DNA from: Halobacillus shinanisalinarum
GTDB lineage: Bacteria > Bacillota > Bacilli > Bacillales > Halobacillaceae
NCBI RefSeq assembly: GCF_022919835.1
Contig: NZ_CP095074.1
Span: 1,240,001-1,304,000, forward strand
Length of the DNA stretch: 64,000 bases
Direction of reading: 5' to 3'
Notes under the pieces: model-generated
Databases searched by the model: none
Told to the model about the DNA's origin: nothing
The model's input: only the letters and a program-made list of their open reading frames with translations
In this document: in pieces, positions 1 to 64,000 of the stretch
Numbering within the stretch: the stretch's first letter is position 1
How the letters are laid out: every line of letters starts with the position of its first letter
Program-made: the position numbers and the translations under genes

Positions 1-1565
1 GCTACTATAATCACATCTTCCTCTTTAAAATACGTGCCCAAAAAAGTTTTTAACACCTTCGATCGCGTTAGTGGTCCCTATTTGAATAATATCTCCTAAT
101 GAATCAAACTCCCCATCACCATCTATATCTAATGGTTTAACCTCACTTAACACATAAGATACACCCATACCAACAATGAAACCAGCTGCCACTCCAACAG
201 GACCTGCCCAAGCACCTGCATATGCACCAATTTGCCCCCAAGATACGCTGATGATGCTATTGAAACAACACCGACTGTTGTACTACTAACCACATTTCCC
301 GCTATTTGACTTCCTGATTGATTATGGTTAAAACCATAGGTGACATCGGAAATTGCAGAAAGTCCTATTCCTAGATAACCAACCTTTCCAGCAACACCTT
401 TAAAACTGTTTTTAAAACTACTTTTACCGTCAACTAAATTACGAACATCCGCTACCTTACCTTGATTAGTGTTATACCCTGTGTAAGTATTTTTCTTAAC
501 TCCAAATAATTCAGGTTTTGTAAGTCTAAGTCTAAATCTTTGCTCACCTTGCGCAGTAAAGTATGTCTCTTTTCTAACGCTACCTCCCAAAGCCTTGATT
601 TTCGCATGTTTAGCGGCTTGAGAAGCACCATAAATATTTTGCATTAAAGTACTACCAGATTTGACCGGTCTGCCAGCAACCAATCCTAAAGTCTCTAATC
701 CATTACCTAACATCGGTTCTGAACTCTTTCTATATTCCTCTGGTACAGATGCTTGTGGGTTAGATACCGTTAAATTGTTTTTTACTCTTTGCATAGTGGC
801 AAGTGCTCCGAATTTAGCTGAATCTACCATTGCACTATCTATGCTACGATGATTACCACCCATTGTCGAATTAATTGGTGCTGATAATATTTCTCCTTCT
901 ATAATCATATCCCTTAAGGAATCTGTTTTCAGGTAATAGTCTGTTACTTCATTAATTTCTTGACTGTTTAGGAATATTCCACTCTTAGACCACCCTTGAA
1001 TTTTACTAACAAGATGCCGAACCCCTTGTAACTCATTGGCAGGTTCATCAAGTTTCGAAGTATTTTCTTCATCTACAGTCTTTAAATCTTCAATCGTTTT
1101 TTGATTATGGCTCCTTGCACCGTCTACCTGTGAATCGAATTGAGATGTAGAGACTGGCGAACCACCAATCAAATCACTGATTCCCATGAATCGATCATTT
1201 ATAGTACCGACAGAGTCTTGAGTCACCTGAACAGCCCTATCGAGGCCATTTTTTACTTCTGTTGTAATAAAATCTTCTCTTACCACACCATCTTCTGTCT
1301 CGTAATTTCTAACATTCATTTGTATGTCTTTTAAACTTTTTATATATTGATCTAAGAATTGATTGAGAAGCAGAAGGACTGGGATATGTAGAACTTTGAA
1401 GTACTCTTTGATTGCGGCCCCGCCTTCTCCTTTTAATGCATCATCTAAATCTATCACCTTGTGCATTGAATCACGTAGGGATAGAAGTTGTTCTTGTTCT
1501 TGTTCTTTTTTTCTAATCGATTGCTCGATACCGGTTAGAACTTCCGAAGCCTTTAATACTTTCAT
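1..1565 (-). pseudogene. LXG-domain polymorphic toxin (YwqJ-like), frameshifted and cut by window edge
   Basis: The N-terminal ~230 residues are helical and resemble the LXG domain of type VII (Yuk/Ess) secreted toxins. The middle carries the usual pretoxin region, and the toxic C-terminus lies beyond position 1. The start ATG overlaps the preceding gene's stop by 4 bp. The frame is lost near 236-240, where a run of five C (plus strand) seems one base short: the frame-corrected protein continues AYAGAWAGPVGVAAG and DIDGDGEFDSLGD, typical of LXG proteins. A second indel of opposite sign at the A6 run (38-43) restores the frame, giving GTYFKEEDVIIV at the edge. Two compensating homopolymer indels suggest sequencing error, but decay cannot be excluded. 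The toxin activity and immunity gene are not visible. Confidence 0.75.
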
Positions 1566-1846
1566 CGTCCGGACCCCTTACTAATATTGCTCCCGATGGC
1601 CTCCTCTATTTGAATGAATGATTCAATATTTGACCATGCATCACTCTCTGCTTTTAACAGGACATCCTTGTAATCACGTATTGTTTGAGAGTAGGTGCTT
1701 TCAATCTCTTCTATTTTTTGAATAAAATCGAGTGTTGATTGGTTAAATTCTAGATTTGGTTTCGTGGTATCTAAGTCATTCGTGTTTGATTTAAAATCGT
1801 TAAAGACCGGCTCAGCAACGCTGCGGTTGATCTTTATTTCCGCCAT
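1562..1846 (-). CDS. DUF5344 / YwqI-YxiC family LXG partner protein
   Basis: A small (~94 aa) acidic, fully helical protein of the size and position of B. subtilis YwqI. Such proteins are WXG100-like partners encoded just before LXG toxins and are thought to bind the LXG domain for type VII export. It starts MAEIKINRSV. The second of two adjacent ATGs is preferred because GGGGTGA lies at a usable distance from it (the first would be at 1849). The stop overlaps the toxin start (ATGA), indicating translational coupling. Function is inferred from locus order ywqH-ywqI-LXG. Confidence 0.75.
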   Translation of the reverse strand: MAEIKINRSVAEPVFNDFKSNTNDLDTTKPNLEFNQSTLDFIQKIEEIESTYSQTIRDYKDVLLKAESDAWSNIESFIQIEEAIGSNISKGSGR

Positions 1847-1858
1847 CATATCACCCCG

Positions 1859-2245
1859 CTATTTAGTTTTTAATTGGTCTATAGTTTCGTTTTTTGACAC
1901 TATGCTAGTTGAAATCCCATTATTAGCATGCTCTAACTGTGTAATTTTCCCTTCGATATCTTCGAGCAAAGCTTCTACCTGTTGTGTAATAATAGTTACA
2001 TAGGATTGCTCTATATTTTCACGTATGTTTAGAAATTCAGTAGCATGTTTCCCTGCCCAAAGAGAATGAGATAGATCTGGTTCAGATAGGAGTCTTTTCT
2101 GTGCTGAGAGTTCTCCCTGTTCATTTGATATTTCACTTTTTGCAAGACGCAAGCGCTGTAATTTTTCCTGATTATCATGCAAATTATTACGAAGCAAGGA
2201 GATATCATTATACAAACTCATAACCCTTATTTCATTTTCTGACAA
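1859..2245 (-). CDS. DUF5082 / YwqH-like LXG locus protein
   Basis: A ~128 aa predicted coiled-coil protein rich in Glu, Lys and Gln, matching the DUF5082 (YwqH) proteins that open LXG toxin loci. A TTG start at 2245 is chosen because AGAGGTG lies 6 nt upstream; a GTG at 2254 is an alternative but overlaps that ribosome binding site. It lies 12 bp upstream of the DUF5344 gene in the same direction. Likely role: adaptor or chaperone for toxin export by a type VII system, whose secretion genes are not in this window. Confidence 0.75.
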   Translation of the reverse strand: MSENEIRVMSLYNDISLLRNNLHDNQEKLQRLRLAKSEISNEQGELSAQKRLLSEPDLSHSLWAGKHATEFLNIRENIEQSYVTIITQQVEALLEDIEGKITQLEHANNGISTSIVSKNETIDQLKTK

Positions 2246-2532
2246 TTCGTTCACCTCTTTTTTATTGATACCCTAGAGAAGATTATATGCACATGTTGCT
2301 TATTAAGTTGGAAATTCTTATACTGCTGAATATGTACACTTTCTCTTTTATCTTCCCTAAGGTAACATCCAACACTTTCATGTGGACCAACCCTTTTCCA
2401 TATTATTAACATTTAGTATATAGAAAATTGGCTTATAAAGAAATACGTTGATGCTCTTTCCTTTAGAAACAACATGGTTATTTTCGAGGGGTACGGCGGA
2501 TCAATCCTTTATTACAGGGGGGGCAAATAGAA

Positions 2533-2570
2533 AGCCCACAACTTAACAGTTCACGCTTAAGTAATGGGCT
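2533..2570 (-). terminator. stem-loop, possible terminator
   Basis: AGCCCA and TGGGCT arms enclose a second pair, ACTTAA and TTAAGT. On the minus strand the stem is followed by a weak T-rich stretch. It sits downstream of the small minus-strand reading frame at 2663-2803. Between this stem and the ywqH-like gene (about 2260-2530) I see no gene. Confidence 0.35.
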
Positions 2571-2662
2571 ATAAGAAACGTTCTCTTTTATAGACAAGAC
2601 GACTTCAATATTATCGTTAACATGATCATCTGTACAGTGACTATCGTTATTGTTGATTCTTT

Positions 2663-2803
2663 TTATCGATCGTTTCCTTCCTCTACATAATCACTCCATT
2701 CATCATTGCCATTATCAACACTTTCGCCCCATAAGTCATTACCTGTATCAACTGAATAGCTGAAAACCTCTCCAGAGTAATCCCCTTCACCAGCCCAGCA
2801 CAT
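2663..2803 (-). other. short reading frame, possible 3' remnant of a lost gene
   Basis: A 46-codon minus-strand frame encodes an acidic, aromatic-rich peptide (GEGDYSGEVFSYSVD, then GNDEWSDYVEEGNDR) with natural-looking composition. No ribosome binding site precedes its ATG, and the frame closes just upstream. It may be the tail of a deleted gene of the LXG locus or a chance frame. I do not recognise the family. Confidence 0.2.
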
Positions 2804-2814
2804 TCATCAACAAT

Positions 2815-2843
2815 TTGTCACATTTTTTTCAATGATCTATAAT
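2815..2843 (+). promoter_or_regulatory. sigma-A promoter for the pxp operon
   Basis: TTGTCA (-35) and TATAAT (-10) are separated by exactly 17 bp and lie about 50 bp upstream of the pxpB start. One mismatch to the -35 consensus and a perfect -10. Confidence 0.75.
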
Positions 2844-2894
2844 TAAATTATCTTTCAGAAAAATTAAACAACCTAACCGATTTGAGGTGAAACA

Positions 2895-3608
2895 GTGAAT
2901 TACTCCTTATCCCCCCTTGGTGATCAGGCCATTGTTATTACTGTTAGTGATGAAATTAATGAAGATGCACAAAATAAAGTCCGTATCCTTTCCCATTTGT
3001 TCGATCAAGAAAAGCCTGATTGGATGGTTGAATACATACCCGCATTTACGACGGTCACACTTTTTTATAATCCTCTTCAACTAGCTAGCGATGGTGTAGC
3101 ACCTTACTCAGAAGTGAAGAAGAAGGTTGAATCCCTGCTCTCAACTGTGAAAGCAGGTGAAGCTGAGTCAGCTAGAACCATTGAGATTCCTGTTTGTTAC
3201 GGTGGTGAGTTTGGTCCTGATTTAGAATTCGTAGCCGAGCATAATAACCTTTCAACAAAAGAAGTGATTGACATTCACAGCAGTGGTGAGTACACCGTCT
3301 ATATGATTGGTTTCGCGCCTGGCTTCCCTTTTATAGGTGGAATGTCTGAGAAAATTGCTGCACCGAGAAGAGACTCACCTAGGCTCGCCATTCCTGAACG
3401 AACGGTTGGAATTGCTGGGATGCAGACTGGTGTCTACCCTATTGAAACACCTGGGGGCTGGCAATTGATTGGCCGAACGCCGATGAGATTATTCACTCCC
3501 GAACAAGAGACCCCAAGTTTACTGCGTGCTGGGGATTTGATTACTTTTAAAGAAATTAGTGAAGAAGAGTACCACAACTGGGAGGGCCCTATTGATGAAA
3601 ATAATTAA
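2895..3608 (+). CDS. pxpB: 5-oxoprolinase subunit PxpB (KipI family)
   Basis: This 237-aa protein matches the KipI/PxpB family (carboxyltransferase domain subdomain C/D). Family motifs include YMIGFAPGFPFIGG, the P-R stretch with RLAIPERTVGIAG, and the C-terminal GGWQLIGRTPMRLF. With PxpC and PxpA it forms the ATP-dependent 5-oxoprolinase that opens 5-oxo-L-proline to L-glutamate. The B. subtilis homologue KipI was first described as an inhibitor of the sporulation kinase KinA. The GTG start follows GAGGTGA closely. It overlaps pxpC by 14 bp and is first in the operon. Confidence 0.93.
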   Translation: MNYSLSPLGDQAIVITVSDEINEDAQNKVRILSHLFDQEKPDWMVEYIPAFTTVTLFYNPLQLASDGVAPYSEVKKKVESLLSTVKAGEAESARTIEIPVCYGGEFGPDLEFVAEHNNLSTKEVIDIHSSGEYTVYMIGFAPGFPFIGGMSEKIAAPRRDSPRLAIPERTVGIAGMQTGVYPIETPGGWQLIGRTPMRLFTPEQETPSLLRAGDLITFKEISEEEYHNWEGPIDENN

Positions 3609-4602
3609 GGAAGGATTGCTGACAAGTGTGCAAGACTTAGGCCGGACAGGCTATCAGAAATATGGTGTGATTGTAAGTGGCAGTATGGATCCATATGCCC
3701 ATCGAATGGCTAACTTACTAGTTGGAAACGATGAAGCCGAGGCTACGCTTGAGGCCACGCTGCTTGGTCCTGCTATCGAATGTCAAGACGATGTCCTCCT
3801 ATCCATTTGTGGCGGGAACCTTTCTCCAACAATTAACGGGGAAAAAGTACACATGTGGAGAGCAATTTATGTAAAGGCAGGTTCTATTTTAAAATTTGGT
3901 AAAAGTCAGTCAGGGTGCAGAGCGTATATCGCGGTAGCCGGCGGCATGGATATACCAAATGTTATGGACAGTCAGTCTACCTATATAAGGGCAAAAATCG
4001 GAGGTTATCAAGGACGGGCAGTAAAATCCGGTGATGAGATTGCGATTCGGCCACCAGATCATCAGCAAAAAAGCAAACTGGCCCATATGCGTAAACAAAT
4101 GCAAAACGGCCATTTTTATGAAACGGATTGGACACCGTCGGCCGATATGATCCCTGAATATTCTTCCCAGCCGCTGATCCAACTAATCAAAGGACCCCAA
4201 TATTCGCTCTTTAATGAAGAGAGTCAGCGGAATATTTATGAAGAACCTTTCTCTATCTCCTCCCAATCAGATCGAATGGGCTATCGTTTGAATGGAACTG
4301 CCCTCTCATTACAAGATCCTAAAGAGCTCATTTCGGAAGCTGTGGCCTTTGGTTCGATCCAAGTTCCACCTGACGGAAATCCAATTATCCTGATGGCAGA
4401 TCGGCAGACGACAGGTGGTTACCCAAAAATTGGACAGATTGCTTCCGTTGATTTACCTCTTGTAAGTCAGCTCAAACCAGGTGATCAAATCACCTTCAAA
4501 GAGGTAACACTGGAAGATGCTCAAAAAGCTTTAATCCATCAAGAAAAGGCGATTCAACTCTTAAAGAGATCGATTACATTAAAAGAACAGGAGGAAGTCT
4601 AA
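3595..4602 (+). CDS. pxpC: 5-oxoprolinase subunit PxpC (KipA family)
   Basis: A 335-aa biotin-dependent carboxyltransferase-like protein of the KipA/PxpC family. It begins MKIIKEGLLTSVQDLGR, the usual family N-terminus, so the ATG at 3595 (GGGAGGG upstream) is chosen over one at 3559. The motif SDRMGYRLNG and the C-terminal QTTGGYPKIGQIASVDLP are characteristic. It should form the catalytic complex with PxpB and PxpA. The start lies inside the end of pxpB, implying translational coupling. Confidence 0.93.
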   Translation: MKIIKEGLLTSVQDLGRTGYQKYGVIVSGSMDPYAHRMANLLVGNDEAEATLEATLLGPAIECQDDVLLSICGGNLSPTINGEKVHMWRAIYVKAGSILKFGKSQSGCRAYIAVAGGMDIPNVMDSQSTYIRAKIGGYQGRAVKSGDEIAIRPPDHQQKSKLAHMRKQMQNGHFYETDWTPSADMIPEYSSQPLIQLIKGPQYSLFNEESQRNIYEEPFSISSQSDRMGYRLNGTALSLQDPKELISEAVAFGSIQVPPDGNPIILMADRQTTGGYPKIGQIASVDLPLVSQLKPGDQITFKEVTLEDAQKALIHQEKAIQLLKRSITLKEQEEV

Positions 4603-5373
4603 ATGAGTTATCTAGTAGACATCAATTGTGATATGGGTGAAAGCTTCGGGGCCTACACAATGGGGCGTGACGAGGAAATCCTCGATTACGTGACCTCAGC
4701 AAACATTGCCTGTGGCTTTCACGCAGGTGACCCGTCAACAATGAGAAAAACAGTCAAGCTCGCTCTCGAGAAAAATGTAGGGATTGGGGTCCACCCGGGC
4801 CTTCAAGACTTAGCAGGTTTTGGCCGAAGAAATATAGCCATTTCGCCTAAGGAAGCCTATGATTTAGTCGTTTATCAAATCGGCGCCCTTTCCAGTTTTG
4901 TAAAAGCAGAAGGAGGTCGCATTCAGCACGTTAAACCACACGGAGCTTTATTCAATATGGCTGCTAAAGACGCTGAGCTATCTGAAGCCATCGCAGAAGC
5001 GGTCTATAACGTCGACCCAGGGATGATTCTATTCGGTTTATCTGGAAGCGAACTCGTTAAAGCAGGGAAAAAAGTTGGATTAAAAACAGCGAACGAAGTC
5101 TTCTCTGATCGAACGTATCAAATGGATGGGTCTCTTACGTCACGAACTGAGTCAAATGCCCTTATTACCAATCCGGAAGAAGCAATCAAACAAGTCATTC
5201 GTATGGTCAAAGAAAAACAAGTGATGAGTGTTCAAGGTTCAGACGTTACGATACAGGCCGATACGATTTGTATCCACGGTGACGGTGTGACCGCGCTCGA
5301 CTTCGCTAAAAATATATCAGCAACGCTTAAAGAAGCCGATATTGCAGTTGAAAAAATCCAAGATATACTATAA
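4603..5373 (+). CDS. pxpA: 5-oxoprolinase subunit PxpA (LamB/YcsF family)
   Basis: A 256-aa LamB/YcsF protein. The N-terminal [43 protein letters not shown] and [11 protein letters not shown] motifs are diagnostic. The acidic and histidine residues in these motifs line the active site. It completes the 5-oxoprolinase complex. It starts one base after the pxpC stop, with AGGAGG inside the end of pxpC. Confidence 0.94.
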
Positions 5374-5396
5374 CACCAAAGAAGGAGTACAATCCG

Positions 5397-6584
5397 ATGA
5401 AAACGACCAACCGCAGTATTTTGATTGGTGCCGCTTTCTTAATGGCTACTTCAGCCATAGGACCAGGTTTCTTAACACAAACGACTGTATTTACTGAAAC
5501 GCTCGCAGCGAGTTTTGGATTTGTTATTCTCATTTCAATTATTATTGATATCGGAGCACAAATGAACATATGGCGGATTATTGCCGTCAGTGAAAAACGA
5601 GCCCAAGATATCGCAAATGACGTCCTCCCGGGATTAGGGTATTTCCTCGCCGCCCTAGTCGTCGCCGGCGGACTCGCTTTTAATATTGGAAACATCGCCG
5701 GTGCGGGATTAGGAACAAATGTTTTGCTCGGCATAGATCCTAAACTGGGAGCGATTCTAAGCGGTGTACTTGCTATTGGAATTTTCACAGTGAAAGAAGC
5801 GGGGCGTGTGATGGACCGTTTTACACAGCTTCTCGGATTTGTCATGATTGCTCTTACCATTTATGTGATGTTCACGGCCCAGCCCCCTATAGGTGAAGCA
5901 GTTGCCAAAACATTCGTGCCCGATACGATTGACTTTTTAGCTATTGTTACGTTAGTCGGCGGAACAGTTGGCGGCTACATCACTTTTGCCGGCGGGCATC
6001 GTTTGATCGATGCTGGGTTGAAAGGGAAAGCAGCCCTTCCAGAAGTGACCAAAAGCTCTGTTTACGCCATTGGGGTTGCTTCGATCATGAGAATCTTTCT
6101 ATTCTTAGCCGTTCTAGGTGTTGTATCCCAAGGCCTGCCTTTAGACGATGGCAATCCGCCTGCCTCCGTATTTCAGCACGCAGCTGGAAATATAGGGTAT
6201 AAAATCTTCGGTGTCGTCATGTGGGCGGCAGCTGTCACTTCTGTTGTAGGAGCTGCCTATACGTCCGTTTCATTCCTAAGATCGTTCAGTCCAGTATTAG
6301 AAAAATACCACAGATGGCTGACAATCAGTTTTATCACGATCTCTACCCTTGTTTTCGTGTTTGTCGGTCAGCCTGTAAGTATTCTAGTATTAGTTGGTTC
6401 AGTAAACGGATTAATTTTACCAATAGCTTTAGGTGTGATGCTTATTGCTGCACATAAAACAAAAATTGTGGGGGACTACCGACATCCAGCTTGGATGACA
6501 ATATTTGGAGCAATCATCGTTGTCGCGATGGCCTACATGGGTGCTCTTACCCTCATTAATGGCATTCCGCAATTATTCAGTTAA
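5397..6584 (+). CDS. NRAMP-related permease, YcsG-like
   Basis: A 395-aa integral membrane protein with about eleven predicted helices in the NRAMP/APC fold, like B. subtilis YcsG. The TM1 metal-binding motif DPGN of true Mn/Fe transporters is replaced by SAIGPGFL, and the TM6 MPH motif by a TFAGGHR region. Divalent-metal transport is therefore unlikely. As last gene of the pxp operon (23 bp after pxpA, GAAGGAG upstream) it may import 5-oxoproline or a related compound; this is inference from context. Confidence 0.85.
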   Translation: MKTTNRSILIGAAFLMATSAIGPGFLTQTTVFTETLAASFGFVILISIIIDIGAQMNIWRIIAVSEKRAQDIANDVLPGLGYFLAALVVAGGLAFNIGNIAGAGLGTNVLLGIDPKLGAILSGVLAIGIFTVKEAGRVMDRFTQLLGFVMIALTIYVMFTAQPPIGEAVAKTFVPDTIDFLAIVTLVGGTVGGYITFAGGHRLIDAGLKGKAALPEVTKSSVYAIGVASIMRIFLFLAVLGVVSQGLPLDDGNPPASVFQHAAGNIGYKIFGVVMWAAAVTSVVGAAYTSVSFLRSFSPVLEKYHRWLTISFITISTLVFVFVGQPVSILVLVGSVNGLILPIALGVMLIAAHKTKIVGDYRHPAWMTIFGAIIVVAMAYMGALTLINGIPQLFS

Positions 6585-6589
6585 ATACA

Positions 6590-6632
6590 AAAAGAAGTCA
6601 ACAGAACGAACACGTCTGTTGACTTCTTTTTT
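6590..6632. terminator. bidirectional terminator
   Basis: A perfect stem (AAGAAGTCAACAGA with TCTGTTGACTTCTT) flanked by A and T runs lies between the converging permease and ycsI-like genes and can stop transcription from both sides. Confidence 0.9.
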
Positions 6633-6638
6633 ATTAGA

Positions 6639-7397
6639 TTACTGTTCTTCCAGTTGGTCAGTAATTAGCATGTGTCCAGGCGCATGGGCAATCATGATTG
6701 ATGGTTTGACATTGAGTCCTACATTTTGCGGTGTTACACCACAGGCCCAAAAGACAGGGGTTCTTTCATTTTCATCAAACGAAACACTTTCCCCATAATC
6801 AGGCTTCTGGATATCAGCAATGCCAATTTCTTCAGGGTGACCGATATGGACAGGTCCACCATGAGAGGTCTCAAACTTCTCAGTAATTTGAACCGCTTTT
6901 TCGATTTCATCCTCTTTCAAAGCACGCATGCTAACAACCATGTTCCCCTCAAAGCGGCCTGCTTTCTCACAAGGAATAGTTGTTTTGAACATTGGAACGA
7001 CCCTGTTTTGTTCCTGATGAAGGAGCCCGATCCCCTCCCCTATCAAGGACTTTTCAAATGTAAAGCTGCAGCCAATGAGAAACGTAACAAAATCGTCCCT
7101 CCACTCATCTGTAATATCAACGACTTCTTTTTCTAGTTTCCCCTTACGATAAATTCGATATTTCGGTAAATCGGTTCGTATATCAGCGTCAGCTATACGA
7201 GGTTGAGTCACCCCTTCTTCCAGCACATCTACTATAGGGCATGACCTAGGGTTCCGCAGGCAAAACAGGAGAAATTCAAAGGCATACTCTTTCGGCAAAA
7301 TGATCATGTTAGCTTGTAAATAGTTGTCACACATTCCGGACGTCGTGCCCGTGTATTGGTTTGAACGAAATTTTTCACGTTGCTGTTTCGGTTTCAT
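6639..7397 (-). CDS. putative hydro-lyase / D-glutamate cyclase-like protein (DUF1445, YcsI family)
   Basis: A ~252-aa member of the DUF1445 family, seen from GCSFTFEKSLIGEGI, HIGHPEEIGI, ACGVTPQNV and the C-terminal HAPGHMLITD. The animal homologue is a D-glutamate cyclase that makes 5-oxo-D-proline, which fits its place beside a 5-oxoprolinase operon; the bacterial activity is less certain. The second ATG is chosen because GGAGG lies 8 nt before it. In B. subtilis ycsI is in the same operon as ycsF-ycsG-kipI-kipA; here it is convergent. Confidence 0.88.
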   Translation of the reverse strand: MKPKQQREKFRSNQYTGTTSGMCDNYLQANMIILPKEYAFEFLLFCLRNPRSCPIVDVLEEGVTQPRIADADIRTDLPKYRIYRKGKLEKEVVDITDEWRDDFVTFLIGCSFTFEKSLIGEGIGLLHQEQNRVVPMFKTTIPCEKAGRFEGNMVVSMRALKEDEIEKAVQITEKFETSHGGPVHIGHPEEIGIADIQKPDYGESVSFDENERTPVFWACGVTPQNVGLNVKPSIMIAHAPGHMLITDQLEEQ

Positions 7398-7540
7398 ATA
7401 TATCGCCTCCATCTACTTTGATCTTCACTGAACCGTACTTCACATGATTATATTTAAAATTTACTTCATTATAAAAGAAGATTGCCATAACTTAAATTAC
7501 AAACCCTCAATTTTGTGTCTTGAAAGCAGTTTCTTACAAT

Positions 7541-7640
7541 TTGGGAAGAATCGCAGTGAGTTTGGGTAGAATCATTGCAAGTTAAGTAAGAATCCTCGTG
7601 ATTTTCGGTAGAATCATTGTTATTTTAGTAAGAATAGGAA
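7541..7640. repeat. degenerate 21-bp-period tandem repeat (5 units)
   Basis: The hexamer AGAATC (last copy AGAATA) occurs at 7547, 7568, 7589, 7610 and 7631, exactly 21 bp apart, each preceded by a G/T-rich stretch ending GGTA, GTA or GGA. Consensus about TTTNGGTAGAATCATTG. A related copy is at 55841-55910. The units are too alike and too short to be CRISPR. Function unknown. Confidence 0.75.
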
Positions 7641-7760
7641 TCCTTTCAGTTTTGGATGGCTCCATTCCCGAATCATACAAGGAGGATGGACACGCATTAG
7701 TACTGAAATATTGAAAACACAACCGCGATCCGTTACAATTTAGTTAGATAAAACCTATAA

Positions 7761-7878
7761 TAAAAAGAGACCGAGTGCGCTAACACCCGGTCGAAGCAAC
7801 TACACGCCGCATGAGCAGCGGCTGACAAAGTAAGATTACTCTAAAAGAAATAGTCACCTCACTTTGCTGAGCAGGTGG
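7761..7878 (-). ncRNA. structured 3' region / antitoxin RNA region of type I toxin locus
   Basis: Three hairpins follow the toxin frame on the minus strand: a long AGAAATAG...CTATTTCT stem at 7848-7888 that includes the toxin stop, a GCCGC-GCGGC stem near 7805-7822, and GACCGGGTG...CACTCGGTC (7769-7792) followed by TCTTTTT. This order resembles what I recall downstream of holin-like toxins in Bacillales, where an antisense or downstream RNA acts as antitoxin. Exact RNA ends cannot be seen. Confidence 0.45.
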
Positions 7879-7985
7879 CTATTTCTTTTTGTTTAGATAG
7901 ACGACAATGGTCACAATTAATGTCAATACCGCGGTTAGCACTAAGCTAATTGCGCGATTAGACTGAATGCTTCATATGCCGTCAT
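7879..7985 (-). pseudogene. putative holin-like toxin (type I TA), 1-bp frameshift
   Basis: With one base added near 7947-7951 the frame reads MTAYEAFSLIAQLA, then LVLTAVLTLIVTIVVYLNKK: a 35-aa single-pass membrane peptide of the holin-like toxin family (type I toxin-antitoxin). A strong AGGGGGAGG precedes the ATG. As given, the frame breaks after AQLA at a TT that was probably TTT. It may be an inactivated toxin or a sequencing error. The conserved hairpins downstream support the identification. Confidence 0.65.
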
Positions 7986-8238
7986 AAGCCTCCCCCTTTC
8001 TTGCGGGGAATCAGCCGCCACCTTGCCTATATAGTTGCTATTACGATTTTATATCAGATTATATAAAAGACTATTAGAGGTTGTTCAAAAAGTCACTATT
8101 ATCAAAGTGACTACCATCCTTTACTCTTACATCTTTATGCACTTCTAATTTTCACTATAATAAAATTTGAGTTTTAACCTCGAATAACCTGATTACTATC
8201 TTTTGTCATCGCCTATTTTATCAGAATCAAATAGGACA

Positions 8239-8275
8239 CTAAAATGAAGGCCAGGGGTATGCTCCCTGGCCTTCA
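8239..8275 (-). terminator. terminator after the alpha-mannosidase gene
   Basis: A 12-bp perfect stem (TGAAGGCCAGGG with CCCTGGCCTTCA) followed on the minus strand by TTTTAG, just past the GH38 stop. Between it and the toxin locus (7986-8238) only a GTTCAAAAAGTCAC motif near 8085, also found at 37739, stands out. Confidence 0.8.
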
Positions 8276-8279
8276 CTTC

Positions 8280-10895
8280 TTATCTTTTTATCGAAATCGT
8301 TTGTGATTGATTTACCTTTAATGGAACAGTCAGAGTTCCTTGATCTTGAATTAATTCTTTCTTACGCTCTTCATTCAAATTGGTTTGATAAGCTTCTTTT
8401 ACTTCGTCTCCAAAATGATAGATAGCTTCAGAAGCTTTATCGGATGAGTTGAATACCCTTAAGACCAAAGAGTCATCCTGTTCAGATTTTTTCAGTGTAC
8501 TTAGTATAGCGTGTGTACTTTCCTCTTTCAAAAGTTGAAACGATAGAGGTGTTTTAATGCCTGATTCGTTTAATTTCATCGCATTATAAGGAATCTTGTT
8601 ATACGTATGAACAGGGGTTAGATATTCTTTTGCTGTTCTAGCCACATTTGCTTGCAGCGTACTTCCTTCGTGTGGCAATAAGGCAAAGTCCAGCTTAAGC
8701 TTTCCTAACATTTGAGAGTCTGGTGTAGGAAGTTTAATTCCTGAGGGTCTGCCCGGCCGGCGTACCATATCAGCTTTCCCTAGATGGCCAATGCTTCTGA
8801 ACAATGTTAGTGCAATCGTATCATAAGACTCTCCTACGATTTCATACTCCCTCGTACTGTTTGTCAGAACACTTACCCCGTACTCTTCATTGGATAAGCC
8901 AACAAAACTCAACATCGGATAGATCGAATCTGGACGTTCACTCCAGTTTTCCTCTTGCCACACATCCATAGCCGAATCATAGACATCTCTTTTGATATGA
9001 CCAAACTGGTTATCAGCAATGGAGAAGGACGAGCTAAGTCCTGTTGGAATATACGCACGCAACCGATGATCTTTAGCAAAATTGTCTAATTCACAAGTAA
9101 TCTCAATAGTTGGTTTATGATTTGAGATGGAAAGCTTAAATTGTACATCCACCTTACTTGTTCGTTTCCCAACCTTTCGTTCCTTGATGTCTTCTGGCAC
9201 ATCCAAGGAGTAGCGAATATCTATGGTTGCCGCGTAGTCGTTTTGTTCAAGGGAAATCTCAGCATCCACATCATCACTGAAAATCAGCTCTTCGTTTTCA
9301 AGTGGAGAATAATCATACTCATCTCCATCATCGCCGCCATTTTCTAATAAAAGAACTTGATCAAAGGATTTCTCCAGTTGTTTATCCCAAATATTCAACG
9401 TACCATTTTCATTAACTGAAATGGTGTAATAGTCTGTTTCGATAGACTGTTTACGTTGATTGCTATCGCCATGAATATTCTGAGCCTCTTTGATAAAAAA
9501 GGTTCGATAGCCCATCGCCGGAAGTGTTGCTTTAAGCTGGATTTTATACTTGATAAACGGTTCATAATTTCCATAATGAACAATCTGTCTATCAATCAAG
9601 CCAGGATCGATCTCCTCAGCTTGAAGAATCTCGTAATCTATTGATTCTCCCTCTTCATTTACCAACGAAAAGGCACTGTACTTCGAGATGATCTCCGTCG
9701 TTACCACTTCTTCTCGTTCAAAAGGAAGAAAGTTGAACAGGGTTAAGCGATCCATGTCATGGCTCGTTTCCATAGAATCGACAATCTGCCGTTTGTAAAA
9801 CTCGATCAGCTGGTCTGTTTTTTCCTCCGCTAAAAACAGACGATTTGCTATTTCACGATGAACTTTATCGGAACAACAGCAGCCAATACTGTCATGGGCG
9901 TGATTTTTCATAATTTCCTTCCAAATCAACTCGATCAATCCATGGTGATACTCAAAGCCTAAATCGTAAGCCATCGAAGCTAACGGTTCTAGTAGATTGG
10001 TAATCTTGTTTTCGACACGAGTATTGGCTGCTTTAATATCCATCCGTGTTGAAAAAATACTGCGGTGAACACGCATATATTTTCCGTCTAAGAATTCACC
10101 GTTTAAAGTGGCGAGGTTCGCTTGCTTTTCAATTTCAGCAAAGATATTTTCATATTTACTAAGGAAAAACTCACGATCTGGATAGAGCTGCTTCAGCTTC
10201 TCCATAACCTCATAGATATCCTTTTGAATCGGCATTTGATCATGACCATTTGGAAGTAACTGATGATCAGTTGTAGCTCCGCGGTCAAGTACCGGGAAAT
10301 ATTTCTCCATTCGCTGCTGTAAAGCCGTTTCGTCCTGCGGCAAGTATTTGCCAATTGCATAACCAAGTGGCAGCAGTTGCACGAGAACGTTAGATCCATC
10401 CTTCGTCTCCCAATGAAATTCTGTTTTATCGGTCCCGTGTCGTTCGGACGTACCACGCCAGAAAATCGTGTACTTAATGTCAAACCCATTAAAAATATGA
10501 GGCATTTGTGCCGACTGCCCAAAGGAGTCAGGCAGGTAACCGATCATCATCGGATTACCAAATTCCTTGCTGTCTTTGATCCCGTACAATAAGTTTCTTA
10601 CGATCGACTCGCCGCCTACCACCATTTCATCGGTTTGCGTATACCATGGACCAATGATGAGTTTCCCTGCTTGCACAAGTTTCTTTACACGTTCCTTAGC
10701 TTCAGGTTTAACAGCGAAATAGTCCTCTAGTATTGAGGTCTGTCCATCCAATACATAGTAGGGATAGTCAGGATCAGTTTCTAAACGGTCCATGATTTCT
10801 TCCATATTATTAACGAGTAAAATACGTGATTCCTCTGTAGAAAAATACCATTCACGATCCCAATGCATATGGGGGACGATGTGCACCTGCTTCAT
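8280..10895 (-). CDS. mngB: GH38 alpha-mannosidase, mannosylglycerate hydrolase-like
   Basis: An 871-aa glycoside hydrolase family 38 protein, close in length to E. coli MngB (about 877 aa). The N-terminal HIVPHMHWDREW supplies His and Asp metal ligands; GYLPDSFGQ contains the predicted nucleophile Asp; NHAHDSIGCC is a further metal-site motif. The C-terminal half is beta-sandwich. It is cytoplasmic (no signal peptide) and directly follows a fructose-type PTS, so it probably cleaves a phosphorylated alpha-mannoside such as 2-O-(6-phospho-mannosyl)-glycerate. Mannosylglycerate is a compatible solute, which would suit a halophile. The exact substrate is inferred. Confidence 0.88.
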   Translation of the reverse strand: MKQVHIVPHMHWDREWYFSTEESRILLVNNMEEIMDRLETDPDYPYYVLDGQTSILEDYFAVKPEAKERVKKLVQAGKLIIGPWYTQTDEMVVGGESIVRNLLYGIKDSKEFGNPMMIGYLPDSFGQSAQMPHIFNGFDIKYTIFWRGTSERHGTDKTEFHWETKDGSNVLVQLLPLGYAIGKYLPQDETALQQRMEKYFPVLDRGATTDHQLLPNGHDQMPIQKDIYEVMEKLKQLYPDREFFLSKYENIFAEIEKQANLATLNGEFLDGKYMRVHRSIFSTRMDIKAANTRVENKITNLLEPLASMAYDLGFEYHHGLIELIWKEIMKNHAHDSIGCCCSDKVHREIANRLFLAEEKTDQLIEFYKRQIVDSMETSHDMDRLTLFNFLPFEREEVVTTEIISKYSAFSLVNEEGESIDYEILQAEEIDPGLIDRQIVHYGNYEPFIKYKIQLKATLPAMGYRTFFIKEAQNIHGDSNQRKQSIETDYYTISVNENGTLNIWDKQLEKSFDQVLLLENGGDDGDEYDYSPLENEELIFSDDVDAEISLEQNDYAATIDIRYSLDVPEDIKERKVGKRTSKVDVQFKLSISNHKPTIEITCELDNFAKDHRLRAYIPTGLSSSFSIADNQFGHIKRDVYDSAMDVWQEENWSERPDSIYPMLSFVGLSNEEYGVSVLTNSTREYEIVGESYDTIALTLFRSIGHLGKADMVRRPGRPSGIKLPTPDSQMLGKLKLDFALLPHEGSTLQANVARTAKEYLTPVHTYNKIPYNAMKLNESGIKTPLSFQLLKEESTHAILSTLKKSEQDDSLVLRVFNSSDKASEAIYHFGDEVKEAYQTNLNEERKKELIQDQGTLTVPLKVNQSQTISIKR

Positions 10896-10919
10896 TCGTA
10901 ATCCCTTCCCTTACTTCTT

Positions 10920-12878
10920 TTAGTTCACAGCTGTTTCCATTTGTACGTTTTCCTCAGCTTGTGTCTTTGTTCTAGGTTGCTTTTTTAATTTATTCTTACG
11001 TGTAATAATCAGTAGTACCATAGATATAAATGCACCGATTAAAGCAGAACCAAACCAGACGCTTGCAGCGGTTAGTAATGGCGGCCCTTCAAGTAAGGCC
11101 AGGGAAAAGATTCCGGCTCCTGGAACATTTAACCCTATTCCAAAGTAAGCCACAATTCCGCCTGTCACTGCTGAACCGGCAACTAATGAAGGAATAACTC
11201 GGAGCGGATCATTAATCATGAACGGAATCGCTCCCTCCGTAATTCCGGCTAGACCAAGCAGCCACGTCTGTTTTCCAACTTCTTGTTCAGGCTTCGTGAA
11301 ATACTTCTTGCCGATAATCGTAGCTCCTGTTACGGCAAAAGCTGAAACCATTTTGACAGAAGCGAAGGCAGCGTATGGCATAATATTACCGCTTGCCATC
11401 GCTCCAATACAGAACGTGTAGGCAGCCTTATTGACAGGTCCACCAAGGTCAAAGGAAACCATCGCACCTAGAATCACTCCAAGCAAAATAGCATTTCCCC
11501 CTGATAACCCTTCAAGCCAACTGATTAGTCCATTGTTTAGTGCAGCCAGAGGCTCTCCAATAACGAACAGCATAATCGCACCGACAGAAAGCGTCCCCAC
11601 AACAGGATAGAGCCAGAAACTTACGAAGCCTGCAAATGTGCCGGACGTTTGTACATTTTTCTTCAAAAACTTAATAATATAACCAGCTAGAAAACCACCG
11701 AGCATACCGCCTAAAAAGCCACTGCCAATCAAGTTCGCAGCGATACCAGCAGCAAAACCTGGTCCAAGTGCTGGTTTATCGGCAATAGAGTAGGCCATGT
11801 AAGCAGACAGTACCGGGACCATGATTGTGCCAAGCATCGTTCCACCTAATTGACGAAGCAGCCAAAGCCAGGAGCCTTCCTCTGCGTAGACATCCTGTAA
11901 TCCAAACGCTTGAGAAACTAATACAGCAAAGGCTAGCGTCATTCCCCCTGCTACAATAATCGGAATAATATATGAAATACCAGTCATAATTGAGTCTTTT
12001 ATCTCTGTCTTAAACGGTTTATTCTCAGGCTCGTCGTCCTCTATTGTTTCTTGGACGTCTTCTGCTGCCTTCGGGGATTGATTCGACTTTTCTATCGCTT
12101 CTTCAAGAATCCCCTTAGCATTTTTCAAAGGAGCAGCAACCGTTGTCGTAACCCGTGGCAAGCGCGAGAATCTTTCCTGATCCTTCACAGCAACGTCTGC
12201 TGCAAAAATCACCGCATCAGCCCGGGCAATTTGGCCTTTCGAATGACGATCCTCGATGCCGTTTGCGCCCTGTTTCTCAACGGAAACTTTTACATTTAAT
12301 TCATTCCCTGCTCTAACTAGAGCCTCAGCAGCCATGTATGTGTGAGCGATCCCTGCAGGACACGCCGTAACAGCAAGAATTGTTTTATCAACTTGTTTTT
12401 CGGTAACCTCTTGCTTCTCATCTTCATGGTCAAGAGCCTCAAAAAATTGTTCACTTGTTTTCGCTTGCATAAGGCTTTCTTTATAAGCTGGATCCGCCAA
12501 CCTTGTCATGAGCTCAGCAAGCAAATTCAGGTGAGTCGATCCGGCTTCATTTTCCGGGATCGCTAACAGCATAACGAGCTCAACCTTGTTCTCCTCGTCA
12601 ATACTCTCCCAATCCTCTAAAGGGGTTTCAAGTGTAGCAACCGCAAAGGCTGCTTCCTTTACTGCAGTAGATTTTCCGTGAGGAATGGCTAAACCTCCTT
12701 CAAACCCCGTAGGAGATAGAGACTCTCTTTCGAGAACAGCCTGGTAGAAATCCTCTTGGGAGTGAAGTTTGCCATTGTTATTCAGCTGTTCTACCAAATA
12801 ACGAATCACTTCATCTTTTGTAGAAAAGGGCTGATTCGTACTTATTAAGTTAGATGAGGTCAAACTTTGTAATCTCAT
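10920..12878 (-). CDS. mngA: PTS fructose/mannosylglycerate-type EIIABC
   Basis: A ~652-aa fused PTS permease in the order EIIA-EIIB-EIIC, as in MngA (658 aa). EIIA carries GLAIPHGKS with the phosphorylated His; EIIB begins ILAVTACPAGIAHTYMAAEA with the phosphorylated Cys; the C-terminal ~330 residues form the membrane EIIC domain (GMLGGFLAGY, FDLGGPVNKAA). It imports and phosphorylates a sugar that the next gene (24 bp away) should hydrolyse. The ATG at 12878 is preferred because GAGGAGG lies 8 nt upstream. Confidence 0.9.
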   Translation of the reverse strand: MRLQSLTSSNLISTNQPFSTKDEVIRYLVEQLNNNGKLHSQEDFYQAVLERESLSPTGFEGGLAIPHGKSTAVKEAAFAVATLETPLEDWESIDEENKVELVMLLAIPENEAGSTHLNLLAELMTRLADPAYKESLMQAKTSEQFFEALDHEDEKQEVTEKQVDKTILAVTACPAGIAHTYMAAEALVRAGNELNVKVSVEKQGANGIEDRHSKGQIARADAVIFAADVAVKDQERFSRLPRVTTTVAAPLKNAKGILEEAIEKSNQSPKAAEDVQETIEDDEPENKPFKTEIKDSIMTGISYIIPIIVAGGMTLAFAVLVSQAFGLQDVYAEEGSWLWLLRQLGGTMLGTIMVPVLSAYMAYSIADKPALGPGFAAGIAANLIGSGFLGGMLGGFLAGYIIKFLKKNVQTSGTFAGFVSFWLYPVVGTLSVGAIMLFVIGEPLAALNNGLISWLEGLSGGNAILLGVILGAMVSFDLGGPVNKAAYTFCIGAMASGNIMPYAAFASVKMVSAFAVTGATIIGKKYFTKPEQEVGKQTWLLGLAGITEGAIPFMINDPLRVIPSLVAGSAVTGGIVAYFGIGLNVPGAGIFSLALLEGPPLLTAASVWFGSALIGAFISMVLLIITRKNKLKKQPRTKTQAEENVQMETAVN

Positions 12879-12934
12879 CACTTTTGCCTCCTCAAGTGCA
12901 TAATTGAAACTTGACCTCAGCTTAGCATAGGGCA

Positions 12935-12950
12935 AGTAAGCGCTTGCTCA
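12935..12950. promoter_or_regulatory. cre-like or regulator palindrome upstream of the PTS gene
   Basis: AGTAAGCGCTTGCT is a near-palindrome with the AAGCGCTT core of catabolite-responsive elements; two positions deviate from the cre consensus. It lies about 60 bp before the PTS start, between it and rpiR. Confidence 0.35.
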
Positions 12951-12979
12951 TTTTTAAAAAAGTACACGAATAAACAAAA

Positions 12980-13022
12980 GGAAACCGTTTTCATGTGTAT
13001 TTATACACACTATACGGTTTCC
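12980..13022 (-). terminator. hairpin after rpiR-type gene
   Basis: GGAAACCGT and ACGGTTTCC form the outer stem, with an inner GTGTAT/ATACAC pair, followed on the minus strand by CCTTTTGTTT. It includes the regulator's stop codon and may partly attenuate read-through into the PTS gene. Confidence 0.6.
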
Positions 13023-13738
13023 CAAATAATAGAAGATAATACTTGAAGGGCAAGCATCACTGGAGTTTTATCAGAGGTATTATAGTTCTCAAGCATACGC
13101 TTAGGGGAATAAAAGAAAAATTTGTAGTCCGCCTTATCCTGTAATGTATTGCGTGTAAAGTGGGTTAACGAGATGATCGTGACACCTCTTGACTTAGCTA
13201 AGTCAACCATTTCAATGATTTGCTTCGTTTCGCCGGACATACTGATTAAAAAGAGAACATCTTGTTTGTTGGCATGGTTAATCGCATAAACTGCATCATG
13301 ACGGTGCAGAAAAAACTCTGCTGCTTTTCCCCCGATTTTAAGGTGAGTAGAAAGAATTTCGCAAAATGGAGCTGTATCCCCGACGCCAAAAACGTAGACG
13401 TGGTCGGCCCGATGAATCTTCTTTGCGATTTGAGCGAGCCTATCGTGATCCATCAGCTCGAGGGTACGTTTCATATTGTATTGAATACTGTTGTCCTGGT
13501 CTAAGTCTTCTTCCTGTACTTCTTCCTTAAGATTATTCTTCAACTGCGAAAAGCCGTCGTACCCCAACTTTTTTGATAAACGAGTGATCGTATTAGGCAC
13601 CGTGTACAGTGCTTTCGCTAAAGATTGAATGGACATCGCAACCACAGTGGATTTATTCCCAAGTATATAGTCAATAATCTGATCATCTGTATCATTCAAT
13701 TTGTACTCATATTTATGAGCACGGTCCTGCAGGTTCAT
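13010..13738 (-). CDS. MurR/RpiR family transcriptional regulator
   Basis: A ~242-aa regulator with an N-terminal RpiR helix-turn-helix (SIQSLAKALYTVPNTITRLS) and a C-terminal SIS domain (VYVFGVGDTAPFC, ISMSGETKQIIEMV) that binds phosphosugars. It is upstream of the PTS-GH38 genes and divergent from manA, so it probably controls both in response to a sugar phosphate. The ATG at 13738 follows GAGGTGAG. Whether it activates or represses is not visible. Confidence 0.9.
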   Translation of the reverse strand: MNLQDRAHKYEYKLNDTDDQIIDYILGNKSTVVAMSIQSLAKALYTVPNTITRLSKKLGYDGFSQLKNNLKEEVQEEDLDQDNSIQYNMKRTLELMDHDRLAQIAKKIHRADHVYVFGVGDTAPFCEILSTHLKIGGKAAEFFLHRHDAVYAINHANKQDVLFLISMSGETKQIIEMVDLAKSRGVTIISLTHFTRNTLQDKADYKFFFYSPKRMLENYNTSDKTPVMLALQVLSSIIWETV

Positions 13739-13889
13739 CGCTAACTCACCTCTATCGTTCGTGTTCAAAGTAATCCTATTATAACATGCCATGATACGAC
13801 AGCTTGCAAAATATCTTCCTGTGAGAAGGCGTTATTATGATACAATGACTTTTAATGAACTGAACTATTCAAAGAGGTGTAAAACAACA

Positions 13890-14846
13890 ATGTATAATCA
13901 ACCTATTTTTCTACAACCCGAATTTAAAGAACGCCTATGGGGCGGAACGAAACTTAAAGAGATTTTCAATTACGAGATCCCCTCGGAAACCACCGGCGAA
14001 TGCTGGGGGATTTCAGGACATTCTAATGGATCAAACCAGATAAAGAATGGACCACTTCAGGGCAAAACATTAGCTGAAGCCTGGAGTAATCATAGAGAAC
14101 TTTTCGCAAATGAAGAAGGCGATGAGTTTCCACTACTCGTTAAAATACTGGATTCAAAAAAGGATTTATCTGTTCAAGTTCATCCTGACGACGAGTATGC
14201 CAGGAAAATTGAAAATGAAACTTATGGGAAAACGGAATGCTGGTATGTCATCGATTGTGAGGAAGGGGCCGAAATTATCTTTGGCCACAATGCTAACAGC
14301 AAAGAAGAGCTAGCCACAATGATTGAGAATGGCCAGTGGGAAGACCTGCTTCATCGTATAGCTGTCAAGCCAGGGGACTTCTACTATGTTCCAAGTGGGA
14401 CGATTCATGCGATCGGTGAAGGCATTCAAATTTTGGAAACACAGCAAAGTTCTGATATTACCTATCGTGTTTACGATTACGATCGCACAGACAAAGATGG
14501 CCAGAAACGCGAGCTGCATTTAGATCGTTCACTTGATGTGACGAATGTGCCGCACGTGAATCCATTTCTTGAACGAGAGCATCAACTAGAAGCTGGCGTC
14601 CGTACTGAGATGTTAGTGGAGGAAGCCTATTTCACTGTTCATCACCTAAGTTTAGATGGGAAAAGTAATCCAATAACTTACGAGAACTATCAACTTTTCA
14701 GCGTTTTAGATGGTGAAGGCAACATTACCACGGGTGAAGGGATTTTTCCATTCACTAAAGGGGATCACTTCATCATCCCTGCAACCGTTGAATCCTATAC
14801 GATAGAGGGAAAAGCTTCACTCATTACTTCACATTCAAATAAGTAA
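13890..14846 (+). CDS. manA: mannose-6-phosphate isomerase, class I
   Basis: A 318-aa type I phosphomannose isomerase (cupin). Zinc-site motifs are SVQVHPDDEYA, GKTECWYVID and VPSGTIHAIGEG with ILETQQSSDITYRVYDYDR. It converts mannose 6-phosphate to fructose 6-phosphate, feeding the product of the PTS/GH38 pair into glycolysis. AGAGGTG precedes the chosen ATG, and MYNQPIFLQPEFKERLWGG is a standard family start. It is divergent from the RpiR gene, leaving a 151-bp shared promoter region. Confidence 0.95.
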   Translation: MYNQPIFLQPEFKERLWGGTKLKEIFNYEIPSETTGECWGISGHSNGSNQIKNGPLQGKTLAEAWSNHRELFANEEGDEFPLLVKILDSKKDLSVQVHPDDEYARKIENETYGKTECWYVIDCEEGAEIIFGHNANSKEELATMIENGQWEDLLHRIAVKPGDFYYVPSGTIHAIGEGIQILETQQSSDITYRVYDYDRTDKDGQKRELHLDRSLDVTNVPHVNPFLEREHQLEAGVRTEMLVEEAYFTVHHLSLDGKSNPITYENYQLFSVLDGEGNITTGEGIFPFTKGDHFIIPATVESYTIEGKASLITSHSNK

Positions 14847-14852
14847 CGATAC

Positions 14853-14900
14853 AAAAACAAGCCACATTCCTTTTTACCAATTGGAATGTGGCTTGTTTTT
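14853..14900. terminator. bidirectional terminator between manA and fructokinase
   Basis: AAAACAAGCCACATTCC pairs perfectly with GGAATGTGGCTTGTTTT; A and T runs on both sides allow termination from either direction. Confidence 0.92.
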
Positions 14901-15767
14901 TCATTCTGATGCTAAAAGAAGCGCACCCTTAATCCCTGCTTCATCCGTCAATCCAGGAGGGACAATATATCGATCTATGTTTTCTGCAGATAGAAACGGT
15001 GAGCTTACATAACCCGCTAAGCTTTCAATTACATTTTTTCGAATCAGGTCAAAAAGGTGTTCCTGCTGCATCACACCGCCACCCATAATAATCTGCTCTG
15101 GTGACAAAATATAAATATAATTAACGAGAGCTTGGGCTAAATAATGTGCTTCGATTTCCCATACTTTCTCGTCGTCAGCCAATTCCTGTCCTGCTTTCCC
15201 CCAACGCTTCTCAAGTGCGGGTCCAGAAGCCATTCCTTCTAAGCAATCATTATGGTAAGGACAGGCCCCTGCAAACGAATCGTCCTCGTGACGTTTCACG
15301 ACAATATGCCCCATCTCTGGGTGTGATAACCCGTTCAAAGTCGTCCCATTCACGATTGCTCCTGCTCCAATGCCCGTGCCTACAGTAATATAGAGACAGG
15401 AATCCACATCTGTTGCATTTCCCCACTCCGCCTCAGACAAAGCGGCTACATTGACGTCTGTGTCCACCTTCACTGATACATTTAACTGGTCAGCAAGCCT
15501 TTTGGCAAGCGGAAAGTCCACCCAGTCGATCTTCGGTGTGTTTTGAATCGTTCCATAACTATCACTCTGTTGATTTACATCAATGGGACCGAAGCTGCCA
15601 ATCCCGATCCGCTCGATCCCTTTTCCTTTGAAAAACTGATAAACAGCAGGCATCGTTACATCCGGATGCTCTGTCGGTATGACTGTTTTCTCAAAAATAT
15701 CTCCTTGTTCATTGCCAATCGCACAGACAAACTTCGTACCGCCAGCTTCAATTGCACCTAATTTCAT
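14901..15767 (-). CDS. ROK family fructokinase (GmuE/ScrK-like)
   Basis: A 288-aa ROK kinase. The N-terminal GAIEAGGTKFVCAIG is the ATP phosphate-binding motif; ITVGTGIGAG follows; the zinc motif is GHIVVKRHEDDSF...CPYHNDCLEG. Bacillus homologues phosphorylate fructose or mannose. Here it may convert free sugar released by the neighbouring mannosidase. AGAGAGGAAATG precedes the start. It forms a single-gene unit convergent with manA. Confidence 0.92.
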   Translation of the reverse strand: MKLGAIEAGGTKFVCAIGNEQGDIFEKTVIPTEHPDVTMPAVYQFFKGKGIERIGIGSFGPIDVNQQSDSYGTIQNTPKIDWVDFPLAKRLADQLNVSVKVDTDVNVAALSEAEWGNATDVDSCLYITVGTGIGAGAIVNGTTLNGLSHPEMGHIVVKRHEDDSFAGACPYHNDCLEGMASGPALEKRWGKAGQELADDEKVWEIEAHYLAQALVNYIYILSPEQIIMGGGVMQQEHLFDLIRKNVIESLAGYVSSPFLSAENIDRYIVPPGLTDEAGIKGALLLASE

Positions 15768-15959
15768 TCCATCATTTCCTCTCTATTAAATATAGACCGC
15801 GTCTTCTCTCAAACTCCAAACCTGCACATTCATTGAGGTTGAGTTGCTAGTCTTAAGTTCAAGCCCTCGTTACTCAGGGTCAGCAAACATCCTTGATGTG
15901 AACAATTCTTCTCCACCATTAATAAAAATCGGAACGATCGATATACAATTGCAGCTGTT

Positions 15960-16178
15960 TTAACCCTTGAGGCATGCGACACTCCCTTGGGATCGTCATA
16001 CTGTGTATCCAGTGGTAATCATGGGTCGGCTGCAGTCGTCTTCCTTTATCATCACACGTCGTTTGCAGGGCATAGAATTCAAATCTTCGTTCCAACTCTA
16101 CAAAGCGGGTATGCTATATCTACACTTATTTTATGGGAAATGGGAAAGAATGTCTATCTATCAAGGGGTGACTCCTAA
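15960..16178 (+). pseudogene. relic of a PLP-dependent serine/threonine dehydratase-like gene
   Basis: One frame reads SSYCVSSGNHGSAAV, then GHRIQIFVP and ILWEMGKNVYLSRGDS. The SSGNHG phosphate-binding loop and the spacing to an IxIFVP strand match fold-type II PLP enzymes such as threonine dehydratase. There is no start, no catalytic Lys segment and no C-terminal half. The rest of the 15768-16227 gap shows nothing else recognisable. Confidence 0.45.
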
Positions 16179-16189
16179 TCGAACAAAAT

Positions 16190-16216
16190 AACCCCATCAG
16201 CAATTCCAATGGGGAA
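16190..16216 (-). terminator. terminator after licR
   Basis: CCCCAT and ATGGGG form a short stem followed by TTATTTTGTT on the minus strand, just beyond the licR-type stop. Confidence 0.55.
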
Positions 16217-16227
16217 GGCTAAGGAGT

Positions 16228-18165
16228 TTATTTTGGTACAAGTAATTTAATAAATTCACTACAGGATTTGCTCCTTATTAGATCTTCAACTAATGACACA
16301 TCATCAATTATTTTACCGAGCATCTCGTACATGGATTGTAAATCTTCGGTGCTATCCTTTTTCACGGATAATAAACAAATGAATTGAACACGCTTCTCTC
16401 CCCACTCAATCGGTCTTTTCAGTGTACAAAAGGTTAAAAAGGTCTGCTCGGACAGAGGTGTGATCGGGTGAGGTACGGCAACTAAATTTCCAAATGCAGT
16501 AGGCGCCACCGCTTCTCTTTCGTATAAAGCTTTAAGAAAACCATGGTGTACTAAACCTTTATTTCTCAATTCATCATATAGAAAATTCAACACTTGCTCT
16601 TGTGTTGAAAAGGGTTGATCCAGAAATACGAGAGATTCCTTAACATAATCAAATAGGCTGATTGAATTTTTAAATACCATGGTTTTAATTCTCTCTAGAT
16701 CATTTTCCCCTAAAATCGTATTAACCTCTATAACAGGTATAGGAAGGGAATCTGGAATAGGAATCGAACTTACGATAAAATCAATGTTTTCAAGGGAACA
16801 TTGCTGGAGTTTATAGTACTCTGTCGTAGCAGCAATCTCCAATTTGGAGTCAAATTCAGATTGCAATTTGTACTTTAATAATTGCGCACTCCCAAATCCC
16901 GAAGCACAAACTATCAGGCAACGTTTAGGTCCCTTTTTCATCTTTCTTCGTTCGATCGCCGCACCAATATGAAGCGCAAGATATCCTATTTCATTTTCGT
17001 CTATCGTGACACCCATCACCTCTTCGAGAACCATGCTCGCAACGATTCCAGTTTCAAAAACTAGAGGATAGTTAGCTTTAATATCATCAATCATAGGATT
17101 ACGGATATTCATCCCATAGCGATAACGATTGATAGCTGGTTTTAAATGGAGGGCTAAGCCAACAATGAGTTCGCGATCATGACGAATACCTAGATCAAAC
17201 TTCTCCTCTATTTTATTTAAGATCGCTAAGGTAACCTGTTGAATGTCTTCATCAAGAAAATCCCTGATTTTTTCCTCGTTCATATTCGTCTGTGAAATCA
17301 TTTTTGTCCCCATTAAATGAATGGCAATATAAGCAACTTCCTCATGTGGAAATGTGAGCTGAAGACAATATTCTACTTTAGCAACGATGCGATCTGCGAC
17401 ATTATATTCCTTTTGATTTCTGATTTCTTCTAAATTTGCCTTATAAATGGAAACATGGTTACCTGATTTTATTCGCTTACAGGCGATCGCAATATGGATA
17501 TATAAATTTTTTATTGCAATATCAGAAGGCGTGATTTCGTTTTCTTGGATTTCTTCAATCATTATTGTCCATATCACTGATAATTCAGTTTCTGTTAACG
17601 AAAAAAGTTGATCAGTTCGTATCTCATTCGAGGCTTCGGCTTTCTTAGCTCGATCAAATACATACTCTGACATGCAAAACCGCAATTTCAGTTCACTTCC
17701 TTGCAGCTTTAATCCGTAGTTTGGGCGTTTATCCATATCGATATCATATTTTTTCAGTATTTTTTTTACACGTTTCAAATCGTTTTGAATCGTTGACTTG
17801 CTAATATGCATATCTTCCGACAAATCTTCTAACTTAATGTAGCTGTCTTCCAAAAGAAGACGTTTAATCATATATCGTATTCTCTCTTCGGGAGAATTGG
17901 GGATAATGGAGTCAGTCACCACTTGTTCTTGGTAGACCTTCTTTAAGTAATGAAGAAATCTCTGATTATCTTGAATATCAAGTTGATAACCTTTCGCTCT
18001 GATGGAGTCGATCTTTGCCCCCTCAAGTAATTCATCCAAATGTTTGATGTCATCCCTAGTCGTTCTAGAGGTTACATCGGTCACTTTGGCCAAGTATTGA
18101 CTCGTTATGGCTGTATCAGCAGCCATGAGTTCGCGTAATATAGTGGTCATTCGGTAGTTTAGCAT
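16228..18165 (-). CDS. licR: BglG-family PRD transcriptional activator (LicR-like)
   Basis: A ~645-aa multidomain regulator: N-terminal helix-turn-helix pair (residues ~1-150), two PTS regulation domains with His-containing motifs (NLYIHIAIACKRI, EEVAYIAIHLMG; then LALHLKPAINR, NEIGYLALHIGAAIERR), an EIIB-like domain (CLIVCASGFGSAQLLKYKL with Cys) and an EIIA-like C-terminus (LVAVPHPITP). This matches LicR, the activator of the lichenan/cellobiose lic operon, controlled by PTS phosphorylation. GAGAGGATT precedes the chosen ATG. It follows the lic genes after a terminator. Confidence 0.9.
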   Translation of the reverse strand: MLNYRMTTILRELMAADTAITSQYLAKVTDVTSRTTRDDIKHLDELLEGAKIDSIRAKGYQLDIQDNQRFLHYLKKVYQEQVVTDSIIPNSPEERIRYMIKRLLLEDSYIKLEDLSEDMHISKSTIQNDLKRVKKILKKYDIDMDKRPNYGLKLQGSELKLRFCMSEYVFDRAKKAEASNEIRTDQLFSLTETELSVIWTIMIEEIQENEITPSDIAIKNLYIHIAIACKRIKSGNHVSIYKANLEEIRNQKEYNVADRIVAKVEYCLQLTFPHEEVAYIAIHLMGTKMISQTNMNEEKIRDFLDEDIQQVTLAILNKIEEKFDLGIRHDRELIVGLALHLKPAINRYRYGMNIRNPMIDDIKANYPLVFETGIVASMVLEEVMGVTIDENEIGYLALHIGAAIERRKMKKGPKRCLIVCASGFGSAQLLKYKLQSEFDSKLEIAATTEYYKLQQCSLENIDFIVSSIPIPDSLPIPVIEVNTILGENDLERIKTMVFKNSISLFDYVKESLVFLDQPFSTQEQVLNFLYDELRNKGLVHHGFLKALYEREAVAPTAFGNLVAVPHPITPLSEQTFLTFCTLKRPIEWGEKRVQFICLLSVKKDSTEDLQSMYEMLGKIIDDVSLVEDLIRSKSCSEFIKLLVPK

Positions 18166-18214
18166 TTTGAATCCTCTCACTTCTATTTTCCGTAATGTCC
18201 TACAAGTGTGCAAA

Positions 18215-18244
18215 AAGGTTCTGATGAGACCATCAGAACCTTTT
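18215..18244 (-). terminator. terminator after licH
   Basis: AAGGTTCTGATG and CATCAGAACCTT form a 12-bp stem followed on the minus strand by TTTTTG, between licH and licR. It implies that licR has its own promoter or depends on read-through. Confidence 0.85.
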
Positions 18245-18271
18245 CCTGCACCAAGCAAACTTTCATGGTTA

Positions 18272-19606
18272 TTAATCCTTGTTCAGGCTGAGCTCAGTTG
18301 AATAAAATTGAGGTAAGTAATCTTGGTGAGCTTCTAACATTTCATCTAACATTTGTTTTGCAATAGAGTCAGAATGAACGAGTGGATTGATCGTCATCGC
18401 CAACAAAGCCTGATTATAGTTACCTGTCACAGCTGCCTCTGATGCAACGCGTTCAAACGACTTGATTTGTTGGACAAGCCCTCTTACTGCTACAGGTAGG
18501 TCACAAACACTAATAGGCTTCGGTCCGCTTCTAGTAATGACACAGTTCACTTCTACCGCAGAATCATAAGGTAAACTTTTGATTGCTCCGTTATTCCTTG
18601 TATTTACAGGCTGTATGTCCCCTTTATCATTATATATCGAACTGATTAAACGACAAGCTGCGTCACTATAATACGCTCCTCCTCGTTCATCTAATTGGGG
18701 AGGCTTGGTTGCTAAGTCCGGGTCTTTATACAGTTCAAATAGTTCACCTTCCAGCTCTTTGACCACTTCGGCTCTGGTGCCTGTTTCGTTCATTTCCTGC
18801 AGTTCGGCCTCCAGCATTTCACTTGTCTGGTAATAGTAGCGGTGATAGGGACAAGGTAAGATCCCGAGTGCCTGAATAAATTCTGGCTGCCATCCCAAAT
18901 CCACAATGTTTTTCATTGTTAAACCAGTACCATTGCTAAGTTTATCTAACACCAAATCCGTTATTCGTTCACCATCTAAATAAACATCCGTTCCAAAAAC
19001 CATATGATTTAAACCAGCGAATTCAATGTAAACACGTTCAGAATCAACTCCGAGCATCTCAGCCACACCCATCTTCATACCAATAGGGACGTTACACAAG
19101 CCGACGGTTTTAGTTAGATTACTATATCGTAAAACGGCCTCCGTCACCATTCCCGCAGGATTTGAGAAGTTAATAAGCCATGCATCAGGACACAACCGTT
19201 CCATCTCACGACAAATATCCAAGATCACTGGAATGGTTCGCAGTCCTTTAAATAAGCCGCCTGGTCCGTTTGTTTCTTGTCCAATAACGTTATATTTTAA
19301 AGGAATACGTTCATCTAAGGCTCTAGCTTCAAGAAGTCCGACACGAATTTGGGTTGTCACAAAATCCGCATTCTCCAAGGCTTCTTTACGATTATAGGAT
19401 AAATGTATTTCTATCGGGACTTCAGCTTTCTCGACCATCCGCTTGGCCAATGCCCCGACGCTTTCCAATTTTTCTTTTCCTGCTGGAATATCTACCAGCC
19501 AAAGTTCCTTGATCGGCAGTTCTTCATATCTATTAATAAACCCTTCGACAAGTTCAGGTGTATAGCTTGATCCTCCCCCGATCGTGACTACTTTAATCTC
19601 TTCCAT
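18272..19606 (-). CDS. licH: GH4 6-phospho-beta-glucosidase
   Basis: A 444-aa family 4 glycosidase, which uses NAD+ and Mn2+. Visible are the dinucleotide-binding VVTIGGGSSYTPELVEG, INFSNPAG, VGLCNVPIG (metal-binding Cys) and AGLNHM (metal-binding His). It hydrolyses 6-phospho-beta-glucosides produced by the PTS encoded upstream. AAGGGGTGAAC precedes the ATG. It is last in the licB-licC-licA-GH1-licH operon, 49 bp after the GH1 gene. Confidence 0.95.
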   Translation of the reverse strand: MEEIKVVTIGGGSSYTPELVEGFINRYEELPIKELWLVDIPAGKEKLESVGALAKRMVEKAEVPIEIHLSYNRKEALENADFVTTQIRVGLLEARALDERIPLKYNVIGQETNGPGGLFKGLRTIPVILDICREMERLCPDAWLINFSNPAGMVTEAVLRYSNLTKTVGLCNVPIGMKMGVAEMLGVDSERVYIEFAGLNHMVFGTDVYLDGERITDLVLDKLSNGTGLTMKNIVDLGWQPEFIQALGILPCPYHRYYYQTSEMLEAELQEMNETGTRAEVVKELEGELFELYKDPDLATKPPQLDERGGAYYSDAACRLISSIYNDKGDIQPVNTRNNGAIKSLPYDSAVEVNCVITRSGPKPISVCDLPVAVRGLVQQIKSFERVASEAAVTGNYNQALLAMTINPLVHSDSIAKQMLDEMLEAHQDYLPQFYSTELSLNKD

Positions 19607-19655
19607 CAGTTCACCCCTTATAACCTATTGCCAGAAAATTATATCCGTTCTATAG

Positions 19656-21044
19656 TTAAAAACCATTCTTGTCAGCAACTTGTTTAATAAAATAGGCGCT
19701 TTTCTTTGGTTTGCGTTCTTTGGTTTCAATATCTACTGAGAAGAATCCATATCGATTTTTGTAAGCATTCATCCATGACCAATTGTCCATAAAGGACCAT
19801 AAATGATAGCCTTTTGCGTTACAACCTTCTTCAATCGCTTGATGAAGCCATTGGAGGTGACCCTTAATAAACTCAATGCGGTAGTCATCCTCAATAATGC
19901 CATCTTGGATAAAACGTCCTTCATCTTGAACGCCCATTCCATTTTCTGAAACAAACGATTCTATGTTCCCATAATTCTCCTTAAGATTCATCATAATATC
20001 GTATATCCCTTTTTCATAGATTTCCCAGCCACGGTATTTGTTCATTTTTCTACCTGGCATTTCATAGTTGTCAAAAAACCAATCTGGCATAAATGGGCTA
20101 TAAGGGTTAGGCAAATGATCTTTTGCTTTGACTCGACGAGGCTGATAATAGTTTACTCCCAGCAAATCAACTGTATTTGCTTCCATTAAGACTGCATCAC
20201 CTTCCTCTGTTTGGGGAAGGTGTCCATGTTCTTCTAAGAGCTTAATTAACTCTTGCGGATACTTCCCTAACACTGCCGGATCTAAAAAGCTTCTGTTAAA
20301 AAATAAGTCAGCAATCTGGGATGCTTTTAGGTCAGCAGGATTTTGGCTTCTCGGATAAGAAGGGGTTAGATTCAATATGACACCGATTTGACTTTCATCA
20401 AATTGATGGAACCTGAATGCCTTGATAGATTTGGCGTTAGCAATCATAGTATTATAGCCGACCTGAATGGCACGCTTCGCATCAACAACGTTGGGATAAT
20501 GAAAATCATAAAGGTATCCGCCTTCGACCGGCACGATTGGCTCGTTAAAGGTGAACCATTTCTTCACTCGATCTCCAAAAAGTTCAAAGCATGTGTTCGC
20601 ATACTCTACAAATAAGTCTACAACCTCTCTGTTCTCCCAACCGCCAATTTCCTGCATTTCAAGCGGCATATCAAAATGGAAAAGATTAACGAACGGCTCA
20701 ATATCGTGAGCCATTAATTCATCAATGACACGGTTATAAAATTGCACTGCTTCTTGATTGATTTCCCCCTTGCCCCCTGGAATTAATCTCGACCAGGATA
20801 TAGAGAAGCGAAACGTATTATGCCCTATTTCTTTCATTCTTTTAATATCTTCTTGATAAGTGTAATAGAAATTAGAAGTTGTTTCCGGTCCTACGCCTTC
20901 AAAGAAGCGGTTAGGCTCTTTAGCATACCAATAATCCCATATATTCTGTCCTTTCCCCCCCTGTGATGCTGCTCCTTCGATTTGCGTGGCTGACGTGGCA
21001 CTCCCCCACCAAAAACCTTCAGGAAATGTGTAATCGACTGACAT
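19656..21044 (-). CDS. GH1 6-phospho-beta-glucosidase
   Basis: A 462-aa family 1 glycosidase. It opens with PEGFWWGSATSATQIEGA; WFTFNEP contains the acid/base Glu and SFVSENGMG the nucleophile Glu; the C-terminal LWSFMDNWSW motif is typical. Position in a cellobiose-type PTS operon indicates a phosphorylated substrate. Having both GH1 and GH4 phospho-glucosidases in one operon suggests use of several beta-glucosides. GGGGAGG lies upstream. Confidence 0.93.
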   Translation of the reverse strand: MSVDYTFPEGFWWGSATSATQIEGAASQGGKGQNIWDYWYAKEPNRFFEGVGPETTSNFYYTYQEDIKRMKEIGHNTFRFSISWSRLIPGGKGEINQEAVQFYNRVIDELMAHDIEPFVNLFHFDMPLEMQEIGGWENREVVDLFVEYANTCFELFGDRVKKWFTFNEPIVPVEGGYLYDFHYPNVVDAKRAIQVGYNTMIANAKSIKAFRFHQFDESQIGVILNLTPSYPRSQNPADLKASQIADLFFNRSFLDPAVLGKYPQELIKLLEEHGHLPQTEEGDAVLMEANTVDLLGVNYYQPRRVKAKDHLPNPYSPFMPDWFFDNYEMPGRKMNKYRGWEIYEKGIYDIMMNLKENYGNIESFVSENGMGVQDEGRFIQDGIIEDDYRIEFIKGHLQWLHQAIEEGCNAKGYHLWSFMDNWSWMNAYKNRYGFFSVDIETKERKPKKSAYFIKQVADKNGF

Positions 21045-21059
21045 AATTGCTTCCTCCCC

Positions 21060-21380
21060 TTACTTATTTCTATAAATTTCGATAATTTCTTGAGCTAAGT
21101 CCCGGACAGTCATCGAGGTCATTAAGTGGTCCTGGGAATGAATCAACAATACATTCACAGGATTCTCTTCCCCGCTTGCTTCTTTTTGTAATAATTCTGT
21201 TTGATATTTATGTGATTTGACTAGTTCTTCTCCAGCTTCTTCGATTAAACGATCTGATTCCTCAAAGTTGCCCTTTTTCGCTTCCTGAATCGCTTCCATT
21301 GCGTTTGATTTGCCGTTGCCAGCATATAATATGATTTGAAAGGCTATTTCCGTAATATTGTTTTCAGTTTTGTTTTCCAT
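21060..21380 (-). CDS. licA: PTS lactose/cellobiose EIIA
   Basis: A ~106-aa all-helical EIIA of the lactose/cellobiose family. IAFQIILYAGNGKSNAMEA and the phosphorylation-site region LLIHSQDHLMT (active His) are present. It relays phosphate from HPr to EIIB. The ATG at 21380 is chosen for its AGGGGTGA; an upstream ATG at 21401 overlaps the spacer. It lies 15 bp before the GH1 gene. Confidence 0.93.
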   Translation of the reverse strand: MENKTENNITEIAFQIILYAGNGKSNAMEAIQEAKKGNFEESDRLIEEAGEELVKSHKYQTELLQKEASGEENPVNVLLIHSQDHLMTSMTVRDLAQEIIEIYRNK

Positions 21381-21407
21381 TTGTTCACCCCTGAGGTTCA
21401 TAATAAA

Positions 21408-22709
21408 TTAGGCACTTTTATCGTTTGATTCTCCATTATCATTTTTTTCAGATTCATAATATTGATTATCCATGATTTTTAAGAACGGCCACCAAATGAG
21501 GAACACGACTCCGATATTAAAGGCCTGAAGAACCCCTCCCTGCCACGAATTGGTAGCAATCGCTCCATTTAAGATGGTTGGTGTTGTCCATGGTACGATT
21601 ACCCCTGTCGGTGGCGGAACTAATCCGGATGCCATTACAAGGTACGTAATGATAGCTACAACTACCGGGGCCACTAACCATGGAATAAGGACAAGAGGAT
21701 TCATAATGATCGGCAGACCAAAGATAATCGGCTCATTCACATTGAAAATACCAGCCGGGGCCCCTAACTTTCCAATATCCTTCATTTGTCTGCTTCGTCC
21801 TATTAAAAAGATTCCAAGTATAACAGCCAAGGTCATTCCCGAGCCACCCATTCCCACAATGAATGACTCAATAAATTGCTTGTTCACAATATGAGGAACG
21901 GCTTCTCCCGCTTTAAATGCCGCCAAATTTTCCGTAGCAAGTGAATACCAAATCGGGTCCATGACGGAGTTGACGATGATCTGTCCGTGCAGACCAAAAA
22001 ACCAAAATATTTGAATGAGTAAGACAGCTACAATGGTAGCCGGTAGTCCACTCCCAAGTGAAGTTAGTGGTGCTTGAACGACTGTATAGATAAAGTTTTG
22101 CACGTCCCCAAATGTTGTATAACTAAAAATAATTCGTATAATTAAAAAGATCGTTAATGTAAAGGTGATAGGAATAAGTGCACTAAAAGAACGTGACACA
22201 GCTTCTGGGACGCCTTGAGGCATTTTAATCGTCCAGTTCTTTTCCGTGAAGAATCGGTATAACTCTGCGGAAGCAAAGGCTGTAAAAATCCCCAAAAACA
22301 TCCCCTTAGCACCTAAGTTTTCGGCAGCGATTACTCCCGTCACATCTCCTACTATCTGGGGAGTTAGAATAAGGAATGCCGCAAGAGCCGTTACCCCTCC
22401 ATAGACCGCCTCCCCCTTGTAATATTCCGTTAATTTGTATCCGATACCTACAATGACAAAAGTAGCCATAATAGAGAGTGTTCCAGCAGAAGCAGCGCCT
22501 AGCGCTGATTGATATTCAGCATACGCTTCCGCTCCAATCAACTTATCAAGGAATGGTAAATTTGCAATAACAACAAAGATCGAACCAAAAATAATTAATG
22601 GCAATGCAATCATAAAGCCGTCTCGCAAAGAGGTTAAATAACGATTATTATTCAACTTATCTGCAATAGGCATTAAAATATTCTCCAATACATCCATGAA
22701 TCTGCTCAC
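21408..22709 (-). CDS. licC: PTS lactose/cellobiose EIIC
   Basis: A 433-aa membrane EIIC with about ten helices. Family motifs include LRDGFMIALPLIIFGSIF near the N-terminus and GIFNVNEPIIFGLPI, the substrate-site NEP motif. It transports beta-glucosides such as cellobiose. The GTG start follows GGGGGAGATGAACA. The protein ends with a charged cytoplasmic tail. Confidence 0.95.
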   Translation of the reverse strand: MSRFMDVLENILMPIADKLNNNRYLTSLRDGFMIALPLIIFGSIFVVIANLPFLDKLIGAEAYAEYQSALGAASAGTLSIMATFVIVGIGYKLTEYYKGEAVYGGVTALAAFLILTPQIVGDVTGVIAAENLGAKGMFLGIFTAFASAELYRFFTEKNWTIKMPQGVPEAVSRSFSALIPITFTLTIFLIIRIIFSYTTFGDVQNFIYTVVQAPLTSLGSGLPATIVAVLLIQIFWFFGLHGQIIVNSVMDPIWYSLATENLAAFKAGEAVPHIVNKQFIESFIVGMGGSGMTLAVILGIFLIGRSRQMKDIGKLGAPAGIFNVNEPIIFGLPIIMNPLVLIPWLVAPVVVAIITYLVMASGLVPPPTGVIVPWTTPTILNGAIATNSWQGGVLQAFNIGVVFLIWWPFLKIMDNQYYESEKNDNGESNDKSA

Positions 22710-22731
22710 TGTTCATCTCCCCCTTATAAAG

Positions 22732-23040
22732 TTATCTCTCCATTAATTCAAGAGCTTTCTCCAAGACGGCTTTTCCGTCCACCCTCCCGTAAGACATTGG
22801 ATCAATGACATCGACTGGTATACCAACTTCCTGCGCGGTTTTCTCGAATTTCTTTTTCATAAACTTCATTTGCGGACCAATCAATAACACATCCGCTTCC
22901 TCCATATCTTTTGGAGCTTTATCCTGGGCCACTGCCCATATCTCACAATCCACTCCTTTTTCGTTAGCGGCTTCTTTCATTTTAGTAACTAAAAGACTAG
23001 TAGACATTCCAGCAGAACAAGCTAATAATATTCGATTCAT
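22732..23040 (-). CDS. licB: PTS lactose/cellobiose EIIB
   Basis: A 102-aa EIIB with the phosphorylated Cys in ILLACSAGMSTSLLV. It passes phosphate from EIIA to the sugar. First gene of the lic operon, with AAGGGGG upstream of its ATG and a cre-like site about 50 bp before it. Confidence 0.95.
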   Translation of the reverse strand: MNRILLACSAGMSTSLLVTKMKEAANEKGVDCEIWAVAQDKAPKDMEEADVLLIGPQMKFMKKKFEKTAQEVGIPVDVIDPMSYGRVDGKAVLEKALELMER

Positions 23041-23090
23041 AATAAGTTTCCCCCTTAATAGATATTTTTTGAACTAATTTCAGTCTATTT

Positions 23091-23104
23091 TATAAGCGCT
23101 TACA
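23091..23104. promoter_or_regulatory. cre site (CcpA) upstream of lic operon
   Basis: TGTAAGCGCTTATA on the minus strand matches the cre consensus TGNNANCGNTNNCA at all but one fixed position. Glucose repression by CcpA is likely. The remainder of the 23041-23396 gap contains only a CTTTATTT/AAATAAAG inverted repeat and a terminator. Confidence 0.6.
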
Positions 23105-23344
23105 TTTACACCTATATTTTTTCCGTTAAGAAGCGGAAATTGTTGACCATGTAGTAGTCATGCGGGGCTCCGAATCATTTTCTATAACTCCATCTTAATA
23201 ACGAACCTTATCAGTAACGTATCCCCATTAAAATGGCCTCCGTAAGCAATCAAAGTTCTTTATTTAAAGGCCAAATAAAGTCTATAGAAAATCAATTACT
23301 TCAGTTTTTTAAGAAGGAATATGCAGGTTGACTGTAAACAACCT

Positions 23345-23379
23345 AAAAAGCCACGGATGGTCACCATCCGTGGCTTTTC
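23345..23379 (-). terminator. terminator after PIG-L gene
   Basis: AAAAGCCACGGATGG and CCATCCGTGGCTTTT form a perfect 15-bp stem just beyond the deacetylase stop. Confidence 0.9.
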
Positions 23380-23396
23380 GTACTAGTTTAATTTAA

Positions 23397-25910
23397 TTAT
23401 TCATTATGAAGCGGGTAACTCACAAGGTTAGTGAAAATACGATATCCACCTGGTACTTGATTTTGAATTTGGCGGTACCAGACGAGATTCGTGTATAAGT
23501 AACTTCCTTCTCCATAGTCCGCCATCAATATACCACCATTAAACGGTTCTCCGTTTGGATCAGCCATACTGACAAATGTTTCAAACTTTTCGTCCCATTC
23601 CATTGGATAGTACAATCCACGTTCCTGGATCCAATTGGACCAATCATCTTCCTTAATAGTGTTTGGAAAATTAAAAAGTGGGTGATCCGGTTTTTGTACA
23701 TCGACTGCGGCGGTTTCGTCGGTTACCCGCCACTCGATGGAGGGCTGACCGATAACAAGTTTATATGGTGCGGTTTGCTCTGGGTTCCAGTTGTCCCATG
23801 GTTTGTTATATTGAACAACCAGATGACCTCCGTCTTCGGCGTATTGAAGAAGTCTTTCATTATTGTTTCTTAAATCTTCGCGGGAAAGGTAGGCCCTGAC
23901 GCCTGTTACGATTGTATCGTATTTGGATAAGTCACCTGTTTGTAAATCTTCGGATCCTAGTTTTGTCACATTCATACCAATTCCTTGTAATCGTTCTGCT
24001 ACTTTATCAAAGCCGCTGTCGATATAGCCGACTTTTAAGTTATCCGGCAGGTTCAGATCAAAGGCTACTCCTTTTACCTTAGCTTGTTGTAGGTAATAAG
24101 AAGTCGAGATATGGTCATACTGAATTTTTTGAACGTAAGTGCTTAACGATTTTCCGTTAGTCTTTACTATTGGTTCTAAAGAAAACTCACCTTTGTTTAC
24201 TTCAGTTCCCGGGGATACTGTGAAGGAAACCGTTTTTATTTCGTTTTCTTCACTAAAATTAACAGACTTTGACTCAGGTTTTACAGTCCATCCTTCAGGA
24301 ACATTTAGTTCAACAGATGCATTAAGAGAACCCGAAGTATTATTTTGGACTTCTGCTTTGACGTTGACTTTTTCCGGAATGTCTAGTGTATTCACCACTA
24401 GCTTCGTTGGGTCCGTCTGCACTGATACGTCCGGTAAAACAGCCACTGTCCTTTCAGTTTGATAACGCTGTTCAACTTTTGTAGGTCCTACCGAATAGGA
24501 GAGTTTCGAATTCATCTTCGGTTCATCATAAGGCTCGAAGTATTCCGCATTTTCAGGGACCTGGACAAGATATTCAATTGTTTTCTTTTCACCTGCTTTC
24601 AGACGAAATGGCTTAGGAGTATGATTAACGGTCCATCCTTTAGGAAGACTTAGTGCTCCCTGAACATCTTTCAAGGGGTGTTTACCATTATTTTCGACAA
24701 CGATTGTCACTGTTGTTTGACCATCCTGAACGAGAGTAACGTCTTCAACAACTGTTTCTACTGCTAAACTGGAAGCAACTTTACTGACCTCAAGTAGCTG
24801 TTTCTCTTTAACGTCAAGACGGAACAAGATGTCCTCTTTTATGTTTGTTTCTAAATTAGCTTCTTGGATTTCTGATTGTAGCTTTCTAGCTTCTTTAAGG
24901 GCGATGTGAGCCTTTTTCAGAGCCTGGGAACGATTTGGATATTGATCGATTACCTTATCAAGCGTTTTTTGAAAATGCTTGAGTTTTGAACCAATAGCTG
25001 GATTGTTATCCGTTAAACGAGCTGCTATTTCAGTAAAGTCGTAAGCCAGACCATCAAACATGTTTTCTTCTTTTGGGATCTCCGTAACCGATTTTGCAAG
25101 TCTCAAGTTGATGGTTTCTGGTTCTGCCGGAATGTCGTCACCCATTCCTTGACTTTTGTGGAGAAAGCGTGACTTTTCACCTAATTGCGGATAGGTCATG
25201 CCATAAATCGGATCATACGTACCGATTTCCAATAAAGTCGTCGCATGGTCTGACTCAGCAGGAAGGTATAACTTCTTTACTTGCCAGGTAGACAAACCTT
25301 CTTCAAGTTGTTTTGGAAAGACGTTTGGGTCGGCTGCATCTTCAAATGCTCTTACTGTAAGTTGATTGATGGCCCGATGGTGTCCGTGCTGTGTATCGAT
25401 ATCCAGGAAAGAAGGGAAAAGGATATCAGGCTTATATGTTCGGATTTTACGGATAAATCGTTCATAAGTAAGTTCTTCTCCCCATTTTTCCAATGTCTCT
25501 TCAGGGCTTTTTGAGAAACCAAAGTCATAAATCGGATCGTTCGTCGTTTCACTTAAATGAAACACCTCTACACCTGTAACCTCGGATGCTTCAATGAGTT
25601 CATTTGAACGGATAATCCCCAGTGCATTACCAAGTTCCTTCCCGATTTCATTTTGTCCGCCCTCACCACGATTGGCTATGAGGCTTGCCGTTCTTATCCC
25701 AAGTCCCCTCGACAAGTAGGCAAGAAGGTGACTACGTTCGTCGTCAGGGTGAGCTCCAGTATTTAAGAAACTTAATGTGGTGTCTAGCGGCTTAAGTGTG
25801 TTCCATAAGTCAACATCAGGTTTTGTTTTTTCTTCCCCATGTGATGTTTTAGGCGTCACCATTGGAACGATTAAAATCAAAATCAGGAATAATGATAAAA
25901 GCTTTCCCAT
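23397..25910 (-). CDS. secreted PIG-L (LmbE) family deacetylase with NEW3-like domains
   Basis: A ~837-aa protein with a signal peptide (MGKLLSLFLILILIVPMV). Residues ~40-300 are a PIG-L/LmbE zinc deacetylase: NTGAHPDDERSH and DTQHGHHRAIN supply the metal ligands. A helical linker follows, then two beta domains resembling NEW3 (GALSLPKGWTV, ELNVPEGWTVKPES), then a C-terminal class I amidotransferase-like domain (VTGVRAYLSREDL, GGHLVVQYNKPW). It probably deacetylates an N-acetylated sugar or glycan outside the cell. GAAAGGGGAAA precedes the chosen ATG. It is last in the ROK/ABC/lyase operon, 95 bp after the lyase. Confidence 0.85.
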   Translation of the reverse strand: MGKLLSLFLILILIVPMVTPKTSHGEEKTKPDVDLWNTLKPLDTTLSFLNTGAHPDDERSHLLAYLSRGLGIRTASLIANRGEGGQNEIGKELGNALGIIRSNELIEASEVTGVEVFHLSETTNDPIYDFGFSKSPEETLEKWGEELTYERFIRKIRTYKPDILFPSFLDIDTQHGHHRAINQLTVRAFEDAADPNVFPKQLEEGLSTWQVKKLYLPAESDHATTLLEIGTYDPIYGMTYPQLGEKSRFLHKSQGMGDDIPAEPETINLRLAKSVTEIPKEENMFDGLAYDFTEIAARLTDNNPAIGSKLKHFQKTLDKVIDQYPNRSQALKKAHIALKEARKLQSEIQEANLETNIKEDILFRLDVKEKQLLEVSKVASSLAVETVVEDVTLVQDGQTTVTIVVENNGKHPLKDVQGALSLPKGWTVNHTPKPFRLKAGEKKTIEYLVQVPENAEYFEPYDEPKMNSKLSYSVGPTKVEQRYQTERTVAVLPDVSVQTDPTKLVVNTLDIPEKVNVKAEVQNNTSGSLNASVELNVPEGWTVKPESKSVNFSEENEIKTVSFTVSPGTEVNKGEFSLEPIVKTNGKSLSTYVQKIQYDHISTSYYLQQAKVKGVAFDLNLPDNLKVGYIDSGFDKVAERLQGIGMNVTKLGSEDLQTGDLSKYDTIVTGVRAYLSREDLRNNNERLLQYAEDGGHLVVQYNKPWDNWNPEQTAPYKLVIGQPSIEWRVTDETAAVDVQKPDHPLFNFPNTIKEDDWSNWIQERGLYYPMEWDEKFETFVSMADPNGEPFNGGILMADYGEGSYLYTNLVWYRQIQNQVPGGYRIFTNLVSYPLHNE

Positions 25911-26005
25911 TGAATTTCCCCTTTCAAAGTTTGGTAAAGAGATGGAACGAATTAGAAGAGATGAACCACCTACCATAAGATATAATACTTGGCACAAACA
26001 CCGAA

Positions 26006-27403
26006 TCATTTCCTTGCTCTAATCATAGCTTTTACCACATTTGGATTTGGTCCCCCTGTAATCTTTCGTCTTTCCACAAAACAAACGGGATCAATAATAC
26101 ATTGCCAATCCTTTTCGGTTATCGCAACGCCTTCTATCCAATCATTTATTTCGCTCAAAGAAATTTCGTATAGTTCCTTTTCCATTTGAATAGCTTTTTT
26201 CGCGATTACACTTGCTTTGTGGTGAGCTTTTCTAAATGAAACACCATAATCGCGTGCGAGTACGTCGGCAAGCTCAGTGATCGTAATCATATTTTCCCTT
26301 GCTTGTTGATGGGCCTTCTCCTTATTAAAATCCATCGTCAGTACTACAGCACGCATTAAACGTAATACACGAATCGCTTTCTTATATCCTCCATAGATGT
26401 GCGGCTGTAAATCATCTTCGGTATCATTGATATCTCCATATGGTGTATTGTGAATCATGTGAACGACTGCCATTCCTTCCGCCGCTGCACTGCTTGCTAT
26501 GGCGCGTGAATGTTCAATTGAAACGGGATTTCTTTTTTGCGGCATGATACTGCTGACTTGCACATAGGCATCAGACACTTTTAACAAACCGACTTCTTTT
26601 GATGCCATTCGCAAAAATTCTTGCGTCCATCTCCCTATATTGGTCATCAAGCTCACTAAGCCTTGAGCAGCCTCAATCAAATAATCACCTGTGGCAATCG
26701 CATCATATGAGTTTTCGATTAGTCCATTAAACCCGAGCAGCTCTGCCATTCGTTCACGATTTATGGAAAAGCCGGTGGTTGTAATAGCCACCGCTCCCAT
26801 GGGTGATTGGTTCACTGTTCGATAGGCTTGTTTCAGCCTCGTCACATCTCTTTGCAAATTATCATAAATGGCTACTAAGTAATGACCAAACGTTGTAGGT
26901 TGGGCAGGCTGTGTATGGGTATGGGCGGCCATAACCGTCTCCACATGCTGTTCAGCCTGATCTAGAATAGCCTCGCTAAGTTGCTCTGCATCGCTTATCG
27001 CCCTTTTGATGTAATCCCTGATGACAATTCGATACATCGCCTCGCCCATATCATTTCTGCTTTTAGCTATGTGCATCTTTCCTGCAAGATCGTCACCAAT
27101 TCGTTCACCAATTTTGGACTCCACTAGAAAAAATAAATCTTCGCACGCCGCTGAGTATTCTAGTTGACTTTGATCAAGCCCTTTTACTACCTCCATGCCT
27201 TTTAAAATTTGTTCATTTTCCGCTTGGGTAAGCATCCCTTGTTCCGTAAGCATGATCGTATGCGCTTTATGAATCATGAACATCGCATCAATTAGATGTT
27301 CTTTTTGATCGTAAAATACGGGCTTTAGTAACGATTCCACGTATGTTTTACCTGGAAATGCAATACCGTCACTTAATTCAAATTGCTGCTTTGCATTACT
27401 CAT
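26006..27403 (-). CDS. argininosuccinate lyase-like enzyme of unknown substrate
   Basis: A ~465-aa aspartase/fumarase superfamily protein nearest to argininosuccinate lyase. Visible are AGKMHIAKSRNDMGEAM, HTHTQPAQPTTFGHY (catalytic His region) and the signature SSIMPQKRNPVSIEHSR with the catalytic Ser loop. Compared with true ArgH, HTGRSRNDQ has become HIAKSRNDM and the usual SDRD is ATGD, so the substrate is probably not argininosuccinate. EDDS lyase is a known relative with a different N-substituted aspartate. No argG is adjacent. GGGGTG precedes the chosen ATG. It lies 29 bp after the permease. Confidence 0.8.
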   Translation of the reverse strand: MSNAKQQFELSDGIAFPGKTYVESLLKPVFYDQKEHLIDAMFMIHKAHTIMLTEQGMLTQAENEQILKGMEVVKGLDQSQLEYSAACEDLFFLVESKIGERIGDDLAGKMHIAKSRNDMGEAMYRIVIRDYIKRAISDAEQLSEAILDQAEQHVETVMAAHTHTQPAQPTTFGHYLVAIYDNLQRDVTRLKQAYRTVNQSPMGAVAITTTGFSINRERMAELLGFNGLIENSYDAIATGDYLIEAAQGLVSLMTNIGRWTQEFLRMASKEVGLLKVSDAYVQVSSIMPQKRNPVSIEHSRAIASSAAAEGMAVVHMIHNTPYGDINDTEDDLQPHIYGGYKKAIRVLRLMRAVVLTMDFNKEKAHQQARENMITITELADVLARDYGVSFRKAHHKASVIAKKAIQMEKELYEISLSEINDWIEGVAITEKDWQCIIDPVCFVERRKITGGPNPNVVKAMIRARK

Positions 27404-27432
27404 CAAAAAGCACCCCAATATATCAATAAAAT

Positions 27433-29118
27433 TTATAATGTGTTTTCTGATTTGACGCCAAAAAACCGATAAGCCACGTACATGACGATCGCTATTAAAC
27501 CAACTTGAATCATTCCGAAAGCTGCCGCCTGACCGATATTAAATTGTCTCAATTGGTTCATGATTTCGATGGAAATAGGACGGTTGCCTATGGTGTAAAG
27601 CAAGACAGATGTCGGAAATTCTCCTACAGCCTGAACAAAAGCTAGTAACGTACCACTCAACACCCCCGGCATGATGATTGGTATGACAATACGTCTAAAG
27701 GTGTAGATCCACTTTGCTCCTAAGTTTTGTGCAGCTTCTTCGATCGAGTCATCCATTTGCTCAAGTACGGCCGATGTCGACCTTACGACAAGTGGAATAA
27801 ATCGGATAAAATAGGCAAGCGGCAAAATCCAGAAGGTTCCGACAAGAACTTTTCCAAACGAAAACGGTGACGACTGATTAAAGGCTAAAATTAAATTCAT
27901 CCCGACAACTGTAGCTGGTAATGCCCAAGGAATCATTACCAAAATATCTAGCAAGTTTTTTCCAATAAAACTGCGCTTCACAAGGGCATAAGATGTAATA
28001 ATGCCAAATACAAACACACCTGCACAGGCAAGAACGGACATAATTAAACTGTTTTTCACAGGATCCCATATATTAGGGTCTTCAAACAACAATCTGAAGT
28101 TCTCTAAGCTAAAGGTTTGTGGATAGGTTTGCCACGTCCACCCTCCTTCAGGTACAAGAGATAAAACCAATAGGGTCATATGCGGCAATAGCAAGATGAT
28201 CATCGCGATGACGCCAAGTGTTACCATAAACCACTTTAATAATGGATGACTCACTTCGCTGCGATGAGCCCCAATCCCCTTGCTTGCCATTCGATAATCT
28301 TTTCGACCTTGATACCAGCGCATAAATAAGAGAAAGGAGATCGAGACGGCAGACAAAATTACAGACTGGGTTGCAGCCATTTCTAAGTCACCATTCACTT
28401 TGGAAAAGTAAATTTGTAAACTTAAGACCCGATAACCACCAGCTAGTAGAAAGGGGGCACTAAAAGAAGCCATCGAAACCATAAAAACTAATAAAGAAGC
28501 TGCAACTAATCCAGGTGTTAACAAAGGAAAGGTCACTTTTCTAAATACTGTAAATTTACTGGAACCTAGATTATAAGCCGCTTCTTCTAAAGATGGATCA
28601 ATGTTATTTAAAGCGGATGACGTGGTCATATAAAAATAGGGATACATCGTGTACGCATGGACTAACAGAATACCCGAAACCCCACCGATACTAAAGGGGA
28701 TTTCCGACAGATTAAAGACATCTTTTATGAAATTTGGAACTAATCCTGCTTCGCCATATAGGAACATGAAAGCCATAACACCGACTAATGAAGGGAGGAC
28801 AATAGGCATGATGGCAATATTTGAGAAAAACTGACGTCCAGGAAAATCGTAGCGATTGAAAATATAGGCTAAAGGAATTCCGATTAAGGCACTAAAGAAA
28901 ACGGACAACAGAGAAATATATACGGAGTTCCACAATGCCTCTAAATTGGCAGCCGCTTTTTCCCCGAAAAAGTCCGTATAATTTTGGACGGAAAAGCCTT
29001 CATTTTTTCTAAAGCTTTCAAGTATCGTCTCAATCGACGGGTAGAGTACATATCCAATCAATACTAATAGTACTGGAATCAATAAGAAAAGTGTTTTTCT
29101 CTTTTCTGCATTTAGCAT
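27433..29118 (-). CDS. ABC transporter permease, two fused BPD domains (FbpB/AfuB-like)
   Basis: A 561-aa membrane protein with twelve predicted helices in two halves. Each half has the cytoplasmic loop that contacts the ATPase: EEAAYNLGSSKFTVFRKVTFPLL (first half) and EEAAQNLGAKWIYTFRRIVIPII (second half), the EAA motif. This double-length form is typical of Fe3+, thiamine and aminoethylphosphonate importers. Encoded between its ATPase and the lyase. Confidence 0.9.
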   Translation of the reverse strand: MLNAEKRKTLFLLIPVLLVLIGYVLYPSIETILESFRKNEGFSVQNYTDFFGEKAAANLEALWNSVYISLLSVFFSALIGIPLAYIFNRYDFPGRQFFSNIAIMPIVLPSLVGVMAFMFLYGEAGLVPNFIKDVFNLSEIPFSIGGVSGILLVHAYTMYPYFYMTTSSALNNIDPSLEEAAYNLGSSKFTVFRKVTFPLLTPGLVAASLLVFMVSMASFSAPFLLAGGYRVLSLQIYFSKVNGDLEMAATQSVILSAVSISFLLFMRWYQGRKDYRMASKGIGAHRSEVSHPLLKWFMVTLGVIAMIILLLPHMTLLVLSLVPEGGWTWQTYPQTFSLENFRLLFEDPNIWDPVKNSLIMSVLACAGVFVFGIITSYALVKRSFIGKNLLDILVMIPWALPATVVGMNLILAFNQSSPFSFGKVLVGTFWILPLAYFIRFIPLVVRSTSAVLEQMDDSIEEAAQNLGAKWIYTFRRIVIPIIMPGVLSGTLLAFVQAVGEFPTSVLLYTIGNRPISIEIMNQLRQFNIGQAAAFGMIQVGLIAIVMYVAYRFFGVKSENTL

Positions 29119-29125
29119 CCCCTTG

Positions 29126-30229
29126 TCACTCCCTTGCCTTTGGGATTACTCGTATTTGATCTTCTGGCATATGAACACTGACCTCTGTTCCTTCTTTAAA
29201 ATACGTACTAGGACCTCGATTTAAATCCGTCGCCTTAATCGTAAAATTATCGTTCAGTTTTATAAACGTATGAACAGATGCACCGGTAAATTGCACAAGC
29301 GAAACTTCACCTGTGAATACATTATTCTTACCTGTGGTCTGATTTCCATCAATATGAATAGCTTCTGGCCTGATCGACATCACAAGTTCATCACTTCCAT
29401 CGTAAGCAGCTATGTTTAATTCCGAATGGTTAACATGGATCGAACTTTCTAATAGGTTTGAGTGAAAAACCAGATCATCACCCAATGCTTTTTCTTCAAA
29501 TATAATCGGTGATAAATTCGTTTCTCCAATAAATTCAGCCACAAAGTCATTAACCGGCTTATTATAAATGTCGGTTGGGGTGCCTATCTGCTGGCACTCT
29601 CCATAGTTAAACACGGCAATTCGATCACTCATGGTCAGTGCTTCCACTTGATCATGCGTCACATAGATGGTGGTAATGCCGTACTCACGTTGCAACCTTA
29701 GTATTTCCGTACGCATTTCATCTCGCAATCTAGCATCTAAGTTACTCAAAGGTTCATCTAATAGTAAAATATCGGGTTCAATTACAAGAGCTCTTGCTAA
29801 GGCTACTCGTTGCTGCTGTCCCCCGCTCAGTTGACTTACTTGGCGAGTAATATATTGATCGAGACGAACTTTATTCAGCACATCTTCTACCCTTTTTTTC
29901 GTATTGGCTTTATTAATTTTTCTTACATTTAAGCCAAAGGCAACATTTTCAAATACGGTCATATGAGGAAATAAGGCATAGTTTTGAAAAACCATGCCCG
30001 TATTTCTTTTTTCAGGTGGAACAGTCGTCATATCTCTTTCATTAAACTTGACCTTTCCGCTCGAAGGGTAATAGAAGCCGGCAATCATTCGAAGAGTTGT
30101 TGTTTTCCCGCATCCACTTGGACCTAAAAAGGTAAAGAACTCGCCTTCTTCGATAACTAGATCCAACCCTTTAACTGCCGTCACGTTACCGAAACGTTTT
30201 GTAATGGTAGATAAATTCACTGTTGACAT
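29126..30229 (-). CDS. ABC transporter ATP-binding protein (FbpC/PotA-like)
   Basis: A 367-aa ATPase with Walker A GPSGCGKTT, Q-loop VFQNYALFPHM, signature LSGGQQQR, Walker B ILLLDEPLSNLD and the switch His in YVTHDQ. The C-terminal ~130 residues form a TOBE-type domain (SIRPEAIHI). It powers the adjacent importer. The stop is 7 bp before the permease start. Confidence 0.93.
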   Translation of the reverse strand: MSTVNLSTITKRFGNVTAVKGLDLVIEEGEFFTFLGPSGCGKTTTLRMIAGFYYPSSGKVKFNERDMTTVPPEKRNTGMVFQNYALFPHMTVFENVAFGLNVRKINKANTKKRVEDVLNKVRLDQYITRQVSQLSGGQQQRVALARALVIEPDILLLDEPLSNLDARLRDEMRTEILRLQREYGITTIYVTHDQVEALTMSDRIAVFNYGECQQIGTPTDIYNKPVNDFVAEFIGETNLSPIIFEEKALGDDLVFHSNLLESSIHVNHSELNIAAYDGSDELVMSIRPEAIHIDGNQTTGKNNVFTGEVSLVQFTGASVHTFIKLNDNFTIKATDLNRGPSTYFKEGTEVSVHMPEDQIRVIPKARE

Positions 30230-30259
30230 ATAACAACAACTCCCCTCATTTAGAGCATT

Positions 30260-31372
30260 CTATTCTCCGCTCTTATCTTTCTCTGTGTTCTTGATTTTGT
30301 TATCCCAATGTTCCATCCAATTTTGAGACTTCTCTTGGAATAGAGTCCAATCAATCTCCATCGGCTTAATGTCGGTCTCTGTTATCCAAGCAGGCAGGTC
30401 TTCGATATCTTCACGTGTAGGAATACGGTAATATGTTTCGGCTAGTAATTTGGCAGCTTCTTTCGTATTCACAAACTCATAAAAAGCTTTTGCAGCCTTT
30501 GGATGTGGAGCATCTTTAATGAGGGCGATCCCCTCTGTTAAAACTGGTGTTCCACTTTCAGGAATAACATAGTCAAAAGGATAGCCTTTTTCCTTAGCTA
30601 ACATGACTGTGTCTGGCATATTCCATACGGATAAGGAGCCGACACCCTTGGCAACCTGGTTATACATAATTTCTGGATTTGCAGAGTACTCTTTCGTGTT
30701 TTCATCGAGCTTTTGTAGCCATTCGTAGCCTTCTTCAGGACTTTGGGTATCTTGATACGTACGATAAATCATGGATGAGAAGATGGTACGCATCGTTCCT
30801 GACGCTAATGGATAGCGAATAATGATTTCATCCTTCCATTTAGGGTCAAGGAGATCATCCCAATCCTTAGGTGCCTCTTCTTCGGAAATTTCTTTTGTAT
30901 TGTATAAAATGACCTCTGGAGTAATGGACGTTCCTGACCACATCCAATCTTCGTCATGGTACATATCAGGGAGAGTATCTGCATAGGAAGGTTTATATTC
31001 GGCCAATAACTCTTCTTCCTTGGCTTTATCAAAGTTTACCTGAGGAGCTCCCCACCATACATCAGCTTGCGTGTTATTTTTCTCAGAGCGAACACGGTCT
31101 AATATTTCCTGGGAACCCATGTCTAAAAATTGCATATCCACATCATATTCTGCTTCAAACTGCTTCTCAAATTCGCTTAATATATCCTTCCCGTGTGGAG
31201 AATACACCACGACTTTTTCTTCCAGATCATTAGCCGACTCTGAATTCTTATCAGTATCTGGTTCATCACTTGCTTCATCACTCGATCCACCCGCCATACA
31301 TCCTGCAAGGACAAAGACTAATGCAGCTAATAATAATGATGAAATCACATATGATTTTCTTAGATTCTTCAT
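30260..31372 (-). CDS. ABC transporter substrate-binding lipoprotein, family 1
   Basis: A ~370-aa lipoprotein: the signal peptide ends LAGC, giving an acylated Cys at about residue 24, followed by a Ser/Asp-rich linker. VVYSPHGKDILSEFEKQFE and ADVWWGAPQVNFDKAKEE are typical of the Fe3+/thiamine/phosphonate-type binding proteins. There is no clear iron Tyr pair, so the ligand is open. GGGGGT precedes the chosen ATG (31372). Confidence 0.9.
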   Translation of the reverse strand: MKNLRKSYVISSLLLAALVFVLAGCMAGGSSDEASDEPDTDKNSESANDLEEKVVVYSPHGKDILSEFEKQFEAEYDVDMQFLDMGSQEILDRVRSEKNNTQADVWWGAPQVNFDKAKEEELLAEYKPSYADTLPDMYHDEDWMWSGTSITPEVILYNTKEISEEEAPKDWDDLLDPKWKDEIIIRYPLASGTMRTIFSSMIYRTYQDTQSPEEGYEWLQKLDENTKEYSANPEIMYNQVAKGVGSLSVWNMPDTVMLAKEKGYPFDYVIPESGTPVLTEGIALIKDAPHPKAAKAFYEFVNTKEAAKLLAETYYRIPTREDIEDLPAWITETDIKPMEIDWTLFQEKSQNWMEHWDNKIKNTEKDKSGE

Positions 31373-31388
31373 GACAAAATACCCCCAA

Positions 31389-32552
31389 TTAAATGTCAAT
31401 TAATGTATCAAACTCTTTCAGGAATAACGCCACCGCCCCGACAACTCCCGATTCTTTCCCAAATGTTGTTTGTACAACCTCACACGTTTCTGGAGTGTAC
31501 CGCTCTATGACGTTCATCATCTGCTTACGGATGACAGAATAAGACCCGCTGACACCACCCCCTAAAATCACGAGCTCAGGATCGAAAAGCGACACATAAT
31601 TCGCAATACCAAGCGCCAAATTCTCGATAGCAAAATCAATCACCTCTTGGGCGTCCTTATTCTGTTGTTGATAAAGTTCAAAAGCTTCTTTTGCGGAAAC
31701 TGCTTTTCCTAGGCGCTCAGACAATTGATTTCCAATCGAAGAACCACTAGCGATACTTTCTAAAAAACCATACCCCTCATATACTGGGTGGTAGTTCTTT
31801 GCATGGACTCGATCAGTGACCAAATAACCAATTTCCCCAGCACTATAAGTACTCCCTCGGTATAGGCTTCCATTGATCATTAACCCACTGCCAATCCCTG
31901 TACCAATTGCAATATATATCAGATTATTTTTGTTCCTTCCAACCCCTTTCCAATGTTCACCCAAGACATTTATATTCACGTCATTATCTATATATATTGG
32001 CAGGTCAAAAATCTCCTGGAGCCTTTTACGAATAGGAAAACGGTTCCATTTTAAAGCAGGAGCTTCTTTAACCATTCCTTCTTCTATATTTGTGATGCCA
32101 GGTATCCCTACACCAACACCTAGAATTTTTGTATCATCAATCTTCAACTCTTCTTTCATCATTTCTACCTGGTCTTTTATTACCTCGAACAAGTCGCGTT
32201 CCAAGTGATCCTGGGTAGGAAAATCCCTATAGACGCATACCTCGCCGTATAAATCCGTTATCCCTATTGCTACCTTTGTACCACCAATGTCCATCCCGAT
32301 AATAAATGCTTTTTTCGGGTTAAATGCTAGATTTACGGGCTTTCTCCCTCCATTTGTTGACGCTTCACCGTTACCGGTCTCATAGATCCATTCATCTTCT
32401 AAAAGCACGTCAACAAGTGTGGATACTGTAGGTTTACTTAATGAAAGTTTCTTAGCAATATTGGCCCGAGAGACAGATTCCTCTTCCATAATGCACTTTA
32501 AGATCATCTTTTGATTCATATTCTTAATGTAACCCGCATTTCCTTTCCGCAT
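31389..32552 (-). CDS. ROK family transcriptional repressor (NagC/XylR type)
   Basis: A 387-aa protein with an N-terminal MarR-like helix-turn-helix (SRANIAKKLSLSKPTVSTLV) and a ROK sugar-binding domain (GMDIGGTKVAIGITD, AIGTGIGSGL, VILGGGVSG). The Cys zinc cluster of ROK kinases is not evident, as in some repressors. It starts the operon for the ABC importer, lyase and deacetylase and should respond to a sugar or sugar derivative. AAGGGGC lies upstream of the ATG. Confidence 0.88.
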   Translation of the reverse strand: MRKGNAGYIKNMNQKMILKCIMEEESVSRANIAKKLSLSKPTVSTLVDVLLEDEWIYETGNGEASTNGGRKPVNLAFNPKKAFIIGMDIGGTKVAIGITDLYGEVCVYRDFPTQDHLERDLFEVIKDQVEMMKEELKIDDTKILGVGVGIPGITNIEEGMVKEAPALKWNRFPIRKRLQEIFDLPIYIDNDVNINVLGEHWKGVGRNKNNLIYIAIGTGIGSGLMINGSLYRGSTYSAGEIGYLVTDRVHAKNYHPVYEGYGFLESIASGSSIGNQLSERLGKAVSAKEAFELYQQQNKDAQEVIDFAIENLALGIANYVSLFDPELVILGGGVSGSYSVIRKQMMNVIERYTPETCEVVQTTFGKESGVVGAVALFLKEFDTLIDI

Positions 32553-32605
32553 TGAACATGCCCCTTAGCCTTTCGTATTTAAAGGTTTTATTTTTAAGAG
32601 ATATC

Positions 32606-32630
32606 AGTTAGTAAAGTTTACTTACTAACT
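32606..32630. promoter_or_regulatory. operator palindrome upstream of ROK gene
   Basis: AGTTAGTAA, seven bases, then TTACTAACT: a perfect 9-bp inverted repeat about 55 bp upstream of the ROK start. It resembles XylR-type ROK operators and is the likely autoregulatory site. Confidence 0.7.
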
Positions 32631-32688
32631 CGTTTGATTCATTGATATGCCAGTAAGTATGGACTTAGAACTTTGGAAATCCGTATTA

Positions 32689-32722
32689 AAAAACTCTGAA
32701 TGGCTAAAAGCCTTTCAGAGTT
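32689..32722 (-). terminator. terminator upstream of ROK operon
   Basis: AACTCTGAA and TTCAGAGTT with an inner GGC/GCC pair, followed on the minus strand by TTTTTT. It insulates the ROK operon from the lipid operon. Confidence 0.7.
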
Positions 32723-32825
32723 CACATAGTGCATCATGAATATAATTCCTTACAAACATAGGGAGTGAATCTTTAATGACGGGGTTCATACTCGGATTTA
32801 TGTATTTCTTTAGTGGTAAGACAAA

Positions 32826-32859
32826 AAAGCTTACCCATCTATTAATTCGGGTAAGCTTT
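32826..32859 (-). terminator. terminator at the end of the beta-oxidation operon
   Basis: AAAGCTTACCC and GGGTAAGCTTT form a perfect stem followed by TTTTTTG on the minus strand, about 50 bp after the last operon gene. The 32553-32908 gap otherwise holds only the operator and second terminator. Confidence 0.85.
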
Positions 32860-32908
32860 ATTTTGAGCTCATATTGCTTTGTTAATAACAACAATCACTT
32901 TATATTCT

Positions 32909-33310
32909 TCAATCACGAATGAGCTTAAACGTCCCTATCCCTTTCGCGAGCATCTTCTCTTCGTGATCATATAATTCACCCTCTGCCGTTACGGTCCGAT
33001 ACCCCTGTTGCAAAATCCTTCCCCTTGCAAAAACCTCCCCACCTGAGGAAGGGGCAAGATAGTTCACATTAAGATTTATCGTTGTGCACCGGGTTTTCGT
33101 GGTCGATCGGATGGCCATACCTAAGATCAAATCAAGCATTGTGGCATGAACACCACCGTGCAGCGTTCCATTTACATTTAATAACTGCTCTTTAATAGGA
33201 AGCTTAAGAAAAACGTTTCCTTCTTCAAAATTGAGGATCTCAAAGCCTATATGCGAGAAAAATGGACTAGATTCAAAGCTTTCACGCACCTCATCAATTA
33301 CCTTCGTCAT
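32909..33310 (-). CDS. PaaI-family thioesterase (hotdog fold)
   Basis: A ~133-aa hotdog protein with the PaaI motif NGTLHGGVHATMLDLILGMA, followed by TTINLNVNYLAPSSGGEV and the C-terminal LAKGIGTFKLI. It would hydrolyse acyl-CoA thioesters, perhaps rescuing CoA during fatty-acid breakdown. The ATG at 33310 has GGAGGG 7 nt upstream; an ATG at 33325 touches the stop of the hydratase gene. Last gene of the operon. Confidence 0.88.
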   Translation of the reverse strand: MTKVIDEVRESFESSPFFSHIGFEILNFEEGNVFLKLPIKEQLLNVNGTLHGGVHATMLDLILGMAIRSTTKTRCTTINLNVNYLAPSSGGEVFARGRILQQGYRTVTAEGELYDHEEKMLAKGIGTFKLIRD

Positions 33311-33324
33311 CCTAACACCCTCCA

Positions 33325-34104
33325 CTACTTCCCTTGAAAGACTGCTTTACGTTTCTCAATAAAAGCTTGTGTTCCTTCATTTTTATCTTCTGAGTTAAAT
33401 AAAATCGCCTGGGAAAGCTTTTCAAGCATTAAGCCTGTTTTCATATCTGTTTCTGTCCCCATATGAACAGACAGTTTCGCAAGTTTCACAGCTAATGGCC
33501 CTTTATCGAGAATCTTTGAGGCTACCTCCTCTACCTTCGCAGTTAAATCCTCTAGTGCTACTGTTTCGGATACCAATCCAAACTGTACCGCTTCTTGGGC
33601 ACCCATCATTTTTCCTGTCAAAATCATCTCAAGGGCTTTTCCTTTTCCGACTAATCTCGCTAACCTTTGTGTACCGCCAGCACCTGGAATTATCGATAAG
33701 TTAAGCTCAGGTAGTCCTAGTTTTGCATTTGTAGAGGCAATACGGATATCACAAGCCATCGCCAATTCACAGCCGCCACCAAGGGCATACCCATTAATCC
33801 TTGCAATTGTAGGTTTTTCATAGCTTTCAATCATGTCATAAACATATTGCATTCCTTGAGGGTTTAAAGCATCCATCGCAGATTTTTCTGTTAGTTGTTT
33901 AATATCGGCACCTGCAGCAAAGGATTTTTCCCCCTGCCCGGTAAAAACAACCGCTCCTACTTCCTCTTGCTGGGATAACCTTTCCAAAGCCTCGACCATC
34001 TCATCTAACGTTTCCTTATTTAATGCATTACGTGCTTCCGGTCGATTAATCGTAATGTAGGCAAGCTGATCCTTCGTTGTTAATTCGATGTTTTCAAATG
34101 GCAT
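33325..34104 (-). CDS. enoyl-CoA hydratase/isomerase
   Basis: A ~259-aa crotonase. SFAAGADIKQL and GYALGGGCELAMACDIRIAS form the oxyanion hole; LGLPELNLSIIPGAGGTQRL contains both catalytic acids expected of hydratases (Glu in PELNL, Glu region before GAGGT reduced to IIPG, so only the first is plain). It hydrates 2-enoyl-CoA in beta-oxidation. The ATG at 34104 follows AAAGGGATGA. Confidence 0.9.
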   Translation of the reverse strand: MPFENIELTTKDQLAYITINRPEARNALNKETLDEMVEALERLSQQEEVGAVVFTGQGEKSFAAGADIKQLTEKSAMDALNPQGMQYVYDMIESYEKPTIARINGYALGGGCELAMACDIRIASTNAKLGLPELNLSIIPGAGGTQRLARLVGKGKALEMILTGKMMGAQEAVQFGLVSETVALEDLTAKVEEVASKILDKGPLAVKLAKLSVHMGTETDMKTGLMLEKLSQAILFNSEDKNEGTQAFIEKRKAVFQGK

Positions 34105-34372
34105 GTTGTCATCCCTTTCTTTTTGATTGATGATGTTAACCTCGGTGACGAGTATATGAATCCGGTCACACATAAGGAACTTAGTCATGTCTGATAGAAG
34201 AAAGCACCTTGAACGTTCCGATCGCTTTTGCGACAATGCTCTCATTCCTATCCACAACGATTCCTTCACCTGTGATCATTTTTCCGTCATGATTCGTAAT
34301 AGACGCTGAAGATGTATAGGGTCCCTTATTTGTTAGGTCAAAAAAGGTAAAATTTAAATGTACCGTGATTGA

Positions 34373-35015
34373 ATAAATTTCATAATTTAAGCCCCTTCTG
34401 TCCCAAGGAAAAGGATGTGCCTCCACAAATCTAGCCAAGTATTTGAAATCATTTTTATTAGGTTAAGGACAGTAATCTGGAAGACTCCATCTCGAGATAG
34501 GTTTCCGTTTCCTTGAACGGAGAAGGAGGTCCGGGAAATCACTCGCTTTCCGTAGGCATGCGCTGAGCCTCCTCGGACTCTGTCCTCCGGGGTCTCACCT
34601 GCCTCGCCATTTCCCGGACCTCCTTGTGTTTGTGAGAAGAACGGAAACACTCCAGGTTCACAAGTCACCCAAAACGACAGAAGAACTTCTTATCAGAGAG
34701 CTAAAAATCTCTCTGTGACGCGGTTATTATGCCACATCATGATGGATAAAGCCCTCTGAACATTGGATACTCATTCGGAATACGAATGGCTCCGTTCATC
34801 ACAAAACAAGTGGAGTGGCTGGGAAACGGACCTAAGTGTCTCGGAGCTGAGTCTCCAGGATAAGGCGGCGATGTGAAGCAACATGGATAGAAAGTGATCA
34901 AACTTCTTTATAAAACGGAAACTAAAATCTGCTGGATAAGAATCCAATTTTGAACCTTTTCGAAAAGAGCCTTATATTATGCCAGTCTTTGGCATTTAAA
35001 AAGAGCAATTATAAA
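34373..35015. mobile_element. 643-bp non-coding insertion with 5-bp target duplication
   Basis: The element is flanked by ATTGA on both sides (34368-34372 and 35016-35020). It has no transposase frame. It contains a nested palindrome (34501-34648), a CAGAGAG/CTCTCTG hairpin near 34696 and a GC-richer block around 34815-34885. Terminal inverted repeats are weak. It behaves like a non-autonomous, structured element; a relation to known Bacillaceae repeats is likely but unchecked. Confidence 0.65.
34523..34625. repeat. long palindromic interspersed repeat
   Basis: AAGGAGGTCCGGGAAAT (34523) and ATTTCCCGGACCTCCTT (34609) are a perfect 17-bp inverted repeat around a GC-rich centre (CTTTCCGTAGGCATGCGCTG, then CTCCTCGGACTC). 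Outer GTTTCCGTT/AACGGAAAC arms nest around it. I recall very similar sequences scattered in Bacillaceae genomes. Confidence 0.75.
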
Positions 35016-35270
35016 ATTGATTCGGTTGTCGGTTGATCAATCTCGGTACCAAATGTGGAACCAATAACGCCATCAAGCATGCTTGCAAATACGCCTGCTG
35101 GGATCGTCTTTTCTGCAGTTAATACATCCTCGTTCACGTTTAAAACTATGGTGACATAACCTTTTTCATCTTTATTTTTCTTATAGCCCATATAGTCAAA
35201 AAAAGAAGATTGATCGTTCATATGCTTAGGCCCTCCATGAACTTTTGCCCCGCCCTGGGACTTTTCAAAT

Positions 35271-36455
35271 TTAAATCCTTTCAATCATCATGGCCATCCC
35301 TTGACCACCACCTGCACATAGGGTAGCAATTCCAAGTTGTTCGTCTCTTTTTATCATTTCATGTAAAAGTGTAGTGATAATTCGTGCCCCACTCGCACCG
35401 ACCGGATGGCCAAGCGCGATCGCTCCACCATTTACATTTACTTTTTCTGGGTCTAAGGAGAGCTCTCGAATAACGGCTAAGGATTGGGAAGCAAATGCCT
35501 CATTTAACTCGAGTAATCCGATGTCTTGTACTTGTTTAGAGGTTTTCTCCAGCAGCTTTTTCACGGCAGGTACGGGTCCGATTCCCATGACTTCCGGTGA
35601 AACACCAGCTGTCGCCCAATCCACAATCCGTGCAAGTGGTTTTAGGCCTAAAGCTTTTGCTTGAGATTGTTTCATAATGACTAAGGCTGTCGCACCATCA
35701 TTTCGGCCGCAGGCATTCCCGGCTGTTACCGTTCCATTCTCTTTGAATGCTGGTCGTAGTGACGCCAGCTTTTCGATCGTTGTTTGAGGGCGGGGATGCT
35801 CATCTGTATCGACGACATGAGTTTTCTTTTTTTCTTTTACCTCTACAGGAACGATTTCATCCTTGAACTTTCCTTCCTCAATCGCCTGTGAAGCTCGTCT
35901 TTGGCTTTCAATCGCAAAGGCATCCTGGTCTTCTCGTGAAACAGCATATTTTTCGGCAACATTTTCGGCCGTCATCCCCATTCCTAAGTTCTTTCCGTAA
36001 ATTTCTTGTGGCTGTTGACCCGCTTCTGAGTTTGAGTCAATTAGCGTCGTCTGATCCCCGCCAAACCTTGAGTTTCTTAGATAAATAGGGGAACGACTCA
36101 TACTTTCGACTCCGCCAGCCACCACAATATCCGCTTGATCAAAAGCGATTTGCTGAACACCTGAAGCCACAGCTTGCATACCTGACGCACATAGACGGTT
36201 AATTGTATAAGCGGTGGCCGATTCCGGTATCTCTGCCCGTAACGCGGCTACTCTCGCCACATTCGATGACTCCGTCGTTTGCCGCACCTCGCCCATGATG
36301 GCTTCATCTACTTGTTCAGGGGAAATCCCGGCTCGATTTATAGATTCTTCTATAGCGATAGAGGCTAAATGGCCGGAAGATATGCCTTTTAGGGAGCCAC
36401 CATAGCGGCCAATCGGTGTTCTCACAGCACTAACAATGACAATATCCTCTTTCAT
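35271..36455 (-). CDS. acetyl-CoA acyltransferase (thiolase)
   Basis: A 394-aa thiolase. [11 protein letters not shown] holds the acylated Cys, [10 protein letters not shown] follows, and the C-terminal [16 protein letters not shown] and [16 protein letters not shown] carry the catalytic His and second Cys. It cleaves 3-ketoacyl-CoA to acetyl-CoA, the last step of beta-oxidation. In the operon it lies between an acyl-CoA dehydrogenase and the split thioesterase gene. Confidence 0.95.
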
Positions 36456-36566
36456 ATGTTGATCCTCCTCAATGGTTTGGTCGGCATGAATGACAGCCCC
36501 CTCCTCCTAAAGAAAGCAGAAGTAAAACCTATGACCTTCAGATCGGTGGAACTGTCCATAACAAGA

Positions 36567-37715
36567 TTAGCTATACTCTTTTTTCAATTGACCAGTGATA
36601 ATGTTCTTTTGGATTTCCGATGTACCTTCATAAATCCTAGTAATCCGTGCGTCGCGGAAAAATCGTTCAATTGGATAATCAGAAATATACCCGATCCCTC
36701 CGTGAACCTGAACCGCTTTATCAGCCACGCGATTATAGACTTCTGATCCGTATAGCTTCAGCATCGCCGCTTCCTTGATAACTTTCTGTCCTTCATCCAC
36801 CATCCATGCCACTCGATAGGTAAATGATCGCAGTGCCTCAATCTCAACGGCCATTTCAGATACCATATGACCGACCGCCTGATGGTCGATAATAGGCACG
36901 CCAAACTGCTCACGTTCTTGGACATATTCCATCGACAAGTCTAACAGCTTTTGGCAGGAGCCAAGGTTTCTAGCTGCCAGACCAGCTCGGCCGTTAGCCA
37001 GTATTTTTAAGGCGTTGACGTAGCCTTGACCTTCAACTCCGAGCACATTCTCAGCTGGAACCTTGCAATCTTCTAAAATAATTTCAGCAGATTGGGAACC
37101 GTGCAACCCCATCTTCGGCTCGATCGCACCAACTTGAAAGCCAGGGAAATCTTTTTCAACAATGAAAGAGGTAATTCCTTTCGCCCCTTTACTAGCATCG
37201 GTCACCGCCATGACTGTGAAGACATCGGCTTCCGTTGCGTTAGTGATGTAATGTTTTGTGCCATTTAAAATATAGTGATCTCCGTTTTTAACAGCTGTGG
37301 TCTTTAAATTCGTCGCATTCGACCCAGCACTTGGCTCTGTGAGAGCAAAGGCACCTATGAATTCACCGCTCGCAAGTTTCGGTAAGTATTTTTGTTTTTG
37401 CTGCTCATTTCCCATTTCAACAATGCCCACTGTGCCAATTCCTGTATGTGCACCAATCAATGTTGTATACCCATTGTGGGTTGCTCCTATTTCTTCATAT
37501 AGAGCACACTTGCCTACCATTCCAATCCCTAATCCGCAGTATTCTTCAGGGATACTTAGGCCGAACAGTCCCATTTCTTTAGACATTTCAATAATTCGTT
37601 CAGGGATCTTGTCTTCTTTTTCAATATCCATCGCGACAGCTTCTACTTCTGTTTGGACAAAATCATGCACATTCTTTTTTAAAAATTGAATGTCTTCCTC
37701 TAAATTGAAATTCAA
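36567..37715 (-). CDS. acyl-CoA dehydrogenase
   Basis: A ~382-aa FAD-dependent dehydrogenase. FALTEPSAGSNATN binds FAD, and IYEGTSEIQ near the C-terminus contains the catalytic Glu of the short/medium-chain class; AVQVHGGIGY is the usual FAD-contact motif. It makes 2-enoyl-CoA and passes electrons to EtfAB. A TTG start at 37715 is chosen because AAAGGGAGTG lies 6 nt upstream and the length then matches the paralogue at 44324. Confidence 0.92.
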   Translation of the reverse strand: MNFNLEEDIQFLKKNVHDFVQTEVEAVAMDIEKEDKIPERIIEMSKEMGLFGLSIPEEYCGLGIGMVGKCALYEEIGATHNGYTTLIGAHTGIGTVGIVEMGNEQQKQKYLPKLASGEFIGAFALTEPSAGSNATNLKTTAVKNGDHYILNGTKHYITNATEADVFTVMAVTDASKGAKGITSFIVEKDFPGFQVGAIEPKMGLHGSQSAEIILEDCKVPAENVLGVEGQGYVNALKILANGRAGLAARNLGSCQKLLDLSMEYVQEREQFGVPIIDHQAVGHMVSEMAVEIEALRSFTYRVAWMVDEGQKVIKEAAMLKLYGSEVYNRVADKAVQVHGGIGYISDYPIERFFRDARITRIYEGTSEIQKNIITGQLKKEYS

Positions 37716-37737
37716 CTGCTTCACTCCCTTTAAGTGT

Positions 37738-37814
37738 GTGTTCAAAAAGTCACCAAATGATAAGAGGCGAATCTCTTCGTTGGCTTGCTTCTAATTTGGT
37801 AACTTTTTAAACAC
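37738..37814. repeat. imperfect palindrome inside the operon
   Basis: GTGTTCAAAAAGTCACCAAAT and ATTTGGTAACTTTTTAAACAC are 21-bp arms with two mismatches around a 35-base loop that has its own short stem. The sequence could act as a transcript-stabilising or terminating hairpin between two operon genes. GTTCAAAAAGTCAC also occurs near 8085. Confidence 0.6.
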
Positions 37815-37819
37815 CCATT

Positions 37820-38668
37820 TTATGAATAGCTGTAAAATCCTCTGCCCGTTTTCTTACCTAAATGACCTGCTTTCACATACTTTGTCAAAATCGGACAGGG
37901 ACGATATTTTTCTCCCAATGTTTGATATAAGTACTCCATGTTACGCAGCCTCGTATCCAAACCAACTAAATCAGCCAACTCTAACGGGCCCATGGGGTGG
38001 TTTAACCCGAGCTTCATCGCCTTGTCGATATCCTCAGCTGATCCAACACCTTCCATGACCATATTCATCGCTTCATTTCCAATCAGGCAATTCATACGAC
38101 TGACGGCGAATCCAGGGAATTCATTGATTCGCACGGATTCTTTGCCCATCTTTTCACCGAGTTGGAAGGACTTCGCTATCGTTTCTTCAGATGTTTCGAG
38201 TCCGCAAATGACCTCGATGAGTTTCATTTTAGGTACCGGGTTAAAGAAGTGCAAGGCAATACATTGGTCAGGACGATTGGTTTGTGCCGCAATTTCAGTG
38301 GGACTCATAGTCGACGTATTTGTTGCTAAAATAGCGTGCTTCGGCGCATAGATGTCGAGCTTTTTAAACGTCTCCACTTTTACATCCATTATTTCGAGCA
38401 CAGCTTCTATGACTAAGTCAGCATTTGCTACCGCTTCCTCAATGCTGAGGGAATAGTGAATATTCCCTCGTAGCTGTTTCGCTTGCTCCTCTGTTATCTT
38501 CCCTTTTTGAATACTTCTTTGAAATTGCTTTTCGATATATTGCTTACAATCCTCAAGGCCTTGCTCAGAAATGTCTTGAACGAAAACGGATAAATCGGCT
38601 AGGGCACATGAAAAGGCGATCCCCCTTCCCATGGTCCCTGCACCAATCACACTCACATGATGGATCAC
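37820..38668 (-). CDS. 3-hydroxyacyl-CoA dehydrogenase
   Basis: A 282-aa NAD-dependent dehydrogenase. It begins with the Rossmann motif VSVIGAGTMGRGIAFSCA; ALHFFNPVPKMKLIEVI contains the catalytic His, and GLNHPMGPLELADLVGLD is the C-terminal family motif. It oxidises 3-hydroxyacyl-CoA, possibly 3-hydroxybutyryl-CoA. GTG start, 3 bp after the etfA stop. One of two such paralogues in the operon. Confidence 0.93.
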   Translation of the reverse strand: MIHHVSVIGAGTMGRGIAFSCALADLSVFVQDISEQGLEDCKQYIEKQFQRSIQKGKITEEQAKQLRGNIHYSLSIEEAVANADLVIEAVLEIMDVKVETFKKLDIYAPKHAILATNTSTMSPTEIAAQTNRPDQCIALHFFNPVPKMKLIEVICGLETSEETIAKSFQLGEKMGKESVRINEFPGFAVSRMNCLIGNEAMNMVMEGVGSAEDIDKAMKLGLNHPMGPLELADLVGLDTRLRNMEYLYQTLGEKYRPCPILTKYVKAGHLGKKTGRGFYSYS

Positions 38669-38671
38669 TGC

Positions 38672-39648
38672 TTACACACCGACCTTCAATTTCTTGAATT
38701 CTTCCGTCAACAATGGAACCACTTCAAATAGATCGCCAACAATTCCATAGTCGGCTACGTTGAAGATATTGGCTTCAGGATCCTTATTAATCGCCACAAT
38801 CGTTTTAGAGTTTGACATTCCCGCCAAATGTTGAATGGCCCCAGAGATTCCACAGGCAATATAGAGGTCTGGTGTTACGACCTTCCCTGTTTGACCAATC
38901 TGCAGTGCATAGTCACAATATTCCGCATCACATGCTCCACGGGAAGCTCCTACAGCCCCACCTAAAACATCTGCCAATTCTTGCAGCGTCTCAAAACCTT
39001 CTTCACCTTTTACACCTCGGCCGCCCGCGATAATTATTTTGGCCTCGGATAAGTCCACACCATCGGTTGTATTGCGGATAATGTCCTTTATGGTCGTTCG
39101 CAAATCTTTAATCTCTACATCACTTGAGATTATCTCGCCAGTACGTGTTTCGTCCTTTTCAAGTGGTTCTATATTATTAGGACGGATCGTTGCAAAAATC
39201 GTTCCCTCCTTAATGACTTTCTTCTCAAAGGCTTTACCAGAATAGATAGGTCTTGTAAAAAGAACCTCTTCCCCCTGCTGCTCAATCTCTGTCACATCAG
39301 ATATGAGCCCTGTTTCTAATTTGCTCGCAAGTCTCGGGCAAGGTCTTTTCCTAATGCCGTGTGGGCAAAAATAAGCCCTTCTGGATTTTCTGATTCAATT
39401 ACATGGCTTAATGCTTGTGTATAGCCATCGGAAGTATAGTTTTTAAGATTCTCATGCTCAACCGTAAGGACCCGGTCTGCGCCATAATGAATCATTTCAT
39501 GTGCAAATGACTCCACGCTTTCGCCGACTAGTAGCGCTACGATCTCCCCGTCACCGGCAACTGCTTTAGCAGCCGCTATCGTTTCAAATGAGACATTTCT
39601 CAGGCTTCCCTCACTAACTTCTCCCAGTACTACTACTTTTTTGTTCAT
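38672..39648 (-). pseudogene. etfA: electron transfer flavoprotein alpha subunit, 1-bp frameshift
   Basis: The first 110 codons (39648 to 39316) encode the EtfA N-terminus up to IFAHTALGKDLA, then run into a stop. One base added at the GGG run 39336-39338 (plus strand) gives ALGKDLAPRLASKLETGLIS and continues into the remaining ~210 residues with GGRGVKGEEGF, GASRGACDAE, GQTGKVV and INKDPEANIFNVADYG, the FAD-binding half. Full length would be about 325 aa, normal for EtfA. EtfA is needed by three acyl-CoA dehydrogenases here, so a sequencing error is more likely than real loss. Confidence 0.9.
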
Positions 39649-39666
39649 ATGTGTCCGCCTCCTCTA

Positions 39667-40440
39667 TTAAACTACTTTTGCTTCCTTTTGCAGTAATGAC
39701 ACTAATTCATTTACTTGTGCGCCCACTTCTCCCTCTAGTATTCTTCCAGCCTCTTTTTCAGGAGGAAGGAATACTTCTACTGTCTCTGTTTTAGCTTCGA
39801 CATCCTCTTCCTCAAGGTCAAGATCATCTAATTCCAGCTCCTCAAGCGGCTTTTTCTTCGCCTTCATAATCCCAGGAAGAGAAGGATAACGAGGTTCGTT
39901 TAGCCCTTGCTGTGCCGTAACTAGCAGAGGCAGTTCAGCTTCAATTTTTTCGACATCACCTTCCACATCTCGTTCAATCACAGCTCGATCTCCCTCTACT
40001 TCAAGGTTCGTTATCGTAGTGATAGATGGAATCCCGAGAAATTCAGCCAGCCTTGGACCCACTTGGCCTGTGCCCTCATCAATAGCGACGTTTCCAGCCA
40101 GTATCAGATCCGCCTCTTTTTCTTTGAAAAATTCCGCTAAAATCTTAGCTGTTGTGTACGCATCCCCGTCTTCCAGATCATCTTCCGTATTAATCAACAC
40201 GGCTTTATCTGCTCCCATCGCGAGTGCGGTCCGCAGTTCCTTTACTGCGTCCTCACCGCCTATCGTCACAACGGTCACTTCCCCACCGTGTTCATCTTTT
40301 AATTGAACAGCCTCTTCTATGGCGTAGTCGTCATAAGGATTAATGATAAATTCGGCACTCTCCTCGGCAATCCCACCATTTTCAATGACAATCTTTTCCT
40401 CGGTATCAAACGTGCGTTTCATAAGTACAAATAGATTCAT
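39667..40440 (-). CDS. etfB: electron transfer flavoprotein beta subunit
   Basis: A 257-aa EtfB. NPYDDYAIEEAVQLK is the family nucleotide-site motif and EVEGDRAVIERDVEGDVEKI contains the dehydrogenase recognition loop. With EtfA it carries electrons from acyl-CoA dehydrogenases to the respiratory chain. It precedes etfA by 18 bp. Confidence 0.94.
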   Translation of the reverse strand: MNLFVLMKRTFDTEEKIVIENGGIAEESAEFIINPYDDYAIEEAVQLKDEHGGEVTVVTIGGEDAVKELRTALAMGADKAVLINTEDDLEDGDAYTTAKILAEFFKEKEADLILAGNVAIDEGTGQVGPRLAEFLGIPSITTITNLEVEGDRAVIERDVEGDVEKIEAELPLLVTAQQGLNEPRYPSLPGIMKAKKKPLEELELDDLDLEEEDVEAKTETVEVFLPPEKEAGRILEGEVGAQVNELVSLLQKEAKVV

Positions 40441-40464
40441 AGTTCATCCTCCTTCAATTTCCGT

Positions 40465-41328
40465 TTAGCTATATTGGTAAAAACCTTTGCCTGTTTTACG
40501 CCCAAGATCACCTTTTTCCACCTTTTCTTCTACGATCTTTGCAGGTTTATCTGATTCGTTTCCAGATTCCTGGTACCGTTGCATCCTGACAAAATAGTTC
40601 ACGTCAATGCCCGTTAGATCCATTAAGGCAAAGGGACCAATCGGATGGTTTAATGCTTTTGTACAGACGGTATCGATCTCTTCATGGGTCGCGTATCCAT
40701 TTTCCAAAAGGAAGAGCGCTTCATCCATTAACTTCCCAAGGATACGGTTGGCAATGAATCCAGAAATCTCTTTCTTTAACAGGACAGGAGCCTTCCCTAT
40801 CTTTTCAATAAATTCATAGGCAGCCTGGGCCGTTTCATCAGAGGTATGCGGTCCTTTGACAACTTCAACTAATTCCATCACTAGTGGGGGGTTAAAGAAA
40901 TGCACATTACAGACCTTATCTGGCCTTGTCGTTGCATCGGCGATTTTTGAGCTGACGATGGTTGAGCTATTTGTAGCAAGAATCGTGTGGTCTGGCGTAA
41001 TTTCATCAAGTGTTGCAAACAATTCCCTTTTCACATCAAGCTTCTCCACAATGGCTTCGATGACAAGATCCACATCCTTAACAGACGCAAGATTGGCATC
41101 GAAGGTCAGTCGTCCAAAGGCACCCTCAACCTGTTGTTCAGTCAGCTTCCCTTTTTGAATGCGGCGATTCATGTGACCCTTAAGCGATTCCTTTGCTTTT
41201 GTTAAGCTATCTTCTTCAATATCATTTAGAATGACGCTATACCCCTTAAGAGCACAGACCATCGCAATCTGTGAACCCATTGCGCCTGCGCCGATCACGG
41301 CAACTGTCTCCATCTCATTAATTGCCAT
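40465..41328 (-). CDS. 3-hydroxybutyryl-CoA dehydrogenase
   Basis: A 287-aa NAD-dependent enzyme with VAVIGAGAMGSQIAMVCALKG at the N-terminus, NVHFFNPPLVMELVEVV with the catalytic His, and ALNHPIGPFALMDLTGID. The start overlaps the ligase gene by 11 bp and uses GAGGAATT inside it. Paralogous to the dehydrogenase at 37820; the two may differ in chain length. Confidence 0.93.
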   Translation of the reverse strand: MAINEMETVAVIGAGAMGSQIAMVCALKGYSVILNDIEEDSLTKAKESLKGHMNRRIQKGKLTEQQVEGAFGRLTFDANLASVKDVDLVIEAIVEKLDVKRELFATLDEITPDHTILATNSSTIVSSKIADATTRPDKVCNVHFFNPPLVMELVEVVKGPHTSDETAQAAYEFIEKIGKAPVLLKKEISGFIANRILGKLMDEALFLLENGYATHEEIDTVCTKALNHPIGPFALMDLTGIDVNYFVRMQRYQESGNESDKPAKIVEEKVEKGDLGRKTGKGFYQYS

Positions 41329-42949
41329 TGTTTAATTCCTCCTCCAATTTCCTCTTTTCTTCCTCAACAAGTGTTCGCTTTAAAAGCTTCCCTACTGTGT
41401 TTCTAGGCAGTTCGTCCATAATTTCATACCTTTTTGGAACTTTGTAACGAGTTAAATTACGGTAACAATGACCTTTCAATTCTTCGATATCAATGGTATG
41501 ACCGGCCTTTGGTACAATATAAGCCTTTACCACCTCTCCTTTTTCCCGATCAGGTATCCCTACAACAGCGGACTCCTTTACATCTGGGTGTTCATATAAA
41601 ACGCTTTCAATTTCTTGCGGATAAATATTAAATCCACCATTAATAATCATCTCTTTCTTTCTTCCTACAATATAGAAGTAACCGTCATCATCCATCATCG
41701 CCAGATCACCTGTAAACAGCCAGCCGCTCTGTAGGGCATGGCTCGTCTCCACTTCGTTATTCCAATACCCTTTCATGACTTGGGGACCTTTTATTACTAA
41801 TTCACCAACAAAATTGGCCTCAAGCACATTTTGATCCTGGTCAACAATACAGCAATCTGTGTCAGGGACGGGGATGCCTATGCTTCCCACTTTCCTTTCT
41901 CCATTAATGGGCGTTCGATGGGTGGTCGGTGAAGTTTCCGACATGCCAAACCCTTCTAGAATTTTCGCACCGGATACAGCTTCAAATTTTTTAATCACCT
42001 CAATAGGCAGTGGGGCAGACCCCGAGGAGCAAACGTTGAAACAATCTAATCCATAGGTTTCTGCGTTTGGGTAGTTTGCGAATGATATATACATTTTTGG
42101 TACGCCTGGAAAGAAAGTAGGCTGGTATTCTTTTATAAGATCCATCACGTCATCTACATTAAATTTCGCAACCAATAATATATTGGCCCCCATATAGATC
42201 CCTAGATTCATAGCACTGGTCATCGCGTAAACATGATAGAGCGGTGTAGCGGTCAAAATCGTTTCCCCACCTAGAACTGCCCTTTGCCTATACATCGTAA
42301 AACTTTGATAGACATTTGTTGTTAAATTACGCTGGGTCAGCATAGCGCCCTTTACTTTGCCTGTCGTGCCTCCTGTGTACTGAATCACAGCCACATCCTC
42401 CATGTCCACTGATGCAGGAGAATCAAGTACTGTATCTGAATGAACTAACTCCTCCAGCTGCCAAAATCGATCACGGCATTCAGATATGTCTACTTGCGAA
42501 GCGATCATTTCCTTAAAGGAATAAAGCTTATCGACTTCACAAACGGTTTGTAACGAGGTGGCATCTGCCACGATATAAGAAACATCAGCATCCGTTAAGA
42601 TTTGCAGCAGTTCCCTTGTTGTGTACGAAGGATTGAGTTGAACAACAATTAACCCGAGCGACTGCGCTGCATAATAGGAGACAATGTAATCGGGATGATT
42701 GCCAACCATCAATCCAATCCGTTCTCCTTTTTTAAAGTTCATTTTCTGCCAGCTTCCTGCTAATTGATCCGTTCGGCTTTTCAATTCATGGTAAGTCATT
42801 GCCTCACCTGCAAAAGTAATCGCCGTATGCTCTCCATATTTCTTTGTGGATTCCGTCAAAATTGAATAAAGAGAGGTTTCAGGAAACTCCGATTGAAACC
42901 GTTGTCCGTGGTGATACTTATGCCAAGGTCGGCTTGTTAATCCTTGCAT
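41318..42949 (-). CDS. acyl-CoA synthetase (AMP-binding)
   Basis: A 543-aa adenylate-forming ligase. IQYTGGTTGKVKGAM is the P-loop; EGFGMSETSP, GWLFTGDLAMMDDDGY and VGRKKEMIINGG follow; the C-terminal NTVGKLLKRTL contains the catalytic Lys. It activates a fatty or other carboxylic acid to its CoA ester at the cost of ATP, the entry step of the pathway. It lies 54 bp after the MFS gene. Confidence 0.93.
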   Translation of the reverse strand: MQGLTSRPWHKYHHGQRFQSEFPETSLYSILTESTKKYGEHTAITFAGEAMTYHELKSRTDQLAGSWQKMNFKKGERIGLMVGNHPDYIVSYYAAQSLGLIVVQLNPSYTTRELLQILTDADVSYIVADATSLQTVCEVDKLYSFKEMIASQVDISECRDRFWQLEELVHSDTVLDSPASVDMEDVAVIQYTGGTTGKVKGAMLTQRNLTTNVYQSFTMYRQRAVLGGETILTATPLYHVYAMTSAMNLGIYMGANILLVAKFNVDDVMDLIKEYQPTFFPGVPKMYISFANYPNAETYGLDCFNVCSSGSAPLPIEVIKKFEAVSGAKILEGFGMSETSPTTHRTPINGERKVGSIGIPVPDTDCCIVDQDQNVLEANFVGELVIKGPQVMKGYWNNEVETSHALQSGWLFTGDLAMMDDDGYFYIVGRKKEMIINGGFNIYPQEIESVLYEHPDVKESAVVGIPDREKGEVVKAYIVPKAGHTIDIEELKGHCYRNLTRYKVPKRYEIMDELPRNTVGKLLKRTLVEEEKRKLEEELNNGN

Positions 42950-43003
42950 AAATAGTCCCTCCTAACAGATTGAAAAGATATCTTAACTACTCCAAACGAT
43001 TGT

Positions 43004-44269
43004 CTAATTTCCAGATGCTTGTGACTCCAATGATTCTTCTTGTTTACGGATAGTTGGTTTCACTAATGTTAAAAATAAAATCGCAAAGATAAAAACGAGA
43101 ATCGCCATGAACAATACAGAAAGATTGTACCCTAAGATCTCATCTGCTCCAGCTAGATTGAGGATAAATCCAGTAATCAAAGGGGCAACAATTCCAGCAA
43201 TATTCCCTGATGAGGTTAAAATACTAGTCATCAATCCCCCTCTTTCAGGGAGTTCATTGATCATAATCGTTGGACCAATCGGCAAAATTGCATAAGTTAA
43301 TCCTTTGGCAATACACATCGCTGCAACGACCCAAACCGGATGTTGAAAAATCATAATAGAGGCCAAACATATTGCTCCGATAATCATAGATGTCCCTACT
43401 ACATAAACTCTCGATATACGCCAATTCTGATTCTTCTTAAACATACGATCTGATAATGTGGAAACTCCCATATAAATGAGCACAGAGGCGATCCCGATAA
43501 TCATCACCCCGTATCCCATTTGACCCTGAGACATCCCTACGACTTCAACAAGGTAAACAGGGAGCCACACAGCAATCCATACAACTAAAATGTAGGTGGA
43601 GAAATAGGCTAGTGTCGTAAACAAGGCTGGAGGTGAAACAAGTAATCTCCCGAAATCTTTAAGCTTTAATTTTTCTAACTTAGCTTTCTTTTTCTTCTTC
43701 GTTTGTTCATAAGCTTTAACAGGGTTTTCCTTCGTCAAAAACTGGAAGGCTATTGCCCAGACAATGCTGGTCGCTCCTAAACAGGCAAAAGCTATTTTCC
43801 ACCCAAAAATGCTAATTAAAGCAACTAGAACAGGTGCAACAATCATCGCCCCTACAGTTCCTCCAGATACAACCACTGAATTGGCGAAACCCCGGAGCTT
43901 TGGCGGGAACCATTTATTCGCATGGCTATAGGCAATCGGACTAAAGGGACCTTCAAAAGCACCTAGTAAAATACGATAAACAACTAATAGTGGTAAAGCG
44001 GCAACGGCCAGCACCCCAAATTGTAGCACCGCCCATACAAGCATGATGACCCCAAGCACCTTTTTAGCACCGAATCTGTCACCAATCGCGGCGCCCACAA
44101 TGCCAGTTACAGGATAGAGCCAGTAGTAGGCACTTCCGACGAGCCCCCACTCGGCGTAACTAAGATTTAAATCCTCCATTATCGGTACAGCAGCAAGACC
44201 GATGATGGACTTGTCTGCAAAGTTTATGATCATTCCAAAGAATAAGAGAACGAGAACAACCCAACGCAT
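43004..44269 (-). CDS. MFS transporter (anion:cation symporter-like)
   Basis: A 421-aa protein with twelve predicted helices. The loop GDRFGAKKVLG between helices 2 and 3 and YRILLGAFEGPFSPIAY resemble the ACS family that takes up organic anions. Flanked by an acyl-CoA dehydrogenase and an acyl-CoA ligase, it probably imports the carboxylic acid that the ligase activates. A basic, Lys-rich loop (TKKKKKAKLEKLKLK) separates the halves. Confidence 0.9.
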   Translation of the reverse strand: MRWVVLVLLFFGMIINFADKSIIGLAAVPIMEDLNLSYAEWGLVGSAYYWLYPVTGIVGAAIGDRFGAKKVLGVIMLVWAVLQFGVLAVAALPLLVVYRILLGAFEGPFSPIAYSHANKWFPPKLRGFANSVVVSGGTVGAMIVAPVLVALISIFGWKIAFACLGATSIVWAIAFQFLTKENPVKAYEQTKKKKKAKLEKLKLKDFGRLLVSPPALFTTLAYFSTYILVVWIAVWLPVYLVEVVGMSQGQMGYGVMIIGIASVLIYMGVSTLSDRMFKKNQNWRISRVYVVGTSMIIGAICLASIMIFQHPVWVVAAMCIAKGLTYAILPIGPTIMINELPERGGLMTSILTSSGNIAGIVAPLITGFILNLAGADEILGYNLSVLFMAILVFIFAILFLTLVKPTIRKQEESLESQASGN

Positions 44270-44323
44270 GTGAACCCCTCTTTTCTTAAAGTTTAGTTAA
44301 ATGTAAGGCATCGGTTTTCCCGT

Positions 44324-45472
44324 TCAATTTTCTTCAAGAATACGTCTAGCGATGACCAGCCGTTGAATTTCATTCGTACCTTCATAAATTTTCGTGATTC
44401 TTGCGTCACGATAAAAACGCTCGACAGGGTATTCCCCTATGTAGCCAATCCCACCATGGATTTGAACAGCCTTATCGGCCACTTTATTAAATACTTCGGA
44501 AGCGAACAGTTTGGCCATCGATGCCTCTTTAATTACTTTCTTTCCATCATCCACCTTCTCAGCCGCCATCATTGTTAAAGTCCGGGCAGCTTCTGTTTCG
44601 GTCGCCATGTCGGCTAACATCCACTGGATCGCTTGGTTGTTAGCAATCGGCTGCCCAAACTGTATGCGTTCCTTGGCATAGCTTGCTGACAGTTCAATTA
44701 ACTTATCGCAAGAGCCTACTGCTCTCGCTGCCAAACCGATACGGCCTTCACCGAGAATCTTTAAAGCGTTCATGTACCCCATGCCTACTTCACCGATAAC
44801 ATTCTCTTCCGGCACAATACAGTTATCAAAAATGACTTGGGCAGTATAGGATCCTCGCAGCCCCATCTTCTTATCTTTTTTACCAACAATGAGCCCCGGA
44901 AAGTCTTTTTCTATTAAAAATGCTGTAATCCCGCCTTTAGCACCTTTATCCTTATCGGTTAGGGCAAATACTGTAAATACATCTGCAACAGGTGCATTCG
45001 TAATAAAATGCTTTGTCCCGTTAACAATCCACTGATCCCCTTTTTTCTCAGCTTGGGTTGATAAATTTGTCGCATCTGAGCCAGCACCTGGTTCTGATAA
45101 GGCAAATGCTGCAATCTTATTTCCAGCAGCCATATCTGGTAGATACTTTTGTTTCAATGATTCAGAGGCAAGTTTCACTAACCCGGTGCTGCCAATTCCT
45201 GTGTGAGCACTGATTAAAGAAACAAATCCATTATGTGTTCTCCCGAGCTGCTCTAGCACTGTCGCTTTCCCGACTGTGTTTAGACCAATTCCTCCGTATT
45301 CTTCTGGAATGCTCATGCCAAACAACCCGAGTTCTTTCGCCTGCTCAACTAAATGCTGTGGAATCGCATCCTCATCTTCAATTTGTTGTGCATACGGTTC
45401 GACTTCATTTTCTACAAAATTCTTAATCATCGTTTTCATTTGCTGTAGCTCATCTGTCACTGTAACCGGCAT
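44324..45472 (-). CDS. acyl-CoA dehydrogenase
   Basis: A 382-aa dehydrogenase with FALSEPGAGSDATN for FAD, AVQIHGGIGYIGEYP and the catalytic Glu in IYEGTNEIQ. First gene of the large beta-oxidation operon: a sigma-54 promoter ends 40 bp upstream of its ATG, and GGAAGGGTG is the ribosome binding site. Paralogous to the protein at 36567. Confidence 0.94.
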   Translation of the reverse strand: MPVTVTDELQQMKTMIKNFVENEVEPYAQQIEDEDAIPQHLVEQAKELGLFGMSIPEEYGGIGLNTVGKATVLEQLGRTHNGFVSLISAHTGIGSTGLVKLASESLKQKYLPDMAAGNKIAAFALSEPGAGSDATNLSTQAEKKGDQWIVNGTKHFITNAPVADVFTVFALTDKDKGAKGGITAFLIEKDFPGLIVGKKDKKMGLRGSYTAQVIFDNCIVPEENVIGEVGMGYMNALKILGEGRIGLAARAVGSCDKLIELSASYAKERIQFGQPIANNQAIQWMLADMATETEAARTLTMMAAEKVDDGKKVIKEASMAKLFASEVFNKVADKAVQIHGGIGYIGEYPVERFYRDARITKIYEGTNEIQRLVIARRILEEN

Positions 45473-45511
45473 GTTAGAACACCCTTCCTGTTTTTATCGT
45501 CACTGTTTAGA

Positions 45512-45528
45512 ATGCAATAATCATGCCA
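45512..45528 (-). promoter_or_regulatory. sigma-54 (-24/-12) promoter
   Basis: On the minus strand TGGCATGATTATTGCAT matches the RpoN consensus TGGCAC(A/G)-N4-TTGC with correct spacing. It lies 40 bp upstream of the acyl-CoA dehydrogenase ATG and near the activator gene at 45997. Confidence 0.85.
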
Positions 45529-45559
45529 AATCGAAACTCCCTTTTTAAGAGCATATAAA

Positions 45560-45582
45560 AAAGACTGCAAATTGCAGCCTTA
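45560..45582 (-). terminator. weak terminator upstream of the sigma-54 promoter
   Basis: GGCTGCAATTTGCAGTC followed by TTTTTTAT on the minus strand: a short stem with a good T-run, after the activator and panE relic. Confidence 0.45.
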
Positions 45583-45783
45583 GCCCATAAGTCAAGAATT
45601 TTAGTTTTTAAAAATTAAGAAAATTATATAGCTTCTACATTTTCAAATCGACACCGATAATTCAAAAGCAAATCATTTTGACGATTTAAAGGGTTCGTGC
45701 ATGATTTAAAAATGAATGATCCGATTCATAAATGAATTAAATACTTGGTTATCCCCTCAGGAAAACCAGATCGGCTCCGGCTT

Positions 45784-46000
45784 CTATGATTGTTTGTCCA
45801 TAAAGTTTAGAATGCCGTAAATGGTTTGGAGTGTTGGTGTGGCCATTTCGAGGGCATCTGCTTGCTAGCCAGGTCCTTTGGGTTATCGGTAAATTCACTA
45901 GTAATATGTAAGTCATCGTTCTCTCTATGAATTGATAACCTGCATTTTTTAGTAACCCGCCAAATTAACAACCTACTGCCCCAGCAACACCAATGTTCAT
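45784..46000 (-). pseudogene. panE: relic of 2-dehydropantoate reductase
   Basis: One frame begins MNIGVAGAVGC, a stop, then FGGLLKNAGYQFIER, matching the Rossmann start of PanE/ApbA proteins (GAVGCYFGG). Another frame ends ALEMATPTLQTIYGILNFMDK, matching their C-terminus. The ~200 residues between are gone. It overlaps the end of the activator gene. A true relic with substitution, deletion and frameshift. Confidence 0.65.
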
Positions 46001-47693
46001 TCATACTCCTCCCCTTTTTTACAATTAAGGTTGTATTTCTTCAACTTTCTAACAATTGTCGGCTGACTTGTATCTAATGCTTTTGCCATCTCGTAAGTGT
46101 TCGGATATTTTTCTACCGCTAGACGCAGCACTTTCGCTTCTGCCATTTCTGCTGCTTCCTTTAATGACACAATAGGGGTTGGACTTATAGCCGTTTCATT
46201 AGATTCACTATATTCAGAGGGGAGATTCTCCATTTTTATGATGTCTTTCGGCGTGGTCACAACCAATCTTTCAATCAGATTGGAAAGTTCTCTTAAATTT
46301 CCGGGCCAATCATAGGTGAAAAAGAAATCCTTCAGCTTGCTGTCTATCATTTTGGTCATATGGTACTTTTCATTCGCCTGTTTTAAAAAAGTTTGGATCA
46401 ACGGTAAAATGTCATCCCGACGGTCTTTCAACGGCGGAATAGAAATCGGCAGCACATTCAGCCTGTAATATAAATCCTCACGAAAATCACCTTTTTCCAC
46501 CATATCCTTCAAATTTCGATTCGTAGCGGCAATGATTCGAACATCTATTTTTCTTGGCTTTGTTCCGCCAATTCTTTGAATCTCGTTTTCCTGAAGAACC
46601 CTCAGTAATTTAACTTGAAGCATTAATGGTAGTTCACCAATTTCATCTAAAAAAAGCACGCCTTTATCTGCCACCTCAAACATGCCAGGCTTCCCTTGTC
46701 GATTAGCCCCTGTAAAAGCACCGCCATCATAGCCGAATAATTCAGATTCTAAGAGGTCAGGTGGGATGGCACCGCAATTTATTTTAATAAACTCTCCTTC
46801 CTTTGAACGCATGCTATTTGTGAAGATGTGTTTGGCGAGAATGTCTTTGCCGACACCCGTTTGCCCTAATATTAATACAGTGGCATCCACATCTGCTATT
46901 CGGTCAGCCGTGTCATAAATCATTTTCATTCGTTCACTGTTCACAACAATGCCATCTAACCGATCCGACTTATTTTTTAGCAAAGCCAATTCTCTCTTGT
47001 ATTTATCATTTAGCTCATTCACTTTACTTAACTCAGCTTGCAGTTCATTTAGGTCCGATAAGTCTCTAATATTGGTGACAACCTTTTCAACATCCCCTTC
47101 TTCATTAAAAACTGGGGTTCCCGTGATTAGGGTTTCTTTTCCAGCATAATTGTCCTGGACGAGCGAAACCGTCCTCCGCTGTTTGACCACCTTAGGAGTA
47201 ACGGAGCTTTTTAATATTCCCCTTTTAATCAAAGTATCCACATGTTTACCGATATAATATTCCTTCGGGATGCCTGTGATTCTTTCGATTGCTGAATTCG
47301 TTTTCCATGTTACCCCTGTATGATCAGTAATATAAATACCGTCATATGAATTTTCGATAATGGCATCTAACTCTCGGGTCAATTTTTTAAGCTCTTTGTT
47401 CTCGTTTATTAGTGCAGACAGTTCCGATGTTTCTGTACCAATCAGTAAAACATCATTCGAGGCATGTAAGGAACCCTCCATAAAAACAAAACGCTTCCCA
47501 TGGACTCTGCCATTATAATTTTGGAACGGGCACTCGTTTCCCACCGTGAAAAAGCATCCTTCAAGCTTACCCCTGTTTCCATTTTCCCTTGTAAGCTAGA
47601 TTCCATCAAATGATTATAGGAAAGAACGAGTCCATCTTGATTAATGACGACAGCTGGAAGAGGAATTTGCTCGACTACATCAATGAGAATCAC
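45997..47693 (-). pseudogene. sigma-54-dependent activator (PAS-AAA+-Fis), 1-bp frameshift
   Basis: The gene starts with GTG at 47693 (GGCGGTG upstream). The first frame encodes a PAS-like N-terminus (PAVVINQDGLVLSYN) and breaks at the A5 run 47549-47553; one extra base gives LKDAFFTVGNECPF and joins the second frame. That has a PAS domain (ELDAIIENSYDGIYITDHTG), AAA+ domain with Walker A GQTGVGKD, the RpoN-contact GAFTGA, Walker B VLFLDEIGELP, and a Fis-type helix-turn-helix (TYEMAKALDTSQPTIVRKL). About 565 aa when corrected. It should activate the promoter at 45512. Sequencing error is plausible. Confidence 0.85.
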
Positions 47694-47747
47694 TGTTTCA
47701 CCGCCTCCTTTTTTAAGGACTTCTCTAGGTAGATAACTGACGCTTTT

Positions 47748-49142
47748 TCACAAAAATCCGTAGACAGTAATCGCGACGATCACCAAACTGACCAAACTCA
47801 TAATATAGGCACCATTCCACCGAAAACCTATGGTCAGCCCATTACGCCGCAGGCATTTACTCACAATAATATTAATCGCATTTAACGGACACAATACAGC
47901 CGTCATTGACCAGGAAATAATGAAAATGAGAGCTAAAAATTCCGGTGAAATACCAAGACCTGTCGCTGAAACTTGGGCAGCCAGAATCGGGATGACTACA
48001 ATCTGATGAACACCCACGAAGGCAAATATGAGGACAACCACAAAAATCACAAGAACAAATAATAAGAGGGAAGCTTCTGCAAATCCCATCAAAAAAGACT
48101 GAATCCAATCAGCAAACACCGTATTTGTGATAGCACTTCCAAATAATCCGGCACTTAAAAATAATGTAATTTCATTATCCATCAATGAAACAGATCGGGT
48201 GTAATTTTTCCATTCATCGAATAGCTTCTTCCATTTAAAAGTGAGCGTTCCCCACAAGATTGGCATGATGATTGCTATTAAACTGACGAGCATAAGCATG
48301 GAAAGGTGAGTAAGATATTTTAGTACTAATAAAGACGTGATTAAAGCTACGAGCATTCCAAGAAGCTTCACAATAATTCTCAGATGGGTACTTGTATTCC
48401 CTCCCTCTTTCCCAAAAGCCTCCATTCCTTCCTTATCATCCTTCTCGTCATCAGGTAAATACAACTTTTTGGAGGAGTTCCTGAATAATAGGTTCCCGAT
48501 TGCTAATTGAATGATAGCTACAGTCAACCCTATTCCTATGTATCTGCTAATCTCTCCTCCTACTTCGTGTAATACAATAGCCACTGAAGCAAAGTAAGGT
48601 GACCAAAGCATAGCGGATGAAAACCCAATTAAATAAGACTTGCCTAGGATCATTGGATTAATATTTAATTTGTCAACCATTTCATGAACCATTTTGACTG
48701 AACCCATATTTAAGATCGGACTTATTAACGCAATAAAGCTGGAAAGACCGAAGAAAGCAAGTCTAGGATTATTTTCCCACTTTTTTATAAAATAATTGAG
48801 TGAATGGAAATAGCCGCCCGTCTTTAATGGGAGCGACAGCATGGGCACTAGGATGATTAAGGTTAAAAGCGGCAGGTTTTGTTGGATCCCCTGAAGGCTC
48901 GCAATAATTGGTTGCTCCTTGTAGATCCCATTAATTGCAAAACCTAGTAACAGTAACGTCAGAGTAACGTACTTTGGGACCCCACGAACAAAAAACGCAC
49001 TGATTAAAAACACAAAAACCCCAAAACTTGACACCAGGTAAAAAAGCGGTTCCGATGGGAAAAAGAAGTGAAATATATATAGAAAGCACATAGTTAAGAT
49101 AATAATTGCTTTCCATTTCTGAATGCTAAACATATAGGTCAT
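47748..49142 (-). CDS. multi-pass membrane protein, probable transporter
   Basis: A ~464-aa protein with about twelve predicted helices in two halves of ion-transporter type. Conserved-looking segments are ALISPILNMGSVKMVHEMV, GFSSAMLWSPYFASVAIVL and FVGVHQIVVIPILAAQ. I cannot name the family firmly; an organic-anion or ion symporter is likely. GGGTGAAA before the ATG at 49142 decides the start; a longer upstream frame is not protein-like. It lies between a DUF3870 gene and the sigma-54 activator. Confidence 0.65.
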   Translation of the reverse strand: MTYMFSIQKWKAIIILTMCFLYIFHFFFPSEPLFYLVSSFGVFVFLISAFFVRGVPKYVTLTLLLLGFAINGIYKEQPIIASLQGIQQNLPLLTLIILVPMLSLPLKTGGYFHSLNYFIKKWENNPRLAFFGLSSFIALISPILNMGSVKMVHEMVDKLNINPMILGKSYLIGFSSAMLWSPYFASVAIVLHEVGGEISRYIGIGLTVAIIQLAIGNLLFRNSSKKLYLPDDEKDDKEGMEAFGKEGGNTSTHLRIIVKLLGMLVALITSLLVLKYLTHLSMLMLVSLIAIIMPILWGTLTFKWKKLFDEWKNYTRSVSLMDNEITLFLSAGLFGSAITNTVFADWIQSFLMGFAEASLLLFVLVIFVVVLIFAFVGVHQIVVIPILAAQVSATGLGISPEFLALIFIISWSMTAVLCPLNAINIIVSKCLRRNGLTIGFRWNGAYIMSLVSLVIVAITVYGFL

Positions 49143-49249
49143 TTTCACCCATCTCACCCATTCTTTTTCTGACACAAAAACGAAGGCTTTCGCCGGTCTT
49201 TCAGCGAAAGCTTTGTTCTGGCTATTTAGCTTATTACAGATAACCCACT

Positions 49250-49582
49250 CTAACGGGGAGACTGTACTTGTTTCACTTGCTGAAATTGATAGTGTAAGTC
49301 TTTTAATGCAGCAATAATCGCATTCGCTGCCTTTCCATAATACTGTTCTTCTATGCATGTAATAGCTGCCTCTATATTATGACGCAGACTAAACCCTTTT
49401 AAGATCCTTCCGATATAGTCTCTGCCATGCTCAGTAGCTAGTGTACATGATGCCTCTAAAACAACTCCATATACACGATCCACTTCGGCAGTGACCGTAA
49501 TGGTTTCATACATATTTTGGGCCGCCATTCCTTCAGGCAATCTTGCATGGCCGGCAATAAAAAGTATCTGTGAGTTTCCCAT
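49250..49582 (-). CDS. DUF3870 domain protein
   Basis: A 110-aa protein of the DUF3870 family (FIAGHARLPEGMAAQNMYE, VDRVYGVVLEASCTLATEHGR). Function unknown; I recall such genes next to fatty-acid genes and sigma-54 regulators. AAAGGGG lies upstream of the ATG. It follows an acyl-CoA dehydrogenase by 112 bp. Confidence 0.75.
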   Translation of the reverse strand: MGNSQILFIAGHARLPEGMAAQNMYETITVTAEVDRVYGVVLEASCTLATEHGRDYIGRILKGFSLRHNIEAAITCIEEQYYGKAANAIIAALKDLHYQFQQVKQVQSPR

Positions 49583-49694
49583 TTTTCTACCCCTTTGTAT
49601 GAATGATCGTCTTTAATCAATTCTTCCTTTATCTAAAAAATTCCTTCTTTACAAAGTAGATTATGGGAAACTCATCACATATTCATGGCTTTCT

Positions 49695-50909
49695 CTATTT
49701 CACTTCTTCTTTCGTTTCTTCAAAAGGCCAAACAGGTAAGGAGTTGGACAGTTGCTTATCTGATCGGTATCCAAGAAGATATTCAGCTTGCATCACGGTA
49801 TGAATCTCTCTTGTGCCCTCGTAGATAACAGGTGCCTTAGAGTTTCTCAAAAACCGTTCAACTGGATAATCGTTTGAATAGCCGTAAGCTCCATGAATTT
49901 GAACAGCGTCGTTGGCCGCTTCATTGGCATAGTCACAAGCCTGCCATTTAGCCAGTGATGTCTCTCTCGTATTCCTTTTTCCTTGATTCTTTAAGGAACC
50001 GGCACGAAAGACAAGTAGACGAGACATTTCGTAACCTGCCTCCATCTTAGCTAGCATTTGTTGGACTAACTGATGTTTTCCGATTTCTTTTCCAAAGGTT
50101 TTTCTTTCATGACAGTAGTTAATACTCTCTTCAATGCACGCAAGGATCTGACCACAAGCACCAGCTGCGACGGTAAATCTGCCGTTATCTAAAGCGGCCA
50201 TAGCAATTTTAAAACCTTCCCCTTCTTCCCCAAGAAGGTTTTCTTTTGGCACCTTCACACTGTCAAAAAATAATTCTCCTGTGTTTCCGGCTCTAATCCC
50301 CAATTTTCCTTTAATCGCTTTGGAGGAAAAGCCTGGCATGGTCCTCTCCACAATAAAGGCAGAGATCCCTCTATGTTTTTCATCTTTATCTGTATAGGCA
50401 AAAACGAGAAAGTGATCGGCGTGATCGCAAAGCGAGATCCACGTCTTTTGCCCATTTAAAATATAATGATCGCCATCTTTGACAGCCGTTGTCTGTAGCG
50501 AGGCAACATCAGAGCCAGCATTGGGCTCCGTTAAGCCAAATGCTCCGACCTTTTCCCCTTTCGCTTGCGGAGTGAGATATTTTTGCTTTTGTGCTTCATT
50601 TCCCCACTGTAATAGTGTCATACTATTTAATCCTGTGTGGACGGACACGGCGGTTCTGAAGGCTGTATCTCCGCGCTCTAACTCCTCACATACTATGGCC
50701 AGTGTATTATAGTCCATTCCACTGCCACCATATTGTTCAGGAATACAAACTCCCATTAAATCAAGATCAGCTAATCGCTTCATGATCGACGGCTCAAAGT
50801 GTCCTTCAGCATCCCATTGCTGTATATAAGGATTAATTTCTTTATCCACAAATTGCCGCACCATTTTTCTAACCATTTCTTGTTCTTCCGTTAATTCAAA
50901 GTTCATCAT
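49695..50909 (-). CDS. acyl-CoA dehydrogenase
   Basis: A 404-aa dehydrogenase with GLTEPNAGSDVASLQ for FAD, AVQIHGAYGYSNDYPVERF and IYEGTREIH, where the Glu is catalytic. The C-terminus is extended relative to the other two paralogues and the sequence is more distant, so it may act on another acyl-CoA. GGAGGG precedes two adjacent ATGs; the first is used. Third dehydrogenase of the region, outside the main operon. Confidence 0.92.
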   Translation of the reverse strand: MMNFELTEEQEMVRKMVRQFVDKEINPYIQQWDAEGHFEPSIMKRLADLDLMGVCIPEQYGGSGMDYNTLAIVCEELERGDTAFRTAVSVHTGLNSMTLLQWGNEAQKQKYLTPQAKGEKVGAFGLTEPNAGSDVASLQTTAVKDGDHYILNGQKTWISLCDHADHFLVFAYTDKDEKHRGISAFIVERTMPGFSSKAIKGKLGIRAGNTGELFFDSVKVPKENLLGEEGEGFKIAMAALDNGRFTVAAGACGQILACIEESINYCHERKTFGKEIGKHQLVQQMLAKMEAGYEMSRLLVFRAGSLKNQGKRNTRETSLAKWQACDYANEAANDAVQIHGAYGYSNDYPVERFLRNSKAPVIYEGTREIHTVMQAEYLLGYRSDKQLSNSLPVWPFEETKEEVK

Positions 50910-50927
50910 CCTAAACCCTCCAATTTT

Positions 50928-51071
50928 TTAAAGTAAAAAAGCCAGCCATATCAAAAAAGCTTGATATAACTGGCTTAGATCCACGTTAAACTCCCCACGA
51001 TAATGAGGACACGAAGATTCACAGTCGTAGTCATTCATTTTGCTAAACGGAATCTCGGGTTCACTGATCAT
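50928..51071 (-). other. short reading frame before an acyl-CoA dehydrogenase, ending in a terminator
   Basis: A 47-codon frame encodes MISEPEIPFSKMNDYDCESS, then CPHYRGEFNVDLSQ and a hydrophobic tail. The Cys/His spacing is notable, but there is no clear ribosome binding site and its end overlaps a terminator hairpin. It could be a leader, a remnant or chance. The rest of the 50910-51305 gap (AT-rich, presumably the rpoN promoter) shows no gene. Confidence 0.2.
50935..50976 (-). terminator. terminator upstream of the 49695 acyl-CoA dehydrogenase
   Basis: AGCCAG-ATATCAA and TTGATAT-CTGGCT form a stem with a 2-base internal bulge, followed on the minus strand by TTTTTT. It lies only ~25 bp before the dehydrogenase start, so it either ends an upstream small transcript or acts as an attenuator. 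Confidence 0.7.
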
Positions 51072-51305
51072 GAAAGAGGTTATCTTTCTAGGAGTGAACA
51101 TTGTATAACCATTATATAATTATTTTAATTTTCTGTCTAGCTTAAAAATTATAAAATGAAATGATCGACAAAAACATATATAATAAATGTAAAGCCTTTT
51201 ATTATTAGAAAGACGTCAACTGACGAAGAAAACTTCAAGGGGATATACAATGGCTCACCAGTACAGATACATTTTTTGTAAGCGTATTCAAAGGGGTGAC
51301 AGGGA

Positions 51306-52625
51306 TTGAAATTAGAACTTCTACAAAAACAAAAGATGGTGATGACACCCGATTTAAACCAAGCAATTACAATGCTTCAATATAGTACGGTTGAAATGGA
51401 ACAGTTCATACAGGAACAGGCAATGGAAAACCCGCTGATTGAGTTGGAAGAAAATAATCATGAGATCTCGTTCAAGGAAGACGTTCCTATTTCTAAAAGT
51501 CAATCTAACTTTTCAAGTCATCATTCCGAAGTAAACCCACTTGACTATCTGAAAAGTGAAGAAAAAGGGATGTGGGAGCATTTATTACAACAAGCACAGT
51601 TTCTTGATATTGAAGAAACAGAACGAACTATATTGCGTTATCTAATCCTTAACCTGGATGAAAATGGCTATTTACCATTGAGTACATTAGAGATTTCGCA
51701 ATTATTAAATGTACCTGAACAAGAAGCCATATCTGCCATCGATCTCCTTCAACAACTCGAGCCAGCAGGTGTTGGAGCCAGAGGTTTAAAGGAATGTCTG
51801 CTGCTGCAATTACGAACGTATCACCCAAACGAACGAATGACCGAGCAAGTAATCACCGACTATCTCGAACTGGTCGCTAATAATAAATGGAAGGAAATTG
51901 CTTCCTGCTTCAAGATTTCACTTGAAGAGGTGAAATCTATTGTTACACTCATACAAAGCCTTGATCCTAAACCTTGTGCAGATATTTATCACGTACCCGT
52001 AAGATATCAGGTTCCAGATATTATCATTGAAAAGGTGAAAGACAAATATACCATTTCACTTAACGACAAATTCACACCAACTATAAATATGAACAAACAA
52101 TACACATCATACCTTGGGCAAAATAACGAAACATCCCACTACTTGAAAAAACATTATCAAAAATATTTATGGTTAGTAAATAGTATCGAACAACGGCGGG
52201 CCACTATTTTAAAAATTACCGAGGTAATGGTCGATAAACAAATTGATTTTTTAAACAACGGTACTGCTTCACTTAAACCGCTTACGTTAAAGGACGTTGC
52301 AGAGGAAATAGATGTTCACGAATCAACGGTCAGCCGCGCAACAAAAAATAAAGTCATCCAAACACCTAAGGGGACATTTGAACTTCGAATGTTTTTTTCC
52401 TCCAAACTTGGAAAAGACGAGATCGGAACTTCTACGGCTAAAGTAAAAGCATTGCTAAAGCAATTAGTTAAGAATGAGAATAAGAGAAAACCACTTTCAG
52501 ATCAAAAAATATCAGCATACTTTAGCGATCAAGAAGGGGTTAAGGTGTCACGGAGAACGATCTCTAAGTATAGAGAAGAATTAAATATTCTATCATCATC
52601 AAAGCGTAAGGGGTCTAGCTTCTAG
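51306..52625 (+). CDS. rpoN: RNA polymerase sigma-54 factor
   Basis: A 439-aa RpoN. The N-terminal LQKQKMVMTPDLNQAITMLQ is the glutamine-rich activator-response region; the middle binds core polymerase; DVAEEIDVHESTVSRATKNK is the helix-turn-helix and the RpoN box reads SRRTISKYREELNI (usual ARRTVAKYRE). It recognises -24/-12 promoters such as the one at 45512. A TTG start at 51306 is chosen for its AGGGGTGA. It is a single gene ending at a terminator. Confidence 0.95.
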   Translation: MKLELLQKQKMVMTPDLNQAITMLQYSTVEMEQFIQEQAMENPLIELEENNHEISFKEDVPISKSQSNFSSHHSEVNPLDYLKSEEKGMWEHLLQQAQFLDIEETERTILRYLILNLDENGYLPLSTLEISQLLNVPEQEAISAIDLLQQLEPAGVGARGLKECLLLQLRTYHPNERMTEQVITDYLELVANNKWKEIASCFKISLEEVKSIVTLIQSLDPKPCADIYHVPVRYQVPDIIIEKVKDKYTISLNDKFTPTINMNKQYTSYLGQNNETSHYLKKHYQKYLWLVNSIEQRRATILKITEVMVDKQIDFLNNGTASLKPLTLKDVAEEIDVHESTVSRATKNKVIQTPKGTFELRMFFSSKLGKDEIGTSTAKVKALLKQLVKNENKRKPLSDQKISAYFSDQEGVKVSRRTISKYREELNILSSSKRKGSSF

Positions 52626-52644
52626 CTCCAGTGGAATTCATGAT

Positions 52645-52673
52645 AAAAAGCCCTAGTTTGACTAGGGCTTTTT
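52645..52673. terminator. bidirectional terminator after rpoN
   Basis: AAAAGCCCTAGT and ACTAGGGCTTTT form a perfect stem between the converging rpoN and LuxR-type genes. Confidence 0.9.
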
Positions 52674-52694
52674 ATAGATAGAAGTAGGAATCTT

Positions 52695-53381
52695 TTAATG
52701 AATCAACCCCAACCGGATCGCCTCAGCTATCCCCTGACCACGATGTTTCACATTCAGCTTTCTCAAAGCAGAGCCAACATAATCCCTTACAGTAAACGGA
52801 CTAATTCCAAACGAGCCAGCAATCTCTTTTATAGAATAACCAAATGCCAATTCTTGCAGCACCTCTGTTTCACGTTTGCTAAGGATTACTTTCTTCTCGC
52901 TTGGTTCATATAAGAGCTGTCCCAAACACTTCCCGTACTGTTCCAGGGAGGTGATCAATTCTTTTGTGAGCGGGCCGGTTCCCGTATATCTGTCCAAAAA
53001 AATAGCACCGACGACTGTCGAAGATTGAATGACTGGTACGATAATCAGAGAAGACAAATTAAACCGTTTAACATACTTGTCAGGGAAGGAATTAGCCTCT
53101 CTTACATTATTGACAAACGTCGCTTTTTTTGAGTGGACAACCGAATATACTGGTGGTATTCCTCTGACATCTTCACGAATATCACTCATTCCATAGGATC
53201 CCGATTCGTCCATTCTAATGATCCCCTCACCGATAAAACTTAACGGTGAATAGGCAAATAACGAGACACGCAAAAATGGAAACAACTCAACAAACCCTTT
53301 CACTGCGATGTGAATCTTCTTATCGTGTTGTTCGGCAGGATGAATCTCCTTCACATAATTTCCAATCACTTCAGCGTTCAT
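52695..53381 (-). CDS. GAF-LuxR family transcriptional regulator
   Basis: A 228-aa regulator with an N-terminal GAF-like sensor (LSSLIIVPVIQSSTVVGAIFLD) and a C-terminal LuxR helix-turn-helix (LSKRETEVLQELAFGYSIKE, SPFTVRDYVGSALRKL). It is divergent from the R2lox gene and may control it; the ligand is unknown. Confidence 0.88.
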   Translation of the reverse strand: MNAEVIGNYVKEIHPAEQHDKKIHIAVKGFVELFPFLRVSLFAYSPLSFIGEGIIRMDESGSYGMSDIREDVRGIPPVYSVVHSKKATFVNNVREANSFPDKYVKRFNLSSLIIVPVIQSSTVVGAIFLDRYTGTGPLTKELITSLEQYGKCLGQLLYEPSEKKVILSKRETEVLQELAFGYSIKEIAGSFGISPFTVRDYVGSALRKLNVKHRGQGIAEAIRLGLIH

Positions 53382-53505
53382 CGGCTCCCCCTCCCTACAT
53401 TTTCAGGGATATAAATGGACATAGACTTATATTATCATCAATGTAAGTGTTTACATTTTAACAAAAATAATCAGTAAATTCAAAATTTAACAGAGGAGCT
53501 GAAAA

Positions 53506-54375
53506 ATGAGAAAGGAAATTTTGACGACAAGCGCACGTGGGCTCAAAGAGGACTCATTCCCGTTTCGATTGTATCAAAAGGCAAAAAGGTTAGGTGTATG
53601 GGATCCAAGGGATATTGATTTCACACAGGACAAAGAAGATTGGAAGGCATTAACTCAACCACAGCAACAGTCCATACTACGGCTCATCTCTCAGTTTCAG
53701 GCAGGTGAAGAAGCTGTTACGCTCGATCTTTTACCCGAGATCATGTTAATCGCTAAACAAGGCCGGATCGAAGAAGAAATGTTTTTAACAACGTTTCTAT
53801 TTGAGGAAGCCAAACATACAGAGTTCTTTCGGATCGTTTTGAACGTAATTGGTGCAGAAGGAGATCTCTCTCACTTCCATAGTGATACGTATAAGCAGAT
53901 TTTTTATGAAATTTTACCTGAAGCGATGAACCGTCTCCGCACCGATGAATCCCCTGAAGCGCTCGCGGAAGCAGCCGTCGTGTATAACATGTTTGTTGAA
54001 GGAGTTTTGGCAGAAACAGGCTACTGGTCCTTTTATAGAATGTTAGATTCATTTGGAAAAATGCCTGGTCTAATGAAGGGGATTGAGTATTTAAAGCGTG
54101 ATGAATCGAGGCATATTGCTTATGGGACTTTCTTGCTGCAACGCCTTGTCTGCGAACACCCGCATCTGTATGACCATATTACGCAAAAATTGAACGACCT
54201 TGCACCACTGTCACTGCAATTAAACCAGGAAGGAGCCGAGCAATCCGCTTACGATGTTCCACTTGAGGAAACGGTCAAGTTCTCTCAAAACCAGTTATCG
54301 ATCCGTCTTGAAAAAGTCGCTCGTGCAAGAGGAAAAACGATCGAGGAAATCTATAAGCCGAAGGAAAGTGTATAA
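53506..54375 (+). CDS. R2-like ligand-binding oxidase (R2lox)
   Basis: A 289-aa ferritin-like protein of the R2lox group, related to ribonucleotide reductase R2 but without a partner R1. The metal ligands are visible: Glu in FQAGEEAV, Glu and His in EEAKH, Glu in VEGVLAETG, and Glu and His in RDESRHIAYG. The Val of EEAV and the Tyr of VVYNM match the Val-Tyr ether cross-link of Geobacillus R2lox, which has a Mn/Fe cofactor and a bound fatty acid. GAGGAGC precedes the ATG. Physiological role unknown; the neighbourhood is lipid metabolism. Confidence 0.9.
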   Translation: MRKEILTTSARGLKEDSFPFRLYQKAKRLGVWDPRDIDFTQDKEDWKALTQPQQQSILRLISQFQAGEEAVTLDLLPEIMLIAKQGRIEEEMFLTTFLFEEAKHTEFFRIVLNVIGAEGDLSHFHSDTYKQIFYEILPEAMNRLRTDESPEALAEAAVVYNMFVEGVLAETGYWSFYRMLDSFGKMPGLMKGIEYLKRDESRHIAYGTFLLQRLVCEHPHLYDHITQKLNDLAPLSLQLNQEGAEQSAYDVPLEETVKFSQNQLSIRLEKVARARGKTIEEIYKPKESV

Positions 54376-54506
54376 AGTAAAGTTACAATGATGTCCTGTT
54401 CCACGTCCATTCTTCTCTTTAACCGAGCTTGAAGAGCATGGTATGGCGTCTATTAGGAACAGATTCGTAATGATGATTGACCAAATCTAATGAAGCAGGT
54501 GATATT

Positions 54507-55709
54507 ATGGTAACATCTTATTTCCAGTTTTCTGTCCGTACCGTTATTCACAACGGAGCCGGCTCACGTACAAAGCTCCCTGAATTAATCAAAGACCTCG
54601 GCGGTAAAAGGGTGATATTATTTACGGATAAAGGATTAACAAAGGCAGGGGTGACTGAAAAAATCACCGATTTATTTGAACTGATGCCTGGAGATGTCGA
54701 ACTTGCAGGGGTTTTTGATGATATTGTCCAGGATGCAAAATCGTCTGTTATTAACCAAGCCGTTCGGTTTTTCAAAGAAAACAATGGGGATGCTTTATTA
54801 GCCCTCGGAGGCGGCAGTGTGCTAGATACAGTCAAAGGGGTGAAATGGATGCTGGACAACAAGTTCTCAGACATCCATGAACATCTCTTAGGAAGCGTAC
54901 TCGAATCCTGGCCCGATGTACAGCCAAGTTTTATTCCACATGTGGCGGTGCCGACAACCGCTGGAACGGGCGCAGAGGTCTCGCCGATTTCTGTTATATT
55001 TCATGAAAATGCTAACGTGAAAGTAAGTATCATTCACCCTTTTATTAATGCAGACCTGGCCGTTCTGGACCCGGAATTAACCGTTGGACTGCCTCCAAAG
55101 ATCACGGCATTCACTGGGTTCGATGCCCTGACCCATGCAATTGAAGCCTATTTTTCTCCTGATGCCAACCCAATGACAGATGCCTATGCATTGCAATCCA
55201 CCAGAATGATCAAAGAAAACATTGAAACGGCTGTACATGAGGGCGAAAATATTAAGGCACGAGCAAATATGCTGATGGCCAGTTCGATGGCAATCTCTGC
55301 GTTCAGCCTTGCTCTTAATGCGATCCCCGTTCACAACCTCGCCCATGCATTAGGTGCTAGATACGGAATCCCTCATGGCCTGGCCAATGCTGTCCTTTTG
55401 CCAAATGTCATGGAAAGTCTGCCATCTATATATTTACCAAGAATCAAGGGTTTTGCGGAGGCTTTAAGGATCGAAAATATCTCAGATTCCCCTGAAAAGT
55501 GTCTTGAACAAGTGACAACCTATATTCGCGACCTCAGAAGTCAGATTGGGCTAGCGAACACATTTGAGGAAGTGGCCATCGATCATAAGCAGTTAGAAGA
55601 GATTGTGACGGCTGTCCAATCAGACCCTTCAGGAGTTTTCTTCCGTATTCCAGAAGAAATTATTGCGAATGTTGTAAATGAAGTAGCGGGATCCGAGATT
55701 AAATTATAA
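54507..55709 (+). CDS. iron-containing alcohol dehydrogenase
   Basis: A 400-aa group III alcohol dehydrogenase. ALGGGSVLDTVKG binds NAD(P); VPTTAGTGAEVSPISV and HNLAHALGARYGIPHGLANA follow, the latter with the iron-binding His residues. Substrate not predictable; a C4 or longer alcohol/aldehyde would suit the region. The ATG at 54507 follows AGCAGGTGA. It lies 131 bp after R2lox and ends at a terminator, so the two may be cotranscribed. Confidence 0.93.
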   Translation: MVTSYFQFSVRTVIHNGAGSRTKLPELIKDLGGKRVILFTDKGLTKAGVTEKITDLFELMPGDVELAGVFDDIVQDAKSSVINQAVRFFKENNGDALLALGGGSVLDTVKGVKWMLDNKFSDIHEHLLGSVLESWPDVQPSFIPHVAVPTTAGTGAEVSPISVIFHENANVKVSIIHPFINADLAVLDPELTVGLPPKITAFTGFDALTHAIEAYFSPDANPMTDAYALQSTRMIKENIETAVHEGENIKARANMLMASSMAISAFSLALNAIPVHNLAHALGARYGIPHGLANAVLLPNVMESLPSIYLPRIKGFAEALRIENISDSPEKCLEQVTTYIRDLRSQIGLANTFEEVAIDHKQLEEIVTAVQSDPSGVFFRIPEEIIANVVNEVAGSEIKL

Positions 55710-55781
55710 GTGAGATAGTCTGTTTTTGGGTAGTGGAGGCACCCAATTCTAGTCTTGAAGCTTTTCTAGCGGTAGTTTTAT

Positions 55782-55821
55782 AAAAGGAACAAATCCAGGT
55801 ACCTGGATTTGTTCCTTTTTC
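55782..55821. terminator. bidirectional terminator
   Basis: AAAAGGAACAAATCCAGGT and its perfect complement form a 19-bp palindrome followed by T's, after the alcohol dehydrogenase gene. Confidence 0.9.
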
Positions 55822-55840
55822 CAATTAGAGAAAAATCTGC

Positions 55841-55910
55841 TTGAATTTAGGTAGAATCTTTAACGGTTTGGTAAGAATCCGAATCGATAAGATTTAGGTG
55901 AGAATCTCAT
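55841..55910. repeat. second copy of the AGAATC repeat family (3 units)
   Basis: AGAATC occurs at 55853, 55874 and 55901 (spacing 21, then 27), each after TTTAGGT(A/G) or TTTGGTA. It matches the repeat at 7541-7640. The rest of the 55710-56086 gap has only terminators. Confidence 0.65.
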
Positions 55911-56023
55911 TCACCTACCACTTCCATGTACTATCAGCTTCAGATTCAGTTACGTTCACCAGTTAACTATCCAATTAAGCAGCGTAGCCACTTTGAGTGC
56001 AAGTTGGAATGGACAGTAAATAC

Positions 56024-56064
56024 AAAAAGCCAATCGATGCAGGTCGAGCATCGATTGGCTTTTT
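56024..56064. terminator. terminator after the Liv-type operon
   Basis: AAAAAGCCAATCGATGC and GCATCGATTGGCTTTTT form a perfect 17-bp stem just past the substrate-binding protein stop. Confidence 0.92.
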
Positions 56065-56086
56065 TCTTTTTGTAAACTTCCCTATA

Positions 56087-57310
56087 CTATTGTTTAACTT
56101 CGATGGATACAATTTCTCCATCTTCAACAGCTGCGACACTTAAACCTGTTATAAATCCTCCATCTTCCCCAATGCCAGAAATCGAATATACTTGTTTATC
56201 TTCAGGTATTTGAGCTATTCCTTCTTCGATATGAGCTCGAATCGCTTTTGCATCATCGACAGTGCCAGCTGCTTTCATGGCTTCCATAAAGATATAGGTT
56301 GCAATATAATGGAAACCTGCTTCCGACCCCGGATTTTCTCCGTATTTTTCATTATATTTCTTTACGAATTCCGGTGTACCCGGGTAATCTGCATTTACGA
56401 GCGGCATGACTCCAATAGCCCCTTCAAATGTTTCATACGTTCCTGTTACATTCTTCATCTCATCAAGCTTGGCTTGGTCCATAATGATAAATCCGCCTTC
56501 GAACCCAAGTTTCCTGGCTTGTTCAGCTAATTTTGCTGTTGGTTCAGAAGGACCGCCAATAAATAGAACATCAGGCTCTTCCTTTAATGCATTCGTTACC
56601 ATCGTGAAGAAATCCGTATCTTTGGAAAAATCAACGGAAGAATTATAAACGACTTCTCCTCCTTGCTCTTTCCAGTAAGGTAGTAACATTTCCGTCCAGT
56701 CTTTACCGTACTGGGAGGCAGTTGGGATCGCAGCAATTTTCTTACCAAATCGCTCCATAGAGTAGTTTGTGAAAGGCTCCATGTACCCATCATATCGAGG
56801 AGGAATTCTGACAGTTAAGGAGTTTTCGGCCTCTGTGATAGCGGGTTCACTCGAATAAGCTGCAATCAGGAATTCTTCTTTTTCATTGAACACTTGCATG
56901 GCTTTTATTCCACCGCTATGTGGTGAAAATATAATTGGTGTTTGGCTTTCTTGCAGTAACCTTTTCGCATTCGCTGCCGTTTCATTAGGTAAATATTTAT
57001 CATCTAGGGCAACTGGGTTAAGTTTATACGTTTGCCCATCAACCTCAAAACCACCATTTTCGTTAATTTCCTCGGCTGCCATTTTCAAACCATTCAGTGT
57101 ACGTTCTCCATAGTAAGCCGCTGGACCACTCAATGGACCACTATAGCCGATGTTTACTACCTTTTCCCCTTCTTCCGTAGCAGGAGCCTCTGTTTCCGTT
57201 TCTACTTCACCCCCACTAGCCTCTTCATTATCCGGATTTTCAACACATCCTGCCAAAACAAACGCAAAGGCTAATACAATCAATAAGGCTAGTAATCGGA
57301 ACTGCTTCAT
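56087..57310 (-). CDS. ABC transporter substrate-binding lipoprotein (Leu/Ile/Val family)
   Basis: A ~407-aa type I periplasmic-binding-protein homologue. The signal peptide ends VLAGC (lipidated Cys), followed by a Glu/Thr-rich linker. NIGYSGPLSGPAAYYGERTL and FSPHSGGIKAMQVF resemble LivJ-family receptors. The ligand need not be an amino acid: an acyl-CoA ligase opens the same operon, so an aromatic or short carboxylate is possible. GAGGAGG before 57310 decides the start. Last gene of the operon. Confidence 0.9.
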   Translation of the reverse strand: MKQFRLLALLIVLAFAFVLAGCVENPDNEEASGGEVETETEAPATEEGEKVVNIGYSGPLSGPAAYYGERTLNGLKMAAEEINENGGFEVDGQTYKLNPVALDDKYLPNETAANAKRLLQESQTPIIFSPHSGGIKAMQVFNEKEEFLIAAYSSEPAITEAENSLTVRIPPRYDGYMEPFTNYSMERFGKKIAAIPTASQYGKDWTEMLLPYWKEQGGEVVYNSSVDFSKDTDFFTMVTNALKEEPDVLFIGGPSEPTAKLAEQARKLGFEGGFIIMDQAKLDEMKNVTGTYETFEGAIGVMPLVNADYPGTPEFVKKYNEKYGENPGSEAGFHYIATYIFMEAMKAAGTVDDAKAIRAHIEEGIAQIPEDKQVYSISGIGEDGGFITGLSVAAVEDGEIVSIEVKQ

Positions 57311-57398
57311 TCTAATTCCTCCTCTTAAAGTGGTATTCACATAACCTAACGGACAATGCTAGTAAAGGATCAACTCCCTTCCTGAGTATAAATTAGCT

Positions 57399-58106
57399 TC
57401 AGGCACCGATGTATGCCTTGCGCACTTCATCATTCGTGAACAGTTCATCAGATGTCCCCTGTACAACAATCGAGCCGTTTTCAAAAACATAGCCTCGATT
57501 GGCAATCTTTAATGCTGCATTGGCATTTTGCTCGGCTAATAGAATCGTCGTCCCATCTTTATTAATCTGTTGAATCACATTAAACATTTGTTCAACAATT
57601 AATGGAGCCAAACCAATCGATGGTTCATCTAACAGCATCAGTTTCGGTTTTGCCATGAGAGCCCTTCCAATCGCCAGCATCTGCTGTTGTCCTCCACTTA
57701 AAGATCCAGCAGCATCCTCTCTTTTTTCATGTAAAATCGGAAATAGCTCATAGACATCCTTTATCGACTGTTTGATTTCCTTTTTCTTTTTTCGGTGAAC
57801 GTATGCCCCCATGATCAAATTTTCATTAACTGTCATTCTCGGGAATAATTCACGGCCTTCCGCACAATGAACAATTCCTGATTTGACAAGACGCTCCGGT
57901 GATAGCCCACCTATCGAGTTACCTTCAAAAAGAATTTTCCCTTCACTAGGTTTCTCAAGACCACTGATTGCCTTGAATATCGTACTTTTTCCTGCGCCAT
58001 TCGAACCTAGCAAAACAACAAATTCACCTTCCCCTACCTCGACATTCACATCTTCTATTGCGGTAAAGCTGCCATATTTAACAGTTAGGTCTGAAAGGTT
58101 AAGCAC
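57399..58106 (-). CDS. livF: Liv-type ABC transporter ATP-binding protein (LivF)
   Basis: A 235-aa ATPase of the LivF subfamily. Walker A GSNGAGKST, CAEGRELFPRMTV, signature LSGGQQQM and Walker B LMLLDEPSIGLAP are complete. It pairs with LivG to drive the importer. It overlaps livG by 8 bp. Confidence 0.93.
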   Translation of the reverse strand: MLNLSDLTVKYGSFTAIEDVNVEVGEGEFVVLLGSNGAGKSTIFKAISGLEKPSEGKILFEGNSIGGLSPERLVKSGIVHCAEGRELFPRMTVNENLIMGAYVHRKKKKEIKQSIKDVYELFPILHEKREDAAGSLSGGQQQMLAIGRALMAKPKLMLLDEPSIGLAPLIVEQMFNVIQQINKDGTTILLAEQNANAALKIANRGYVFENGSIVVQGTSDELFTNDEVRKAYIGA

Positions 58107-58863
58107 TGGCGTCGCCCCCTAAATAAGCTTCTATAACCGTCTGATTATTCATAATTTCCTCTGGGGTACCCTCTGCAATTTTTTCACCGTAATTTAAAAC
58201 CATAATGTGGTCTGCCAGTTTCATAATCATTTGCATTTTGTGCTCAATTAAACAAACGGTTATTCCGTTTTCCACCATTTTTCTCATTAATTCAGCAAGG
58301 CCTTCTGTTTCATCTGGGTTAATGCCCGCTGCTGGTTCATCTAAAAAAACAATTTCTGGATCAGTTGCCAGAGCAAGCGCGAAGGCAACACGTTTTTTCT
58401 CTTCTTGTGTTACATTGGCAGCCATTTTGTCAGCTATACCTGTTAATCCGACAAACTCTAAAACCTCCATCGCTTTTTCCCTACATTTTTGTTCTTCCCT
58501 TTTGAATCGTTTCGTCCTTAAAATAGCATCAATCAAATTTGATTTTGTACGTAATCGATGCCCTACAATAACGTTATCGAGTACAGTGGACTTTTCAAAT
58601 AGATTGGTTGTCTGGAACGTTCGTGCGATACCAAGTTTGGCAATCTTATTAGGAGGAAGTCTTGTGATATCCTTCCCCTTATAAATAACCTGACCAGAGC
58701 TTAAAGGGTAGGTTCCACTAACCAAGTTAAAGAATGTTGATTTCCCTGCCCCGTTTGGACCAATAATCGCGTTGACCTTCCCTTTCTCTATGGAAAAATC
58801 CACATTGTTTACAGCAACTAGACCACCGAATTTTTTCGTTACATTCTTCGTTTCTAAAAACAA
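58099..58863 (-). CDS. livG: Liv-type ABC transporter ATP-binding protein (LivG)
   Basis: A 254-aa ATPase of the LivG subfamily with Walker A GPNGAGKST, the LivG-type ARTFQTTNLF Q-loop and Walker B IVFLDEPAAGINP. The usual signature is modified (NVTQEEKKRVAFA instead of LSYGQQR), worth noting. It starts 3 bp after livM. Confidence 0.92.
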   Translation of the reverse strand: MFLETKNVTKKFGGLVAVNNVDFSIEKGKVNAIIGPNGAGKSTFFNLVSGTYPLSSGQVIYKGKDITRLPPNKIAKLGIARTFQTTNLFEKSTVLDNVIVGHRLRTKSNLIDAILRTKRFKREEQKCREKAMEVLEFVGLTGIADKMAANVTQEEKKRVAFALALATDPEIVFLDEPAAGINPDETEGLAELMRKMVENGITVCLIEHKMQMIMKLADHIMVLNYGEKIAEGTPEEIMNNQTVIEAYLGGDASA

Positions 58864-58866
58864 GAC

Positions 58867-59904
58867 TCACCCCTCCTTAATCTTTTGCTCAGACTCTGAT
58901 TGAGAATCCGTATATTGTCCTTTCGAATGCCTGGCTTTTGAGGATCTTTTCGTCCTCTTATATGACCGTTTAATTCTCCAGTCAAAAAACGCTCCTACAA
59001 TTCCTCTTGGATAAAAGATGATAAGCAATGTTAAAAGAGGTCCGAAAATGAGCATTCGATAATCCTGTAAAAATTGAAGGGACTGTGATACCCAAACAAC
59101 AAGGAACGTACCAACGATCGGCCCTGCGAGTGTACCGATTCCTCCCACCAGCAAATACGTAAGAAAGTCAAAGATAATGGTAATGTAGCCGATGTCTGGA
59201 CCGATAAATCGAATAAAGGAGGCATACAAAGCACCAGCTAAACCTGCGAAAAAGGTAGATAAGACAAAAACGGTTAACTTGTTTTTCATTGTTGATATTC
59301 CTATTGTCTGAGCCAGTTCCTCACTATTTCTAATCGCGATGAATGTTCGCCCAGTAAGAGAGTGAACGATTCGATACATAACAAAAACAGTAAGTAAAAG
59401 GAAAAATAGAATAAGATAATATTGTGAGAGTGGACTCTGGAAGGATATCGGACCAATATTAGAAGGTGCGGGAATGCCAATTAAACCGCGGACCCCTCCC
59501 GTTAAACTATCCCATTTGTCAATGACTAGATAGATAACATATCCAACACATAGTGTATAGATTGCAAAAAAGTGTTCTTTTGTTCTTAGGGCAACTAATC
59601 CAATTAAAAGACCAATCGAGCTAGTAATCAAACAAGCTAAAGCCAGCGCAGACCAGTAACCCATACCAGCTTTGACTGTTAACAATCCTAGTGAATAAGC
59701 TCCGATCGCAAAGAAACCTGCATGGGCAAGAGATAAATAACCTGTATAACCCGCTAATAAGTTCAGTCCATATACGGCAATCATCCAGATAAACGCTAAG
59801 GTTAAAATATGAAGCCAATACTCATTTTGCGTGATAAACGGAAAAACCCCGGCAATGACAATTAAGCCAATGATCATTATTCTTTTCCTTAGAAGTGATG
59901 ACAT
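58867..59904 (-). CDS. livM: Liv-type ABC transporter permease (LivM)
   Basis: A 345-aa membrane protein with about ten helices. NLLAGYTGYLSLAHAGFFAIGAY and LVGGIGTLAGPIVG are LivM motifs. Its C-terminal tail is long, basic and Ser/Lys-rich. It adjoins livH with no gap. Confidence 0.93.
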   Translation of the reverse strand: MSSLLRKRIMIIGLIVIAGVFPFITQNEYWLHILTLAFIWMIAVYGLNLLAGYTGYLSLAHAGFFAIGAYSLGLLTVKAGMGYWSALALACLITSSIGLLIGLVALRTKEHFFAIYTLCVGYVIYLVIDKWDSLTGGVRGLIGIPAPSNIGPISFQSPLSQYYLILFFLLLTVFVMYRIVHSLTGRTFIAIRNSEELAQTIGISTMKNKLTVFVLSTFFAGLAGALYASFIRFIGPDIGYITIIFDFLTYLLVGGIGTLAGPIVGTFLVVWVSQSLQFLQDYRMLIFGPLLTLLIIFYPRGIVGAFFDWRIKRSYKRTKRSSKARHSKGQYTDSQSESEQKIKEG

Positions 59905-60768
59905 TTAGAATCCCTCCCTGGAAAATAACCCTTTTGGCTTGATCGATAGAATAAGGATTAATAACACAAAGGCAATGATATCTTTATAATCACTAGATAT
60001 ATAAGTAGCACCAAGGCTCTCACTAAAGCCGAGGATGTAACCGCCAATAATTGCCCCTGGGATACTCCCCATTCCACCAAGAATGATGATGACAAATGCT
60101 TTCAAAATAACAAGGTGTCCCATACCCGGGAAAACGAGATTAATGGGGGCCGAAAGCGAAGCAGCAATAGCGGCTAAACCACCAGAGATCATAAAGGTCA
60201 ACATGGCCACCTTATTTGTGTTAATTCCTACCAGATGAGCTCCTTGACGATTTTGAGCCATCGCGATAATCGTTGAACCAATGAATGTCTTTTTCAAAAA
60301 CAGGTACAACACAACCATGACAGCAATCGCCCCAACGTTGATGAGAACTCTCTGCATCGTTACTGTTAAGCCAAAAACATCCACAACTTGCCCATAAGGG
60401 GTATCCATACTGCGGTAATCAGCCCCCCAGATTAACTGGGCCAAGGCCTCAAGAAACAATAATATTCCTATTGCAGCGATTTTGTCGTGTATGGGTGGTG
60501 CATTTCTCAATTGATGGAAAACAAGTCGATCCATCAATACACCAAGCAACCCAACAACCAGGATGGAAATGGCCATGGCCAGCCAGTAATTAAAATTCCA
60601 TAAAAGCATGGAGGTTAACGTTATATAAGCCCCCAGCATATACAAAGCTCCATGGGCAAAGTTAGGAATGTGTAAAATCCCATAAACGAGGGTTAAGCCT
60701 AAAGCTACAAGGCTGTAAACACTCCCTATCGTTAACCCATTAAAAAGTTGCTGTGTTAAAATATCCAT
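59905..60768 (-). CDS. livH: Liv-type ABC transporter permease (LivH)
   Basis: A 287-aa membrane protein with about eight helices. FNGLTIGSVYSLVALGLTLV, HGALYMLGAY and ILGGMGSIPGAIIGGYILG are LivH motifs. It pairs with LivM. AGGGGGAG precedes the ATG. First transporter gene, 106 bp after the acyl-CoA ligase. Confidence 0.93.
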   Translation of the reverse strand: MDILTQQLFNGLTIGSVYSLVALGLTLVYGILHIPNFAHGALYMLGAYITLTSMLLWNFNYWLAMAISILVVGLLGVLMDRLVFHQLRNAPPIHDKIAAIGILLFLEALAQLIWGADYRSMDTPYGQVVDVFGLTVTMQRVLINVGAIAVMVVLYLFLKKTFIGSTIIAMAQNRQGAHLVGINTNKVAMLTFMISGGLAAIAASLSAPINLVFPGMGHLVILKAFVIIILGGMGSIPGAIIGGYILGFSESLGATYISSDYKDIIAFVLLILILSIKPKGLFSREGF

Positions 60769-60874
60769 TTTACTCCCCCTTCAGCCGGTTATTTTTAAAA
60801 AATGAGGCCAGGATGTCCCCCTTTGACCCCATTTGCTTAAAACAGTTATTCCTTTCTTGCTAGCCACTTTTCGA

Positions 60875-62554
60875 TTACGGCTTATTGGCCCCCTCAACTT
60901 TTTCCTTTTCCTCTTCCTGCAGCTTACGCCATAAAATTTTTCCGCTGTTCGTTGTTGGAAATTCCTTTTTAAATTCAACAACTCGTGGATATTTATAAGC
61001 AGCCATATGTTGTTTAGACCATTCAATCATTTCCTCTTCCGTTATTTCGCCTTCGAACTCTTCATTCAAAATGACAAAAGCCTTAATGTTCTCCCCTTTG
61101 CGTGGATCAGGAATTCCAACTACACAGGCTTGCTTGACAGCCTGATGATCATATAGGTGGGATTCTACTTCCGTAGGCCAGACGTTATACCCCGAAGCGT
61201 TGATCATTCGTTTGACACGGTCAACAATGAAGAAATAACCTTCTTCATCCACACGACCTATATCACCCGTTCTGAAGAAAGATTTTCCTTCAATTTCAAT
61301 AAACGAGCTTTCGTTTTCGTCTTCCCGATTATAGTAACCGACCATAACTTGAGGGCCGTTGACGACAATTTCTCCAATTTCATCTGTTCCCACTTCATCG
61401 TTTGTTACCGGATCAATAATACGAGAATCTACATCAAACGAAGGAATTCCTAAGCATTGCATTTTTGGACGCTCTGGTGGATTAAAGTGTGTTTGGGCAA
61501 TCGTCTCGGACAGACCATAGCCTTCCGCAAACTCCAGTCCTGTTAGTTGATACAGCCTCTCGCCGACAGCTTTCGGGAAGGCAGCTCCTCCGCCAGAAAT
61601 ACCCAAGAGTGAAGTAAGATCCTCCGCTTTCACATCCGGATTGGCAAGGAAATCAATTAACATTGTACTAATGGTCACCCAGTGCGTACATTGTTGTTCC
61701 CTTATTAGCTTCCGCGCCGTTTCACGATTCCATCTCGTCATAATCACCATTGTGCTCCCACTAAAAATTGGCATGTGCATACTGTGGACCATGCCGGTTA
61801 CATGAAACAATGGTAAGGTCATAAGACTCTTCGAATGCGTTGTGGAACGAGACCAGTGATACGCTCCCACTGTATTTGCCTGGACAGTTCGGTTCGTATG
61901 CATGCATCCTTTAGGAAGACCGGTCGTCCCGGATGTATAAGGAAGAACGGCAAGGTCATCGGCATTGCTAGTTTGCTCCCCTGGTTTTGCTCCTGTTTGT
62001 ACAGCATCCTCCCATGAAAAGAAACCGGGATGTTCAAAAGATGCCCGAGGTGCAGCCACTTCTGCCGGTAACATCTCGTCAAATTCGTCACCCTTGTAAT
62101 CCGAATAAGATGCGATCACAAGGTTCTGAAGGGAGGTGATGTCTATTAAAGGCTGAACTTGTTCAACCAGCTCCTGACCGATCATTCCATTTTCGATTCC
62201 ACAATCCTTCACGTAAAACTCAAGCTCATTTGTCTTCAGCATTGGATTGATCGGGACCACAACAGCACCCGCTCTTAAAATCGCATAATAGCCGATCACA
62301 AACTGAGGAGAGTTTTGCATAAACAACAATACTTTTTCCCCATTTGCAACCCCTAAGTTTTGCTGCAAGTATCCAGCCAATGATGTAACCTCATCCATCA
62401 ACTGACGATACGTTATGATTTGTCCATAATAATAAATGGCCTCATGATCAGGGTATCTGGCAGCAGAAACAGTTAGATTATCAATAAGAGGAGTTTCAGG
62501 GAAAGTTATGGACTTTGATAATTTTGGCCAAAATTCAAAGTGACGGGTTTGCAT
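60875..62554 (-). CDS. acyl-CoA synthetase (AMP-binding)
   Basis: A ~559-aa adenylate-forming enzyme. LPYTSGTTGLPKGCMHTN is the P-loop; GYGLSETIAQTHFNP, SFFRTGDIGRVDEEGY and VDRVKRMINASGYNVWP follow, and NSGKILWRKL holds the catalytic Lys. The substrate is probably what the following ABC transporter brings in, a branched-chain or aromatic acid. AAGGAGAG before the ATG at 62554 fixes the start; a longer frame begins at 62677. Confidence 0.92.
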   Translation of the reverse strand: MQTRHFEFWPKLSKSITFPETPLIDNLTVSAARYPDHEAIYYYGQIITYRQLMDEVTSLAGYLQQNLGVANGEKVLLFMQNSPQFVIGYYAILRAGAVVVPINPMLKTNELEFYVKDCGIENGMIGQELVEQVQPLIDITSLQNLVIASYSDYKGDEFDEMLPAEVAAPRASFEHPGFFSWEDAVQTGAKPGEQTSNADDLAVLPYTSGTTGLPKGCMHTNRTVQANTVGAYHWSRSTTHSKSLMTLPLFHVTGMVHSMHMPIFSGSTMVIMTRWNRETARKLIREQQCTHWVTISTMLIDFLANPDVKAEDLTSLLGISGGGAAFPKAVGERLYQLTGLEFAEGYGLSETIAQTHFNPPERPKMQCLGIPSFDVDSRIIDPVTNDEVGTDEIGEIVVNGPQVMVGYYNREDENESSFIEIEGKSFFRTGDIGRVDEEGYFFIVDRVKRMINASGYNVWPTEVESHLYDHQAVKQACVVGIPDPRKGENIKAFVILNEEFEGEITEEEMIEWSKQHMAAYKYPRVVEFKKEFPTTNSGKILWRKLQEEEKEKVEGANKP

Positions 62555-62812
62555 GAGTATCTCTCCTTTTTTACTTTTTGATAGATGACCGAGCAGCCTA
62601 TTATTCAATACCTCCCTTATGGATTGATCCTTAAATTGGACGTCTCTCGCCCCATACTTAAAGTTTCCGTCATGCACGAATATTCACAAGTTATTCCCAA
62701 CTACCGAATCATCCGCGCTCTTTGTAAACGCTGTCATTTTCAGTCTCAAAAAACTCCTATTTTTAATAGGTTTAATATTCTGTAAATTTAAGATGCGCTT
62801 TTTTCTATGGCT

Positions 62813-63601
62813 CTAAGTAACCAGCCATCCACCATCTACTAATAGATCGGTTCCTGTCATATAGGAAGCTTCACTCGAAGCTGCAAATGAAATGACACTT
62901 GCGATTTCCTCCGGCTTCCCAACCCGGTTCAACGCTGTATTCCTTTGAATGGCTTCTTCAAATCGCTTGTTCTTTAATCCTTCTTCAGTTAGCGGGGTTT
63001 CAGCAAAACCTGGGGATACTGAATTGACTCGTATTCCATATGGAGCAAACTCCACTGCTAATGCTTTTGTAAAGTTGATGACAGCCGCTTTTGAAGAGCT
63101 GTAATGGGGAATCTTAGCTCCCGCTTTATGACCTGACAACGAAGCAACATTGACAATGGAACGGTTGGCTTTATTTTCGTTCTGTTCCTCTTTCTCACTG
63201 CTCTCTATGATCATCTTGCCAAGTATTTTCGATACGAGAAAGACACTTTTTAAATTCGTGTCCTGAATCCGCTCCCATTCACTTGCTTCCATCTCTAATA
63301 TGGTAGATTTACCTGAAGCCCCTGCGTTATTCACCAACACATGGAGGTCACCATATTTTTGTTGAATAAACTTCCCAAGCTCCTGAACCTCTTCTTCCTT
63401 TGTCACATCGGCTTGAAAAATATCTGCGACGGGTTCAGGAAAAGAGTTATTAATTGTATCTGCCACTCTCTCAAGCTTAGAAGGTGTGCGCCCTACTAAC
63501 ACTACCCTAGCTCCTTGTTCAGCCAATTGAATGGCTGTCTGTTCCCCGATACCACTGCCCGCTCCTGTCACAACCGCTATAGAGTCTATAAATCTATTCA
63601 A
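62813..63601 (-). CDS. short-chain dehydrogenase/reductase (SDR)
   Basis: A ~262-aa classical SDR: VVTGAGSGIGEQ (NAD(P) binding), NNAGASG, catalytic Ser in NVASLSGHK, YSSSK (YxxxK with catalytic Tyr and Lys), and the C-terminal YMTGTDLLVDGGW. FabG-like in form; it could act as a 3-hydroxyacyl-CoA dehydrogenase given the neighbours. A TTG start at 63601 with GGTGGAGAAGG upstream is preferred; an ATG at 63628 is possible. Confidence 0.88.
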   Translation of the reverse strand: MNRFIDSIAVVTGAGSGIGEQTAIQLAEQGARVVLVGRTPSKLERVADTINNSFPEPVADIFQADVTKEEEVQELGKFIQQKYGDLHVLVNNAGASGKSTILEMEASEWERIQDTNLKSVFLVSKILGKMIIESSEKEEQNENKANRSIVNVASLSGHKAGAKIPHYSSSKAAVINFTKALAVEFAPYGIRVNSVSPGFAETPLTEEGLKNKRFEEAIQRNTALNRVGKPEEIASVISFAASSEASYMTGTDLLVDGGWLVT

Positions 63602-63678
63602 TCCTTCTCCACCACCTTTTCCATTCATAATTCCTGAAAACGAACTTCAACATGTTTTATTTTTAGATACTGTAACCG

Positions 63679-64000
63679 CTAATTGGCCATAAGTTGTTCT
63701 TCTAACACTTGCCTGATAGATAATGGGATAGGTTCACTCTTTTGCTCCTCATAATTGAAGCAAACGATAGCTGCTTCCGCTTCAGCAATCAACACTCCTG
63801 TGTCAGCTGCCTTAATGGTATGTTTGAAACGGAAACTCTTCGTGCCTATTTTCGAAACCCACGTGGAAACGGTTAATCTTTGATTAAAGTAGGCTTGACT
63901 CAGAAAGTTACATTCCGTCCCAGCTATGATAAACCTTCCTGACGTTTCATTATTCGGTAGAACATTTTCGAAAAATTTCCCACGTGCTTCCTCTAAATAT
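63679..64000 (-). CDS. acyl-CoA thioesterase (4HBT hotdog), 5' end beyond window
   Basis: The last 107 residues of a hotdog thioesterase run in from the window end: YLEEARGKFFENVLP, FLSQAYFNQRLTVSTWVSK and KSFRFKHTIK, a pattern of the 4-hydroxybenzoyl-CoA thioesterase/YbgC group. The active-site Asp region lies outside. It is upstream of, and in line with, the SDR gene (77 bp), probably in one operon. Confidence 0.8.
   Translation of the reverse strand, partial: YLEEARGKFFENVLPNNETSGRFIIAGTECNFLSQAYFNQRLTVSTWVSKIGTKSFRFKHTIKAADTGVLIAEAEAAIVCFNYEEQKSEPIPLSIRQVLEEQLMAN

What the first reader, a model, noticed from the sequence alone, without database searches (positions are those of the whole stretch)
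23397..32630. Uncharacterised uptake-lyase-deacetylase operon under a ROK repressor
A ROK sugar-type repressor with a clean palindromic operator controls a family-1 ABC importer, a lyase of the argininosuccinate lyase family with altered substrate motifs, and a large secreted PIG-L deacetylase with NEW3-like and amidotransferase-like domains. The combination suggests extracellular deacetylation, import, and C-N lyase cleavage of an N-substituted amino acid or amino sugar. Seen: domains, order, operator. Known: EDDS lyase shows that ArgH relatives can cleave other N-substituted aspartates. Inference: the pathway.
Basis: partly seen in the sequence, partly recalled or inferred. Interest (0 to 1): 0.7.

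Follow-up and report, generated by a model that had tools for sequence, protein, structure and literature searches.

The report
Predicted glucosamine-malate scavenging operon
A conserved set of bacterial genes, with one enzyme usually labelled as an arginine-making enzyme, looks like a pathway that cuts up and eats a sugar-malate compound, most likely the bacterial antioxidant bacillithiol or its breakdown product.

Summary
The six genes, the palindromic operator and a terminator-like hairpin are there and form one likely operon (window 32629 to 23345, minus strand). The lyase is not the genome's biosynthetic ArgH: argG-argH lies elsewhere, and the lyase falls in its own supported clade. The cluster recurs in Bacillota, Deinococcota and Alphaproteobacteria. 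In 398 sampled Bacilli genomes the secreted PIG-L protein occurs in 56; 54 of these have the lyase. The two exceptions carry instead a family-4 glycosidase beside the same kind of sugar importer and ROK gene. Related operons add an N-acetylglucosamine-type kinase, glucosamine-6-phosphate deaminase, a BshB2-like amidase and, once, an L-cysteine desulfidase relative. Best model: PIG-L removes the N-acyl group from an N-acylglucosaminyl-malate such as bacillithiol; glucosaminyl-malate is imported; the lyase splits it into fumarate and glucosamine. Glycoside and glucosamine are well supported by gene context. Malate and bacillithiol are inferred; nothing was tested biochemically.

The parts
32607..32629 (-). 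Palindromic putative ROK operator, 55 bp upstream of the ROK gene
   Evidence: core motif exact in 28 of 115 loci, 32 of 32 hits just upstream of cluster genes
31389..32552 (-). ROK-family transcriptional repressor with N-terminal winged helix
30260..31399 (-). Extracellular solute-binding lipoprotein of the ABC importer (lipobox LAGC read by eye)
   Evidence: weak kinship to aminoethylphosphonate-binding models, below cut-off
29126..30229 (-). ABC importer ATPase with TOBE_2 domain
27433..29118 (-). ABC importer permease, two fused membrane domains
26006..27418 (-). ArgH-like lyase, proposed glucosaminyl-malate fumarate-lyase; likely start 27403
23397..25910 (-). Secreted PIG-L (LmbE-like) N-acylglucosamine amidase with NEW3/Ig-like domains, 837 aa
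23345..23379 (-). Terminator-like hairpin at the end of the operon

Best explanation
The operon is a ROK-repressed catabolic pathway for an extracellular N-acylglucosaminyl O-glycoside, most likely N-acylglucosaminyl-malate: bacillithiol (Cys-GlcN-malate), its oxidised forms or conjugates, or GlcNAc-malate. Steps: (1) the secreted PIG-L enzyme hydrolyses the N-acyl bond on glucosamine; (2) the ABC importer takes up glucosaminyl-malate; (3) the ArgH-like lyase eliminates fumarate from the malyl ether (C-O cleavage), freeing glucosamine; (4) glucosamine is phosphorylated and deaminated by NagB to fructose 6-phosphate, here by genes elsewhere in the genome (nagB found, a kinase not sought); (5) a sugar ligand releases ROK from its operator. 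Shown here: gene content, conservation, shared operator motif, co-occurrence, the glycosidase swap, and kinase or deaminase genes in relatives. Inferred: every enzymatic step, the malate moiety, and bacillithiol as the source.
For: Of 56 Bacilli genomes with the PIG-L protein 54 have the lyase, among 398 sampled (Fisher p 9e-48, ignoring relatedness). The two exceptions have a GH4 glycosidase with ROK and CUT1 sugar-importer genes near the PIG-L gene; none of the 73 lyase genomes of the sample has this GH4 at E<=1e-100. The GH4 subfamily's three other holders in the sample all have NagB within about 7 kb. Of 115 lyase loci 96 have an importer within 9 kb: 68 of the window's type and 28 of CUT1 sugar type. 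An N-acetylglucosamine-type kinase follows the lyase on the same strand in 19 of 115 (one compared with the PDB); NagB is near in 3 of 115 and in the lyase operon of Paroceanicella. A BshB2-like small PIG-L is near in 10 of 115 (two scanned). An L-cysteine desulfidase relative lies in the L066 cluster. Deinococcus ficus and D. wulumuqiensis hold ROK, lyase, a large PIG-L or NEW3 protein, CUT1 importer, small PIG-L and a sugar kinase in one run. Characterised LmbE-like enzymes act on N-acetyl- or N-acylglucosamine cores (PMC4101496, passages). The lyase keeps ArgH catalytic motifs but has a different pocket.
Against: No enzyme assay or ligand structure. The malate part rests on superfamily chemistry (recalled). 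12 of 23 lyase genomes lack BshC, so there the substrate is foreign and need not be bacillithiol. Cysteine genes adjoin in only three loci seen (L066, L086, L125). The window operon has no kinase or NagB. 19 of 73 lyase genomes lack the PIG-L protein at E<=1e-100, and 39 of 115 loci show none; amidohydrolase_2 stands beside the lyase in 7 loci. 19 of 115 loci have no importer within 9 kb (some at contig ends, three from a sister clade). The PIG-L protein lacks BshB Arg109 and Asp112, and its model resembles diacetylchitobiose deacetylases as much as MshB. L018 and L021 hold both lyase and GH4. NCBIfam's argH cut-off is passed.
Confidence: 0.5

Rival explanations
1. The pathway degrades an N-substituted aspartate carrying a sugar (for example an Amadori or Heyns product of aspartate), with true C-N cleavage like EDDS lyase.
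For: Closest solved structure is EDDS lyase; an N-(glucos-2-yl)aspartate would also give glucosamine plus fumarate (inference).
Against: A glycosidase takes the lyase's place in 2 of 2 exceptions; such a compound offers no N-acyl bond for PIG-L; the clade has His168 where EDDS lyase has Gln159.
Confidence: 0.13
2. The substrate is another N-acylglucosamine glycoside without malate (for example a chitobiose-like or lipid- or peptide-linked one); PIG-L and GH4 act on it and the lyase does a linked but different step.
For: PIG-L domain resembles diacetylchitobiose deacetylases; GH4 with NagB also occurs without PIG-L and lyase.
Against: GH4 replaces exactly the lyase in PIG-L genomes, so both should act on the same bond region; the lyase keeps the fumarate-forming motifs.
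Confidence: 0.22
3. Scavenging of an EDDS-like aminopolycarboxylate or metallophore.
For: Fold and sequence nearest to EDDS lyase; the importer type is related to phosphonate, polyamine, iron and similar importers.
Against: CUT1 sugar importers, ROK, PIG-L, GlcN-type kinase and NagB partners.
Confidence: 0.05
4. A second argininosuccinate lyase for arginine metabolism.
For: Passes the NCBIfam argH cut-off, 333.8 against 279.5 bits.
Against: argG-argH elsewhere in the genome; separate clade; argG was not seen beside it, while sugar genes are.
Confidence: 0.03

Closest known systems
EDDS lyase (Chelativorans sp. BNC1; PDB 6g3d, 6rx8)
   Same: Best PDB sequence and fold match (31% identity); the SSIMP, Lys286, Asn288 and Arg112-Asn113 equivalents are kept.
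   Different: The clade has His168 where EDDS lyase has Gln159 and Val (41 of 43 rows) where it has Asp290; sugar-operon context in the loci seen; EDDS lyase sits on a long separate branch of unsure place.
Argininosuccinate lyase (ArgH)
   Same: Superfamily fold and catalytic motifs.
   Different: Separate clade; His303, Asp329 and Gln287 in 43 of 43 rows where none of four ArgH has them; not next to argG.
BshB, bacillithiol-conjugate amidase and other LmbE-like enzymes
   Same: PIG-L domain with HPDD motif and second His motif; small PIG-L genes of related operons match the BshB2 model best.
   Different: The window protein is secreted (by eye), 837 aa, with NEW3 domains; equivalents of BshB Arg109 and Asp112 are replaced.
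NagC-type ROK-regulated aminosugar operons
   Same: ROK repressor, sugar importer, aminosugar kinase and NagB in relatives.
   Different: A fumarate-forming lyase or GH4 in place of, for example, a PTS and NagA.

Membership tests
ArgH (argininosuccinate lyase) | Groups with true ArgH in a tree | tested here: not met
   4 and 5 ArgH rows form their own 100/100 group; the lyase lies in another clade
ArgH (argininosuccinate lyase) | Linked to argG | tested here: not met
   argG lies beside another argH of this genome, 2.7 Mb away
ArgH (argininosuccinate lyase) | Passes the curated argH model (TIGR00838) | tested here: met
   333.8 bits, cut-off 279.5; the model is evidently not specific here
EDDS lyase | Active-site residues of EDDS lyase (Gln159, Asp290, Tyr320) | tested here: not met
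   His168 and Val299 at the first two; the Tyr320 region aligns with gaps and was not judged
EDDS lyase | Cleaves N-substituted aspartates | not testable with these tools
   needs an assay
Fumarase/aspartase (ASL) superfamily | Superfamily fold and SSIMPxKxN motif | tested here: met
LmbE-like / PIG-L deacetylases | PIG-L domain over cut-off with HPDD and second His motif | tested here: met
Mycothiol or bacillithiol conjugate amidase | Passes the curated Mca model | tested here: not met
   32 bits, cut-off 277
Mycothiol or bacillithiol conjugate amidase | Hydrolyses the N-acyl bond on glucosamine of the thiol | not testable with these tools
   needs an assay
ROK-regulated sugar operon | ROK repressor with a conserved palindrome before operon genes | tested here: met
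   binding itself untested
Glucosamine catabolic operon | Kinase and GlcN-6-P deaminase genes linked to the cluster | tested here: inconclusive
   found in relatives (kinase 19 and NagB 3 of 115; NagB in L153), not in the window operon; its genome has nagB elsewhere

The most novel reading that the evidence does not exclude
The lyase is the founding member of a new enzyme activity, a C-O lyase that splits alpha-glucosaminyl-L-malate into glucosamine and fumarate, and the clusters are a widespread pathway by which bacteria of at least three phyla scavenge bacillithiol or its products from dead neighbours, including bacteria that cannot make bacillithiol.
Probability: 0.42. Interest if true: 0.85.

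Novelty: new variant of a known kind. Interest (0 to 1): 0.72.

Why it matters
[quoted passage not shown] I saw no such route in the listings of the searches made (open-licence PMC papers only, capped lists). It would give a named enzyme to test for each step, extend the fumarase/ArgH superfamily to glycoside C-O cleavage, and explain two orphans: large NEW3-containing PIG-L proteins and ArgH-like genes in sugar operons.

Tried and rejected
Considered and dropped: ArgH function (argG-argH elsewhere, separate clade); EDDS or chelator scavenging (sugar importers and aminosugar genes); MurNAc lactyl-ether cleavage (the lactyl group lacks the acidic hydrogen this lyase family needs; MurQ does that step; both recalled). 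Lyase loci without importer (Sporosarcina, Pseudalkalibacillus and others) gave no further hint. The sister clade (L080, L113, L117, Agrobacterium vitis L156) and the Haladaptatus, Haloarcula and Geminicoccaceae lyases lie outside the clade and have other neighbours. Looking for more relatives of the L066 type in its class found only itself (1 of 29). A search for lyase relatives in the class of G131 found 3 of 17, one of them the L117 type. The place of EDDS lyase in the trees is unsure (long branch).

Most neighbours were assigned by tblastn to reference proteins, not by a family model each. The first scoring of CUT1 gave 30 loci; two of these (L014 and L116, one genome) are an unrelated CUT1 importer next to the window-type importer, so I give 28. 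In the sampled-genome searches only the best 2 to 4 candidates per genome were scored; I take the three draws of 398 to be the same genomes from their handles. The tests of co-occurrence ignore kinship.
Full report
What is there. The window encodes, on the minus strand, a ROK repressor, solute-binding protein, ATPase, fused permease, ArgH-like lyase and a PIG-L/NEW3 protein. I read a signal peptide on the last one and a lipobox on the binding protein by eye. A 23-bp palindrome lies at 32607-32629, upstream of ROK, and a 16-pair terminator-like hairpin follows the PIG-L gene. The genome holds argG-argH elsewhere and two other, small PIG-L proteins of 228 and 234 aa. It has bshC, and nagB in what reads like a nagA-nagB-nagR cluster.

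The lyase. Its best PDB sequence match is EDDS lyase (E 1e-65), ahead of argininosuccinate lyases. The AlphaFold model (mean pLDDT 87) matches EDDS lyase first, then ArgH structures. NCBIfam's argH model is passed (333.8 against 279.5 bits), while the better-matching model PRK06705 (561.9 bits) is below its cut-off of 883. In a maximum-likelihood tree of 51 rows, 43 lyases including the window's form a 100/100 clade and four ArgH rows another; three lyases (L080, L113, L117) are a sister group; EDDS lyase is a long branch of unsure place. A second tree with plasmid-borne relatives puts 4 Deinococcus and 8 alphaproteobacterial lyases inside the same clade (32 rows, 100/98), while Haloarcula, Haladaptatus, Geminicoccaceae and Agrobacterium vitis lyases fall outside. 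The clade keeps ArgH-type motifs (SRND, TH, SSIMPxKRN), but His303, Asp329 and Gln287 are present in 43 of 43 rows and absent from all four ArgH compared. So the chemistry is probably elimination with fumarate, with a different and more polar partner pocket (inference).

Conservation. A scan of one genome per species gave 55 relatives at 56-78% identity, in Bacillaceae- and Planococcaceae-type genera as I read the titles. Counting the window's own genome, the lyase is in 7 of 44 genomes of the same family at E<=1e-100, and in 17 of 398 of the phylum and 73 of 398 of the class at E<=1e-75. I fetched 60 stretches from these samples, a choice from the hits, and 55 from the scan. Among these 115 loci, within 9 kb of the lyase, ROK is found in 79, the PIG-L protein in 76, an importer in 96 (68 of the window's type, 28 of CUT1 sugar type), an N-acetylglucosamine-type kinase in 19, a small PIG-L in 10, amidohydrolase_2 in 7, a creatininase-family protein in 7, a PfkB-type kinase in 5, NagB in 3 and an L-cysteine desulfidase relative in 1. 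19 of 115 have no importer.

Co-regulation. TTAGTAA-N(3-12)-TTACTAA occurs 32 times in 28 of the 115 loci (2.27 Mb), with spacer 3 (18 hits) or 7 (14 hits). All 32 fall in zones before PIG-L, ROK, lyase or binding-protein genes, which cover 8.5% of the bases; five Markov resamplings gave none. In L015, L026 and L041 the PIG-L gene, which runs against the importer genes, carries its own copy. The other 87 loci have no exact copy, as expected if the operator has drifted, but that was not tested.

Co-occurrence and swap. In the class sample of 398 genomes, 56 have the PIG-L protein at E<=1e-100; 54 of these have the lyase and 19 lyase genomes lack the PIG-L protein (Fisher p 9e-48, not corrected for kinship). 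Four of the 19 were seen to have amidohydrolase_2 beside the lyase (G109, G625, G654, G661). The two genomes with PIG-L but no lyase (G695, G738) have a GH4 glycosidase with ROK and CUT1 importer genes near the PIG-L gene. That GH4 subfamily is in 5 of 398 genomes: these two and three (G563, G627, G698) that lack lyase and PIG-L at the thresholds used. In all three, NagB lies within about 7 kb, and in two a CUT1-like importer (24-31% identity) is beside it. None of the 73 lyase genomes of the sample has it; 27 of them were also searched with all candidates scored, with none found. Two named loci (L018, L021) hold both. A glycosidase standing in for the lyase means that the shared substrate is probably a glycoside, and the NagB links mean that its sugar is probably glucosamine.

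Fate of the product. The kinase lies directly after the lyase, on the same strand, in 19 of 19 loci that have it. The one compared with the PDB matches N-acetylmuramic acid/N-acetylglucosamine kinase, a hexokinase and human NAGK. L068 has lyase, PfkB kinase and NagB in a row. A tblastn search of plasmid records gave 75 records (the weakest, about 31% and below, look like ordinary ArgH). I looked at 22. 17 have the CUT1 importer beside the lyase; of these 17, 12 have a ROK regulator, 10 a PIG-L protein, 9 an annotated sugar kinase and 2 more (Roseomonas, Paroceanicella) a ROK-family protein that I take for a kinase; one has NagB (Paroceanicella) and one a SIS-domain protein (Roseomonas). The other five are Haladaptatus, Haloarcula, Geminicoccaceae, A. 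vitis and a true argG-argH pair of Anoxybacillus. D. ficus and D. wulumuqiensis carry ROK, lyase, large PIG-L or NEW3 protein, importer, small PIG-L and kinase in one run.

Why malate and bacillithiol. A review of LmbE-like enzymes says that those characterised act on N-acetylglucosamine cores or, for Mca and Bca, N-acylglucosamine cores, and that BshB makes glucosaminyl-malate, printed there as 'maleate' (PMC4101496, passages, section 2.6). The window's PIG-L protein keeps the HPDD motif, a conserved arginine and histidines that I align with BshB Arg53, His110 and His113, but not Arg109 and Asp112 (the BshB numbering from the review). Its model (mean pLDDT 80) matches LnmX, diacetylchitobiose deacetylases and MshB. 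Two small PIG-L proteins of related operons match BshB2 best (122 and 100 bits, cut-off 195). The L066 cluster has amidohydrolase, a relative of L-cysteine desulfidase (its only PDB matches) and the lyase in a row. L086 and L125 have cysteine synthase and cystathionine gamma-lyase genes next to the PIG-L genes. Of the natural glucosamine glycosides that I know, the one with a succinyl-type aglycone is glucosaminyl-L-malate, the core of bacillithiol, and its malate has the configuration that this superfamily handles (both recalled). BshC is absent from 12 of 23 lyase genomes, which fits scavenging of a foreign compound but does not prove bacillithiol.

Limits. There is no assay, ligand or phenotype. 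The malate and bacillithiol steps are inference from converging gene context. Six literature searches showed no paper on bacillithiol catabolism or on this gene set in their listings; only open-licence PMC papers are held, the lists are capped, and I opened only two papers, in passages or sections.

Noticed in passing
L003 (G000:C1, about 3.045 Mb): A second ArgH-like gene of the same genome sits between an antiporter-like gene (by eye) and an arginine deiminase/DDAH-family gene (Pfam ADI and DDAH_eukar).
   Followed up: partly
L080, L113, L117, L156: A sister clade of ArgH-like lyases with other neighbours (for example peptide-type ABC permeases in A. vitis) may have yet another substrate.
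   Followed up: no
L027, L028, L043, L056 and others: In Sporosarcina the lyase persists without importer or ROK next to leucine biosynthesis genes (by eye) at a fixed genome position, while L030 keeps the importer cluster at the same place.
   Followed up: no
window 147-1565: ORF with an LXG domain (Pfam 171 bits), the N-terminal type of secreted polymorphic toxins.
   Followed up: partly
window 8280-22709: Sugar PTS genes: a mannose-type PTS with an alpha-mannosidase-like gene, and a cellobiose PTS with GH1- and GH4-like genes, read mostly by eye; that GH4 is only 28-29% identical to the GH4 of the swap.
   Followed up: no
L131, L132, L133: A GH4 subfamily with NagB nearby in three of three genomes is a candidate glucosamine-releasing glycosidase in its own right.
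   Followed up: partly
L066:7350-8291, L070:11243-12187, L071:8366-9427, L072:7203-8114: An amidohydrolase_2 protein beside the lyase in loci where no large PIG-L gene was seen may be an alternative amidase.
   Followed up: partly
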